From: Echinarachnius parma | Lineage: Eukaryota; Echinodermata; Echinoidea; Clypeasteroida; Echinarachniidae | Length of the DNA stretch: 64,000 nt | Assembly (NCBI GenBank): GCA_037951105.1 | Contig: JBAMJV010001319.1 | Location: 124,001-188,000 of the forward strand | Direction of reading: 5' to 3' | In this document: positions 1 to 64,000 of the stretch, one piece after another | How the letters are laid out: each line of letters starts with the position of its first letter | Position numbering within the stretch: position 1 is the stretch's first letter | Notes under the pieces: generated by a model | Databases searched by the model: none | The model's input: only the letters and a program-made list of their open reading frames with translations | Told to the model about the DNA's origin: nothing | Translations under genes and position numbers: made by a program

Positions 1-438
1 TAACGCCCTTCTCATTCTCACTTGACAATATCAGAAATGGAAATGGCCATAGAATATAATACGTCATGTAAGATGACTAGTGTCCCTGGCACAAGGACAT
101 CATCAGTAATTAGTGAAAAATGTGACGTTTGCTGACTGTGCAGACTATGCAGTACGTAGTAATAGAAAATGAAAATGGCTATTACAACGAAACATAATCT
201 AGTTCACTTTCACGGGATACTCTAGTTGTCCCAGAAGGTCTGGTCATAAGGGAAAACAATCACTTGTCATTATCGTTAATGCGATGAAACGACTTTGACG
301 CACATGCACAGGACTAAGCTATATGTGTACGCAGTATCAGAGAAGGGTAATTGCTATTTAACTCATTCAGGACTGATTGATTTTGGTAAACATATACATT
401 ATTTGTAGACCCCATCCCAAGTATTATCAGGACTAGTC

Positions 439-478
439 TTAAAGGGACTTAGTAACAATGTCCAAATCCTCAAAATAA
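439..478. repeat. Fragment of TTAA MITE family A
   Basis: TTAA followed by AAGGGACTTAGTAACA and TGTCCAAATCCTCAAAATA, the same terminal sequence as the full elements at 28786 and 55112. Only this end is recognisable here. A more decayed piece with the motif GATCTAGTAACT and a related interior lies at about 1090-1240. Confidence 0.6.
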
Positions 479-959
479 AATTCATCATTACATCTATTCT
501 TTAGTAAGTTTATCCATGGCTTTATAATCTGGTTTCTGTATCAGTTTGTGGGTAATCCAATCATAAGACACACAAAAAGAACCGCAAGTGAAAATGTTAC
601 GGAATGACATTGAAATCCTGCCAAGTCTAGATGCGATACGTAGTATCAGAAAAGGTTAATTGCTATTAAACTGTAATGTGACCCAGTTTAGCGTCACAGG
701 ACGCAAATTGTTACACAAGGTCAGATCGTGAGCGGAAACCATCAGCCGTCGTTAGCATAAATGTGACGGAATGACGTTGACCGACTGCGCAGACTTTGGC
801 CGATTAGGAATCGGAGAAGCAGATGTGGATTGGATATTAAAGAGATCTACATTGTAGAGGGCTAGCCGATTGGGGGGGAGGGCATTTAAATGTATTTTGT
901 TATATTTTATACAAGATTTTGTTTTCCTGTATGCTTTTTCATTGTTTTTTGTCAAATCA

Positions 960-1014
960 TATTGAGGGGAGGGGCACATGCCCCCCATGGCCGCCCCCAG
1001 TAGTTACGCCACTG
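960..1014. repeat. End of a dispersed repeat with GTAGTTACGCCACTG terminus
   Basis: A G-rich then C-rich stretch ends in CAGTAGTTACGCCACTG. Related ends (a GCAGTGCCATAGCG start, or CCACTG ends after C-rich sequence) bound elements at 21036-21213 and 29058-29216. It looks like one terminus of an old non-autonomous DNA transposon family; the other end was not located with confidence. Confidence 0.4.
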
Positions 1015-3116
1015 AAATAAAATAGTTGGTGTGCATGTTCCTACCCATAATGCATGTGTCTATTAGAGCCTTCTTTAATTTAAGTCTTCTTAGATCTAGT
1101 AACTATTTTGACATACAATATGCACAAAATGACGTGGGGTTGTGATCTTGTAATAACCAATGAGTGATGATTAAAAATTCAATGGTAGATGAATCTCATA
1201 TGGCCGAGTGATTAGCAAAAATGCAAAATGCTATTCGCTTTTAAACTCATTTCCATAAGTTTGATCCTGGGACTTTTTAAAGATAAAACATGAATAATAC
1301 AGAATTAATGTTTAATTTTAGGGGGCTACTTTTCCAAATCTGATGGATATCCAGTAATTTTTAATATAATACCCTATGGTACTTTTAGGGGCTACCTACC
1401 GATTTCAGGGGGCTATTTTGAAAATTAGGGGGCAAAATCGCCCTCAGCCCTCGTATATGTCCCACTAACAAAAAAAGGTGAGAAAGAAAAGTTGGTTTCC
1501 TATTTTCTGTTTAATATTAAGAGGAAAAAACAACCAGAAAAACCCCTTAGAGATACATGTACATGTACAAGTGAGTTAGGTAAATTCAGACACAGTTACT
1601 AGATCCCTTTAACAAAAGGATCCCTTTAATCAACATTGATGGCAGCATTACAGTCAGTGCATAGATATTTAGTGATTATATGCGGTCATAATATGATTCA
1701 ATCTACAACATGACATCTCTAATTTCCTGATAAACTGAAAGCTGTGTACTCTGTTTATCCAATGCTACTGGAAAGTACCATACAATAGGATTGAATTGTT
1801 TACTTCCATTGAACAAATTTACAAGAACATATAACAAAAAATATAAACCAATATCTTAAGAATATGAATTTGGAAAGAATTGATTGAAGTGGTTATTAAA
1901 TATGTGTAGATTATTCATTGAAGTTCTATTTTTATAAAATTATTCTTCATCAGAAATTAATTCTCGCAGTATTAATCACAAAATTACTGAGGGCTGGGTA
2001 TGTGACAAATATGTTAATAATTTATTTCATGATTATTGAAGCTTCATTCAAAGATGGGTCATGAATTACATTTGTAATTCTTCCATATACTCTGCTTGAT
2101 ATGTTTTTAACATGATGAGAAAAGAAATATTAGCAACGAAGTAAAACATCTTGCTCGGTTGCCTTCTTGAAATCAAAATCTCTTGAACTGGTTAATAAAT
2201 CAAGATGTTTTGAATGTTCGATGATATATGACGAATAATAAACACAAATGATATCTACATACAGTGTACATGTAATTTTCACATCTAGGATTTTGTCAAC
2301 ATATATCCAATACATGAAAAGCAATAATATTAAAAACAATAAAATAACAAGGTCAATGTTATAACAAATGACCTCGGATATGTTTTTCATTTCATTGTAT
2401 CTTAGGATTTGTCTTTATTATCAAAGGTGCATGTAGCGGAAAAAATCCTCCTCAAGGGTAGTTGCAGATATAGTTCTACTGATACTGGATCTATTGCCTC
2501 AATCAAATATTTATTGTTGGTTTGGATTGTAAAGATAACCATCCTTTAGTTTTCACTTTCAACAGCTGAAGTGTTGATGTTTTATTAAAGAAATTGCGCT
2601 TAATTTTGCACTTGGCAATGCCTAGAAAATTGTGTACATGTAGGTTGGGTTCGTGAAAGGTGTTTATGTGGCAAACATTGTTCAAGTGTGTTGATTTATT
2701 GTCAATATATTTTTGTGTTTTTTTAAAATTTGCTTTGTCAAACTTGGCCAATTTGTAGGTCGGACGTGCCAAATCACAATTCTTGTTAAATTTTCATTTT
2801 GCCTACTAAAGAATTATTGATTTTATTTCAATATGTTGGAAATATTACAAGATTAAGATTATTTCCCTTTGTAGTAACAGTGCTTTAAAGAGACTCGCGA
2901 AAGGGCCGCCTTTGGCGGCCTTTCGCTTTGTGTGAGCGATATAAGGTGTTGAAAGGACGTACTTGAGAGTTGACACAATGGTGGATTGGAAAAACAAAAG
3001 AAGTTGGTGAATGTGATCCTAAACAGAATTATAGCACGTGTGCACCGTAAGAGTTTGATGTTAAAGTGTATTTTGAAGAGGTTATTTGTCAGTCTATACT
3101 AAAATTAGCGCATTTA

Positions 3117-3147
<31 letters not shown>

Positions 3148-3363
3148 GGAGTAAAATATTGAAAATATATCATGCATTTGTTTTGCATTTTGATGTTTTT
3201 TTAAATTCAAATTTGCCTAAAAGAAACATTATTTAAATGAGCTAATCTGTTTGAAGGTGGTAACACTATATTCACACAATTGTTTATATTATATCATCCA
3301 ACTCAAGTTCCTTCATGGTTGTTTGAGTCTGCAGGTGTGATACACTTAACAGGTTACCATTAC

Positions 3364-3526
3364 TACAGTGGAACCTCGTTATAAATAGGTTGGATATAAC
3401 AATACCCTCTTGATTTCGCTGGTCCCAACTCTTTATATTTGATATACTAGTAGCGAGAAACCCGATATAGCAAGGTAATTTTCATGGCTTCTAGGCTGGT
3501 CCTCGTCATAACGAGTTTCCCCTGTA
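3364..3526. repeat. Pogo-like MITE flanked by TA
   Basis: It begins TACAGTGGAACCTCGTTAT and ends ATAACGAGTTTCCCCTGTA, an imperfect terminal inverted repeat with TA at both ends. The CAGTGGAACCTCGTTATAA-type terminus is typical of pogo/Tc1-mariner superfamily elements. The 163-bp body has no coding capacity, so the element is non-autonomous. Confidence 0.7.
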
Positions 3527-3751
3527 TTATAATATGCAAGCATTGTTGAACAAATGTATGATAGAGTGCAAATTCACGTATTCAGACCCCCAAGATAATG
3601 AAATGGGTGACCTGAAGAAGTAAAAATGGAAAAGAAATCATGAACAATACTCTAGTCTAGATGCACACGTGTTTTTTAACTGTAACTTAGCAGTGTTTAC
3701 AGCCACACACGTGTGTGGCTTTATAGCCACGCCCACACTCAAAGGGGTAGT

Positions 3752-4520
3752 TTTGGAGAGAGGGGGTTAAAGCTATCATTCTGCATCTTTGGTCTACTAT
3801 AGCTGCGCTCATCTGGACTGGTAAGTACCTTATTCAAAATTAATTGTACAATTGTCAATAGAATTATAATATGAGTATGACATTGTTATTGACAGTGTCA
3901 GATGAGTTTAAAAGACTCGTAGAGATTATTTATTGGCTAGCCTCCCTATCCTAGCACCATTATAATTATATGAGCCATTATTACCATTTTGCTAACACTA
4001 ACATAACAGTGGTCAGAGTCCAAAGTGGGCATTTGGAAAAATTGTGTGGCAAAAGAGATGCAGAGCATATCATTTCCACTTCCAGACCTGTACAACAAAA
4101 TTGTATGTGCAGAGGTCTGTATAGCTAGACAGTCAAGATGAAGGTCAAAGGTCAATTAACGTGACTGTCTTCATTATTTATAAATTATTTAATAATTTAT
4201 TATACCACACAATCTTTCCAAATTGACTCTGACCACTGTTAGTGTTAGCAAAATGGTAATGGCTCATATAAGTATAATGGTGCTAGGATAAGGAGTAAGG
4301 CTTAATAGGGAGGCTAGCCAATAAATAATGACTCCAAGTCTTTTAATCACATCTGACACTGTCAATGTCAATGACAATGTCATACTCATATATTATAATT
4401 CGATTGACAATTGTACAATTAATTTTGAATAAGGTACTTACCAGAGTCCAGATGAGCGCAGATATAGGAGTAGACCAAAGATGCAGAATGATAGCTTGAA
4501 CCCCCCTCTCTGCAGCAAAT
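3752..4520. repeat. Foldback element with ~260-bp inverted arms
   Basis: The left arm (about 3752-4022) contains GCTATCATTCTGCATCTTTGG, GGTAAGTACCTTATTC and GGCTAGCCTCCCTA. The right arm (about 4228-4520) contains their reverse complements in reverse order, such as TAGGGAGGCTAGCC and CCAAAGATGCAGAATGATAGC. The arms are about 90% alike by eye and separated by about 205 bp. There is no coding capacity. It is best read as a foldback/MITE insertion. Confidence 0.8.
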
Positions 4521-4539
4521 AATCAACAAATTGCAATTT

Positions 4540-4800
4540 GGACATGACTTCAAAACAGAATTTATTTGGTGAATGCAATTACGCAAGTTGTATAGTGTAT
4601 TGGATGCATGCGATATGCATGTATGTTGCATGCAATTGTACGGCCGTACGTCGTACTGCACTGTTGGCGCGCGTACGTATAGCGATCGATCGGCAGCAGC
4701 GCATAATGCAATCTCTATATCGTGGCCGGATCCGAATATGGCATGCAATATCCGTTGCCATGGCCATCCTCTTTCAAGAACTACTATTTTGAGTTTTAAT
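4540..4800. other. Intronic stretch with overlapping short open frames, no gene recognised
   Basis: Short open frames overlap on both strands here, in sequence rich in palindromic hexamers (CGGCCG, GCGCGC, CGATCG, GGATCC, GCATGC). None shows a domain, and overlapping frames on both strands at one place argue against coding. I call it non-coding intron. Confidence 0.5.
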
Positions 4801-5092
4801 ATTTCATTTCGAGATTTCAAACAACTTATTTAAAAAATCGAAAACCTTTAGAATGATCTGCAGTCAGAACGAAACACACGTGGAATTTTTTCAGCCCGAG
4901 GCGTGCAAAACCCTAAAAGTTTTTCTACGTCAAAGGATTTCCTTACTCAAATTATAATATAGATTAGTAAAACATATGTATAAGATTAGTTAGAAGGCAA
5001 TTGTCAATACATTTTGATCGAAGGCATGGTAGAAAAACAATGCAAAGAAACAAGGTGGATAATAACTAGGCCAATCATTGCTCCTGGGTAGT

Positions 5093-5477
5093 TTAAAGGG
5101 ATCTAGTAACTTTGTTGACATGTGCAAAAAGTGATGAATGATTGATACAATGTATATTGTTGTTATCTGATATGTCCACTGGGTATCGTGTGAGAACTTC
5201 AAGTTAAATGGACGTTATATGGCCAAGTAATGAGCAAAAATATAAAGTGATATTCACTAACTCATTGCACTGACTTTGTACACGGTGAAAACTATCCAGT
5301 GGATAGTTAAACATCTAAACACTTCAATCGTAAATATCTTTTTAACAGAAGGGAAATTTGAAAAACTGAAACCTGTCCCATGCTTCTATTGATAATAGAA
5401 TACAACAAGGTATGAAAGAACTGCAAGAGTTCGAAGTAAGTTTTGAGGATTTGGACAATGTTGCTAGATCCCTTTAA
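5093..5477. repeat. TTAA-flanked MITE, family A (full copy)
   Basis: TTAA target repeats flank terminal inverted repeats AGGGATCTAGTAACT and GTTGCTAGATCCCT. TTAA target duplication with AGGG-type ends is the signature of piggyBac-like transposition. The 385-bp body has no coding capacity. Full copies are also at 11754, 24808, 28786 and 55112. Confidence 0.8.
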
Positions 5478-6063
5478 ATGATTTCAGTGACCTTAGTAGA
5501 AAGTAAATTTTGTAATCCATCCATCTTTCAAATTCACCTGTTCTCTGGCTATAGAATTCAGTGTCCTATTATTTTAACCTGTTCCGTACTAGTCTACTAG
5601 ATGATGAAATTCCCTCAAGAGTTAATACATGTTCACTAGGTTTCTATAGGCCGCAATGTGTTGCAATCCATAGAAATCAGCTAAATTTCTAGAGAATTTG
5701 TCTTTTAAAAATAATTCATGTGCACAAAATATATTTGTAATGTACAGTAGCAGGATGGATTCTTATTTTAACTTGGTAAAAGGATTATAAAAATAACCAC
5801 TGATTCATAGAATCTGACTAGAAAGGAAAAGAGCCTGATACTTAGACTAGAAGCAATTCATTTGCCTTGCATCGTTTGAATCATATATCACGATAAGCTT
5901 ACAAATTTCACCAACTAGGTGTACATAATTATTCTTGTGGTTCATGGTATATTTTACTGTACTTGAAGATGCCTACACAAGGAGGACAATATATATTTAA
6001 CCCTTTGAATGCCAATGTTGCAAACTTGCACCACACAACATGCATAAATCCCATTGAGTTGCT

Positions 6064-6327
6064 ATATGTGACAGGCTATAGCAAAAATCTGGCACTTGTC
6101 GGTAAAATAAAAATCTAGATTTTAATACCATTGCAAAGGCCTCATCACAAGCTTTCATTTGATCCTTTGATCTAACTAATTGTTCAATAATTGGCGAAGA
6201 TATGATTGTTTCAATTTTACAATCATAGGTCTTTTAATACACACATTGTGTGAACTTAACTTGCCCATTTCTTCAAAACATGAATTAGCGACAAGTGCCG
6301 GGTTTTGCTATAGCCGGTCACATAAAT
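6064..6327. repeat. MITE family F, ends ATGTGACCGGCTATAGCAAAA
   Basis: It starts ATGTGACAGGCTATAGCAAAA and ends TTTTGCTATAGCCGGTCACAT, an inverted repeat of about 22 bp. The whole 260-bp element recurs at 54320-54577, with shared interior stretches such as AATTGGCGAAG and GATTGTTTCAATTTTACAATC. Non-autonomous DNA transposon. Confidence 0.8.
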
Positions 6328-7765
6328 GACAAGCTAGGAATTATATACAATGCACCAGAGATGTTGTCTCTCTGTAACACATTGGTTCCAGCCACAAGCA
6401 GATCCGGTGGTTTGTGGCTTTAATTGGCAAGAAATCTTTATCCTTCTGGCATTTTCCAGAGTTTCTTGATATTGCAACAATTCTTGATCCACAGATAATA
6501 TGACAGGCATTTATAGTAGGCTTCACCCATAGCAGACAGCTTGCTCTTTGTAAAGGACACAAACTCTATAGACCTCGGTCTGAATATTTTAGGGATCAGT
6601 TGTGAACTGAAATACACCCTTTTTTGTGACAGGTTAACGTTTTTTTGGAAATAACTGAAAAAACTACAGCACTTATAAAAACAACAATATATAATATTAC
6701 TTATAATGATAGTAATGAGCAACTGTTATGAAGTGCATAGCACATAGTGATTAAGCATGTCTGTATGGGCTAAAGAGAAAAGAGAAACAAAGAAACACAA
6801 AATAATAATATTTTGATACTATACATGTATATGGATATTACATTTTTTTTTTGGGGGGGGGGGGGGGGCTCAAGTAATGAATGATCAAGTTCAAGAATTA
6901 TGTTTTAGTTGCATTGAACTGTAGAAACAATGCTAGTATTCAAGTACATGTACCTATGTTATCATTACAATTTAAACCAGTAACACGTAAGGAGGGATCT
7001 TTATCACCACTTCATATGTGGGCTTTAAAAATAACCGTATATTCCAAGTATAGTGCCATTTATACACTGAAGATGTGGAGTGCGCGGTATGTGTGCAAAA
7101 CTGTTGGGAAATAAAGAGTTCATTACGATGTGCCACATGTTTTGATATGTGGGGTTTCAAAAATAACCCATCGGTGCTCGTATGCGGCCAACAGTTGCTG
7201 CAATTGGTTAACAAGATCAAGGGGGCTGATTTGGCCCCGGGCCATTAGGGGGGATTTAGCGCCGAGCGGGTTGTGCAGTAACCATGCAGCATACAGCTTG
7301 CCTTTGAACCCAGTTGAGATGATTTGAGTTTGTTGTTCATATGCTTGTTTCTCATACTACAATTCAGCACGATGAATTTCAAACAGTCCTAAATTGGTTA
7401 AAGAGATCTTTGTTATTAGTTTATTCCCAAAAGTGATATTTGAGACTTGTGATTTAAAGATACTTCTCAGTGATGTGATATAGTTTCATAAAATAAAAAA
7501 AAAAACACCATTTTAGCAAATGGAACAAGGTGAACATTAATGGCAAATGTGACCACCTACTGCCCATTTACTTTAACTAAAGTAACATTTAAAAAAGGCT
7601 CAGTGCACACTTTTCATTCAATCATAAATATTTCCATAATAAAGGAGGCATTTGAAAAAATCAAAACAAATTTAATTGTTCTGTTAATACTATAAGCCAA
7701 ACAACAATTTACAAGAGAAATGTTTAATTGATTTTGGTTTAATTTGACAAAGTTAATTGATCACT

Positions 7766-8216
7766 TTAAAGGAACTACAGCGTCTAGATGGCCTAATTTT
7801 TACAATTGGGCTCTCTATAATTAATTTTTCCTCAAGAAAAAGAATTTGGCAGTCAATTCCCATGAAATCAATACATTTTTGGGTAATTAGTGTCCTGGGA
7901 ATGCCCCTTTTAAATCGCCAAAATGTGACGTCATCTAAAGAACTTCGCCCCATAGTCTCTGTACACGACGTCTTTCTAAATTCTCTAGATGACGTAAGCC
8001 GATGAATTGTCAATCACATGTCAATCACGCTGCTGATTTTGGACCCTAAATGTGGGCGGGGCGTAAACTGGCTGCTAAGTTAGATTTGGCATCACAAAAT
8101 TAGCCTAAAATCACTACTGTGTTTATTTTCATGGAGTTTTTTTCGGTAGACCTAGTTTACAAGTCATCAACTATGGAATAAGTGCCAACATTTGTTGTAT
8201 TCTTTAGTTCCTTTAA
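7766..8216. repeat. TTAA-flanked MITE, terminal GGAACTACAG / CTTTAGTTCC
   Basis: TTAA at both ends. The terminal repeats are AAAGGAACTACAG on the left and CTTTAGTTCCTTT on the right. The 451-bp interior contains short open frames on both strands but no transposase motif. I class it with the other TTAA elements as a separate family seen once here. Confidence 0.65.
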
Positions 8217-9386
8217 CCCTTCATAGATTTGATTTGATTTGATATTGGTGAAACAAACACTAAAAAAGTGTGTTGATAATCTTCGGAAGATGTGAACTAA
8301 GTGTATATATGCAATTTTTTTTAAAGAGTCTGCCCTCCAATCACCAGTCCTCATGGGTCATATTTACGTTTAATTGACCCATGTTTTTACTTTCATCATA
8401 CATACCCTATTTCATTGTCAATAGAGGGGAATTGTATTGTACACCATGCCATCTCCTTATGGCACACAACACTTCATAATAGCTTCCTGATGTGCACCCA
8501 AAGGGATATATCAAGTACATGTAAAAACTCCCAATTTTATACACCGTTTCAGCAAATTATCACACTTTATAACTGATGGATATATGAACAAGAATTCAGC
8601 TTTGTTTTTTGTTTCTCTCTATCTTCCTCTGCCCCTCTCCTTGTCTTTCCTACTCTCTATTTCTTTCTCTCTCTGTTATATACTCTTACATACACAGACA
8701 CATTTACAAACACACATTATTAATTTTTGTTAAAACCCATAACTTCTGTTTACCGTTAATTACTCTACAATTTTAGACAATTGGAGTAATTTCATCTTCT
8801 TTTACAAATATCGTTGCATAGAATATATAATACTTTTGTGTATTTGATTTTCGTCAGCTTGTGTAGCGATAATGGATGGATGCATTTCACTAATTAGATA
8901 CCTGAGGCCATGATACCTTTATAGTTAGCCTCATTTCGAAAGTTATTATTCTGATATTACTTCAGTACAAATTGCCTAATCTATTACCTCCTGCTCTGTG
9001 TCATTCCAGTAGGGTTTATACAATATACTGCAGGTTCACTGGGCATTGGGTTAGATTGTGTTTAGATTCTACATTTTATCAGACAATGTTGTTCAAAAGT
9101 TGTTTGCAATGCATGTATACCAAATACAGTACCTCATGATCAAGCTTCAGGCTCTGTTATAATGTTCTAGCAAGATTTTTTTCTTTTCTTGTCATTTCTA
9201 CGAAATTCTCAATTCAGCAGAATACATCTTTGGTATGATTTTAGGAATTATCTTTTTTTTTCTTCAATCCTATTTTTCTGTATGATCCCATGAGTTCTCA
9301 TTTTTTAAATTAATTTTTACAAGGACCCTACTATGTGTCTTTATAATATGTCATTTCTGTTGAATGTTCATGTAACTGTAATGTTC

Positions 9387-9479
9387 TTAACTCATTCAGG
9401 ACTGGTCCCAAAAATACTGTGGCTTGGGTCTATTGAGAATGCATGTTATAGCAAAATCAATCAGTTTTGAATGGGTTAA
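9387..9479. repeat. Short palindromic TTAA element (~93 bp), family G
   Basis: TTAA-CTCATTCAGGACTGGTCC at the left and TTTTGAATGGG-TTAA at the right, with interior GGGTCTATTGAGAATGCATG. Similar 75-100-bp units occur near 17840, 29362, 30846, 52947 and 61625. The ends are inverted repeats and the flanks are TTAA, so these look like minimal TTAA MITEs. Confidence 0.6.
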
Positions 9480-10334
9480 TTTCTCACTCCCTAATATCAC
9501 ATTTGTTGTGTTGACTGTGTGTATGTTTGTTAGCACATTGACATTGGGAACCCATTAGTCTATGTTAAAAGTCAATAGGGATCTCATAATCTCAAAGGGG
9601 CAGGGTAACTATATTGTTTTCCCTTTTCTTTATATATCATAAGGGTGAATGTGAAGTTTATTAAAGTGATCCCTGTAAAGTGTCAGATATTGCACAAAAT
9701 GACATTTGAGACTTCAATCCTATATCAATATCATTATAAAATACAATTGAAAGATTTGTGAAAGTTTGAAAGAAAACGAAGACTGTTTACCTAGTGAAAA
9801 AAACGAATATTGAGTTAATATTTTATCACCGAATACTGATGGCCTGCCGTAGATTTGTCGCAGTAATAATCATCCGTTTGCGATATCCGCACCCATGTAT
9901 GTTTACAGATGGTACAGAATTCATGGAATTTGCGCGCGCTCGGCTCAAAATTCAGTCGGGTCGGGAAGGTTTCCCACGTGCGCTGGCCGGACGTGTTCAG
10001 CTACGGCAATTGTACTTTTTATCAAAAGCGTTGCTAACGCTTTTGAAATAATGATTTTCAATGATAATTATCTTCATACTAAAGGGACATTTGAACAAAT
10101 CTAACCCTATTTTATTCTTCTCTTACCATAAGCTAAACAACAGAAGAGAAACGAGGAAGCTCCAAGTATTTTTCGCGGAGTTAGACACTTTACAGGCATC
10201 ACTTTAATTCCTTTTTATTGCAATGTTATGCCTGCCAGATTTAATGTATTATTTTCTTACTTTAACTGTCTATGCTTAACTGTAGGTCGATACAATGTAT
10301 CTGTATAGTGTGGATACATGGAACTATTTTCCAA

Positions 10335-10426
10335 TTGTTTTAAGTGTCAAATTATTGTAACTACCATGGCAACAGCTAAAATGCTTGATGCTGATTGGCT
10401 GTTGCCATAATTGGACACTTACAACA
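10335..10426. repeat. Small palindromic MITE, family D
   Basis: AAGTGTCAAATTATTGTAACT...ATAATTGGACACTT inverted termini around a core with CATGGCAACAGC and GCTGATTGGCTGTTGCCA. Two more copies lie at 33842-33943 and 51129-51226; the core is inverted in one of them. About 92-100 bp. Confidence 0.75.
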
Positions 10427-10559
10427 TTTAGCAAAGTTGTATGTAACAGGGCCCAGATTCTCTGAGCATCACACAGAGATGAAATTTGAAATCCTTTGTA
10501 TTTGTTCCCATTGTTTGTTTGCCAATTCTGGAGGAAAAAAATGACAGTTATTCGACAGC

Positions 10560-11067
10560 GTGTTCACAAACAACAAATTTTCATCCCTTTAATCATGACT
10601 AAAGAATCATGACTAATGGCAAGCCCTTTGTGTAAAAACTAGATACACTCTGTTTTCTCAGATAAACTCAGTTTTTCTCAGATAAACTCAGTTTATCTCC
10701 AGATAAACACAGTTTATCAGAAAAACTCAGTTTATCAGTTGATAGACTCTGTCTATCTGGTGATAAACTGAGTTTATCTGAGAAAAACAGGGTTTATCTA
10801 GTTGTTACGCAAAGGGCTTGCCATATAAACACATTATCAGACAAACTCAGTTTATCAACTGATGAACTCGGTTTATCAACTGATAAACTGAGTTTTCTGA
10901 TAAACTGTGTTTATCTGGAGATTAACTGAGTGTATCTGAGAAAAACATAGTTTATCTAGTTTTTACACAAGGGCTTGCCATAGGAATTTTTAATGAGAAG
11001 CTGATTCTATAGTCAGCTGCTGATTCTTTAGTCATGGTTAAGGGCTGAACATTTTGTGTGTGAACAC
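10560..11067. repeat. Foldback element with arms built of GATAAACTCAGTTT subrepeats (TU-like)
   Basis: The outer inverted termini are GTGTTCACAAACAAC (left) and TTTTGTGTGTGAACAC (right). Inside are a second inverted pair (GGCAAGCCCTTTGTGTAAAAA and TTTTTACACAAGGGCTTGCC) and about a dozen 14-15-bp units GATAAACTCAGTTT in both orientations. Sea-urchin TU foldback transposons are known for long inverted repeats made of about 15-bp tandem units; this matches in architecture, though I cannot check sequence identity. No coding capacity. Confidence 0.75.
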
Positions 11068-11174
11068 GGGGAAAATATATATCTTTGGTGTGTTATTATG
11101 CATTAATCATATCTAACGGCTCCACTCTTAATATATCTCACCATATATTTCATATCACTCTTTGAACACTGCAG

Positions 11175-11274
11175 GTTATCTGAATGGCCTGGACACCCTG
11201 AGATTCTCGCGGGGTCACATGGATGAATTCCTGACGGTGCCTACTGCTGGCTGCAAGGATGATGATAACATCAG
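11175..11274 (+). CDS. RyR: RyR exon E1 (MIR region)
   Basis: Acceptor CTGCAG, donor CAG|GTATGT. The exon enters with two bases of a codon and leaves with two. It encodes [20 protein letters not shown], then TVPTAG and a short acidic loop. It aligns with vertebrate RyR [22 protein letters not shown], in the first MIR-type beta-trefoil segment (about residue 205-240). It is the first exon of the gene in the window; the codon it completes is GG(N), so the preceding exon ends in G. Confidence 0.93.
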
Positions 11275-13098
11275 GTATGTAGCCATGGATGATGGCCTGG
11301 GTGAACCCATATCTCTCTTAAAGGGGACCACCAGGCAAAGGACAACACATTATTATATGTTTTGGTACCGTTTTGTGATATCAAATAGATACCCAACATT
11401 TTGCAAAGGGTTGTGTAATTCATAAACAAAGCAATTCATTTCCACCACTTACGGAACCACTGCTATTTCCTGGTTCCATACGGGCCAAGCATTTGCGAGT
11501 GCGTCAATGCTTTCACGCGTACGTCAATAGATTCCCGGATGATTCATTCGCTCTGCACAGTGCGCTCTGGCTATGCACGCATATAGTCTACGCAATTCAG
11601 ACCGCATGAACGCATGGTTGAGAATGGTGATGCGTTTTCCAATTATTTTTTTTTCTTTCTGAAAACATATTTTTGTGAACTTGTTGAAGGAATTGAATAC
11701 TAAAGATGGTACCTTTCTATAATAAGAATATTATTTTTGGGTGGTGGTACCCTTTAAAGGGACCTAGTAACTTTGTTGACATATGAGCAAAAAGTGATGA
11801 ATGGTTGATAAAAATGTGTATTGTTGTGGTGTGATATGTCCACTGAGTAATGTGTGAAAATTTGACGTTAAAGGGATATTATATGGTCAAGTAATGAGCA
11901 AAAAAGCAGACCGATATTTGATTACTCGTTGTACTGACTTTTAACATGGTTTTAACTTTCCAGTGGATAAATTAAAATCTGAAAACTTCAATCATAAATC
12001 ATCTTTTTAGCAAAAGAGAATTTCTATGCTTCTTTTGGTAATACGAATACAACAAGGTATGAATGAACCACTATAGTTCCAAGTAAGATTTGTGGATTTG
12101 GACAGTGTTCCCTTTAATGAGTCCCCCCCCCCCTACCTTGAACTGCTATCTATCCAGCTCTCTTCTGAGCCCCTCTCCATTCAGCTTATCTTCTACCCCC
12201 CCCCCCCCCCCCCCCCTCCCAACCTGCCACTCTACGCCTCTCTCCCTTGCAACTAGTGTGATGATAAAATCAATTATGCAGCTACTGATGATATCTCTGG
12301 GACTCTGGGAATGTTTTTCCCCTTTCCCCTCACCTAATCCCTACTTACCCCCCCCCCCCCCCCCTTCATTGCTCCCTTCCATTTAGCTGATCACCACCCT
12401 CTTCCCCTCTGCCTCTCTGCCCCCCCCCCCCCCCCCCCCCCCTCTCCCCTCCCCTTGTAGCTAGGGTGATGATAAAATCAATTATGCAGATTTTGATGAT
12501 AGACTTGTTGGGCCTTTATCTGTGAAAGTGTTTCCACTTTACCCTGACCTAAGCCCTACCCATTCCCCTTTCTTAGCCCATTTTGTTTTAGTCGATCATC
12601 ACCCCCTTTCCCTCTGCCGCCTTTCTTCACCCCTCCCTTGTAGCTGTGGTGATGATCAAAAGAAAGGTGATACGCTTTATCCTTGACCAACTGATGACAG
12701 GCTAGACTAGACTAGACTAGACTAGACTGATGAGTCTCCATTTAGCCTTTCGGGCATGCTCCTTTCCTGTGACCTTTACCTGCTAATCCCACTTTCTACA
12801 TAAGCAATTATTGACCTCCAAGTTGAAATCAAGTCATTGTATTTTTCCAAGTGTGGGGTATATGATACCTCTTTGCCATAGGCATAGTCAATGCATATCA
12901 GTATTATGCTGTTCTGAACCTCTTCCCCTTTCTCTTCTCTGTTTAAACCCCTTTACTTATGATAGATGTATTGTTTTCCTCAATTGAAATAAGTCACATA
13001 TTGTTTATTTTAAACCTGACATTATACTTTGAATAATTATTTAGATCATGAGATGAAAATGAATGAATGGATGAATGGATGAATGAATTAATCAATCG

Positions 13099-13185
<87 letters not shown>

Positions 13186-16100
13186 CACATCCATTTTGTT
13201 TAAGAATGACCAAACATACTGTATTATTGTCTCCATAGTTGATTGAAAACTCTTCTCAAAATGTTTTTTCCAAGTCCAGGCATAGATATAGATTTCTAAG
13301 TTTGCTTTACCCCCCCCCCCCCTCCCCCCCCCCCCCCCCCTCCCCCTCCTACCAAAGGCATATTTCTTACCTAAAAATCCAATTATGTATTTTCCACGTT
13401 CAGGCATGGCTGATGAATTTGTTCCAAGTAACTAGACATTCAGGATACATTTCTCAGTTGAAATCCAATCATGTGTTTTCCAAGCTCAGACATAGATTAT
13501 ATCTTTTTACCATCTTACCAAACTTATCAGTGTCTATTTTAATACATAGTTTTGCCAGATGCAGTTAGAAATAATGTGTAGTACTGATCTGATCTTTGTA
13601 ATTTTTTAAAAATAAAACAGTCTGTATAGCTTACAGTATCACCAAAGTCGTATTTATATAATTCTATCTAAATATTTGTCATAATCAAACGAAAAGCCAA
13701 AAAACTCTCTCGTAGGTACCCATAAGAAGGGCTGTTTCAGAAGTATTTGAGTACATATACTTGGAATCAATAGAATACTGTACTCTGTATTACTTGTGGA
13801 GGTGTTGTGGCATGATCGGATAAGCACTTGACTTCCGATCTCGGGACCCGAGTTCGAACCCAATCGATGCCCCTGCATTTTATGTCCTTCAGCAAGGCAT
13901 TTAATCCACATTGCTGCTCTCTACCGAGGAGTATGAATGGGTACTTGGTCGGTTGTTAAATTAGCCTGTAGCGCTCTACATCATAGGGCAGCTTGGACTA
14001 GTATGCTCCCCTGGGAGTTGAGATGGTGCACAAGATAATTATGCGGGTTTGAACTGTACCTGATGACCAAGGGTAATAATGCGCCTCTGAATAGGGCACC
14101 TAGATACATGGCGCTCTATATTAAATGCTATATGTTATTATTGTATATTCTAAGTTTTGGCATAAGACAATTGATTGTTCTAAACTTACCAGATGTTCAT
14201 TCCAATTGTCCATATACATGTATCACTATCTATTAAGACTCCATCTTTGTCCCTTCTTTATTTACTTTTATATATTTTCCACTGGGAAATCAAGCCGTGT
14301 CTGCATTTTCTAAGATTGACCATAATCAACAAATTTTTGAAGAATTCCAACACATATCAGTGTCTATTGAAATTAAATTCTCTCCTCACCACCCAAAATG
14401 CTTTCCAAGATGAAATCCAACTTGTTTTTATTTCTAGGATGAGGCATCATCTTGTTATCTTTTACAAGTGATTATATTCAGAAATCCATTTCTATCTTTA
14501 AGCATTTCTCACTATCTCCTGTTATAATCCATGGTTTTGGAACATTTTTTTAGAGTGGGGGCTGACTATTAAAGAGAGTGGACCAGGGGACGTTTTAAGG
14601 CTTTTTATTTGTTTTGATTGTTGCTAAAAAAGTTGAGAGGAGGCAGCAGCCCCCCCCCCCCCCCTTCTCCCATGGTCCATGATAGTTCCTTATTTTCTTT
14701 ATTTCTAAGTATTCATAGTTGAGAAAACAGTGTTAATATTAAAATGTGACTGCCTAGTTCAATTTTCAAAGTGTTAGCACTGTACCATGTATGCTTATTT
14801 GTGTGGTACTTCTACTGACACGTTGCTTGTCACAAAAGTTTATGAATTTCCAAATCTCATTTTGGATGTGAATTTCAATAGCTTATGTTTACCCATTCAA
14901 ATTTTTGTTGGGGGGATATTGGTATAACGTGCAATCTCCATAGCCCTTAGCATTTGGGGATCAGTCCTTATATTCCTTATCAAGGAACAGGTTAACCTAT
15001 TCAAGATTATATTTGATATTGTATATAGCATTACTTCTATAGACCCCTTTCCAAGTATTTGTGGGACCATTCCTGAACAGGTTAACCTTTTCAAAACTAT
15101 ATTTTGGTATAAAGAAAGTGCATTGTCCATCGACCAAAATCCAAGTAACATGAAGCCCAATCCTGAATGGGTTAATGAAGCCAGCCACCTCTTGATCATT
15201 GGATCTTTGAAGATATTTTTATTCCGAATCCTGCAACAAGACTGTCCCTTTAAATCTGGGACATACCAGTGATAAACCAATAATGAATCACCTGTTCATG
15301 TATAGATACAACTGTGATCCATTTTCTACTTGCATTATGGAAAGATGCCAGCTCTTGTTTCATGCTCTATATACAACCCTCCTAACCCTAACCCTAGGAA
15401 ATTCCAATCTGGTTCTTCCCCCCTGCATTCAAATAATACCTCCTGACTCACCCACCCCCATCCTACTCCCAATCTTGCACCCCCTCCCCATCCTTTCTCA
15501 GTACCCCACCCTGGTCCCCATTCTCCCTTACTAATCCTTCATCTCACCCTACTCCAATCTTGCACCCCTACCCTATCCTTTCTCAGTACCCCATCCTGGT
15601 CCCCATTCCCCCTTACTAATCCTTCATCTCACCCTACTCCAATCTTGCCACCCCTCCCCATCCTTTCTCAGTACCCCATCCTGGTCCCCATTCTCCCTTA
15701 CTAATCCTTCGTCTCACCCTACTCCAATCTTGCACCCCCTCCCCATCCTTTCTCAGTACCCCCTCCCTATCCTTTCTCAGAACCCCATCCTGGTCCCCAT
15801 TCTCCCTTACTAATCCTTCATCTCACCCTACTCCAATCTTGCACCCCCTCCCTATCCTTTCTCAGTACCCCATCCTGGTCCCCATTCCCCCTTACTAATC
15901 CTTCATCTCACCCTACTCCCATCTTGCACCCCCTCCCTATCCTTTCTCAGTACCCCATTCTGGTCCCCATTCTCCCTTACTAATCCTTCAACTCACCCTA
16001 CTCCAATCTTGCACCCCTCCCTATCCTTTCTCAGTACCCCATTCAGGTCCCCATTCTCCCTTACTAATCCTTCATCTCACCCTACTCCAATCTTGCACCC

Positions 16101-19100
16101 CCTCCCCCATCCTTTCTCAGTGCCCCATTCTGGTCCACATTCTCCCTTACTAATCCTTCAACTCACCCTACTCCAATCTTGCACCCCCTCCCCATCCTTT
16201 CTCAGTACCCCATCCTGGTCCCCATTGTCCCTTACTAATCCTTCATCTCACCCTACTCCAATCTTGCACCCTCTCCCCATCCTTTCTCAGTACCCCATCC
16301 TGGTCCCCCTTCTCCCTTACTAATCCTTCGTCTCACCCTACTTTAATCTTGCACCCCCTCCCCATCCTTTCTCAGTACCCCATCCTGGTCCCCATTCTCC
16401 CTTACTAATCCTTCATCTCACCCTACTCCAATCTTGCACCCCCTCCCCATCCTTTCTCAGTACCCCATCCTTTCTCAGTACCCCATCCTGGTCCCCATTC
16501 TCCCTTACTAATCCTTCATCTCACCCTACTCCAATCTTGCACCCCCTCCCCATCCTTTCTCAGTACCCCATCCTGGTCCCCATTCTCCCTTACTAATCCT
16601 TCGTCTCACCCTACTCCAATCTTGCACCCCCTCCCCATCCTTTCTCAGTACCCCATCCTGGTCCCTATTCTCCCTTACTAATCCTTCATCTCACCCTACT
16701 CTAATCTTGCACCCCCTCCCCATCCTTTCTCAGTACCCCTTTCTGGTCCCCATTCTCCCTTACTAATCCTTCATCTCACCAATCTTGCACCCCTCCCCAT
16801 CCTTTCTCAGTACCCCATCCTGGTCCACATTCCCCCTTACTAATCCTTCGTCTCACCCTACTCCAATCTTGCACCCCTCCCCATCCTTTCTCAGTACCCC
16901 CATTCTGGTCCACATTCCCCCTTACTAATCCTTCATCTCACCCTACTCCAATCTTGCACCCCCTCCCCATCCTTTCTCAGTACCCCATCCTGGTCCACAT
17001 TCCCCCTTACTAATCCTTCATCTCACCCTACTCCAATCTTGCACCCCCTCCCCATCCTTTCTCAGTACCCCTTTCTGGTCCCCATTCTCCCTTACTAATC
17101 CTTCATCTCACCAATCTTGCACCCCCTACCCCATCCTTTCTCAGTACCCCTTTCTGGTCCCCATTCTCCCTTACTAATCCTTCATCTCACCCTACTCCAA
17201 TCTTGCACCCCCTCCCCATCCTTTCTCAGTACCCCCATTCTGGTCCACATTCCCCCTTACTAATCCTTCATCTCACCCTACTCCAATCTTGCACCCCCTC
17301 CCTATCCTTTGTCAGTACCCCATTCTGGTCCACATTCCCCCTTACGGTTTCTGACTGTAACTGCCTATCATACCTTGAACATACATGTACCTTGAAGACC
17401 ACACCTCACCATCTTCTTCATGAGAGTAGACGGTTTATGGGTGGCAGGGTTTATCACAAAGGGTATGTAACAGCACAAAAATACACATGGGGTTTAGGGC
17501 AATTTAGCCCTGGAAACACCCAAAACAGCTCCCCGAAAATCTTAAAGGAGCCCCTCATCTCACCCTTCTCCAATCTTGATTCTTATCTTTCTTCCCTGAT
17601 ACCTGATTATTCCTTCCTGACATTGAAGTATTAAAGAGAACTAACACCCCAAATAATATTTGTATAAATAGAAGGTAATACTGTAGTTTTATTAGTCCAT
17701 TCTACCAACAAGTTCAGAAAAATAGGTTTCCAGACAAATTACATAATTGGAAAACTTATCACCATATATGTGTTCATGGGTCTGCAAAAGAAGACTATTA
17801 TCTGGGATATACGCATCTTCCAACCTGACATTTTGGTATTAACTCGTTTAGGACTGGTCCCGAACCCCCCCCCCCCCCCCCCCCCCCGGGCTGTAGTCTA
17901 TAGAGAATGCATGTTATACCGAAATGAAATAGTATTGTTAACCCATAGATAGCTGAGCTTGGATTATAGATATTCATTGATTTGTTTAGTATTGCTATGT
18001 AATTATATATAACAGCTGATTTTTATTTTAAGTGACAAACATTTGGGATGACTTTTTCTTTATTTTAAACTCTCTTTTCAGTGATGTGGCGTATGAGACC
18101 GGTTCAGTGGCGCAGTTTGCTCGCTCACTATGGAGAGTGGAACTCATCTTGAAGAAGTAAGTTGGATGCCCTGACAATGCTATGTTCATTCATTATTACG
18201 GCATTGAAAATACGACATAATGCATTTATGAAGGAAAAGACTGCACTATTAAAACACGTTTTCTTATAAATCATGATTTTTTTGTGTGTCCAATTTTGAT
18301 TCCTCTGACCTACTTGTGCCTGTTTTATTTCATGTCTTGTCGCTTACAGTGCACAAATAAAAAGGTAACAAGCTGTTTATAGATTTTCAACAAATACTTC
18401 ACAATTTTCATTGTATAAGCACACATTTTGGAGAAAAACAAGAGGAAGGCAGTAAAGAAAATCCACCAAGATTCTCAATAAAATCCCTTGGGGGTGATGA
18501 GTTTAAAGTGATACATTAACTCCATAACTTTTTTTCCTAAAGCGATATTTGAGACTTCGCTCATAAACCAGTATCATCTATATGAAGATTCTTCTCAATT
18601 ACTTAGTGAAAAACAAAAGTGAAAATTGATGTTAGATTCTATCAATTTCTGCACATTGATTGAATTTGATGAAAATTAATGGGTATGCCAGAAGGCAGGC
18701 TGCTACAAGGAGAAACATAATGACAGCTTGTTTATAAACTATCAGTTGATGTTTTCTTTTGTTCTGCCTTTGACTGTCTTATCCTCTGATTGTTTATAAA
18801 CTATCAGTTGATGCCTCCATGTTTTTTACCCTTTCAATGTCCAATCCACTATAAATTAACCCTTGCATTACCGAGCAATGAGAAAGTATTGATTTCACTT
18901 TAAACACTTATTGTCCCTGGGTTACTGAAGAGTTACTATGTAACTATGGCCCCCTTGTGTTTCCTACGCAGGACAGGATTCACGAAAAAAACACTCTGTC
19001 CCTCAGTAGGATGATAAATAGAGGTCTCGTGTATGACACAGCCAGATCTTATGCACGCAAAAGAACCTAGGCTATTACTACTAGAAAAGATTAGGGTGTT

Positions 19101-22100
19101 AACCCGGTTGATAAGTAGCCCTTCACATCACAACCCAAAATACTGCAAGAATCTTCAGAGTTGAAGGAGGCAGTTTAACCCATTCCCTACGAGTTTCTGA
19201 AATCCCCATAGACTTTGTACACAACCCACTCGGTTCCCGTGGTCAAGGGGTCAATATGAAGATTTAAAAAAGAAGTTTATAAACACACTTGTACTCACAC
19301 CGACCCAGCAAGCAGACATTCAATTTCCGATTCCCAACATTTATTATTTATGCCAGTTTCCGAGTGACAAATTTTCAGGAGCTGCCGGCTAACGTTACAC
19401 CCAATCGTGGCGGGGAAGTGATTTTTCTCAACACCTTCTAATTAGATTCATTCTCAGGTTTCACTGACGATGATTCTCGGAGTTGCTGAGATATCGGCAG
19501 TTCATCCAGCGCTAGTATCACAGCCTCGTGATATTACGTTACGCCTCCTCATATATATACAACTCAAATCAAGGGAAAATAGACTTGACAAAATTCACAA
19601 CTTACATGTGTATTGCAACCACGATGGTATTGAATAGCTATCAGAATTAGCTATATTCTAAACAGATCCTGATGGTTAGTGTGTGTAAAACAAATAATGT
19701 ATATCTTTTAAGAAAAAGATACAAAATCATTGACAAGATTCACACCCCCATTGTGTGAACACTGTATGTGTTGAAGCGTTGCCAAGCAAATAGTAGAGTG
19801 AACTAACGGATCCTGATTGTTTATATCTTGCAGAATTGATTTCTTTAAGTTGAAGAAAAAATTATGAAAAACATTGACACTTAATTTGCGAAATCAAAGG
19901 TGTTGTATTATTGTCAAACATTAGCAGTACAGTGGGCAGATCCTGATTATATATTCCATTGTACTTTTGATTGACAATAATTACTAACTAATGGTGTGAT
20001 GATGGTTTGACTTTCAAAAGTTAGGAGCTGTATTTAGTTAATTTTATGAAAAAGAAGACCTACATGTACCTAGAAATAAATTACATTATTAACTTATTGT
20101 TCTCTTTCTTATCCACTCCCTCCCAACTTGTCCCCCCCCCCCCCCCATCCCCAATGTTCCCCCTTTCCCCTCTCTTACCTTCCTTTCCTTCCTCTAACTG
20201 TTCCTAACTCAAATTCTCTTTCCTCCTTTCTTTTCACCATTTTATTGATCTTTCCTTCTCTTCCTCCTCTCTCTAACTCTAACTCTCTCTATCTTTTCTC
20301 TCTCTCTTTCTCCCTTTCTTCTATCGCCAATTTTCTTGATCTTCCCTTCTCTTCCTCCCTGTCTCTAACTCTAACTCTCTCTATCTTTTCTCTCTCCCTT
20401 TCTCCCTTTCTTCTATCGCCAATTTTCTTGATCTTCCCTTCTCATCCTCCCTCTCTAACTCTAACTCTCTCTATCTTTTCTCTCTCCCTTTCTCCCTTTC
20501 TTCTATCGCCAATTTTCTTGATCTTCCCTTCTCATCCTCCCTCTCTCTAACTCTAACTCTCTCTATCTTTTCTCTCTCTCTTTCTCCCTTTCTTCTATCG
20601 CCAATTTTCTTGATCTTCCCTTCTCTTCCTCCCTGCCTCTAACTCTAACTCTCTCTATCTTTTCTCTCTCTCTTTCTCCCTTTCTTCTATCAACAATTCT
20701 GTTTCTACTAACCTTCCTATTCCTCTCCTCTCTCTATTCCCCCTCTCTGCTCTTCTCTCTTTCTCCCACACAGATGGAATGGTAGCTATGTGTCATGGGG
20801 CCAGCCGTGTCGCATTCGCCATCTCACGTCTGGTAAGTACATACACCATCATTGAGAATAGATGGGGTAGGGAAATGAGAAGGAAAAGGAACACACTAAA
20901 CAAAAAAAAGAATAACGTAGGTGCGTACCATGAAGGAAAATGATAAAAGAAGGGATGGGTAGAAGGAAAGGACTAAAAATACAGAGACTGAGTGAGAGTC
21001 ATCATGTTCCATGTTTAATAATAGCATCATTTGGTATCAGTGGGGTAGTGTGGTCAGACTGATCAAGGGTGGGGGTGGGGGTGCACCTTCTGAATTTCTT
21101 TATTTTCAAAGAATTGTTTCCTTTATGTTTGTTATTGCTTTTGTCCAATTATTGGTCAGGAGAGGGGGATGGGGGTGACTTGCCGCCCTGCGCACCCCGT
21201 AGCTTCCCCACTGTTTGATATTTAGGTTACAAGGCTGGAGTGAACTCGTGTGACTGGTGTTATCTAACGTTATAAAAGTGCATGTTGGCAATGTCAGACT
21301 GTAGCAGCACCCCAATATTTAATCCAAATGCCTTAAACAGAGATTCATGCCTTTATGTTTTGAGACCGGTGTGTGGGGGACTTGTGTGATGTTATCTTCA
21401 TATCGAAATGTTTAAATGAATGCTGGTTAAGTCGAACTGAAGTTGGCACCTCAGTTGGTATTTAGAGCCCAACCGAATGCCTTGAACAGAGCAAAGTTAG
21501 TTCTTATCCCATTAGTTGGTAGACATTTTGTTTTTCATCCATAACTGTTCAGGTCTATCACACGGAAACATGTATCATCCGTTGACGTTTTACATGTGAT
21601 GTCAAGTCATCGTTGCAAAAATAAAGTACATGTACATTGTGCAATGTATGTCTCATGACATTGTAATAATAGTAGTTTGGAGATGGGACTGCAGGGTATA
21701 TTTTCATCTATTTGAGACTGAGCTTACGACACATAGCCTGAAGTAGGGTGCATGCATAGAAAATGTGTCTCTTATACCAAATTCTAATCATCACCAATCG
21801 GTTTAAAGGGATAGTACAGTTCTGGTCAAACTGAATTTTAGTAGCAACATTTTGTATTTTATCATAACAAAATTATATTCATAATTCAACAATACTAAAC
21901 ATTGCAGAAGTGCATACAAATGGCTAAGTTAGAAGGCTGTTTTTAAAATTAAAAATAGGAAGCAGTTAATACAGAGTTAACACAATCAAAGATTGTCAAT
22001 GGGATTTTGGGTAAAAAATAATGATTCAAATAGATCATTAAAAACAATTTAAAAGCCACTTTGGTATATTTACGATAATGTTTAGGCTTTACAAATATGA

Positions 22101-25100
22101 TTATGATTATGATTATATGATTATCAATCATATAAGGCACTATATATTAAAATCAAATATATTATATTAAAACTAAAAACAAGAAAAAGGTATTTGATAC
22201 TAGGGAATGAACTTTAAAACAATTTTGGGGGATACTTTTCTAGCTTGCATTCATTAAATTACCACTGTGAAAATTGTTTAAGATTGCAGGGGTTCTTTTG
22301 GGCATTTCCTGGGCTAAATAAATTCAATTCAATTCAATTCAATTCAATTCATATCAATTCAAATTGCCCTAAACCCCAATGCATTTTGTTCACTGTCTGA
22401 TACCCTTTGTCATAGGCAACTACAGTTAGAAACATTAACAACCAAATTTGTATGTTTTAACAAAAAAATAACATTCAAACATATAAAAAAAATAACATGT
22501 ATAATGCGGCTTGTATCACTGTCATATACACTCTTCATTTTATTCTTCACTTTTGAGAGTCAACTAAGAAGTGTTGCGTAGATTATGTTGACAACACAAT
22601 ATGTATTGTGCTTCAGGTGCAGAATGGTGCAATATCTACTTACTTTTTTTTACAGTGCGTCTACTGGACAGTACATAGCCAACCTTTAATGTTCATAAAT
22701 ATTTTGTTTACGGTTGGATGGGAGGAAGTGAACGAACTAGGCTAAGTAATTGCACCACTGTGAATGTATATGGAAACAGGAGAAAAGTGAACTTATGAAT
22801 GACAATTCCTGTTCCCAGCTAGAGTATATAAATGACCCACTAGGTTCATGTAGACAATGGGTGATTGCGGGACTACAATTCATCTTTATTAATTAGTTAG
22901 CTTTTTAGCGCCTTGTCATACTAGTGTATATTTGTTTTGATTTTTCGTTTTGTGAATATGCTCTAATATCTAAGCTTTACCATTTTAGTGCTAGCCATCG
23001 GAAGCATAGCATGGGACACATGTACCCCAAATAATATGACTAAAAAGAGCAAAAAATATAGTGATGCCTCCCAATCAGGACTAAAAGGGCTCTTGTTGCC
23101 TCTGTCGCTTGGACATGATTTTTAAATTTTTTACCAGAAGTGACTAAAGTACAAAAAACAGCACAAAAATCAATACTCTTGCGACAAGATTTTTTTGGGT
23201 CACATCAATACCTTTATTTTGATATGTCCTTGAAAAGTCATGACGGAAAAATCAAACGCTCGTGCCTCAATATTGTTTCAGTCCAATCGATATTCTTCTA
23301 TGCGTCCTCCAAAACAAAGAAGAACATCAAGCACTCTATAGACTCGTTTGCCTCTTGATGATTTCTGGTCACATAAACATCTTAATTTATTTTCTTCAAT
23401 GTACTTTACTCTCACAATATAAATATGACATTTGTTTTTGTTCTTATTTGCTTGTTCAGTGCTACCAACCAAAGTTGTTTCTGAGACAAGTTTTTTACTG
23501 CTTTTAACAAGTCAACACTAGCCAGTTACAGTACATGTCTGTATCATATCAGTACCAGAAATAGACATTGAAACTTTGATAGTTACCCTAGAGCTCAGTT
23601 CCTAGAGGCTGTCATTCTTGATAGCCCGGTCACATATCAACGGATTGCGTAAACGGACGTCAAACGGAGAGCTAAATTTTTCATCCATTCGTCTCCGTTC
23701 GTATGCGTTTCTTGTCCATCCTTGTCCGGTGATGTACGTTGTTCTATGTTTTGTACATAAAGCAATGGAGACGACTTTCATCACCGGATAATTTAATTTC
23801 GCAAATTTTCTATTCGTTGGGCACTCGTTTCCGCTATCCGTTGATATCTGACCGGGCCATTAAGAGTTAACCCGTTGCCAATGGGAACCTGGTAGGTCCC
23901 TTATTAACTCTATGGGGATTTGCGAAAGCTAGTAGGGAAAAGTCTAATATGTGGATCACTACATGTAGGTTCGCATATATACATGTATTTAGAGGGTTAA
24001 TTTGTCCTGCTGGTTGTAATGTGTGCAACTGTCATGTAATGTTGCAGCTGTTCAAACAGTTGCTTCTTGTTACCTGTTCGTGTAGTCTCTGTAAACAGTC
24101 TTACTAGATCATGAGCACTGGGATTCTTTTTCTTTCTTTTTTCATTATCACTCTCATTTTTATCACTCTTCTCTTTAATTTAATTTGCTCCACCCCATTC
24201 ATCCTCTAATTTTAACTTTCTCACTTTATTACTTTCTAATACTTCTCCTCTGCGAACAGTCTTACTATAGATCATGAGCATGTCAACAGTATTGGAGTTC
24301 TATGCTATTTCTCATTTGATCACTTTTCTCTAGACTTTCTTATTTGATTTTCATTCTATCACTCTCAATTTATCACTCTTTTCTTTAATTTAATTTGCTC
24401 CACCCCATTCCTCCTCTTATTTTACTGTCTGTATCTATTCTTCTCTGCATTAACAGTCTTACTAGATCCCAAGCATGTCAACAGTAATGCATGATGGGAT
24501 TGGAGTTCCTCTATGCTATTTCTCATTTGATCACTTGTCTCTTAGACTCTCTTTTCATTTGCTCCTTCCTATTCATCCTCTAATTGTATCTTTCTGAACC
24601 TCTTCTTCTCTGGATAAACAGTATAATACTAGATCATGAGCATGTCAACAGTAATGCTTGATGGATACTATTTCTCATTTATCACTCTTTTTCATATTCG
24701 TCCCGATTCATCCTTATTTATTATTTTTTATTATTATCTTTATTTTATGTGTCTTTTGGGTCATAATTATTTGTTTTATTAGTGGAACATCAAAAGAGCA
24801 GGTACAATTAAATGGATCTAGTAACATGATCCAAATCCACAAAACTTACTTAGAACTCCAGTGGTTCTCTCAGACTTTGTTGTATTCACATTACCAATAG
24901 GACCATGGAACATGTTTGTGTTTTGTCAAATTTCCCTTTCGTTAAAAAGATATTTACGATTTAAGTGTTCAGATTTTTAATTATGTACTGGAAGTTTTTA
25001 ACTGTACAAAGTCAGTGCAATGAGTTCGGGAATATCACTTTGCATTTTTGCTAATTACTCGGCCATATAACATCCAGTTATCGTCAAATTTTCACACATT

Positions 25101-28100
25101 ACTCAGTGGACATATCAGATCACAACAAAATATCACATTTTATCAATCATGCATCACTTTTTGCACATGTCAACAAAGTTACTACATGTAGATCCCTTTA
25201 TTAAAAGTATTTCATGCTTTTAACCTCTTCCCTCCCTAGATTTTCAATCCCCAAAGAGTTAAACCGGTTTCCACCAGGTTCCTGTAGACATTGGGTTAAC
25301 ATGATGTTAGTTTCTATACAAACTCTATTCACATCTAAGTTAGATGTTCAATATAAACCCCTCAAAAAAAGTTCGGAAACTCAACTTTGATCGATTATAT
25401 CACTCTTATTGTCAAATGATATTATTTTCCTTTAGTGTCATCGCAATGCATGATGATTTCCCTTTAAAATGGTACATTATTTGTCATTTATTTCAAATCA
25501 GGGAATACGCAGTGCGTTTTAGATTGGAGGACGGTCAGAAGTCAAATGTCGAAAAATGGGCCGAAAGTATTCAATTGGGAAATTTGACTCTTGTGTCGCA
25601 TGTTTTAATGTTCAAGTTGTATCGAAGATTGTAGCGTGTTCAAATGATTTAAACTTATCAAATTTGGTATCATTTTAAAGCCCATGTGTCTATCTTTTCA
25701 AAACAATTATGTCCGTAACAATTTTATTAACAGGTTAAGTATGGTACAGCTGAATATGGGGAGGGCCGAAAGTGAAATGTTGCAAAATGCATTTAATTTT
25801 GTGAAATTGAAGGCGTTGCATCGAAAAAACGCCTGGAGGAGGATTTTTGGGGTTTTACATTGCATAATCATCAGTAAATTTTAACATCACGTGAAAGCGT
25901 GTTTATTTTCCCTTAAAATCATGTCTCACCTGTAATAATTATGCTATTGGGATGTGTGCAGTAAAACTGGATATTGGGGTATATTAATGCTATGAATTTA
26001 AGACCGTGGCTTCTTGTTTCAAGATTCCGGTAAGATATTGTTGTATTAATCGTAACTCTATCATCATTCCGTGTTGCACTATCGGAAAGTTCGTTAATTT
26101 ATCTTTAATATGATATCTCATTTGCAATGATTATGCTGAATGTGAGTGTGCAGTACAGGAAACCCACACCCTTGATGTATTGAAAATGCATAAAATTTCT
26201 CTAAACCTACGCAAACTGGCCAGAAATGGCATATTAGCGCCCTCTTTGATCGTGTAGGTATGCCCTTATTACCACATATCAAACGGTAGAAAGTCGACAT
26301 TGCAACGTGTCATTTTGAGCCCCATACATTTAGAGGTACTACACACACCTCAATCACATAACCACTATGAATGGGGCATTATTTTATTGACAAATTAACA
26401 TGCTTCAACATAATGTTGAATTTCATAATGATTATGTAAAGTAAAGTACTAAAATGTCCCCACAAAAAGTCGTTTTTGGATGCAACGCCTTCAATTTCAC
26501 ACAATCAAATGCATTTTGTTTACATTTTGCTGTCGATCTTCCCCAATATTCACCTTAATTGTACCTACCCGGCTTTCATAATCATTCCAAGTGAGGTGTC
26601 ATTGGAAAGATAATTAAACAGGCTTTTGTCTGACACCATTTTTGACAGTATCTCTTGATTGTCAAGATATTCATCGTCGAAAGAATTTGAACTTGAGAAA
26701 GACCGTAATATGGGTGTCAGACATTCCAACTGAAGTTTTTTGGCACATTTTGTGACATTTCACTTCTGACATTCCCCCATTCTCAAATATACTGCGCATA
26801 CCTCGTAATCGTGATGCTTACGAATTTGGTATCATTTTAAAGAGGTATACACACTCTTTCAAGTGATACCAAATATAACCATTATGATTTCATAAGAAAA
26901 TAGATATAATCGATCAAACTTGAGTTTCCGATTTTTTTTTGGAGGGGTTTATATATATTTTTAATGATTAATGTTGCCTTGGTCTACACCCATGTTAGTG
27001 TACATCTCATTAGGTCTACAACATATATCCCAACCCCAACCCTAATCTTAATCCCTGATCTTAATCCTAATCCTTGGCTTGGTCTACACCCATGTTGGTC
27101 TACTTCTCATTACGTCTACAACACGATACCTAAAAATGTCAATTTTGTAAACTCTAAACTTGACCTTCAACCCTTCACTTGACCCTTAATTCTAGTCCCC
27201 ACCCCGACCCTAATCTCAATCCCTAATCCTAATCCTTGCGTCAACAACACGATTCCTAACCTGACGATTTTGTAAACTTTACACTATTTTCATTGCTAGC
27301 TAACAATATACAGCTTAATCAATAGCTTTCCTTTTAAAATATTTACATGTAGATTTGCAGTACAATTCAGTGATTACATTATTGAAAATCAAAACAGGTT
27401 AATTAATTTCACCTGAATATTTCCCCATCTTTATAATTATTCCCAACCAGACAATTATTATCAGGAAATGACAATCAAATTGAATATTAATCAATACAAT
27501 TTCAACTTAATGTTCCCAATTGTCGAGTAGAATTGATCTGGAAGTGCAAGTTCCGGGGGAAAATGGTGCATTTCGGCTTGATTATTGAACAAGTCAATTT
27601 TGATTTAGCATTTCCTGCAGCGTCACAGGGTGGCATACAGCATTCATGCAGCACATACCAAAGCAAGGAGGGAATGGTGCACTGCCGGAACCTTGTTCAA
27701 TTGAATTTAACGGGCTAGCTGTCCCCAACATTAATCAGTAATTGATGGGACTACCTTCTAGCTTGTGACAGTTAAGGGGGGAAGGAAAATAGATTCCATG
27801 TATTTTAATCCCTAAATTTATAATTTATTTCACACTCTATATCAGAATGAAACAATGAATGCATGTGCTGCATAACCAAGCAGGGAAAATGGCCCACCAA
27901 AGGATTATCAATCAATTGAATGGTGCAGAAAACTTCGCTAAATTAATGATTGATGTGACAAATGTCTAGCTTATGACAATAAGATGGGGAGGGGGGGGGG
28001 GGCACACACAATTAAAAGGTCCCACATTTTTGTTTCATTTCACACTGTAACTTAGAATAAGACGATCAATGCATGTTCTGCTGAGGACAAATTAAAGTTT

Positions 28101-31100
28101 TTGATATTTAGGGGTTAGGTTTTAAGTGCACCTGCATCAAAATTAACATGAAATTGTTTTGCATGGAGCTCTATAATATGTATAAGGGGGCTCTCCTATG
28201 AATTTTAAGGGTTTTTTGTTGTTGGCATGTCGGTCCATTTTATTTATTTTTCACTGATCTTCTGCATTTTAGAAGGGGGAAACTGCCACACTAAGAGATT
28301 CTTGATCGATTGAACTTTGCAGTCAGTCCCTCAAAAATCAATTGGTGATTGAAGGGACTAATGTCTTGCTTGTGACAGTTAGCGGCATGCACATGAATCT
28401 TAGTGGACACTAGGGGGCCACAAAATACATGTAGATTACCCCTGGAATGTATAATCCGTTTGAAAGACCTTTTCAGATCTCCCCAAAGTTAAAATATTTG
28501 GTTAAGAGTCTTTTTCCTGTTCTCCTCGCTACTGAACAGTTTTCTTCTCGAATTCACCTTGACAACCTACCAACATACAAAGTATGTAAAATCTTGAATG
28601 TGTTTCCTCTGATCCAGGAAACAGCCTAGACCAATTGACTTTGTCTTTTTTCCAAATCTAGAATATGATTTAGGAATATACGAATAAAGAATTCTTACAG
28701 CAAACCTCGTAGGCCAAATCGTAGACCAAACATTGGAGGGAGAGCAGCAATATCTCCCAACCCCAACTCCCTGCTTTTGTTCATCTTAAAGGGACTTAGT
28801 AACATTGTCTAAATCCTCAAAATACAGATGTTAAATAATCCAACGGATCGCGAAAACCGTGTACAAAGTGAGTGCAATGAGTTTGTGAACATCACTTTGC
28901 ATTTTTGCTCATTACTCGGCCATATAACGTCCATTTGACTTGAAATTTTCACACAATACCCTGTGGACATACATGTATCAGGTATTAAACAACAATATAC
29001 ATTGTATCAACCATTCATCACTTTTTGCACATGTCAACAAAGTTACTAGATCCCTTTAAAGCAGTGCCATAGCGTGGTTGGACTGATTGGGGGCACACCT
29101 TATAATGTTTTTTTTTTCTCACAGATTTTCCCCCTTAGTTTTTTATTTGTTGTCAAATTATTGGTGGTGGGGGGGGGGGCATGTTCCCCCTGTGCACCCC
29201 AGTATTTACACCACTGTATCAAAGCACTGCCATTGATGCATTGAAATTGATTATTCTGCTTCAGGTCTCATAAGTGGATAGAAGTGTCGAGAATACCGAT
29301 ATGTATATTGACTAGAATAACTACTACTATCTTCTGTAAAATTCCATTCATGCACAACGGTTAACCCAATCAGGACTGGTCCCGAAAGTAACTTTGGGCT
29401 GGGGTCTATGGATAATGCATGTTATACCGAAATCAATCAGTCTCAAACAGGTTAAATGTACTTAGTGACAGGTGTATGTGTAATTGCCTGGTGATACAAC
29501 AGTTTTGGCCAAAGTTATCAAGTTGTGAAACTATCTTTGACTATCTTTGATCTGTCCTAACCATGAGTTTTTCTTCTAACTTTGTAAATGTTGGCTTATA
29601 TCTCAGCCAAAACTCATAATTCTGTTATGAATTTTTCAAAGTATCAACAATTTATTAAATATTTAATTATCCCATCCTACTAGTGTTTTTTGTTGTATAC
29701 ACATAACAAAAAAGCTACCAGTTTTCATTCAGGGTTATCTCCATATTTCTAGCCAAATGTTAGAAAGCCATACCAGTATATATACTGTATATCGTTTAGT
29801 TGAAGTACAAAATTAAATGTTGGTAATATGGTAGTTTGTTATCGTGCAAACTGGTATTGATAAATTGGCTAAGAAAAATAAATATTTCAGGTAAACACTT
29901 TGCAGGAGTGGAAAATGGCACTGGCAAATTATGGTGAAAGATCTTGCGTTGGCAAATTGTTTCCGATTGGTTAAATGACAATGCTGCTATGTTTGCTCTC
30001 CTCAGGCAAATACCTAGCAGTACTGGAGAGTGGTAATGTGTGCATTGTGCCCAGAAGGACAGCTCTTCTGGAAGATACCATCTTCAACTTCCAGCAATCA
30101 AGGGTGAGTTGGTTGGTCAGTCGGTCGGTCAGTTAGTTGGTTGGTCAGTATTCAGTTACAAAGTGAATGAAAAAACATAATATGAATGAGAATTTAATCA
30201 TGACTACATTGTAAATGGTCATTGTTTAGTAGTTTTGTGAATTCTAGCCATGGTGTCTATTAAAATGCACACGTTGAGTTAGGGGTGTGGGGGGGGGGGG
30301 GGGGAGGGGTGAAGGGGACATCTTAAATAATTATGATTTAAAATAAATATACACATTTATGATGTTTTAGTGCCTTTTATAATACATGTACATTTTTTGT
30401 TTATGTTCCCATATTATGAAAATCCTATTTTGATTTTTTATTTTTTTAGTTGGGGGGGGGGGGGGGGGGGGGGGGCACATATAGCCCAAAGTATTGAAAA
30501 TATAGCTCACAATTTGATTTTCATTTAATTATTTATGTTGCATGATTTCATAATAGCTAAACATACATTGTTAAGACTAGATTAAGATTGTGTGTATTAT
30601 TAAAATGTTTACATTAAGTAATTGGATGACTGATTTGCAGGATGATGTTGCGACATACGACAGCAAGTTGGATGGTATGGGTACCGCGGACATCAAGTAT
30701 GGGGACTCCACCGTGATCATACAACACATGAAGACAGGCTACTGGCTCTCATACCTGGTAAGAGTCATATTAACCCCTTGACCACGGGAACCGGGTCGGT
30801 TGTGTACAAAGTCTGTGCATATTTCAGAATCTCAAAGGGAACGGGTTAACCCACATGTATAACATTCTATTTATTGTGCTATAACATGCATTTTCCATAG
30901 ACCCAAGCCCGAGTATTTACAGGACCTGGGGGGTGTTTCACAAAGATCTGAAGTTGAACTTAACTCTAAGTTGGACTTAAAAAGTATGGAAAGCCGTTAG
31001 TTTCATTGATTTTTGTGTGTGTAAAAGTCCTTTAAAAAGGCGTAAAATGTTGTTTCAAATCATTAATATTTTTCTATTATCAAGGAGATTTCATGTTCTT

Positions 31101-34100
31101 CATGTAAAATTTATGAAAACTCTAAAATACTTGCATGTTTGCTTATGAATATATGTTATTCCAAGGCTACAAATGGCTTTCCATACTTTTTAAGTCCAAC
31201 TTAGAGTTAAGTTCAACTTAGGATCTTTGTGAAACAACCCCCTGTCCTGAAGGGGTTAAATATTCAATTAAAATCAATTCAACTCATTTCGATACAATTT
31301 ATTTCATCCATCATAAATATCAAATACATCAAAACATCCATGATTTACGTAATACATAAACATTAATGATTATGAAGAAAACCCCATTTCTTTGCTCATT
31401 TTTAATTTATGTTATATTCAACCTGTCAGTTTCTCTATGTTTTCAATAAAGTAAAAAGTACATATTACATGTACATTATTTATTTGAATGATGAACAGCT
31501 AAAAAGAACATTCAAGTTTTGTAAAGTGCTATCCCTGTATACGATAATATAATTACTAAATGAGAAAAGGCATGCTATTGACCTTTTAAGAAAGATTAAC
31601 ACTAATATAAAGATCAATAACAATTAGAAGAAAAAAATTATAAGAAGAAAAGTAAAATTGTAATGATTAGAAGAACATGCAGACTCATACATATGATAAT
31701 GATAAGAAAAAGTAATTACAAAAGTAATACTTGCTCTGTTTGTTAAAAGTGGAACATTTGTTATATGTAACAAATTTGTAATTCAACCTTTGGCTGCTAG
31801 TCATTTGAATGAATAAACTCTATTTGAATTGAATTGAATTGAATTTGTGGAAGAGCAATATAGGAAGCAAGTTCATGGACATTTATTTGCAATTTACTGA
31901 AAATCACGGCATCCTGATGCATAACTTGTTTGTTTTCTCTTTCGATCTAGGTGATTGAGACTGTGGTTGGTGGCGGTCGCCCTGCAGAAAGAAAGGTAGG
32001 TGGAAAGTGATGTCACATTTTTTGTTATAACTTTGTTATAACTTTGTTATAACTTTGTTATAACATGTATGTGTGGATGTGGTGTGGCTCGTGGTGTGGA
32101 TGTGGATTGGTAGAGTGCTCGCTTTCCAAGCGGGAGATCCCGAGTTTGAATCTGGAGTACATATGCCCATTGTGTTTGTCCTTCAGCAAGACAATTGATC
32201 CACATTGCTGCTCTCTACCCAGGTGTATAAATGGGTACTTGGTCGGGTGTTAATTAGCCTTCAGCGCCCGGTGGGCTGCTGGGCTAGTATGCTCCCCAGG
32301 GAGTTGAGATGGTGCGCAAGATAATTGCGCGGGTTTGACCTGTACCTGATGATCAAGGGTAATGATAATGCGCTTAGAAGTACTGTATGAAGCGCTATAT
32401 AAATGTAATTTATTATTATTATTTTCCTTTGATTCAGACTTTTGGTCATGGGTTGTACAGTTGCCTTCTTAGCAACCACTCGGTTCAGAAATATCTGGCT
32501 TGCCTGACATTGTTTAGAACCATTACGCATGGCAACTCTGTGATGTCACACTTGGGTACTTTATAGAAGAAATTTGCAAGACTGTGTATTCTTGTTCTTC
32601 GTTAACGTGCATGATGCCAATCGCAACATTGTCGTTGGATGAAGTGATTTACGTGATATTTATCAAAGATTTTAAATGTAATAAAATGTGAATTCTATGA
32701 TTTGTGGCTCAGAACTTTCTCTAACGTTGATAAGTTTGATATATGTACATGTAAATCACTGGGGTATTAAAACAAAAATGTCTAGATGGCATCATTAAAG
32801 TGCAAAAACAGCCGACAAACAAGTAAACAGGAAGTTTCAACCATTTAGAAAATTGGTTGCCATGGCCATAGCTGAACGTGTTGAAATGGAAATATGATGC
32901 ACCCCCCTGGGGTGATTTAGATGTAAACTTACATTAAACAATGATTCATTTAACAATGAATGGTGATTGGTTTCTGTTTTAAGATTGGAAAATAATGTTG
33001 CTGTTTTTTTTTACTAAGAAAGCTTTCTTAGTAATGGCATTTTTCCCTTCAACATGCTTGCCTCGGAGCAACACATCATCAACTCACTGAATGTATGATC
33101 ATGGTGCAATATGTATTAACTCAAAGAAAATATCTAGAACTGACATGTTAAGAATTTGCAATACATAATAACAAAAAAGAATATATACATATGTACATGT
33201 TCTATTGACAAGTTGATACAAATGTAGGCCTACATTTATGTACATGTATGTGGGAAAATTAAATAGTTCAGAATAAACAAAAATATACAAACCACTTTTG
33301 TGGGTACAAAGCTTACATAATACAAACAATCAGTAGCAATAAAATTGTATTCAATTTATTATTAATTAAATTATTATTGTAATTTTGTTTTCCTGTGATG
33401 CCAACATTTCTATGTGTCCACCACAAACTGGATAGAAATGTAATGTTTTGTTTGTATCCATCTGCTCAATAAGATAAACCTGACAAATTCTTGTTACGTA
33501 TTATTAAAACAACATGCAATTTCTTCCCCAAATATCAAGTTTTGAAAGTCAAATGAATGGTAGTTGCTTTGTAGTGGGAGTCTTTTCAGTAGGCATATAT
33601 TAAAGGAAAATTATGATGAATTGTCAAACGACTGAACAACAATTCTCTATAAAAATAAACTATTTCTCATTTCCATTTCAAATCAGGTTATAATGCTCCC
33701 AGAGGGTCACATGGATGATGGATTCTCCGTAGTGAGAGCAAGAACGGAGGAGTCTCGATCGGCAGGCATCATCCGGAAGAGTACCTCTCTCCTCAACCAG
33801 TTCTTGGAGTAAGTTCTACACAAACTTTTTGACAATGTATCGAGGTGTCCAATTATTGTAACTACATTTAACATGGCAACAGCCAATCAGCATCAAGCAT
33901 TTTAGCTGTTGCCATAGTACTTACAATAATTGGACACTTACAACAACAACAATTGGAAAAGAATTATGAAACAGGACCCTGGTCTCGGGGAGTGTTTTGA
34001 TATTATCATTATTATTATTTCATTATTAGTTACTTGACCAAAAAGCATATTACAGTGCACAATAAAGCATAAATATGAATTATAAACAAAATACAGATTG

Positions 34101-37100
34101 CAACTGAGACAAGAGAAAATAGGGAGAAGCAGTATGTGGTCCGGGCTTTCATCATTTGATAGGAAGGTTGTATGTTTGACTTCAAACCATGGCACGTGTG
34201 ACCTTCAGCAAGGCACTTAATTGCTGCTCTCGACCCCAATGAAGTAAATGAGTACTTGGCAGGAATTTATTCCTGGAAATGCTTGAGCCCCCCCCCCCCC
34301 CCCCCCCCCCATCATGGCAGCGCTTGGCCAAAGCCAAGGTTACAATGCTACGCTGGTTTTGAGACTGTTCAGTTCAAACATAAATCTATATCCATGATTA
34401 GGCAGATATTTGAACAATTTCAACCCATTTCATTCTTCTCTTTATACCATTCTTCTCTTTATACCATATAAAGCCATACAACAATGTAAAAGGGAAGTGT
34501 GAAAGCCCCAAATGGTTATTTATTTGTTTAATCTGACAGTTAATGGAACAATTTAACGTAACAAGTTTTCTTCTCCTTTTTATACAGTGCTCTGGATTCT
34601 TTGAGGTCTGAGGAGGATGATCAGCAGGCCTGGAACAACTTTGACCTGGGGTCAGTGGTGGACCTGCTGGAGGACCTCATAGAGTACTTTGCTGAACCAG
34701 AAGAGGAGGAAGGTAGGTCAAGGGTCGAGGGTCAAGGGTTAAGGTTCAAGAATTAACTTTTGGAATCGTGATTACTGGGAATAATAACATAGAAATAGAA
34801 CTTTTCCTGTATACCGTAAAACTCCGTGTATAAGACGCACTTTTTTTCCGTCGGAAAATTTTCAAAGTGGGGGGTGCGTCTTATACACAGGTACAGCCAA
34901 AAAAAAAAAAAAAAAAATTTTTTTAAACATTTTTTTTTTTAGAATTTCTTTTTTGGGACACCCAGTAGTCATGTTTAATGCATATTAAACTGGTCTAGGG
35001 CATGACAAGAGCTTGATATAAGGGGGAACATTTATCAAAATATATCTTTTTCCTACATAAATTATAGTGGTTAGCAAAACAAAATGCAAGTTTTTAAGCA
35101 GTAACACTGCTGCTAATTGAATATTCAGATATTCATGAGTAGCAGCACTCATTTAATATTCAATTTTCTAAACAGTGGTTATACATTTTTCTCTACAAAA
35201 AAGTTATTAATGAATTTAGTATTTTGCATATTTAATGAGCATTGCTACCTCATGAATATATGAATATTCATGAAAAAAAATATTCTAAAAAAAAAAAAAA
35301 AAAAAAAAAAAGTTTTTTTATTTATTTATTTTTTTTATAGAAAGTTGGGGGTGCGTTTTATACACGAGTGCGTCTTATACACGGAGTTTTACGGTAGATC
35401 TGATTACTCAGAATGACAATGTAAATTTGTAGTTTGGTATACCTGTAACATGCATTCTCAAAAAAAATCAAGTCTGTATTTTGGAACAGGGAACAGTCCT
35501 GAACGAACAGGTTAAAATCTAAATAATTTCTGAACTTTTTAAAACAAATTTTACAATTATTGTAATCTATTTTTATCTCTCCCAGATCATGAAGAGAAGC
35601 AGAAAAAGCTGAAGGCCCTGAGGAATCGACAGGATCTATTCCACGAAGAAGTAAGACACAACAATGTATACATATGTTTGTAACACAAGTATTGACATTT
35701 AAAGGGGACCACCAGGCATAGAACAACACATAATTATATGTTTTATGATATCAAATAGATACCCAACATTTTGCAAAGGTTTGTGTAAATCATAAACAAT
35801 GCAATTAATTAACAACCACGGTCTCAATCACCTAGATTGAAAGAGAAAAAAAAGCTACATGTATGCATCAGAATGCGGTGATTTTCATTAAATTGCAATT
35901 AAATGTCCATGAATTGCTTTCTATATTGCTCTTCCACTTTCAACAAATAGAGCAAGTATTATGTTAACAATGTTCCTCTCTTGGTTCCTCCAAGAAGGAC
36001 TTAAAGGACATAGAATAGTGTTTTGATGAAACAAGTTGTCAGTGTTTTTCAACCCATGATATTATATTGAAAGCGATCTTCTGAGATGTATTCATAATAT
36101 TAGTCGCTTTCATTCACCAAGTCATCAAGGAACAAGAATTAAGAATTAAGAATGTGGTTTATTGATGTTTGTGTTATTTGTCGGTACAGAGATGGCATTG
36201 GCTTGGAACATTATGAAGCAAATGCTTGAAATTAGCACAGGCCCCCCTAGCCCGGGGCCACTAAAAATGTTCTAGCGCCAGAAAATATCATTGATGCTAA
36301 ATTCCACTGACCTGAATGGGCAAACAAATACAACATAATTTGTAATTTTTTTGTTTTGTTTGGGGCCACCAGATTCAGGTTTCTGGTCATTATAATATTA
36401 CAAAATCATGATTTTACTTAATTTTTACTGGCCCACAAAGTGATAAAAGTTTATTTCTAGCATTGCATTAAAAGCGATTGGCCCTTGGGGAATATAAAAA
36501 AAAAGTAGCTCGGGAAAGAGTACCATGATTTTTGTTTGCAACTTGATCTCATGCCGGGATGACCTTTTAATGTCCGTAGCATCACGCCTGGTTGACATTT
36601 AGCTCCGAAAAAACATTCTCAGACGAGACAGTGCATACTGTGTGTCACTTGTTACATCATGATTAACCATTACATTGTTCTCAGCACGTCATAGTATATA
36701 CTGTATATGCATTCAATCTCTCAATGTCATTTTAAGGGTGTTGGTATTGAAAGGGGTATGCAATGGAGCAGCTCATCATATCTTAACAGTGAGGCCACAT
36801 TAGGAAGGATCATTGTACATGAACAACTACATTCTATGCTATTCCTTGCATGAAATGAAATCAATGGCATTGTTTAGCTCCGGAAAACATAAGCCGGATG
36901 AGACGGTGCATGCTGTGTTTCACTTGTTACATCAAGTATATGAGTAACCCTGACATTGTTCTTAGTACATGTATTGGCGTTGAAAAGGGTAAGAAAACAA
37001 GTACTCGTCCTATCTTAACAATGATGAGGCTGCATCTAGGGGGTTCAGATGCATTAACAATTACATGATTCTCAGCGCATATGCATTAAAATAAAAATAA

Positions 37101-40100
37101 TATACAACAATTATAGCGCTTAATACACGGTTTCTAAGCGCTGAGAAATAAAAAAAGAGACAAGTATTAACCAATGAACTAAAAGCTTAATCAAATAATT
37201 TCCATTGATTTCATACTTACATGCCATACCATGTTTTTGCAAGCTATCGGTTTAAAGGGGTAGTTTAGTTTTGGTAGAGAGGGCGCTGCACATCGCAATT
37301 TTTTTGTGAGGTTATGAAAAACTGAGTGTCGAATTTGAGAGAACATGCAATTTTAATGGCAGAATAAACTTTATTTGGTCAAAATCGACCCGGAAACGGC
37401 TGAAATATCAATAAATATATCTGATCTTATAATTATTTGGGGCGCAAATAATTAGATGATTTTTTGAAAAAATAAAAAAAATGCTTGCACTTTTTCAAAA
37501 ATTTTCAAAAGCATTTTTTAAATGGTTGTTGATGATCTCGCTATTTAATCATTATATCAACAAAACATCACATGTGCATAATTTTGGTTGAAAATGGTTG
37601 AAACCAATGCCTTTTAAAAAAGTGCCCTCTTGTGTTTTAATGGCTCTTTTTGAATGATAACAGGCGTTTTACTTGGTCGTTTGTAATTTTGTATACCTTT
37701 CGAGCATGGTGGAGTTATAACTATTAGTTTATAATGTTACTGTGCAGGTTTTGGCTACTAAAGTTCAGCCTTACCAAAACTAAACTACCCCTTTAAAGGG
37801 ATAGTTGAGTTCTGGTAGAGAGAGTACAGTTTTAGTCAAACTGAATTTTATTAACCAAAACCTGCACCATCACATTACAAAGTAATAGATATAACTCCAC
37901 CATGCTCAAAAGGAATATAAAATTACAAACGACTAAGTAAAAAGCTTGTTATCATTCAAAAAGAGCTGTTTAAACTAAAGAGGGCGCTTTCAAAAAACAC
38001 ATTTGTTTATACCATTTTAAATAAAATATTGTGCATGTGATGTTTTGTTGAAATAGTGATTAGATATAGAAATAATCAACAATTATCTAAAACCTCTTTT
38101 GAAAATTTTTGAAAAGAGGAAGCATTTTAAAACAAATTTTAACGGCTGGTTCAAAATTATCGAATACTTGTGGGGCCCCACATTTATTACAAATGGTTGT
38201 TTATGGATATTTCAGCCATTTCTGAACCAATTTTTATCAAATAAAGTTTATTCTGCCATTAAAATTGTATGCTCTTTCAAATTTGACACTCAGTTTTTCA
38301 TCATCTCACCAAAAAAAATTTGTGTAGCTCCCTCTCTACCAAAGCTCAACTATCCCTTTAATATTTATTTGATGAGTTCAAATGCAAATTTTTTTTTTCT
38401 TTCAGTTTTTAGATAAAGATTGCATCATATAGCAACAAATTTTATCTTTTCAATTTTACCTTTCTGATTTTGTATCATGACATACTTCTGAAGATATGAT
38501 TAAAACTATCCCATGTTTTCTTACTATTTTCATTGTTGATAATACAGCAGATTAAATCCCAATTACATATCTTGAATCCGTAAAATGTCTTTATTGTTGT
38601 TTTGTTTTGCATATAAACCCTTGATTTGTTGCTTCATCCAGGGCATGGTCAAACTGGTGCTGGTAGCCATTGACAAGCTGAGCTTCTTCAAGAGCGGCCG
38701 AGACTTTGCCGCCATCGTGGGCGAGGATGCGGGCGATCTCTGGCAGGACATCGTCACCTACCTGTACAAGCTGCTCGGTGAGTGGTGCCAATTTACTGAG
38801 TGATTGCAGACTAGTATTAAAAAAGAATTACTTAACAATGTACAATGCTCTCATCCGAATGAGCTGATTATGCATGTGAACTGTTAAAAATTGATGGGAA
38901 TACATTGTCAACTACCTGTACAAGCTGCTCGGTGAGTTGTGCCAATTTGCTGAGTCTTTGCTGACCAGTAATAAAACTACATAATGTGCAATTCTCTTAT
39001 CTGAATAAGCCGATAGTGCATGTGAACTGCAAAAAATCAATAGGAAGACATCGTCACCTACACCTGTACAAGCTACTTGGTGAGTGGTGCCAATTTACTG
39101 AATGGTTGCAGACTAGTATCGGAACTAAGCTACAATGTACTGTACATGTACATGTATATGCAATTCTCTTATCTGAATGGTCTGATTGTGCATGTGAACT
39201 ATACAAGCCGCTCAGTGAGTGGTGCAAATTTACAGAGTGATTGCATACTAGTAATACAAAAATATATCGTGCAATTCTCTTACCCTTATTGGCTGAGTGT
39301 AAGTGAACTGTAAAACTAACAAAATTGGAACAGTATACATTTTTTAGAGAAATTATGAAAGGAATGGTCAAATAAATTGGTAAGGTAACTTTGACTGCAT
39401 AATTGTAAGTATGATTGTTTATGTCATGGGGCAATCTATACACATGAGCTAAATTCAATTAACTGTGTTGTGATTTGTTATTTAGCCTATGTAGATGTGT
39501 ATGATTGATTTTGTAATTTAAAATAAGCTTTATTGATTGAATGTGATCTGCATGTACATGAAAGTCATGATACATGTAGCTAACCGATATTTTAATGGTT
39601 TCCTTTTATACAGCGGCCATGATCAGGCATAACCACAACAATTGTGCCTTATTCGCTCAGTCAGTGAGACTGGACTGGCTCATCAACAGGCTAGAGAGTC
39701 AGCAGGCTTCGAGAGGTAAGACCAATGATTTCTTTTATTGGGTATAAAGGTAAACTCTATTTTGAGTACCGTAGTTGAAAACATGCTCAGGAATAACCCC
39801 AATAATTGTGCCCTATTTGCTAATTCAGTGAGTTTTGATTGCCTCAAAAGTCTACTCCTTTAGCGGATAAGGTGTACTCTATCACAAATAGTTGAAATTA
39901 TGATAAAGGCAAAACCACAACTGTGCCTTATAAACCTAGTTATTGGGAAGAGCCAGCAAGCTCAAGGGTAACTGTCAAGAGTACATGTAAATCACAAGAC
40001 TGTTCATCTACAGTCAGCTTTAAAAAAAATTTAAAAAAATTATGATTATTCTGAAAAGGCAAAATTAAAGGAAGTACGAAAGGCCTTCTATATAAAATAA

Positions 40101-43100
40101 GTTTAGAACAGCATTCTCATCATAATCAAGAATAATACATGTTTTTTTATTCAATGATATATTTCTCTGCCCAAACAAACTGTTGTTCTTCCCCAAAAAA
40201 ATTCATTTCGCTTCTTTTTTTTCTGATTCAGGTGTCCTTGAGGTGCTACACTGTGTCTTGTTGGGAAGCCCAGAGGCTCTCAATATCATCAAGGAGGACC
40301 ACATCAAGTCCATGATATCCCAGCTGGACAAACATGGCAGAGACCCAAAGGTAAGGGCCACATCTCACTCTCTCTTTCTCTCTTGGTACGGTTCCATCAT
40401 GGCTGTCAGCTCGTGACTTTCATGATGACCGCATCAAGGACCACATCAAGTCCATGATATCCCAGCTAGACAAACATGGCAGAGACCCAAAGGTAAGGGC
40501 CACATCTCACTCTCTCTTTCTCTCTTGGTACGGTTCCATCATGGCTGTCAGCTCATGACTTTCATGATGACCGCATCAAGGACCACATCAAGTCCATGAT
40601 ATCCCAGCTGGACAAACATGGCAGAGACCCAAAGGTAAGGGCCACATCTCACTCTCTCTTTCTCTCTTGGTACGGTTCCATCATGGCTGTCAGCTCGTGA
40701 CTTTCATGATGACCACATCAAGGACCACATCAAGTCCATGATATCCCAGCTGGACAAACATGGCAGAGACCCAAAGGTGAAATACATATATGGCATTGAC
40801 TCATCAGCAATGACCTTCAGGACACATTTACCTTGCCCAGCCCAGCTATGCAACCAAATTTAACAAACATTGTATTTTTTCGAGAAACCTATTCTTGATA
40901 AGTCTTTGATACTTTGTACTTTGAAGAAAGTTAAATTCTAGAATGAGGCAATCAACACTTTAAATCTTTATGGAACTCAAAGTTAGATAATCTGCTTAGA
41001 GCTAATTACACAGAAAGATTGGTCAGGGTTAATGGAAGCTAACCAATTCATGACTTTTTAACAAACTTTAATATGGCATGCATTCTACATAGACTCCAGC
41101 ATGAAGTAATTCAAGCATACCAAGTTTAATCTACTGTTTGATTTCTTCTTTATGGGCTAAGCCTACATTTTCTGTGTTCATTGTTTGTTGGTAATAGAGT
41201 GGCTTGATTTACACACAAAATACATTTGTAGGGTTAATGAAAGTTAAATTAAGCCATTCATGACTTTTTATCATTTTGGGTATTACATAAATGCTTCACG
41301 GACCCAATCAAAACCTGATTTGTGGCAACCTCCTTCCAACTAGAGATCTGCTCTTGCAAACAGCTGTAGTGGTTGAAGTTGTCATAGAATCCAGCATGCA
41401 GCATTTTGATCCATAGTTCATACAGGGGTGTACTTACTAAGTTTATTCTACTGTTTGCTTTCTCCCGTAGGTGCTAGACGTTCTGTGTTCCCTGTGTGTT
41501 GGTAACGGAGTTGCCGTACGCTCCAACCAAAACCTCGTATGTGACAACCTCCTTCCCACTAGAGATCTGCTCCTACAAACAGCTGTAGTGGATGAAGTTG
41601 TCATAGAATCCAGCATGCAGCATTACGATTCAAAGGGATATACTTATGCCATGTTTAATCTACTGTTTGCTCTCTCCCGTAGGTGCTAGATGTTCTGTGT
41701 TCCCTGTGTGTTGGTAACGGAGTGGCCGTACGCTCCAACCAAAACCTGATATGTGACAACCTCCTTCCAACAAGAGATCTGCTCCTTCAAACAGCTGTAG
41801 TGGATGAAGTTGTCTGGTAAGTCATCACAGAACTGATGTTTACTTTTCTTTAATGAAAGTGAGCAAAGAAAATTAGGCTTTGCTGGGGCTTGAACTGGAG
41901 ACTAAGTATTGCTGTTACGATTTAGCTACAATGTACAAAGCACTTGTTCTGTAAACCTGATGTTTACCTGTGTTAAAAAGAAGATATTCCTGTAAACTTT
42001 ATTATTATTTTGTCCTGTTTGAAGTACATGAGAAAGAGAATGCAAGATTCATTGCCTTATGTTTCTTAATGTGTATCATCAATGAGAATGATGTTTATCG
42101 TTGAAATTGACTCTGGGAACCTGATGTGAAGTGTAAAAAATGTATGGGAACCACAATTTCATGAAGATATGACATTATAATTTATTGACATTGATAAATT
42201 CTTGAAGGTACATGTAAGACATTGATGAATTCTTGAAGACACAAATGAAGACATAAACCATTTCTTGACATTGATAAATTCTTGGAGATATACATGTATG
42301 TGCATAAAAGACATTAATCATTTCCTTGCTTCTGTTCTTTTCAATGCAGTATGCGCCCCAACGTGAGCATCTGCGTTGACAAGCGCAGCACGTTCTACAA
42401 GAAGTGGTACTTTGAGGTGGCCATCGACAAGCAGGAGGCTGGCACCTCCCGACCGGTCCATTTCAGGGTGGGGTGGGCCACATCGGCAGGTTTCCGCACC
42501 TACCTGAGGGGCGGGGAAGGTTGGGGCAACACCGGTGTGGGGGACGACCTGTACTCGTTTGGTTTCGACGGCATGAACCTATGGACAGGTACAAAACAGT
42601 ATTACATAATAGTAATGGTAAATGTGATGGTGATGACTGAAATGTTGATGGTAGTAGTGTTGATAGTGAAGATGGTGATGGGTACAATTGTGATAAAGAA
42701 TATACAATCATGATTACAATGGTTATGATAATGCTGACAGTAATGATGACTGTAACAATGATGATGATGATGATGATTTTGACGATGATGATTGTGATGA
42801 TGACGATGATGACGATGACGACGATGATGACAATGATGACGATGATGACGATGATGATGATAAAGAAGATAAAGAAGAAGATGACATTGATGATGACGAT
42901 AATGACATTGATGATGACGATAATGACATTGATGATGACGATAATCATAATAATGATGATGTTGACAATGACGATTGTGATGTTAGATTGATATGGTGAT
43001 AAAGGTGGTGATGATAATGATGGTGGCAGCATCCAATCATGAAGTTGTAATCATCATAATTTCTCTATCAACGCTTAGTATGTCACCTCCTTATCGTCTC

Positions 43101-46100
43101 TCTACTTTGTACGATCAGACACACCTAATGTAGAGTGCATTGTGTAAATGCAAAGCACTCTGGGTTTTTTCAGATGTGCGCAACGCAAGATGCATAAGCT
43201 GATGTGCACCATCTCTATCCATTCTTAGCACATGTTTTTCATTTCCTTATCTGCTCTCTACTTTGTTTGATTAGGTGGAGTGAGCAAGGCAGCATCGTGG
43301 AGCGGGAATCGGCTCCTCTCCAAAGGGGACATCGTAGGGGTGTGCTTTGATCTGAGCGTCCCCCGTATCCTCTACCATGTCAACGGGAACCCCATCAAGG
43401 CGTCCTTCGAAGCCATCAACTTGGAGGGCATGTTCTACCCCGTGCTCAGCCTCTCGGCCAGAGTTAGGTGGGTTCATTTTCATAATTTAATTCCTTTCCT
43501 TCAAGATTTTGAAATCCCTGTGGACTTTTTACATAGCCCACCAGGTTCATGTAGGCAAGGTTGTAGCCAGTTCAAGACCATTTCTTTTTGTATAATGTGC
43601 ATTATATCCATAGACTCCTGCCCAAGTATTTTCAAAATGCCTGAATATTTTCAAAATTTGTAAATTGGGTTAAATCTTAGGAGAAAATAAGTGTAGGAAG
43701 AATTTGCGTCTGAAATGTCTGTCAAATTCATTTTTCACAAAGAATTCAATGATAGCCACATACATGTAGCTTGTCTGAATACACTTTCATAAAGCAAAGT
43801 GCCAGGTTGATGTTAGTGCTTTCTCAATCGACAATGCAATGTGCATCCGTGGAAGCTAAGATTTATCATCTGGTCTTTGTAGACAGGTGGTCGCTAGAGA
43901 TGGTTAAGAACTAAATTCCCTGTTTGTTCCCCCCTTCCCTCTAGTGCTCGTTTCATCCTCGGTGGCAAACAGGGCCGGTTCAAGTACGCCCCACCCAAGG
44001 GCTTTGCAGCCGTCTGCGAGAGCGTGCTACCCAAGGAGAGGTTGAAGATCGAGTCTTGCTTTGTGTTTGGTGACGTGACAGAAGGCATTGTGCAAGGGCC
44101 TGCTATCTCACAAACACAGACTGCGTTCATCCCGGCACCTGTCGACACCGGCACCGTAAGTGTAAACATTGACACCAGTAGTGTATCTATGGATATTTAC
44201 CAAGATTTCTAAGGAGGCATTGTGCAAGGGCCTGCTTTCTCACAAACACAGACTGCGTTCATCCCGGCACCTGTCGAAACCGGCACCGTAAGTGTAAACA
44301 TTGACACCAGTAGTGTATCTTTATTTACCAAGATTTCTAACGAGCCATTTTCAGGGGCCTGCCATCTCAAGTTTTTCAGGAGGTGTTTTACTCAGTGTAT
44401 TGCACCAGCATTTTAAGTGTAAACATTGACACCAGTAGTGTATCTTACACTTCCAAATATTTGTTTAGGAGACATTGTCCAGGGGCCTGCCATCTGTGTT
44501 CATCCCAGCACCGTAAGTGTAAACATTGACACCAACAGTGTATCTTAAACTTGCAAAGGTTTCTAAGGAGGTGTAACTATGTGCAGCAAACATTGAGCAG
44601 TTAAAATGATTATATTTTAAATACTTTGTGACTTTTCTTCAGATTTCTGCAGATAACACTAGCCAAAATTATAAAATTAAGTATTAAATATAAATTTTTT
44701 ACTTTTGAATTGTTTACTAGACGGGATGTATTTTCCATCTTTCCTCATTCTACATGGTGCATGTATTCTAAATGATTTTTCATCCTCTGTACATTTTTTG
44801 TCAAGATGAGAACTATTTCTTAAACAGCATGAACCCCTTGAGTGCCAATAATGCATATTAGCACCACACAATACACACAAATGCCGTAGAGCTGTAGAAT
44901 CCCTACCATTCAAAGTTGAAACTTGAAACTCATTCATGACTTTTTATTTTATTGTTTTGTCTGACCTAAAGGTTGCTCTTCCCGGTTACATTGAGATGCT
45001 GCGAGACAAGCTGGCCGAGAACATCCACGAACTGTGGTGCATGAACAAGATAGAGGCGGGATGGACGTGGGGTCAGGTAAGTCACTGCTCTTTTATTTGT
45101 AATAGGCCGGGGGGGGGGGGGGGGTTGTCACAAAGATCCCAAGTCAAACTTAACAATAAGTCTTGACGTAAACAATTATGGGAAGCAATCAGTTTCTTTC
45201 TCTAAACAGGCCTACAGTTTTGATTAAAATAATTAATATTTTCTTTTATCAAAGAGTCTTCAAGTTTATATTTTTTCACAATTTTGTGGAAAGTTTGAAA
45301 TATTTCTATTTGGGCAATTGAACATGTTTAATTCCGAAGCTACAAATGGCTTTCCATAATTTTGAAGTCCAACTTATAGTTCGCCTTGGGATCTTTGTGA
45401 AACACTCCCAGGTCCAAGCTATGTGTCCTATATGTCATGCTCATTGCAGACCTCCCTATCTCCATATTTCTAATAGTTGAAACATATTTTTGTGAAAAAG
45501 TTGATTGCGATTGATGGCCGGTTCATGTTAAATAATTATTAGTGTTTTACAATTAGAACATTATTTTATTTTGATAGTTATACATGTAGACTGTAATGTA
45601 CAGGACAAGATGTAAATAAAGCTTGCTCAATAGCCACAATTTTTAAAACTTTCATATGTGTGTGTTTTTTGCAATGCTGTATTTGAGTAGATTCTGCTGA
45701 AAAAAACAATTTTTACCGTCTTAGGCTTTGGTACATTTTCTCTGAGACTTTTGTTTGTCCATATTTGTATTGTTTTTAACACTTGAATAAATTAGTAAAT
45801 GAAATTAAATTGTATCTGTATGAAAGTTCATCTGTATCCGAAATTAAATGATATTTTGATTCTGTTCCATTCAGATCCAAAATGATAACAAGATGGTGCA
45901 TGACAGTCGATGATAGCAAAAACCTTTTTTTTAATGTTATCAAAATCAAGTGCTTCCTCGGGAGTCAAGATTTGTTATCAGGTTTTTATGGACATGTGGT
46001 TGTTAGAGAAGTTTTAACAATTGATTCCCCCCCCCCTTCCATTGCCTGATTAAATTCATAAATGAAAACAAATGTTATTTTGTTTGTGTTCCATTCAGAT

Positions 46101-49100
46101 CCGAGATGACAGCAAGAAAGTGCATGACAGTCTGACCTTCTTCTCCGGTCTTTCGGAGCAAGAGAAGAACTTTGACATTACCATGGCTTACGAGACTCTC
46201 AGGTATCCATCTATGACTTGAACTTCCTTTTCGCCTTCCATTTTAAAATTGTGTCTTAGACATCACATTGCTTTGCTTTACAAGGCTCTTGTTTATCCAA
46301 CCATGCCTTGTACCTCCTTTCAGCATTCCACTTCAATAAAAAAATGTATGTCATTCAATAAAATGTACCTTTGACATCACTTTAACAATGGGTTAAAAGA
46401 TTTTGGGTTATCCACCATGCAATGTACAATATTTTAACCATCCATTTATCCAAAGTTAAAGTCTTTTCATAAATAGTAAAGTCCAGTTGAATAGATTTAG
46501 TTTTGTTTCTATGAACTCTTTCCTGGATGAATCAAGATCTACATCATCTTTTCAGAAACAATATATTATGCTGTTCTCATTCATCACACTTTATATTAAA
46601 TAGTCTAATATTTGTTGCAATTCTTTCTCTTTGTGGCAGAACTTTGATGGCTTTGGGGTATCACATTAGTATTGACGAGGAGACAGCCAAGTCGACTCTC
46701 AAGAGGTTGAGACTCCCCATGAAGTAAGTGGTACAGTCATACTATCGTCGGGTGAAAGTAAGAAGGGCGTTAATTGATTTTGTTTGCAGAACCCAGTTCT
46801 GTATACCAACAAAAACAGGCTAAATGTTTTTTTCACAAAGTGTTATTTCAAGCATTAATAGAAGAAACAGTAAGATAGAAATCCAGAGTGATTGAGCAAA
46901 TTTGATTTCTTTGTATTTTTATTTAATTTATTCATTTTGTCATGCTAACTGGAATGTAATCAGTGGAAAAAATGTTTCTGTGTATAACAATCATGGACTA
47001 CTGTACAATACATTTCTGTTCAATTAACCCGTTCCCTACGAGTTTCTAAAAATCCCCATAGACTTTGTACACAACCCACTTGGTTCCCGTGGTCAAGGGG
47101 TTAAATGTTTGTCCCGTTGTATTCCAGCTACAAGATGTTGAATGGGTACAAGCCAGCCCCCTCCAACCTGTCCAATGCCTACCTCAACTCAAACATCTAT
47201 AAACCCTATGGAAAATGAAAAATGTAGTAGACAGGTTTAAAAGATTGCTACTGCACAAATGTTCTCTCAAGCATTAAAGGAGAAACGGTAAACTAAAAAT
47301 CCCCAATTTTTACAAGCATTTTAATTTCTTTGTACATGTACATGTATGTATCCCTTTCTCTGTTCCATACAGCTACCTGATGTCGAATGGGTACAAGCCA
47401 GCCCCTTACAACCTGTCCAACGTCCACCTCAACTCCAAGATGGAGAGACTGGTGGAGCTACTGGCGGAGAACGCACACAACGTGTGGGCAAAGGACAGGA
47501 TTGCACAGGGATGGACATATGGTGTGAATGAGGTAGGCAACTCATGGCCATCTTTCTGGTTGTGGTAGAAGTGATGGTAATTATGGTAGTGGTGGTGGTG
47601 CAGGTGGTAGTGATGGTGGTTAAGGTAGTGCTAGTAGTGAGGGTGGTTAAGGTGGTGCTAGTAGTGGTGGTGATGGTAGTATTGGTAGTGCTGGTGATTG
47701 GGGTAGTTGTGGTGATGAAATTGCGGTAGAATTTGTGGTGGCGGTGGTGGTGGTGGTAGTAGTGGTGTTGATGGTGGTAGTAGTGGTGGCGATAGTCATA
47801 GTGATGGTGGTGGTTGTGGTGGTGGTAGTGGTGATCGTGGTAGTGGTGGTGATGGTGGCGGAAGTGGTGATGGTTGTGGTACTAGTTGTTATGGTGTGGT
47901 GATCATGCTTAATGTGGTGACTTCAGTAAATATAACAGTAATAATAATATACAAATGTATATGTGTGTACATGTACAATGTACATTAAATGCTCATATTT
48001 TGGTTGTTTCCAGGACACGTCGTACAAGCGCAACCCTCAGCTAGTGCCGTACAAACAGCTGGACGATGCTTCCAAGAAGCTGAACCGAGACACGGCGAGC
48101 GAGACGATCAGGACTATCTTGGGTTTTGGGTACCAACTGGAACCACCTACCTCGGAGGTCCAAGATCAAACTTTCAAGGGTATGTACGACCCCTTGGGGA
48201 GTCCACCTTCCCTCCATTGACAGGGGGTATCATGAGTGAACCAAGGACTTCCAAAAAGTACCCTAATCACCTATTCAAGACAAAAAATATACCGTAAACA
48301 AGTCATTCTTCATTTTTTGCTCAAATCTTAAATAAACGTACATGTAGATCAAACTTGAATCTTTCAATATAATTCATGTATTTGCCATGAAACACGCTGA
48401 ATAATAATTTGAGTATTTGCTTGCCCCCTGGAAAAAAGGGGGTTCCATCTGTGAACGGGCCTCACGGGGACCTGTGATACGAGGTCCCCGTAGCGCAGGG
48501 GTTGATTTCATGATTAAAAACTGACATGTACATTGTTTGCTTGTTTCTTGTTTGCAACCATTATGGATATTTTCATTTCATTTTGCAGACATGTTTATTC
48601 TCTTATCTCATTGAAAATGTTAGAAACAAATGAAATATGAAACTTTTTACAAATAACAATTTCTTTGCTGCTAATATACTTTAACATTTTAACATCCTCA
48701 GGTATGTCAAGAGACTTGTCGGGCAAGAAGCACCATACAAGAATCTTCCGAGCCGAGAAGACCTATGCAGTCACCTCTGGAAAGTGGTATGTACATGTCA
48801 TGACGTGACACTGCACAGTTTATTGTTAAATCTTTGCAGGTCCGTAGCCAGGATTTTCCAAGGGGGGCGGAGGGGGGGGGGGTGTGCGTTGCCACCGATT
48901 GTTGCCCCGTGATTACTGGTTTAGATGGCCAAGACCGATAAAAAGTAAACCCGAGCCTGATTAAAAGTGGACCATTCAGGATTTTTTTTTGGGGGGGGGT
49001 GCGTATGCACCCAATGCTCCCCCCTGGCTTTGGGCCTGTCTTTGTTCACATACACATTGATATTCATATAACTAAGAAGAATACATTTCTAAGTTACTAT

Positions 49101-52100
49101 CATGAAGAAGAAACAAAATCGCGCAAATAACTTGTTCTTACTCTCTATTACATTAATGAATTTATTTCCTTGTATGAATTCCAGGTACTTTGAGTTTGAG
49201 GTGATGTCGTCAGGATTCATGAGGGTGGGGTGGGGAAGGCCAAACATCCCGCCCGGCTCAGAACTGGGCACTGACGGCAACTCGTTCGTCTTCGATGGCT
49301 TCTTGGTGAGTTGCCTAATCCGGTATCTTAACAAATGTTTTCATTTGTAGATCTGTCCCATAGTCCACTACTATCATCCTACATTATATAATACAAACAC
49401 AGTTGTTTATTTCTCAGTAAACTATCAACATATATTTTCCCATTTCCTGCCCAAGCATATGAAAGAACATAGTTGAATCATAAACTTTTTAGAGACTAGA
49501 ACAAAATCTACTATAAAACCAAAATCTTGCAATCAAATAACCGATTAAATAAACTGTTTAGCTGATTAAGTCAACGAAGACCCACAGCATATGTGGGAAC
49601 TTGTGTAATAACACTTTGTTTGTTTGTTTATTTCTTCCTTAGGCAAGGAAGTGGAATCAGGGTTCTGAGGCGTTTGGCAAGCAATGGAGTGATTCAGACG
49701 TTATTGGCTGCATGCTCAACCTGGTCGACCTCACAGTCAGTGAGTAACGCTAAATTTGTTGAAATCTTTATATGCTAAAGATGTATAGCCTTTTCTTTGG
49801 TTGCTCTGTGGAGATGTTGTGGCACGATCAGATGACATCAGCACCGGACTCCAAAGTATGGGGTCATGATCCATTTATGTCCTTCAGTATAAAGCATCAT
49901 TCACATTATTGCTCTCTACCCAGGAGTATAAATGGGTACCATGGTGGGGTGTAAATTAAGTCTAATGTGCCAGTATACTTGATCCCAGCTGGTATGCTCC
50001 CCAGGGAGAAAGTGGCTAGTTTATTGTTATCTTTGGTACAATTGATAGAACACTAAGTCTTACAAAGTCTTCATTTATGTGTATAGTCTTTTCTCCTTGT
50101 TTGTTTCTGGTATTTGTAGTGTTTTATTATCCCAATGCATGGTCATATTTCAAGACAAGTCTCAATCTGTTTAAAAAGAAATTATCTTCAGTCCAGAATG
50201 AGAGATTTGTTTCTCTCTAAAATTTCTGCTTGCTTTTTTGTTGTTGCGATAATAAATATATACAGTTCCACATCCATATTTAATTGGCTCTTCCTTTGAT
50301 TAAATATATATAGTTCTGCATCCATTTTTATTGCTACTTTGGTTTTAAAACTAAAGTGACCCAATCAGAAGTTACACAATGTATAAATGTTATTCTCATT
50401 TTTGTTGCCATTTTCTAACCAGCTTTCACCTTGAATGGAGAGTTCCTCAGCGATGCTGTCGGATCAGAGTTGGCTTTCCATGAGTTTGACATCGGTGAAG
50501 GTAAGAGGAACTACTTTCATTTACTCACTTTCATATTACTTGTTTATTTCAATCCTTATGAAAAAGAAAACATTATTTTATAGTGAAACTTACATCACCA
50601 CAGCCATACACAATGCTCTCTTGGAGTGCAAACAATAGTCAAGACATTAAAGGGGACCACCAGGCAAAGAACAACACATAATTATATGTTTTGGTACCGT
50701 TTTGTGATATCAAATAGATACCCAACATTGTGCAAAGGGTCGTGTAAATTCATAAACAAAGCAATTCATTACCACCACTAATACGGAACCACTATTATTT
50801 CCTGGTTCCGTACGGGCCAAAAATTTGTGAGTGCGCCAATGCAATTCACGCATATGTTTGGAGACAATAGAATCCCGGACGATTCGTTCGCTCTGGACAA
50901 AGTAGTCTTCGTACATGCAGACCCATGAACGCATGCTTTAGAATGGTGATGTGTTTTCCAATTATATTTTTATTCTGGAAACATATTTTTGTGAACTTGT
51001 TGATGGAATGGACTACTAAAGATGCTACCTTTCATTTATAAGAATATTATTTTTGGGTGGTGGTACCCTTTAATACCAAAGGTGCCATCTTGCGAATGCC
51101 TTGCACTCGGTGCGTAATTTAGATCAAAATAAGTGTCCAATTACTGTAACTACCATGGCAACAGCTGTAATGCTCCATGCTGATTGGCTGTTGACCAAAT
51201 AGTTACAATAATTGGACACTTACAACAATTGCAAGTGTTTTATGAAATGGGCTACTGGCCTGGAATTTTCTTGTTATACATGTGTACTTTGATTTGATAA
51301 AACATGTTTGTTTTCTTCTTTCTGATGAAGGTTTTGTTCCAGTGTGTTTGATGGCATCAGGGGAGAAAGCTCAGCTTCACTTTGGCCAGGTAAACATTTC
51401 ATTTCCATCAGATGCATTTTTGTTTATTGAAAACAAAACAAAATAAAAATGATGAAAAATGTTCTGAATTTGTACATGTGATCTCACGTACATCGGGTTC
51501 ACATTGTGCATGTATAAACTCAATGAGCATCAACTGAACGTAGAATGTCTAGGAGAAAAGTGTTTGATGTACATGTATTTATTATCTTTCAATAATAGAA
51601 TACATGTATGTCATGAACTTGTTAACATTTTCATCAGATATGTTTATCTATTTATTTAATAAGTTGTTCTCCACTCATGGGATGGATTGCCCTTGTCAGC
51701 TACAAGCTGTTTTTCAAATGTAGATTTGTCTTTGTATTATTTTACAATAAACATTAAAAAGTATACTAGTCAGCATTAAATACAAAATAATGTTCTTACC
51801 TATTTTGTTCCCTTTAATAGGATGTGAACAACTTGAAGTATTTCACCGTGTGCGGGCTACAAGAGGGATTTGAGCCTTTCTGTGTGTAAGTACTCAACAA
51901 TTTATTAACTCAATTTTATAATAACTTAACAAAATACTAATTCAACCCATAGCCTAACAAAAACCTAGTAGGTCCTGTATTAACTTTATGAGGATTGCAA
52001 AATCTATTAGAAAATAGAGCGATCAATTAACTCCTTGAGTGCCAAGCTCGCATTTTTGCGAGTTACAATACACACAAATGCCATAGAGCATTAAAATCCC

Positions 52101-55100
52101 TGGCACTCAAAGTGTTAACTTATTGTGACTTCTAATGCTTACTTGTTGCAGCTGGTTTCGCAAATGCTTTATTAAAATGTACATTTTATTATAAAAGAGC
52201 TTGTTGAAATTAGAATTGGCTCGGTGACCCAGGTACATGAGGCCACTTTTCGTGTTTTCTAAATACATTTAGGTGGTGACTATACACAAGTTTGACTTTA
52301 GTTATACATGTGCTTATCAAGTCAAACTGAGAATGCAAATGCATCTTACATTCTATCTTATCTTATCTTGCCACATGAAACTTTTCTTCATAATTAATTA
52401 TGCTACAAGAAATACTGATCATCTTTGATAGAGGGGCTATTTGTATCGCTATACTGACATTTTACCTCTGTTTCATGTTGTTGTTTTTCTCTTTATTACA
52501 TTGTGTTCAAAATCCATTGATGTACTGTCCACAGCAATTGCTATCCCCGGTATGTTTTTATCATCTTACATACACTGTATGTGTCCGCTGTTTGGATGGA
52601 AAAAAAGAAAGCACTCGTTAAAAAGAAAAAAAACAGATGAAAGTGTTGTGCTTTGTCAAACTTGTTTTGCCCTGAACCCCAACCACTCCCCCCCCCCCCC
52701 TCCCCTCCCTCCCCCCCCCCCCTCCCTCCCTCCCTCCCTCCCTCTGGCCTCCTCTTACATGTACATGTTACTTTGTTATGTGTTGTGCTTGCTTTGCATA
52801 AAAGTTATGTAATTTACAGACTGGAAATTTTAACCCATTCCCTACAAGTTTATGAAATCCCCGTAGACTTTGTACACAACCCACTCGGTTCCCGTGGTCA
52901 AGGGGTTAAGGTTGTACTATAAACGTTATATACATATTCTTTATTTAACCTGTTCAGGACTGATTCATTTTGCTATAACATATATTCTCCATATACCCTA
53001 GCCTGAGTATTTTCAGGACCAGTCCTGAATGAGTTTATTGAACAATTTGAATGAATGTACAAAGGTGGCTTTGTGTATTAAAGTCTCCCGCATAATTGTG
53101 GCTGTATGGTTTTGGATGTAAATTCAGATTGCTTCAGCACTTTTGAAAAATATTGTTTTACCAAATATATTTCGTATATTTGTATATTTTAAATGCTTTA
53201 CAGCACAAAATCAATCAAAATGCATACTTCAATTAACTTTACACACGCCATCAAGGATAAGATATCTCATGCTGGCCTCTAGGTGTAGTGCTTGTTATAC
53301 CAGCATACAATTACCCTCGATGGGTTCATAGCATACAATTGCATGTAGCAAAGATTTGAAATGTAATTATTTGCAAAGATTTGAGATGTAATCGTTTGCA
53401 TACGATTTAGTTTTGTACTATGTGAGCATTGCACTGTTAGTTCAATGTACATATACATTGTAGATGATTTACAAAGAAATAAGATGTCCTAGTAGTTATT
53501 AAGGCTTCAACTAGCTGAAAGTTTTTCTCCAACAAAGATATAGCCATAAGAGACTGTTTTCAGTTCTGAATGGGGTAAAGGGATAAAACTCATACTAGTA
53601 CTTGGGATAAACGATCAAGCTTACTTGAGTGAAGATATTTTTTTTTTTTTTTTTCACGACAGCATGCACTACTTTGTTATATAGCTTATCATTATTGTAT
53701 TGTATTGTAAGAGCAGAGTACACTTTAAGCAATCTTATCCTCATGCTTTTGGTATATAACAAAAGTCAAGTCATGTACTTTTTTTGTTAGAAGAGCAGTT
53801 GCTTGAAATAATAAATGCGTTAAGGGCATTTCTTGCAATTATGCTGTATGTTCAGTTCAATATTTTGCTAAAGCACACAATTGGCCAATACATGTACAGA
53901 TGCTGTTGAACGCACTTTGTGATGAACTGGTTATTTATTTGTTTTATTATATTGTTTTATGAATTGTATTCTTCCATAATTTCAAGAAAAAATGGATGAT
54001 ATGTGACATACAATTTTTTGTTCAAGTATTTTTAAAAATGTATGACAGTTCTAGTTTGTTACTGGTAGATTCAAACAGTTGTTGATTATGTCTGATTTGT
54101 TTTTATACATGTACAATGTATGTGTAAGAGAGTTATTATCTTCACCATGTTATAATACATATAAGCTATAATTCAACTCTTAAATACATGTAAGAACGGA
54201 TGTTGGAGAAATTTCATAGAATACATTTTTAAATAGGGTTTAAACGATTGAGCACATACATGTACATCAACACTGTTGTTAGATAATTGTTGTTGTTGTG
54301 TAGAGGTGCTCCAGAATGATATGTGACCGGCTATAGCAAAACCGTGCACTTGCGGTAAAAATCAAAATGTAGATTTTCATACCATTATCAAAGGCCTCAT
54401 CACAAACTCTCATTTGATGCTTTGTTCTAACAAATTGGTCATTAATTGGCGAAGTTATGATTGTTTCAATTTTACAATCATAAGTCTTTTACACACATTA
54501 TGTGAACTTAAAATGCCAATTTCTTCAAAACATGAATTACTGACAAGTGCCAGGTTTTGGTATAGCCGGTCACATATAGCAAGGTAGATGAAAAGCAAAT
54601 AATGTAAATAATGTGTATAAAATTAATTATATTATTGTGAATGAATAAAGCTATGGTAGATTGCCTTTATATTTGCATACCTTTTTTGGTAAAAAATAAA
54701 CTCTAAAAGGGGGGGTTTTAAATGGATATTTTGCGTTTGATCTCTGTACAGGAACATGAAGAAGTCGATGCCCTTGTGGTACTCAAAGAGCCAACCGGTG
54801 TTTGAATCTATCGGCAACAATGATGACGAGGATGACCACGACAGAATATCAGTCACAAGGATACCGGCTGGGTAAGACTGAAGTATTTTATGGCCTAGAC
54901 CCACTAAAATGGTCAGTATCTAGCAAATTTTGAAGTTCCATGATGTTTTGGTTTACTACTTAAAAAGGAGCCGAATTATAAAAAGTATCCTACTAGTCCA
55001 TTCCGAACTTGGTCCGCATCATTTTGTTTCCTGCCAGTATTCTACTGGTACCTTTTGGATGTCAAACAGATAGGAAATGGAAGGATTAAAGGCTATAGTG

Positions 55101-58100
55101 GGACTAGGCCATTAAAGGGACTTAGTAACATTGTCCAAATCCTCAAAATACAATTGGAATTCTAGCGGTTCCCTCATACCTTGTTGTATTCGTATTAATA
55201 AAATCATGGGACAGGTTTCGGTTTTTCAAATTTCCCTTTCGTTAAAAAAATATTTATGATTTAAGTATTCAGATGATAAATAATCCAACGGATCGCGAAA
55301 ACCGTGTACAAAGTGAGTGCAATGAGTTTGTGAACATCACTTTGCATTTTTGCTCATTACTCGGCCATATAACGTCCATTTGACTTGAAATGTTCACACA
55401 ATACCCTGTGGACATATCAGATAACAATAATATTGCATCAACCATTCATCACTTTTTGCACATGTCAACAAAGCTACTAGATCCCTTTAATGATTGTTGT
55501 ATTTGACATCTACCAGTTTACATACGTTTAGTAGCCCGTTGGTTACAAATTAAACTTTTATTTTCTTGTAAAGGATTAATTATGAAAGCCTTGGCTGCAA
55601 TGAGGTCAATATCAATACACCATTATTGAATTAAAATCCAAATACTGCATTTTTAATTTACTGTCTAAATGTATGACATTCTGCTTAAATACCTTCTCAA
55701 GAAAAAAACCCAATATACTACAATGTAGGATGCCTACTTGGTATTATTCTAAAATATTTGAAAGTGTTATTTAGTGTCAATATAAAACTCTGCATCAATC
55801 TGTTGAAATGAATTTCTGTGTTAATTATTTTATCTCATAGTTTATATGTCTTCCTATAAACCTAAAAATGAGGAGTCCGACTGGTCTAAAAAAAACTTGG
55901 CCTGGGGTCATGGAGAATACATATACATGATATAACAGTTCATCAAATACATCCAGTCTTCAAGGGGTTAATTCAAAGAAGCATAGAAAGAAATGTTAAC
56001 ACTATACCTAAATTATTTAAATGTATTTCTTTAATCCTGTGTTTATAATTGCAGTATTGAGGGACCACCATGCCTGAAGGTTTCTCACAAGAAATGCGGT
56101 GCGATGGAGAACCTCCCAACCGAGTTCCTCAGGCTCAGCATGCCTGTTGAGTGCAGGGACTTCCCCACCAGGTGAGATTCAATAAAATAGCCTGATGCAA
56201 GTAGATATATACTTGTACCAATGAAATGAGGTTATAATGATTGGAATGAGTGCAGTATTGAGGGTCCACCCAATGCATGTGTGGTTGCCAGGCAACAAGC
56301 GTGGTCAGTTGATCCAGCAAGCAGCTACTCATACTAGTCTAGATATCAGTGACACATATGTAATTATACAAATTATGAATTTGCTATCATTATTTCTCAC
56401 CCCCTCCTCTGCCTATCTCCCTATCTCTCTCAGTGGTGAGATGGTGTTGTCCATCTCCATCCCCGTCCTGTCGCCTGGCAACCAGGGTGGTCAGTGGAGC
56501 CAGCATGCAGCTACTGATCTAAATCTCAGTGACACATATTCAAATGATGATTATAACGCTATGATTATTTTATCTCCCCATCACAATCATTATTATCTCT
56601 CCATCTCCTCTGTTTATCTCCCTTGCTCCCTCCTTCTCTCATTGGTGAGACGGTGTTGTCCATCTCCGTCCCCGTCCTGTCGCCTGGCAACAAGCGTGGT
56701 CTGTGGATGCAGCAATCAACTACTGATATTAATCTCAGTGACACATATTCAAATGATGATTTAACTATGATTTTTTTTCTCTCCCTCTCACAATTATTAT
56801 TATCTCTCCCTCTCACAATTATTATTATCTCTCCCTCTCCTCTCCTTATCTCCCTCGCTCCCTCCTTCTCTCAGTGGTGAGATGGTGTTGTCCATTCCAG
56901 TGCCCATCCTGTCGCCTGGCAACAAGCTTGGTCAGTGGATCCAGCGAGAAGCTACTGATCTAAATCTCAGTGACGCATATTCAAATGATGATTAAACTAT
57001 GATTATTTTCTCTCCCTCTGTTTATCTCCTTCGCTCCCTCCTTCTCTCATTGGTGAGATGGTGTTGTCCATCTCCGTCCCCGTCCTGTCGCCTGGCAACA
57101 AGCGTGGTCTGTGGATGCAGCAATCAGCTACTGATATTAATCTCAATGACACATATTCAAATGATGATTATAAAGCTATGATTATTTTATCTCCCCATCA
57201 CAATCATTATTATCTCTCCCTCTCCTCTGTTTATCTCCCTTGCTCCCTCCTTCTCTCATTGGTGGGATGGTGTTGTCCATCTCCGTCCCTGTCCTGTCGC
57301 CTGGCAACAAGCATGGTCAGCAAGCAGCTACTGATCTTAATCTCAGTGACACATATTCAAATGATGATTATAAAGCTATGATTATTTTATCTCCCTATCA
57401 CAATCATTATTATCTCTCCATCTCCTCTCCTTATCTCCCTCGCTCCCTCCTTCTCTCAGTGGTGAGATGGTGTTGTCCATCTCCGTCCCTGTCCTGTCGC
57501 CTGGCAACAAGCATGGTCAGCAAGCAGCTACTGATCTTAATCTCAGTGACACATATTCAAATGATGATTATAAAGCTATGATTATTTTATCTCCCTATCA
57601 CAATCATTATTATCTCTCCATCTCCTCTCCTTATCTCCCTCGCTCCCTCCTTCTCTCAGTGGTGAGATGGTGTTGTCCATTCCGGTGCCCATCCTGTCGC
57701 CTGGCAACAAGCGTGGTCAGTGGATGCAGAACGCCGCTGCTAGTCTGGACCTGAGTGAGACTGATTCCAACGAGGGTTTGGCACGCAGGGCACGCTCAGG
57801 ACTAGACAAAATGGGTAAGATATGTGTGTATTTTTATGTGCGTACTTTGAATTTGGGGCTATGCAAATTGTGGTAGATCATCATTATCCTTGTTATTATG
57901 TATTGATTAATTATAGTTATTGTTAGTATTGGTATTTTTGTTTTACTATGATGACTTATTATTTGTATGATGAAATGGTTATTATTATTATTATTATTAT
58001 TTGTATAATTATTATTATTCTTTTTATAATTATTATTATTATTTTTATAATAATTATTATTATTTTTATAATTATTATTATTATTTTTATAATTATTATT

Positions 58101-61100
58101 ATTATTTTTATTATTATTTTTATAATTATTATTATTATTATATCTGAATATTAATATATTATTAATTTACATTTAATAACTATAACAATGTGAGTTATAA
58201 ATATTTATTATTATGCAATGATTATGACCAGGCATGCTCCTGATGAAGACATTGATTCAATGAAATCAAATTTTGTATCATAAGTAGTATTTTGCTAAAA
58301 AATAAGAGTATTTTGATAAGTTTCAAGAACAGATAATTGGCATGATCCTTATTGATATCTATATCAATCTAAAATAGAATTCCTAAAAGGATCTTAGGGT
58401 CCGTGAAGGAAATAAAATCTACATCTGATTTTAGGTGTCACTCTTAATTAAGAAGACGTTAAGAAAAAATGAAGAAACTAGAAAGTGATTCCTATATGTC
58501 CCATAAATAGAACATTAGAAAAGAGAAGCAATTCAGCAGCAGTACAATATTGTTTTGTAACTAACAATGAATGAATGCATGTTCAAGAAACCCCCTCTAC
58601 ACGTGAGGCTTTTTTTGTTTACTAATTTTTTACCAACTAAATTCAGATTGCTGAAGTAATTTTGTAATATGCAGTATGTGAGAAATTTCATCTTAGGAAA
58701 GTATTCACAGCAAGTGCAAATTTGAAATTCTCATTTTGTATCTGATTGATTGATTGATTGATTGATGGATTGATGGATGGATGGATGGATGGATGGATGG
58801 ATGGATGGATGGATGGATGGATGGATGGATGGATGGATGGATGGATGGATGGATGGATGGATGGATGGATGGATGGATGGATGGATGGATGGATGGATGG
58901 ATGGATGGATGGATGGATGGATGGATGGATGGATGGATGGATGGATGGATGGATGGATGGATGGATGGATGGATGGATGGATGGATGGATGGATGGATGG
59001 ATGGATGGATTGATTGATTGATCTAGGACAATGTTCTTTACACCACAGACTGGTTAAGGAATAGTGTAATTCTGTTGTTAGCTTTGGCTATTGAAGTACA
59101 GTATATGTATCTACATTTTATTATTAAAGTAACATGATCATTTTTAGGAAATAGAGGTTACTTGTGCTTTGACAGCAATGTTTTATTACAAAAATATCAC
59201 TCTGGAGTTAATACAGTTTCGCCAAATTTAATTGGACACCTTAAAAAAGTATGAAACTAACATGGATAATACCATATATATGTATACAACTAGTTATTAA
59301 ATTCGTGTACACTACTCTTTTAGAAAAATAAATTGTCATTGTATATTTTCATGCTATTTGATGATCTTTTCAAGATGTCCAAATAACTGTTGGCTACACT
59401 GTATTTTAAAATGGTAGCTACACTACTCAGAATGCAGTGAAAGTTGAAGGATGTAGTTGAGTTTTGGTATAGAGTACAGTTTTGGTCAAACTGAATTTTA
59501 GTAACCCAAACCTGCACCATATGATTACAGACTAATAGTTATAATTCCACCATGCTCGAAAGGTATACAAAATTACAAACAACTAAGTAAAAAGCCTGTT
59601 ATCATTCTAAAAGAGCCGTTAAAACACAAGATGGCGCTCTATAAAAACTTGTTGGTTTCAACCATTTTTAATAAAAAAACATTGTGCATGTGATGTTTTG
59701 TTAAAATACCATTAAATAGAGAGATCATCAACAACTATTTAAAAACATCTTTTGTAAATTTTTGAAAAGTTTTAAGCATTTTACAAATTTTTACGGCTGG
59801 CTCAAAATTATTGAAGTATTGTGGGACCCCACAATAATTACAAATGGTTATATTTATGAATATTTCAGCCGTCTCTAAACTGGTTTTGATCAAATAAAGT
59901 TTATTCTGTCATTCAAATTGTATGCTCTTTCAAAATTAACACTCAGATTTTTCTTACCTCACAACAAAATAATTTCTTGTAGCGCCCTCTATACCAAAAC
60001 TCAACTACTAGTATCCCTTTATAACCGGTTATGGAAGCGGCGTGATATATGTGTCGGGCCTTAGTTTATGAAGAATACTGGGTATACCAGAATCAAATTA
60101 TCTCCATTAAACTATACTGTATGTCTAGTGATGTTTGCATTTGAGGTGTTTGTATGAGTATGTCTGTTTTTTCTGTTTTTGTGGGGTTTTTTTCTCCTTT
60201 GACTGATACATGGGTACATCACATCTAGAATGTACATAGTTTCATTGATATAAGCAAATAAAGAATTTGGCATGATCAATCTAACTTCATTCATTTCAGC
60301 CATCATTATATATGCCCTTCTTTAATTCCAAATTATTTCATTGAAAATTTGTGCGTTTCTGTATAAATGTATATACATTATAACTCGCTTCACCATGTTT
60401 TAATAATTACATGTACAGATGTTTCTGATGAAATTCAAGGGTACTTTTTGTTAAAAAAAAATTAAAGTTGACAGCTGTGCCCTTGCTATTTTTTGGCTGA
60501 GGTCGATGGGAAAATGTAAATTACATACACCAAAATAAAATGATACCCAACAGGATAACATCTACGTAACTTCAAATATTTAATTAGTGTTTGAAAATAA
60601 ATTTGTTTATTCTCATAGCAGAAAATATCCAGAGAGACCAAAGGGAACAGAAATTCATTGAACGATTTTTCTTTCTGCAATATATTTGTGATACTCTCTG
60701 AATTATGATCATCATAATCAGCAAATGTTGCCGTAACATTCTTATTAAAATGAAAACAAAGCTTGAAATTCATTCAATAAGTGACATACATTTTCTGTTA
60801 TAAATAAATAATTTAAAGATACACACAATTCAAGTATCTTTGTTGTATAAAAAGAAATTTATACATAAAGTTCATCAAAACAAAATATATTTGATGCATA
60901 CATTTTTTCCTTAAAAATGTAATTTATATGCTAATATACATGTAGCTCACACAAAAATTTGTTTTAATAACATCTTTTTCTACCATAGTATAAAAAGGAT
61001 CAGGCATTTGCACTATACAGATACAGTATATACCATTTTTCGAGCTAACATGTTACTCATTTGCACATTAATAACTTTAACAATACTAGTATTAACAATA

Positions 61101-61363
61101 TCAACTAACCCCATTTTGCTGTGCCCATGTCTTGTCACACGTTGCATTGTTTGCAGTGGTTACTAACGGTTACCGGAGCAGCACGATGGAGAGTGACTCC
61201 GACTTTGATACCATCGCCTCCTCCGCCCCTCATACTCCTCCTCATCCTCCCTCTAACCACCACAACCACCATCATCATCTTCATCACAACCACCACGACA
61301 ACCATCATCAGCCTCAGCCTCAGCAGCAGCCGCACAAGGGACGGCGTCATAGACTTCTGCAGA
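11175..61363 (+). CDS. RyR: Ryanodine receptor, internal 31-exon segment (spliced, partial)
   Basis: Umbrella entry for the spliced coding segment; exon borders are in the following entries. The product is the ER/SR Ca2+-release channel. This part is the cytosolic N-terminal assembly: MIR (E1-E7), RIH (E8-E13), SPRY1 (E14-E16), RyR repeat 1 (E17-E19), RyR repeat 2 (E20-E21), SPRY2 (E22-E27) and the linker/DR2 (E28-E31). In RyRs these cytosolic domains form the gating ring and the clamp/handle regions, which respond to regulators and transmit to the pore. All exons have AG/GT borders, and phases join without a frameshift or stop across about 1221 codons. Collinear landmarks include [92 protein letters not shown] and GLQEGFEPF. 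The segment corresponds to roughly residues 205-1300 of vertebrate RyR plus a longer DR2. The family is certain; single-copy status is inferred. Confidence 0.97.
11318..11757. repeat. TTAA-flanked MITE, family B
   Basis: TTAA-AGGGGACCACCAGGC at the left and GGGTGGTGGTACCCT-TTAA at the right. A second near-full copy is at 50648-51073 and a 5' fragment at 35698-35820. The right TTAA is shared with the family A element that starts at 11754. No coding capacity. Confidence 0.78.
11754..12117. repeat. TTAA-flanked MITE, family A, abutting family B
   Basis: Starts TTAAAGGGACCTAGTAACTTTG and ends GTTCCCTTTAA. It has the same orientation as the copy at 5093. One TTAA serves as right flank of the family B element and left flank of this one. 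Confidence 0.78.
12118..12680. repeat. Diverged ~200-bp tandem repeat with poly-C runs
   Basis: Three diverged units share GTGATGATAAAATCAATTATG (near 12258 and 12467; a weaker match with GTGATGAT at about 12645), each preceded by a C run of 9-22 bases and CTCTCCC-type sequence. Open frames across it are only Pro/Ser/Leu low-complexity and are not coding. Confidence 0.65.
12703..12728. repeat. (CTAGA)n microsatellite
   Basis: GCTAGACTAGACTAGACTAG repeats, about five units of five bases. Confidence 0.8.
13082..13183. repeat. (AATC)n microsatellite
   Basis: About 22 nearly perfect AATC units, with a short ATGA/TGAATGGA lead-in at 13058-13085. Confidence 0.95.
13800..14145 (+). mobile_element. 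tRNA-derived SINE, copy 1
   Basis: The head is tRNA-like, with a B-box GAGTTCGAACCC at 13850-13861 and an A-box-like stretch near 13808. The body contains TCCTTCAGCAAGGCATTTAATC, TTGCTGCTCTCTACC, GGGTACTTGGTCGG, TATGCTCCCCTGGGAG and GATAATTATGCGGGTTTGA, shared with copies at 32085, 34135 and 49808. It ends in an ATTATTATT-like tail. Non-coding retroposon transcribed by Pol III in principle; age and activity unknown. Confidence 0.85.
15446..17345. repeat. 85-bp minisatellite, about 22 units
   Basis: Near-perfect units of about 84-85 bp, each with CTTACTAATCCTTCATCTC, CCTACTCCAATCTTGCACCC, CATCCTTTCTCAGTACCCC and CCTGGTCCCCATTCTCC. Measured spacing of CTAATCCTTC at 15531, 15616 and 15701 is 85. 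Some units carry short internal deletions or an extra CATCCTTTCTCAGTACCCC. Strong strand asymmetry (C/T on +). The period is not a multiple of three, so the open frames across it are not coding. Confidence 0.97.
18082..18156 (+). CDS. RyR: RyR exon E2 (MIR region)
   Basis: Acceptor TTTTCAG, donor GAA|GTAAGT. It encodes [20 protein letters not shown] then ELILKK. The ARSLWRVE motif is a hallmark shared by all RyRs (vertebrate [12 protein letters not shown]). Phase 2 in, phase 2 out. 75 bases. Confidence 0.96.
18157..20773 (+). other. Intron E2-E3
   Basis: 2.6 kb. A family-G-type unit (TTAACCCATTCCCTACGAG to GGTCAAGGGGTCAA) lies at 19175-19254; a pyrimidine minisatellite at 20190-20690 runs up to the acceptor. 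I see no gene in the rest. Confidence 0.85.
20190..20690. repeat. ~91-bp pyrimidine minisatellite next to the E3 acceptor
   Basis: About five units of 90-92 bp containing TCTAACTCTAACTCTCTCTA and TCTATCGCCAATTTTCTTGATC. The CCAATTTTC landmark is at about 20328, 20419, 20510 and 20601. It is almost pure pyrimidine on the + strand and continues as CT-rich sequence into the acceptor at 20773, so it may act as an extended polypyrimidine tract. Confidence 0.92.
20774..20832 (+). CDS. RyR: RyR exon E3 (MIR region)
   Basis: Acceptor CACACAG, donor CTG|GTAAGT. Encodes [19 protein letters not shown](G), matching RyR WSGSNIRWGQAFRLRHLTTG. 59 bases. The GQPxRxRHLTSG motif is the MIR beta-trefoil signature. 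Confidence 0.96.
21036..21213. repeat. G-rich dispersed repeat bounded by CAGTGG/CCACTG
   Basis: Begins ATCAGTGGGGTAGTGTGG, then GGGGGTGGGGGTGCACC, and ends CGCACCCCGTAGCTTCCCCACTG. Same general plan as 29058-29216 and the 960-1014 fragment. Confidence 0.5.
24095..24700. repeat. Diverged tandem repeat, units of ~160-200 bp
   Basis: ACAGTCTTACTAGATC...ATGAGCATGTCAACAGTA recurs at about 24095, 24257, 24453 and 24618, each followed by CTATTTCTCATTTGATCACT, ATTTGCTCC and CATCCTCTAATT sequence. No coding capacity. Confidence 0.75.
24808..25204. repeat. TTAA-flanked MITE, family A, opposite orientation
   Basis: Starts TTAAATGGATCTAGTAACATG, ends CAACAAAGTTACTACATGTAG then ATCCCTTTATTAA. Reverse orientation to the copy at 5093. 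An extra ATGT insertion sits in the right terminal repeat. Confidence 0.75.
25352..26953. mobile_element. 1.6-kb foldback transposon-like element
   Basis: The left end TATAAACCCCTCAAAAAAAG and right end TTTTTTGGAGGGGTTTATA are inverted repeats that continue inward (TCGGAAACTCAA / TTGAGTTTCCGA; GATCGATTATAT / ATATAATCGATC). Diverged arm similarity reaches GAAATTGAAGGCGTTGCATC (about 25805) against GATGCAACGCCTTCAATTTC (about 26480), so the arms are about 460-480 bp. The central 650 bp has an internal duplication around CTCACCTGTAATAATTATGC / CTCATTTGCAATGATTATGC. Two short open frames in the left arm (25344-25634, 25684-25884) show no transposase motif. Non-autonomous or eroded. Confidence 0.8.
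28786..29059. repeat. TTAA-flanked MITE, family A (internally deleted)
   Basis: TTAAAGGGACTTAGTAACATTG to CAACAAAGTTACTAGATCCCTTTAA. It shares GATCGCGAAAACCGTGTACA and CATATAACGTCCATTTGACT with the copy at 55112 but lacks about 100 bp of the interior. It directly abuts the G-rich repeat that follows. Confidence 0.8.
29058..29216. repeat. G-rich dispersed repeat with GCAGTGCCATAGCG / CACCACTG ends
   Basis: Begins AGCAGTGCCATAGCGTGG and ends CCAGTATTTACACCACTG; contains a run of 10 G. Related to 960-1014 and 21036-21213. Confidence 0.5.
30006..30103 (+). CDS. RyR: RyR exon E4 (MIR region)
   Basis: Acceptor CTCCTCAG, donor AGG|GTGAGT. Encodes [19 protein letters not shown] then [14 protein letters not shown]. 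Corresponds to RyR HYLALTEDQGLILQDRAKSDTKSTAFSFRASK. 98 bases, ends in phase 0. In contrast to the vertebrate sequence it has [12 protein letters not shown] where vertebrates have Lys/Ser-rich sequence. Confidence 0.95.
30104..30640 (+). other. Intron E4-E5
   Basis: 537 bp. GGTCAGTCGGTCGGTCAGTT repeat just after the donor (30113-30150), G runs at 30289-30305 and 30454-30475, otherwise AT-rich with no gene. Confidence 0.9.
30641..30757 (+). CDS. RyR: RyR exon E5 (MIR region)
   Basis: Acceptor TTTGCAG, donor CTG|GTAAGA. Encodes [20 protein letters not shown] then [19 protein letters not shown]. Matches RyR [30 protein letters not shown]. Exactly 39 codons, phase 0 both sides, so it could in principle be skipped without a frameshift. 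Confidence 0.97.
30758..31950 (+). other. Intron E5-E6
   Basis: 1.2 kb. Nested TTAA-type repeats at 30770-31259 (separate entry), then AT-rich sequence with (AATTG)n near 31825-31850. 31846-31925 (GGAAGAGCAATATAGGAAGC, GACATTTATTTGCAATTTAC) recurs as a reverse complement at about 35850-35940. No gene. Confidence 0.85.
30770..31259. repeat. Abutting TTAA units with a nested family H MITE
   Basis: 30770-30849 is a TTAA unit (TTAACCCCTTGACCACGGGAACC to AAAGGGAACGGGTTAA). A second unit starts at the same TTAA (30846) and resumes as CTGTCCTGAAGGGGTTAA at 31242-31259. It is split by a ~310-bp element (about 30928-31242) with ends GGTGTTTCACAAAGATC and GATCTTTGTGAAACAACC and sub-terminal pair AACTCTAAGTTGGACTT / AAGTCCAACTTAGAGTT. 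A second family H copy is at 45108-45410. Confidence 0.75.
31951..31995 (+). CDS. RyR: RyR exon E6 (short linker exon)
   Basis: Acceptor TCGATCTAG, donor AAAG|GTAGGT. Encodes [15 protein letters not shown], the loop that in vertebrates reads KAQDAKTSRLGPLKRK. Only 15 codons, phase 0 on both sides; the surrounding phases make it either constitutive or cleanly skippable. Weakly conserved, so assigned from phase, splice sites and position. Confidence 0.85.
31996..33686 (+). other. Intron E6-E7
   Basis: 1.7 kb. (TAACTTTGTTA)n short tandem repeat at 32028-32063, a SINE at 32085-32425, then AT-rich sequence with no gene. Confidence 0.85.
32085..32425 (+). mobile_element. tRNA-derived SINE, copy 2
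   Basis: The best preserved copy. Its tRNA-like head has an A-box-like GTGGATTGGTAGAGTGCTCG at 32102-32121, an anticodon-arm-like CTCGCTTTCCAAGCGGGAG at 32118-32136, and a B-box-like CGAGTTTGAATC at 32141-32152. The body is shared with copies 1, 3 and 4 (TCCTTCAGCAAGAC, TTGCTGCTCTCTACCCAGG, TATGCTCCCCAGGGAG, GATAATTGCGCGGGTTTGA) and it ends in (TTA)n at 32410-32423. Confidence 0.9.
33687..33808 (+). CDS. RyR: RyR exon E7 (end of MIR region)
   Basis: Acceptor AATCAG, donor GGA|GTAAGT. Encodes [20 protein letters not shown], then [20 protein letters not shown]. Matches RyR [39 protein letters not shown]; the GHMDDG motif is diagnostic of RyR. Leaves with two bases of a codon. Confidence 0.97.
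33842..33943. repeat. Small palindromic MITE, family D
   Basis: GGTGTCCAATTATTGTAACT to ACAATAATTGGACACTTA; the core ATGGCAACAGCCAATCAGC is inverted relative to the copies at 10335 and 51129. Confidence 0.75.
34135..34288 (+). mobile_element. SINE, partial copy 3
   Basis: Retains a degraded tRNA-like head and the body from CCTTCAGCAAGGCACTTAA to GAGTACTTGGCAGG. The 3' half and tail are missing, replaced by a C run. Confidence 0.7.
34588..34712 (+). CDS. RyR: RyR exon E8 (start of RIH domain)
   Basis: Acceptor TATACAG, donor AAG|GTAGGT. Encodes [20 protein letters not shown], then [18 protein letters not shown] and EEEE. Corresponds to vertebrate LPIEEVLQTLQDLIAYFQPPEEE at the beginning of the RIH (RYR-IP3R homology) armadillo-like domain. 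The acidic tail EEEE precedes the conserved KL-RNRQ helix of E9. Confidence 0.95.
34713..35585 (+). other. Intron E8-E9, mostly one transposon
   Basis: 873 bp. 34812-35396 is a TA-flanked inverted-repeat element (separate entry); poly-A runs at 34900-34917 and 35287-35311 lie inside it. No gene. Confidence 0.85.
34812..35396. repeat. TA-flanked MITE with TACCGTAAAACTCCGTGTATAA ends
   Basis: The left end TACCGTAAAACTCCGTGTAT followed by AAGACGCAC and the right end GTGCGTCTTATACACGGAG followed by TTTTACGGTA form a near-perfect ~30-bp terminal inverted repeat. A second inner GGGGGTGCGTCTTATACAC repeat lies at each end. 585 bp, AT-rich, non-coding; probable Tc1-mariner-class MITE from the TA flanks. 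Confidence 0.8.
35586..35650 (+). CDS. RyR: RyR exon E9 (RIH domain)
   Basis: Acceptor TCTCCCAG, donor GAA|GTAAGA. Encodes [20 protein letters not shown] then EE. Vertebrate: EDKQNKLRSLKNRQNLFKEE. Ends in phase 0. Confidence 0.97.
37252..37796. repeat. TTAA-flanked MITE, family C, copy 1
   Basis: TTAAAGGGGTAGTTTAGTTT followed by TGGTAGAGAG at the left and TTACCAAAACTAAACTACCC followed by CTTTAA at the right: a ~25-bp terminal inverted repeat with TTAA flanks. Interior landmark TCAAAATCGACCCGGAAACGG. Right TTAA shared with the next element. Confidence 0.82.
37793..38361. repeat. TTAA-flanked MITE, family C, copy 2 (inverted relative to copy 1)
   Basis: TTAAAGGGATAGTTGAGTTC to AAAGCTCAACTATCCCTTTAA. 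Its interior is the reverse complement of copy 1 (for example TTTATTCTGCCATTAAAATTG against CAATTTTAATGGCAGAATAAA), so 37252-38361 is a 1.1-kb imperfect palindrome. A third copy lies at 59445-60023. Confidence 0.82.
38642..38777 (+). CDS. RyR: RyR exon E10 (RIH domain)
   Basis: Acceptor TTCATCCAG, donor CTCG|GTGAGT. Encodes [20 protein letters not shown], then [20 protein letters not shown] and LYKLL. Vertebrate: [29 protein letters not shown]...WKEILNLLYKLLAALI. Leaves with one base. Its last ~30 bases plus donor recur three times in the next intron. Confidence 0.97.
38778..39235. repeat. Tandem copies of the E10 3' end plus its 5' splice site
   Basis: After the true donor at 38778, three further copies of CTACCTGTACAAGCTGCTCG|GTGAGT and the following TGCCAATTTACTGAGTG appear, with donor-like GT at 38932, 39080 and 39215 (units of about 154, 148 and 135 bp). 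The third copy has CTCAGTGAGT and the exon part is eroded. No copy has an acceptor, so they cannot be complete exons. They are remnants of tandem duplication with one breakpoint inside the exon. Confidence 0.9.
39614..39715 (+). CDS. RyR: RyR exon E11 (RIH domain)
   Basis: Acceptor TATACAG, donor AGAG|GTAAGA. Encodes [19 protein letters not shown], then [15 protein letters not shown]. Vertebrate: [32 protein letters not shown]. Phase 1 in and out. Confidence 0.97.
39716..40231 (+). other. Intron E11-E12 with two decayed copies of E11
   Basis: 39781-39850 (ATGCTCAGGAATAACCCCAA, TAATTGTGCCCTATTTGC, TCAGTGAG) and 39908-39975 (CAAAACCACAACTGTGCCTT, AGAGCCAGCAAGCTCAAGGG) resemble segments of E11. 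Both are frame-broken and lack paired splice sites. The rest is AT-rich with no gene. Confidence 0.75.
40232..40350 (+). CDS. RyR: RyR exon E12 (RIH domain)
   Basis: Acceptor CTGATTCAG, donor AAAG|GTAAGG. Encodes [20 protein letters not shown], then [20 protein letters not shown]. Vertebrate: [40 protein letters not shown]. Ends in phase 0. Its 3' half is the seed of the 142-bp tandem array that follows; this copy is the real exon because only it has the complete 5' half and a strong acceptor. Confidence 0.97.
40351..40776. repeat. Three extra 142-bp copies of the E12 3' half plus donor
   Basis: GT donors sit at 40351, 40493, 40635 and 40777, exactly 142 bp apart. Each unit carries CTCACTCTCTCTTTCTCTCT, GGCTGTCAG, a variant lead GACTTTCATGATGACCGC, then ATCAAGGACCACATCAAGTC and the rest of E12 to CCAAAG. 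Units are nearly identical. The last donor is GTGAAA rather than GTAAGG. A cryptic GGCTGTCAG acceptor in each unit is phase-compatible with E11 (see findings). Confidence 0.93.
41081..41400. pseudogene. Decayed copy of exon E13
   Basis: TTCTGTGTTCATTGTTTGTT, GTAATAGAGTGGC and, after an inserted segment, CCTCCTTCCAACTAGAGATC, CTTGCAAACAGCTGTAGTGG and GAAGTTGTCATAGAATCC match E13. The reading frame is broken and the acceptor is lost. It shares the downstream flank CATAGAATCCAGCATGCAGC with the copy at 41471 (about 219 bp apart), so it is an older unit of the same tandem duplication. Confidence 0.8.
41471..41601 (+). pseudogene. Near-perfect duplicate of exon E13 without a 5' splice site
   Basis: Acceptor CTCCCGTAG is identical to that of E13. 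The frame [44 protein letters not shown] is intact with one conservative change (V for I). Instead of CTG|GTAAGT it continues CATAGAATCCAGCATGC. Reading through reaches a stop at 41687-41689. Without a donor it would be a terminal or poison exon if used. A recent 212-bp duplication, or an allelic copy left in the assembly. Confidence 0.85.
41683..41816 (+). CDS. RyR: RyR exon E13 (end of RIH domain)
   Basis: Acceptor CTCCCGTAG, donor GTCTG|GTAAGT. Encodes [20 protein letters not shown], then [20 protein letters not shown] and DEVV. Vertebrate: [38 protein letters not shown]. The Arg in [10 protein letters not shown] aligns with the RyR1 Arg whose change to Cys (R614 in human, R615 in pig) causes malignant hyperthermia. 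Chosen over the copy at 41471 because only this one has a donor; it leaves two bases (TG) that join E14 to make Cys. Confidence 0.95.
41817..42349 (+). other. Intron E13-E14
   Basis: 533 bp. Several loosely repeated phrases (TTGACATTGATAAATTCTTG at about 42183 and 42264, and AGACATTGATGAATTCTTG at 42217). No gene. Confidence 0.85.
42350..42588 (+). CDS. RyR: RyR exon E14 (SPRY1)
   Basis: Acceptor CAATGCAG, donor ACAG|GTACAA. The largest exon here (239 bases). Begins [20 protein letters not shown], continues [45 protein letters not shown] and GMNLWTG. Vertebrate SPRY1: QYKKWYFEL...HLRVGWASSSGY...[28 protein letters not shown]-rich and strongly conserved. SPRY1 is a beta-sandwich at the corner of the channel, in the FKBP-binding neighbourhood in vertebrate structures. 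Confidence 0.98.
42589..43274 (+). other. Intron E14-E15 with (GAT)n-rich repeat
   Basis: 686 bp. 42615-43025 is (GATGAT)n/(GACGAT)n low complexity on the + strand, with three perfect copies of a 24-bp unit (ATTGATGATGACGATAATGAC) around 42887-42945. It generates Met/Thr and Ser/Val/Ile frames that are not genes. No gene in the remainder. Confidence 0.93.
43275..43467 (+). CDS. RyR: RyR exon E15 (SPRY1)
   Basis: Acceptor TGATTAG, donor TTAG|GTGGGT. Encodes [64 protein letters not shown]. Vertebrate: [54 protein letters not shown]. VNGNP is the SPRY beta-turn signature. Leaves two bases (AG). Confidence 0.97.
43468..43944 (+). other. Intron E15-E16
   Basis: 477 bp. A family-G-related stretch near 43490-43560 (AAATCCCTGTGGAC, CCACCAGGTTCATGTAGGC). 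No gene. Confidence 0.85.
43945..44155 (+). CDS. RyR: RyR exon E16 (end of SPRY1 and linker)
   Basis: Acceptor CCCTCTAG, donor CACC|GTAAGT. Encodes [60 protein letters not shown] and [11 protein letters not shown]. Vertebrate: [37 protein letters not shown]...FIPCPVDTSQ. Ends in phase 0. The 3' ~70 bases plus donor are duplicated downstream. Confidence 0.97.
44156..44560. repeat. Tandem copies of the E16 3' end plus donor
   Basis: After the true donor (44156), GGCATTGTGCAAGGGCCTGC to GGCACC|GTAAGTGTAAACATTG recurs with donor at 44288 (132 bp on, nearly identical; Gln/Asp codon changed to GAA). A decayed copy has TTAAGT at about 44413, and another (GGGGCCTGCCATC, CATCCCAGCACCGTAAGTG) has its donor at 44513. 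TGACACCAGTAGTGTATCT follows each. None has an acceptor. Confidence 0.9.
44972..45076 (+). CDS. RyR: RyR exon E17 (RyR repeat 1)
   Basis: Acceptor TGACCTAAAG (weak immediate context, but a T-rich tract TTTTTATTTTATTGTTTTGT precedes it), donor TCAG|GTAAGT. Encodes [35 protein letters not shown]. Vertebrate: [43 protein letters not shown]...GW is the RyR repeat signature. 35 codons, phase 0 both sides. Confidence 0.97.
45077..46098 (+). other. Intron E17-E18
   Basis: 1.0 kb. A G run at 45109-45124 leads into a family H element (to about 45410; GTCACAAAGATCCCAAGTC and GGGATCTTTGTGAAACACTC ends). A decoy copy of E18 is at 45875-45916. No other gene. Confidence 0.85.
45875..45916 (+). pseudogene. 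Decoy copy of E18 5' end with acceptor and early stops
   Basis: TCTGTTCCATTCAG followed by ATCCAAAATGATAACAAGAT and GGTGCATGACAGTCGATGATAG resembles the E18 acceptor and first 40 bases (224 bp downstream). In frame it reads [12 protein letters not shown] then two stops. It is a partial intron-plus-exon duplicate. Confidence 0.8.
46099..46202 (+). CDS. RyR: RyR exon E18 (RyR repeat 1)
   Basis: Acceptor CCATTCAG, donor CTCAG|GTATCC. Encodes [34 protein letters not shown]. Vertebrate: [34 protein letters not shown]. Leaves AG. Confidence 0.96.
46203..46639 (+). other. Intron E18-E19
   Basis: 437 bp. 46274-46325 (TTACAAGGCTCTTGTTTATC, CATGCCTTGTACCTCCTTTC) resembles the E18 3' end and following intron (TTACGAGACTCTCAGGTATC), a decayed tandem copy. 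No gene. Confidence 0.75.
46640..46723 (+). CDS. RyR: RyR exon E19 (end of RyR repeat 1)
   Basis: Acceptor TTGTGGCAG, donor ATGAA|GTAAGT. Encodes [28 protein letters not shown]. Vertebrate: KTLLALGCHIAHVNPAAEEDLKKVKLPK. Leaves AA, joined with C of E20 to give Asn. Confidence 0.96.
47024..47104. repeat. ~80-bp TTAA unit, CCGTTCCCTACGAG type
   Basis: TTAA flanks on both sides, interior CCCATAGACTTTGTACACAACCC then GGTTCCCGTGGTC. The same unit is at 19175-19254 and 52830-52909, and an inverted one at 30770-30849. Terminal complementarity is weak, so its class is uncertain. Confidence 0.65.
47128..47218 (+). pseudogene. Decoy copy of E20 5' half with acceptor and stop
   Basis: CGTTGTATTCCAG then CTACAAGATGTTGAATGGGT, ACAAGCCAGCCCCCTCCAAC, CTGTCCAATGCCTACCTC, AACTC. 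In the phase set by E19 it reads [29 protein letters not shown], stop (TGA at 47216-47218). It diverges from E20 after AACTC, lacks a donor and lies 245 bp before the real exon. If spliced it would truncate the protein. Confidence 0.85.
47373..47532 (+). CDS. RyR: RyR exon E20 (RyR repeat 2)
   Basis: Acceptor CCATACAG, donor AATGAG|GTAGGC. Encodes (N)[53 protein letters not shown]. Vertebrate: [54 protein letters not shown]. Ends in phase 0. Confidence 0.98.
47533..48013 (+). other. Intron E20-E21 with (GGT)n-rich repeat
   Basis: 481 bp. 47555-47895 is (GGTGGT)n/(GGTAGT)n low complexity, immediately after the donor; its Val-rich frames are not coding. No gene. Confidence 0.93.
48014..48179 (+). 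CDS. RyR: RyR exon E21 (RyR repeat 2)
   Basis: Acceptor TTTCCAG, donor AAGG|GTATGT. Encodes [55 protein letters not shown]. Vertebrate: [44 protein letters not shown]. Leaves one base. Confidence 0.97.
48180..48701 (+). other. Intron E21-E22
   Basis: 522 bp. A short GC-rich imperfect hairpin around 48455-48500 (CACGGGGACC...GGTCCCCGT). Otherwise nothing recognised. Confidence 0.8.
48702..48786 (+). CDS. RyR: RyR exon E22 (start of SPRY2)
   Basis: Acceptor CATCCTCAG, donor AAGTG|GTATGT. Encodes [28 protein letters not shown]. Vertebrate: RFFRVERSYAVRSGKWYFEFEV. Leaves TG, which joins E23 to make the SPRY2 Trp. Confidence 0.96.
48787..49184 (+). other. Intron E22-E23
   Basis: 398 bp. 48838-49040 resembles a dispersed element with CGTAGCCAGGATTTT and CCCCCCTGGCTTTGGGCC ends and G runs at 48877-48886 and 48990-48999. 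No gene. Confidence 0.7.
49185..49305 (+). CDS. RyR: RyR exon E23 (SPRY2)
   Basis: Acceptor ATTCCAG, donor CTTG|GTGAGT. Encodes (W)[40 protein letters not shown]. Vertebrate: [39 protein letters not shown]. Ends in phase 0. Confidence 0.98.
49306..49642 (+). other. Intron E23-E24
   Basis: 337 bp, AT-rich; nothing recognised. Confidence 0.85.
49643..49739 (+). CDS. RyR: RyR exon E24 (SPRY2)
   Basis: Acceptor TTCCTTAG, donor GTCA|GTGAGT. Encodes [32 protein letters not shown]. Vertebrate: [32 protein letters not shown]. Leaves one base (A). Confidence 0.97.
49740..50422 (+). other. Intron E24-E25 with SINE copy 4
   Basis: 683 bp. 49808-50012 is a diverged SINE (ATGTTGTGGCACGATCAGA, GTCCTTCAGTATAAAGC, TTGCTCTCTACCCAGGAGT, TATGCTCCCCAGGGAG), lacking its tail. 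The rest is AT-rich with no gene. Confidence 0.8.
50423..50500 (+). CDS. RyR: RyR exon E25 (SPRY2)
   Basis: Acceptor CTAACCAG, donor GAAG|GTAAGA. Encodes (T)[25 protein letters not shown]. Vertebrate: IFTLNGELLITNKGSELAFADYEIENG. FTLNGE is the SPRY turn motif. Confidence 0.97.
50648..51073. repeat. TTAA-flanked MITE, family B
   Basis: TTAAAGGGGACCACCAGGC to GGGTGGTGGTACCCTTTAA. Closely similar to 11318-11757, including TTTTGGTACCGTTTTGTGAT and TTTCCTGGTTCCGTACGGGC. Confidence 0.82.
51129..51226. repeat. Small palindromic MITE, family D
   Basis: ATAAGTGTCCAATTACTGTAAC to GTTACAATAATTGGACACTTA, core ACCATGGCAACAGC and GCTGATTGGCTGTTG. Confidence 0.78.
51331..51389 (+). CDS. RyR: RyR exon E26 (SPRY2)
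   Basis: Acceptor TCTGATGAAG (purine-rich just before AG, but TTTGTTTTCTTCTTTCTG precedes it), donor CCAG|GTAAAC. Encodes [20 protein letters not shown]. Vertebrate: GFVPICCLGLSQIGRMNLGT. 59 bases, ends in phase 0. Confidence 0.95.
51390..51820 (+). other. Intron E26-E27
   Basis: 431 bp, AT-rich, several ACATGTA motifs; nothing recognised. Confidence 0.85.
51821..51885 (+). CDS. RyR: RyR exon E27 (end of SPRY2)
   Basis: Acceptor TTTAATAG, donor GTGT|GTAAGT. Encodes [21 protein letters not shown]. Vertebrate: [31 protein letters not shown] is essentially invariant in RyRs. Leaves GT. Confidence 0.98.
52830..52909. repeat. ~80-bp TTAA unit, CCATTCCCTACAAG type
   Basis: TTAACCCATTCCCTACAAG to GGTCAAGGGGTTAA; nearly the same sequence as 47024-47104. 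Confidence 0.65.
54320..54577. repeat. MITE family F, copy 2
   Basis: TATGTGACCGGCTATAGCAAAA to TTTTGGTATAGCCGGTCACATA; same orientation and interior as 6064-6327. Confidence 0.82.
54752..54871 (+). CDS. RyR: RyR exon E28 (post-SPRY2 linker)
   Basis: Acceptor CTGTACAG, donor CTGG|GTAAGA. Encodes (V)[39 protein letters not shown]. Vertebrate: [35 protein letters not shown]. The [10 protein letters not shown] segment is conserved; the acidic NNDDEDDHD loop is more acidic than in vertebrates. Confidence 0.96.
54872..56054 (+). other. Intron E28-E29
   Basis: 1.2 kb. Family A MITE at 55112-55490; otherwise AT-rich with no gene. Confidence 0.85.
55112..55490. repeat. TTAA-flanked MITE, family A (full copy)
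   Basis: TTAAAGGGACTTAGTAACATTG to CAACAAAGCTACTAGATCCCTTTAA. 379 bp. It retains the interior missing from the 28786 copy. Confidence 0.83.
56055..56171 (+). CDS. RyR: RyR exon E29 (end of the conserved SPRY2-DR2 linker)
   Basis: Acceptor ATTGCAG, donor CCAG|GTGAGA. Encodes (G)[38 protein letters not shown]. Vertebrate: [43 protein letters not shown] and RLSMPVEC are diagnostic. Leaves AG, joined with T of E30 to give Ser. Confidence 0.97.
56256..56345 (+). pseudogene. Chimeric decoy: E29 start fused to E30 interior
   Basis: GAGTGCAG|TATTGAGGGTCCACC repeats the E29 acceptor and start (201 bp after the real one), but after a short bridge it becomes GTTGCCAGGCAACAAGCGTG, GTCAGTTGATCCAGCAAGCA and GCTACT, which is E30 interior sequence. 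It is not a usable exon. Confidence 0.75.
56434..57659. repeat. Six tandem ~200-bp copies of the E30 acceptor and 5' half
   Basis: Unit starts corresponding to E30 base 1 are at 56434, 56643, 56875, 57051, 57260 and 57460; E30 itself starts at 57660. Spacings are 209, 232, 176, 209, 200 and 200. Each carries TCTCAG or TCTCAT, TGGTGAGATGGTGTTGTCCA, CCTGTCGCCTGGCAACAAG and CTGATCTTAATCTCAGTGAC, then ACATATTCAAATGATGATTA intron-like sequence and a CTCCCTC tract. AG is kept at 56434, 56875 and 57460 and mutated to AT in the other three. None has the E30 3' half or a donor. Long open frames across it are repeat artefacts. Confidence 0.93.
57660..57814 (+). CDS. RyR: RyR exon E30 (start of divergent region 2)
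   Basis: Acceptor TTCTCTCAG, donor ATGG|GTAAGA. Encodes (S)[51 protein letters not shown]. It continues the frame of E29, and its one-base exit phase fits E31. It has no clear vertebrate counterpart and sits where RyR1 has DR2. Chosen as the real copy because only this unit has the complete 3' half and a donor. Confidence 0.92.
57975..58143. repeat. (ATT)n / TTTTTATAATTATTATTATT tract
   Basis: About 170 bp of ATT triplets interrupted by TTTTTATAA at roughly regular intervals. Non-coding. Confidence 0.95.
58741..59022. repeat. (TGGA)n microsatellite bounded by (TTGA)n
   Basis: Starts with five TGAT/TTGA units, then about 61 nearly uninterrupted GGAT units, and ends with four GATT units. It yields long Met-Asp-Gly-Trp frames in several registers that are not genes. 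Confidence 0.98.
59445..60023. repeat. MITE family C, copy 3
   Basis: GATGTAGTTGAGTTTTGGTATAGAG to CTATACCAAAACTCAACTAC followed by ATCCCTTTA. Interior in the orientation of the 37793 copy. TTAA flanks have decayed. Confidence 0.75.
61157..61363 (+). CDS. RyR: RyR exon E31 (His/Pro/Gln-rich divergent region 2)
   Basis: Acceptor TTTGCAG, donor CAGA|GTATGC. Encodes [69 protein letters not shown]. 17 His lie within about 35 residues. It lies where mammalian RyR1 has DR2 and RyR3 lacks it; the His-rich segment is not something I recognise from other RyRs. The frame follows E30 exactly and leaves one base. The donor call is by consensus; the next exon is not in the window. Confidence 0.87.
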
Positions 61364-64000
61364 GTATGCATGACCATTTCTTTATAGTTTGTTTTATTAG
61401 GCCTAATGTTCACAGAGCTGACTCGACCCGACCCGACTGGATTTCATTAAGGCTAGAGTCAGGTTTGATCAGTCGGAGCCGACTCGATATGATGACTGCT
61501 AGCTTCCGACCGGCTCCTGACTAGCAAAATCAGAGTCGTGAGGTCAAAGTCAGCTCTGTGTGCGATTGGCTTTATCGTTTCTTCTCACAACCTGGGCTGG
61601 CTTTGGACAAATTTGTGTTTGACCCATTCAGGGCCCTGTCATGTTAAAATCAGTTTGCGATTATTTGCTGTTTAGCTATGTTACGGGGCCCAGGAGTGGT
61701 CCCCAAATAATAGGGCATGGGTTTTATGAAAAATATTGTTATAGCCAAAATCAAATAGTCTTGTGCAGGTGTAGTTTTGTTCTTTCAACAAATATATGTT
61801 GTGAATGCTCTTCTTGGGTTACTTATGAACCCAAAAAATGCTTTGGAATGGTATTTTTAGGATCATGTAGATAAGTGAGAAAAAAACATGAAACACAAAT
61901 TTGTCTGAAGTCCCTCAATGCCGAAAGTCTACCTGTTTTCAAATAGAGACTTTCTGATTGCATATCCATTCAAGAGTACTGAACACATGGTGACATCACA
62001 GCTATTCATTGCCACTGGGAAATAATTCTGTGCAATGTCGGGCAAGCTGAACATTTGTCATCTAGTAGTTTCTAAGAAGGCAATTGGCCAGCTCAAACCC
62101 TCTATCAAAAACCCAAATCAAAGGACAAATTTGTTTAGAACCATTACTCTGTTTAAAAAAATTAATTTGATGTCGTCACTGTGGTACTCTATGAGGACTG
62201 AGACATTTTGACATCATGTGTTAAGACGTGCGTATTGCATTGAGTAGTCCCTCCGGTACATTGCCTATTTCCATAGCATCAAAACTTCTGAATCCTCTTC
62301 TCGATTCGAGCAGTAAACATGTCGATATGCAGATGATTTTAACTCACAAATGCAGATGTGCAATCCTGTCCGATAAATTCTCTGGCTAGGATCTGGAGAA
62401 TGCATGTTATACCAAAAACAAAGTCATGTGCGGGTTTAAGCGTGATGTCACTATGTATCCTACCTCGTGCTTAATGTGCCATGGAAAAGGCCCTAATAAC
62501 TTATTGACGACAATAGCTTAACGATATATTGGGCTAATGTCTATTTAGGGAAAAATGGATGTTATACCAAAATCAGACCCTCTCTAATGAGATGTAGTTC
62601 ATTCGATAGTTGTGTAGCGTGAAATCTAATATGTGGTTAAAATTAAACTGTAGTTTGCATGTTGTTGTTGTTGTTGTCCAGTCATATGAATGTAATTATT
62701 TTGTTGTAGTTGTATGTGTGTTCCTTTACGAAAGGCTATATACGAAACAAATCCAAACATTGATATTTCGTTAACAAGACGATACATTTAGATAGTCTTA
62801 TAGCAATATGTTCCTTCTTAATCCCACATGATACACTCAGGTTATACCTCAAGTTTAGCTCAAAAGTGCCTTGTTGCAAGATAGTATTATGCATTTTACT
62901 TCCTTCAATATGTCCATAATTATAGACTCTTCCTATATTCTATTTTACCTCTATACCCACAAAGAAAAACATGACCTTTTCCTAGTGAACTATAATATAT
63001 AAAGTGAAAAACACTCGAGCATTGCATTTGTGTTGCTTGAATTCCCCCCCCCCCCCAAACAAAAACAAACAAATTAATTTAAAATTGACTGAATTTGTAT
63101 AAATGTAAATGCAAGAAATATATGAACAGGCTTTATAGAAACAATGCAATCTGTAGTAAATATTTTGTTTTGCTTTTCTGACAAACTGTTATATGTACAA
63201 AAATTAAATTGTCTGCAATTGGGGTTAAATTCATGAAGGCTGTGATTGTGTGCTGTCAACAAAATGGGCCTAATTGATTTTCAAAATGCAGCATTAGCAT
63301 TCAACATATATTTGTATATTTAATTTACAATTGCTAGTTTATAGTTTTATAGATGTACGTGTATGTAGTTCATTAGTACATTATGAATACTATGTGTTTA
63401 TTTCAGCTGCTATATTTCTCTTACTTCCTCATGTAAAAACACTATAATTATAGGGTATCATTGTTTCATAAAACAAATTGGCCCGAATTCTCATCAGTGG
63501 CTCAACTTGCGCCTGGCCTAAAAAGACAAAGACTACCGGTAACCAGTTAACCCACTTTGCACCAGCAGACCTATTGTCTCGTTGCTATGGTCCTTGGAGA
63601 TATTCTAATGGTTTTCTTTCATTATTCAGTCAATCCCTTGAGTTCCGACTATGGGAATCAGGACAATGGGCCCTTTGAAATTCAGTCATAGTATAGTCTA
63701 TCATCAGCCAAATTGCGTCCTGGATCATCCTCGACATTGTATTGCTGGTGACCTGTTATACCATGACTGAATTTCAAAGGGCCCATTGTCCTGATGTCTA
63801 TAATCAGAACTCAAGGGATTGACTGGATAATGAAAGGAAACCATTAGAATATCTCCGGGGAATATAGCAACGAGACAATAAATCTGCTGGTGCAAAGTGT
63901 TACCGGTAGTCGTGATCTTTGTCTTTTTAGGCCAGGCACAAGTTGAGCCACTGATGAGAATTTGGGCCATTGTCTTTTATGTTTATGAATGGGAGGAATG
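61364..64000 (+). other. Intron after E31 (5' part)
   Basis: 2.6 kb with no further exon recognised. The expected next coding motif (the TTxYYxVRxFAGQEPSxVWVGWV type of SPRY3) is absent, so the intron continues beyond the window. 61395-61560 is rich in GACTCGACC-like phrases; family-G-like phrases appear near 61625-61760 and 62385-62430; a C run is at 63044-63055. Confidence 0.85.
63478..63972. repeat. Long hairpin: ~220-bp inverted arms, ~58-bp loop
   Basis: Left arm 63478-63697 and right arm 63756-63972 are reverse complements at about 90% by eye (CTCATCAGTGGCTCAACTTG, GCCTGGCCTAAAAAGACAAA, GGAGATATTCTAATGGTTT, CAATGGGCCCTTTGAAATTC each recur inverted). Termini are TTGGCCCGAATTCTC and GAGAATTTGGGCCA. 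Non-coding foldback element; the two open frames over it are the same sequence read on opposite strands. Confidence 0.9.

Follow-up and report, generated by a model that had tools for sequence, protein, structure and literature searches.

Do the partial exon copies found in the introns of a ryanodine receptor (RyR) gene of the echinoid Echinarachnius parma reflect a quirk of this locus, a means of regulating its splicing, or a more general mutational process? The copies had been noticed in the first-pass annotation of a 64,000-nucleotide stretch of DNA (hereafter, the window), which reported them in the introns adjacent to nine exons and placed these in the middle of the gene. We have analysed the arrays formed by these copies in the window, in the rest of the RyR gene and in other genes of the same genome.

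Partial exon copies in the RyR gene

The gene encodes a ryanodine receptor, as shown by Pfam matches to the RIH, RyR, SPRY and MIR domains, and the exons up to E27 correspond to residues 304-1239 of solved RyR2 chains. The nine-exon stretch encodes about the N-terminal quarter of the protein and not its middle. The gene extends upstream of the window by at least 22 kb, where the upstream exons also match RyR and one more boundary array was found (window positions -6094 to -5379). Open frames and the gene finder give a continuous reading frame across the RyR exons when one copy per array is used. Between E27 and E28, the gene finder predicted a phase-consistent 15-bp microexon with a weak score (52535-52549), seemingly absent from the first-pass exon numbering.

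All nine exons were found to have extra partial copies, strong at seven of them and weak but above chance at E11 and E29. All features given here lie on the plus strand; the real exons were recognised by open frame and gene finder and, E11 and E29 apart, the copies by self-BLAST. Three exons repeat their 3' part together with the donor. E10 (38642-38777), which belongs to the RIH region and is in open frame with its neighbours, carries an array (38747-39315) of about 30 bp of exon 3' end, donor and intron, with three decayed extra copies at steps of about 154, 146 and 137 bp. The E12 (40232-40350) array has an X-Y-X-Y-X-Y-X layout (40295-40778) with a 142-bp unit that is 98.5% identical between copies, X being 58 bp of exon end plus GT and Y an 84-bp linker containing a 5' fragment of a dispersed element. 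At E16 (43945-44155), the last 76 bp of the exon, the donor and intron are repeated as a 132-bp unit in increasingly decayed copies (44080-44571).

In the complementary kind, the acceptor and 5' part are repeated upstream of the exon. E18 (46099-46202) has one such copy with the first 34 bp of the exon (45840-45908; whole array 45840-46132, step 224 bp), and E20 (47373-47532) one with the first 69 bp (47125-47196; whole array 47125-47441, step 245 bp). E30 (57660-57814) is preceded by several units of about 200 bp made of intron, acceptor and 5' exon half (56284-57659; 56284-57773 with the part in the real exon). The copies of E13 (41683-41816) also lie upstream of their exon and need a correction to the first-pass account: they hold the intron end, the acceptor and all of the exon except its last 2 bases (41117-41682; whole array 41117-41814, steps of 212-219 bp).

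The weak copies are a 65-bp exon-internal piece of E11 (39614-39715), 80% identical and detected by copy alignment (39782-39846), and a piece of only 29 bp resembling the acceptor and start of E29 (56055-56171), which sits downstream of that exon at the head of the E30 array (56251-56279). Both fall below the self-BLAST threshold used for the other arrays, but their scores were reached by none of 400 stretches sampled from one other long intron. The freshest boundary copy of the RyR gene is a plain head-to-tail duplication of a 260-bp unit, 100% identical (167353-167878, window coordinates; about 291353-291878 on the contig). The diverse unit sizes and the range from fresh to decayed copies agree with the earlier reading of repeated, local events of many ages.

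Arrays elsewhere in the RyR gene and in dynein genes

Arrays were present at 20 of the 89 predicted RyR exons tested and, in four stretches of dynein heavy-chain genes, at 15 of the 39 exons predicted; the array density of the 38-58 kb region is not special. The exons in these counts are ab initio predictions from a gene finder trained on the RyR gene itself; two RyR pseudo-exons and one in L045, all of them copies themselves, were removed before counting, and an exon missed by the finder (106612-106701) was added by hand. Two of the four dynein control contigs had copies previously seen in a neighbouring domain and two did not, and the stretches were fetched unseen.

These results rule out a single event or a locus-specific quirk. 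The first-pass annotation had taken the process to be specific to this locus unless other genes proved to have a similar density of copies, and the dynein heavy chains do. No close duplicate was found among the 35 matches listed for tektin genes, in a coarser listing; either some genes are unaffected or this listing misses short copies. We infer that the process reaches across the genome.

Unit sizes were mostly 130-260 bp, with 69-100% identity in the exon parts, and no difference in unit size was found between exon arrays and other arrays (medians 181.5 and 163, P = 0.58). A mobile element was also considered as a general cause and rejected: although a dispersed element is present in the E12 linker, the E10 array had no match other than itself.

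Most exon arrays carry a single splice site

Both complementary kinds of copy described in the first-pass annotation recur throughout the sample. Of the 36 exon arrays, hand classification gave 34 with one splice site, an acceptor in 23 and a donor in 11, and two with none; the dynein array at L048 7744-8907, which merges both kinds, was counted as acceptor-type. The imbalance between acceptors and donors was not significant (P = 0.058). In none of the 36 arrays is an exon duplicated in full together with its acceptor and donor, against 7.3 expected (P = 0.0003), which points to a selection filter acting on duplicates of this type.

Excess of arrays at exon edges

Of 51 arrays, 36 overlapped exons, where 12.5 were expected. 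This set omits the 5' part of the RyR gene, some 52 kb in which the introns are large and which holds one exon array and several others; its inclusion would weaken the excess. For the RyR gene, the exon-overlap tests cover positions 30000 to 172146 (window coordinates).

Such an excess could arise if tandem duplications fell uniformly and the copies at exons were the ones noticed, since one side of each pair is protected from change. Exon pairs do decay more slowly, and when each copy had diverged by 16%, the simulation recovered 43 of 55 exon-straddling duplications compared with 26 of 55 intronic ones. Moreover, the 142 kb of tested gene sequence include 11 non-exon arrays, 17 arrays lie away from exons in the first 98 kb examined, though at least one of these is exonic, and the excess is small among the youngest arrays (6 of 14 against 3.0, P = 0.047). 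However, simulated detection was similar up to 12% divergence per copy (exon-straddling versus intronic, 54/55 versus 54/55, 54/55 versus 51/55 and 53/55 versus 46/55), and the excess persisted both among age-matched arrays (14 of 24 at exons against 5.1, P = 0.00005) and in the RyR gene with exons masked (11 of 23 against 4.7, P = 0.002, with one exonic array still counted as intronic). We therefore regard uniform duplication seen through biased detection as a doubtful account, although the strongest of the competing ones. GC content is ruled out as the whole cause, as exon arrays cover 21.1% of exon windows, whereas intronic arrays cover about 6% of intron windows with a GC content of at least 0.42. 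Simulated detection bias and GC content do not fully explain the exon bias, which may be mutational in origin.

Origin of the copies

We consider it likely that the exon-edge copies are mirages, that is, neutral, locally tandem-duplicated segments spanning a single boundary, filtered by selection and with a mutational excess at exon edges. A local tandem duplication, mostly of 130-260 bp per unit, would span one exon-intron boundary. Where the segment comprises the 3' part of the exon and the donor, the first copy would remain joined to the exon; where it comprises the acceptor and the 5' part, the last copy would. A normal mRNA would still be possible in both cases and the allele would survive, whereas whole-exon duplications with both splice sites would be removed by selection. 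The spare copies would then decay neutrally, some arrays expanding, probably by unequal exchange. The same process would be active in further large genes of the genome, still generating allelic differences, and some mutational cause would make it strike exon edges more often than expected from uniform placement.

The two-copy pairs fit this scheme least well. Of 24 that were tested, a single pair showed clear similarity (z above 3) over the remainder of its unit. The mean z was 0.97, and similarity was lacking even with exon pieces 91-98% identical; the 25 pairs chosen for the unit comparison were a hand-picked, non-random set, five of them (L027, L028, L030 and two of L031) coming from loci fetched for showing copies. 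The length of the match equals the repeat step in multi-copy arrays and in the 260-bp pair, and differs from it in most two-copy pairs. Plain head-to-tail duplication does not explain such pairs.

They would be accommodated if short exon pieces had been copied into a break in the nearby intron by templated repair, giving X-Y-X, with (XY)n arrays arising later. Many young pairs match mostly in the exon, ending near the splice site, with the remainder mostly not alignable, and the E12 array has the corresponding XYXYXYX form, Y including part of a dispersed element. Against this, the freshest RyR boundary copy is plainly head-to-tail, an extra unit in one dynein allele (L052, see below) aligns with the next unit through intron and exon, and intronic pairs likewise show partial matches. 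Insertion of exon pieces is thus unlikely as the source of the copies, and boundary-spanning tandem duplication remains our preferred reading.

Coding constraint and decoy splice sites

Across 43 RyR copy alignments, we counted 104 synonymous changes, 163 non-synonymous codons and 5 stops. The synonymous/non-synonymous ratio of 0.64 is close to the value of about 0.67 that we calculated for the case in which the exon is constrained and its copy is free to change. The copies look to be evolving like unconstrained sequence, and this pattern rules out conserved copies. Functional duplicated exons, mutually exclusive or cassette, were supported neither by a complete two-site exon in the 36 arrays nor by coding constraint in the RyR copies.

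It had also been suggested that the copies are retained as decoys that regulate or poison RyR splicing. Several decoy sites do score like real ones: two E12 donors lie at the 64th percentile of real sites, one E13 acceptor at the 74th (the other at the 1st), and the E18 and E20 acceptors at the 63rd and 49th. The E10 donors reach the 61st, 58th and 17th percentiles, the E16 donors are weak (0-9th) and so are three E30 acceptors (7th-10th). These intact-looking sites are all that speaks for the suggestion. No constraint was seen on the copies, all seven decoy splices tested, one per exon, run into stops, the dynein genes show an equal or higher copy density, and copy number differs between alleles of a dynein gene. 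A retained splicing function is therefore very improbable, and we infer that the copies are neutral for splicing.

Allelic variation

Two dynein loci are each present as two contigs, which we read as alleles. Three dynein exon copies are common to both members of the two separately assembled contig pairs (about 3-9% apart), and at one dynein exon L052 has an extra boundary unit that is absent from L051. The arrays are therefore real and still changing. The E12 array and the 260-bp pair are near-identical repeats known here from the assembly, but with most copies diverged and the dynein copies recurring in both allele contigs, the chance of an assembly artefact is negligible, as the first-pass annotation had anticipated for the diverged copies.

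Relation to mirages

The absence of any earlier description, also put forward in the first-pass annotation, holds for RyR genes within the literature searched, but not for the structure itself, which has been published as "mirages" in the lancelet Adh3, globin, TnC and PGBD5 genes (PMC3087553, PMC3902484). According to the available text, the amphioxus mirages occur in the globins BflGb6 and BflGb9 and in Adh3, the globin units being of 150-160 bp with 81-100% identity; haplotypes differ in having 6 or 3 units, and splice signals are kept in many units (PMC3087553). In the available part of the other report, the PGBD5 repeats are imperfect 60- and 108-bp tandem repeats over the 5' and 3' splice sites (PMC3902484).

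The arrays described here are alike in their boundary-spanning tandem duplication, in affecting both 5' and 3' exon boundaries and, at the dynein exon above, in a unit number that differs between putative haplotypes. The likeness to PGBD5, a single gene in the text available, lies in the repeats over splice sites. Published mirages, as far as the available text describes them, have units of 10-160 bp; ours are often larger and their identities reach lower. Regular splicing is described as unaffected by mirages, and the continuous frame using one copy per array would permit the same here. Mirages were described there in a few cephalochordate genes, whereas our host is an echinoderm, outside that published range, with arrays at a sizeable share of the predicted exons of large genes. 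The genome also looks echinoderm by its tektins, which are nearest to 8snb chains, and a GFP search run with no positive control gave no match; a lancelet identity was rejected on these grounds. The measured exon excess and the lack of whole-exon copies likewise go beyond what that text contains.

Local duplication of splice-site-bearing sequence is reportedly also involved in tandem exon duplication and in the gain of introns through internal tandem duplication, yielding whole exons or new introns; here, by contrast, no array holds a whole two-site exon and no new intron was shown. No echinoderm report of mirages was found in a literature search that named sea urchins or echinoderms in part of its queries. 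The novelty lies in the host lineage, the scale and the exon bias; boundary-spanning repeats themselves were already known.

Implications

The copies look like harmless mutational debris that is unusually frequent at exon edges. They also call for care in annotation, because they score as exons in gene finders: two of the four extra predictions in our first RyR run were copy-derived, and the finder lost one real exon inside an array.

If the exon excess is genome-wide, it would amount to a bias of mutation towards the edges of exons, and the age series of fresh, allelic and decayed copies would then allow the proposed birth of introns and exons by boundary duplication to be tested directly. 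More tentatively, exon edges may be a true hot spot in this lineage for tandem duplication of roughly nucleosome-sized segments, with a process tied to exons, for example through chromatin or transcription, writing boundary copies genome-wide and leaving decaying ones on a fifth to a third of large-gene exons. If so, these decaying copies would form a constantly available source of new introns and exons.

Extent of the ryanodine receptor gene and position of the arrays

The window is part of a 1.2-Gb assembly in 14,790 contigs, and from 30 kb onward its + strand codes for a ryanodine receptor (RyR). The 24 hand-drawn exons, up to E27, formed one continuous reading frame, with the encoded protein matching residues 304-1239 of RyR2 chains. 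The gene product contained the Pfam domains RIH, RyR, SPRY and MIR, and a phase-consistent microexon of 15 bp was placed on the + strand at 52535-52549. A gene finder trained on the hand-drawn exons extended the gene along the same contig to window position +172146, the joined exons matching RyR chains, and upstream exons matching RyR set its other limit at least at -21932. Based on this extent and on the RyR2 match, the exon copies first described fall within about the first quarter of the protein, and not in the middle of the gene, where the first-pass annotation had placed them. No pore region was recognised before the end of the contig (C1318, position 309114), and the 3' part must lie on another contig or be absent. 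A large 5' intron also carried about 22 copies of an 85-bp C-rich satellite (15459-17345).

Self-comparison of the window confirmed extra partial exon copies, in the form of boundary-spanning tandem arrays at E10, E12, E13, E16, E18, E20 and E30, with unit sizes matching those first described. The copies claimed for E11 and E29 were present but weak; when 400 stretches were sampled in a single other long intron, none reached their scores. The E13 copies comprised the acceptor and the exon minus its last two bases. The E12 array had the form XYXYXYX. Its linker included a 57-bp piece (40373-40429 and its repeats in the array; also L033-L044) that matched the beginning of a SINE-like element dispersed over no fewer than 39 further places in the genome. 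Copies of this element had about 100-280 bp in common, often with CT repeats in front.

Exon copies along the RyR gene and in dynein genes

Contig C1318 contained 53 tandem arrays in 255 kb. Between window positions 30 and 172 kb, 20 of the 32 arrays in the RyR gene fell on predicted exons (21 once one exon missed by the finder was added), and 20 of 89 RyR exons were touched. A further boundary array, upstream of the window (-6094 to -5379, unit of 166 bp), had several partial copies preceding a RyR exon. A perfect 260-bp tandem duplication (C1318:291353-291878, window +167353 to +167878) took in an acceptor plus 38 bp of a RyR exon resembling an EF-hand; it is either a boundary copy that arose very recently or an error of assembly.

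Among 108 listed matches to the dynein heavy-chain domain, close partial copies occurred on 9 of 20 contigs (two apparent allelic pairs included), the two matches on one of the nine being 1,250 bp apart. Tandem pairs were present at the DNA level in all eight dynein loci examined among those with listed copies. As a control, four 10-kb stretches beside a listed domain were fetched unseen to limit choice by outcome, two each from contigs that showed listed copies and from contigs that did not. They yielded 19 arrays, 15 of them on exons, affecting 15 of 39 predicted exons. The tektin listing (35 matches, read by eye) revealed no close partial copies. With comparable copies along the RyR gene and in dynein genes, the pattern is not locus-specific, in contrast to the initial reading, and we infer that it may reach genome-wide.

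Two dynein loci were each represented by two contigs (L049/L050 and L051/L052), 91-97% identical in the main aligned segments and read as alleles. Arrays of 157 bp (152 in L052) and 195 bp on exons were common to L051 and L052, and a weaker exon copy (81-83%) to L049 and L050. Since exon copies recurred in both contigs of the two pairs, assembly errors are unlikely for these arrays, in agreement with the original judgement of the diverged copies. L052 alone had an extra unit, which ran from the end of the intron through the acceptor into the 5' part of the exon and carried a 24-bp deletion; it was either gained in L052 or lost in L051. Taking the contigs as alleles, the array-forming process still yields allelic differences. 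For some loci the assembly appears to have kept both alleles, which differ by 3-9% in sequence and by several indels ranging from about 90 bp to more than 1 kb.

Splice sites and constraint in the copies

We have sorted the 36 exon arrays by hand into splice-site classes: 34 had one splice site, two had none and none had both. The single site was an acceptor in 23 arrays and a donor in 11, with one dynein array that merged an acceptor-type and a donor-type pair entered as acceptor-type. Random placement of the same units gave 20% with both sites (7.3 expected vs. 0 seen, P = 0.0003). The two complementary kinds reported previously were recovered. Whole-exon duplications may be harmful and lost by selection; if so, this would be why only the single-boundary kinds remain.

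The exon part of the RyR copies was 89.3% identical (43 copy alignments, some interdependent), with 104 synonymous changes, 163 non-synonymous codons and five stops. The ratio of 0.64, compared with about 0.67 expected by our own calculation for a freely evolving copy next to an exon under constraint, fits copies of that kind. Some decoy splice sites, those inside copies, equalled the real ones in strength and others were weak; stops were met in 7/7 decoy readings (one per exon). At this level, the copies show no sign of function.

Excess at exon edges

Arrays overlapped exons in 36 of 51 cases vs. 12.5 expected, and in 33 of 39 vs. 9.6 for units of 100-300 bp, in counts omitting the 5' part of the RyR gene, whose inclusion would weaken the excess. 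It was also seen in age-matched arrays (14/24 vs. 5.1, P = 0.00005), in the youngest arrays (6/14 vs. 3.0, P = 0.047) and in RyR with exons masked (11/23 vs. 4.7, P = 0.002). With a divergence of 12% or less per copy, simulated duplications were detected similarly in exons and introns (53 vs. 46 of 55 at 12%); detection favoured exons at 16% (43 vs. 26 of 55). GC content accounts for only part of the excess: intronic arrays occupied 1-8% of intron windows, a share that did not climb steadily towards the highest GC content, and exon arrays 21% of exon windows. Exon chromatin or transcription might, speculatively, lie behind it.

Multi-copy arrays were mostly head-to-tail. Among two-copy pairs on C1318, the match covered less than 0.9 of the step in 19 of 27. 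In only 1 of 24 two-copy pairs did the remainder of the unit show clear similarity (mean z 0.97; 25 given, one dropped for too short a spacer), with the exon piece up to 98% identical. Some births may have been insertions of pieces of an exon; alternatively, the exon portions may have been homogenised while introns diverged.

The main anatomy is that of the lancelet boundary-spanning repeats called mirages, described in amphioxus globin genes (PMC3087553), with PGBD5 and TnC named as further genes in the PGBD5 paper (PMC3902484), although the present units are often longer than those published. The host is likely an echinoderm: counted by eye, two tektin pieces agreed with chains of the sea urchin entry 8snb at about 98 of 118 and 147 of 157 residues, well ahead of the next-best chains, Tektin-1 and Tektin-4. 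A search for GFP domains, run with no positive control, found none; lancelets have many GFP genes. The literature searched held no report of mirages in this lineage. The copies represent a genuine mutational feature, of a kind already known, that extends over several large genes, and their excess at exon edges is the remaining point of interest.
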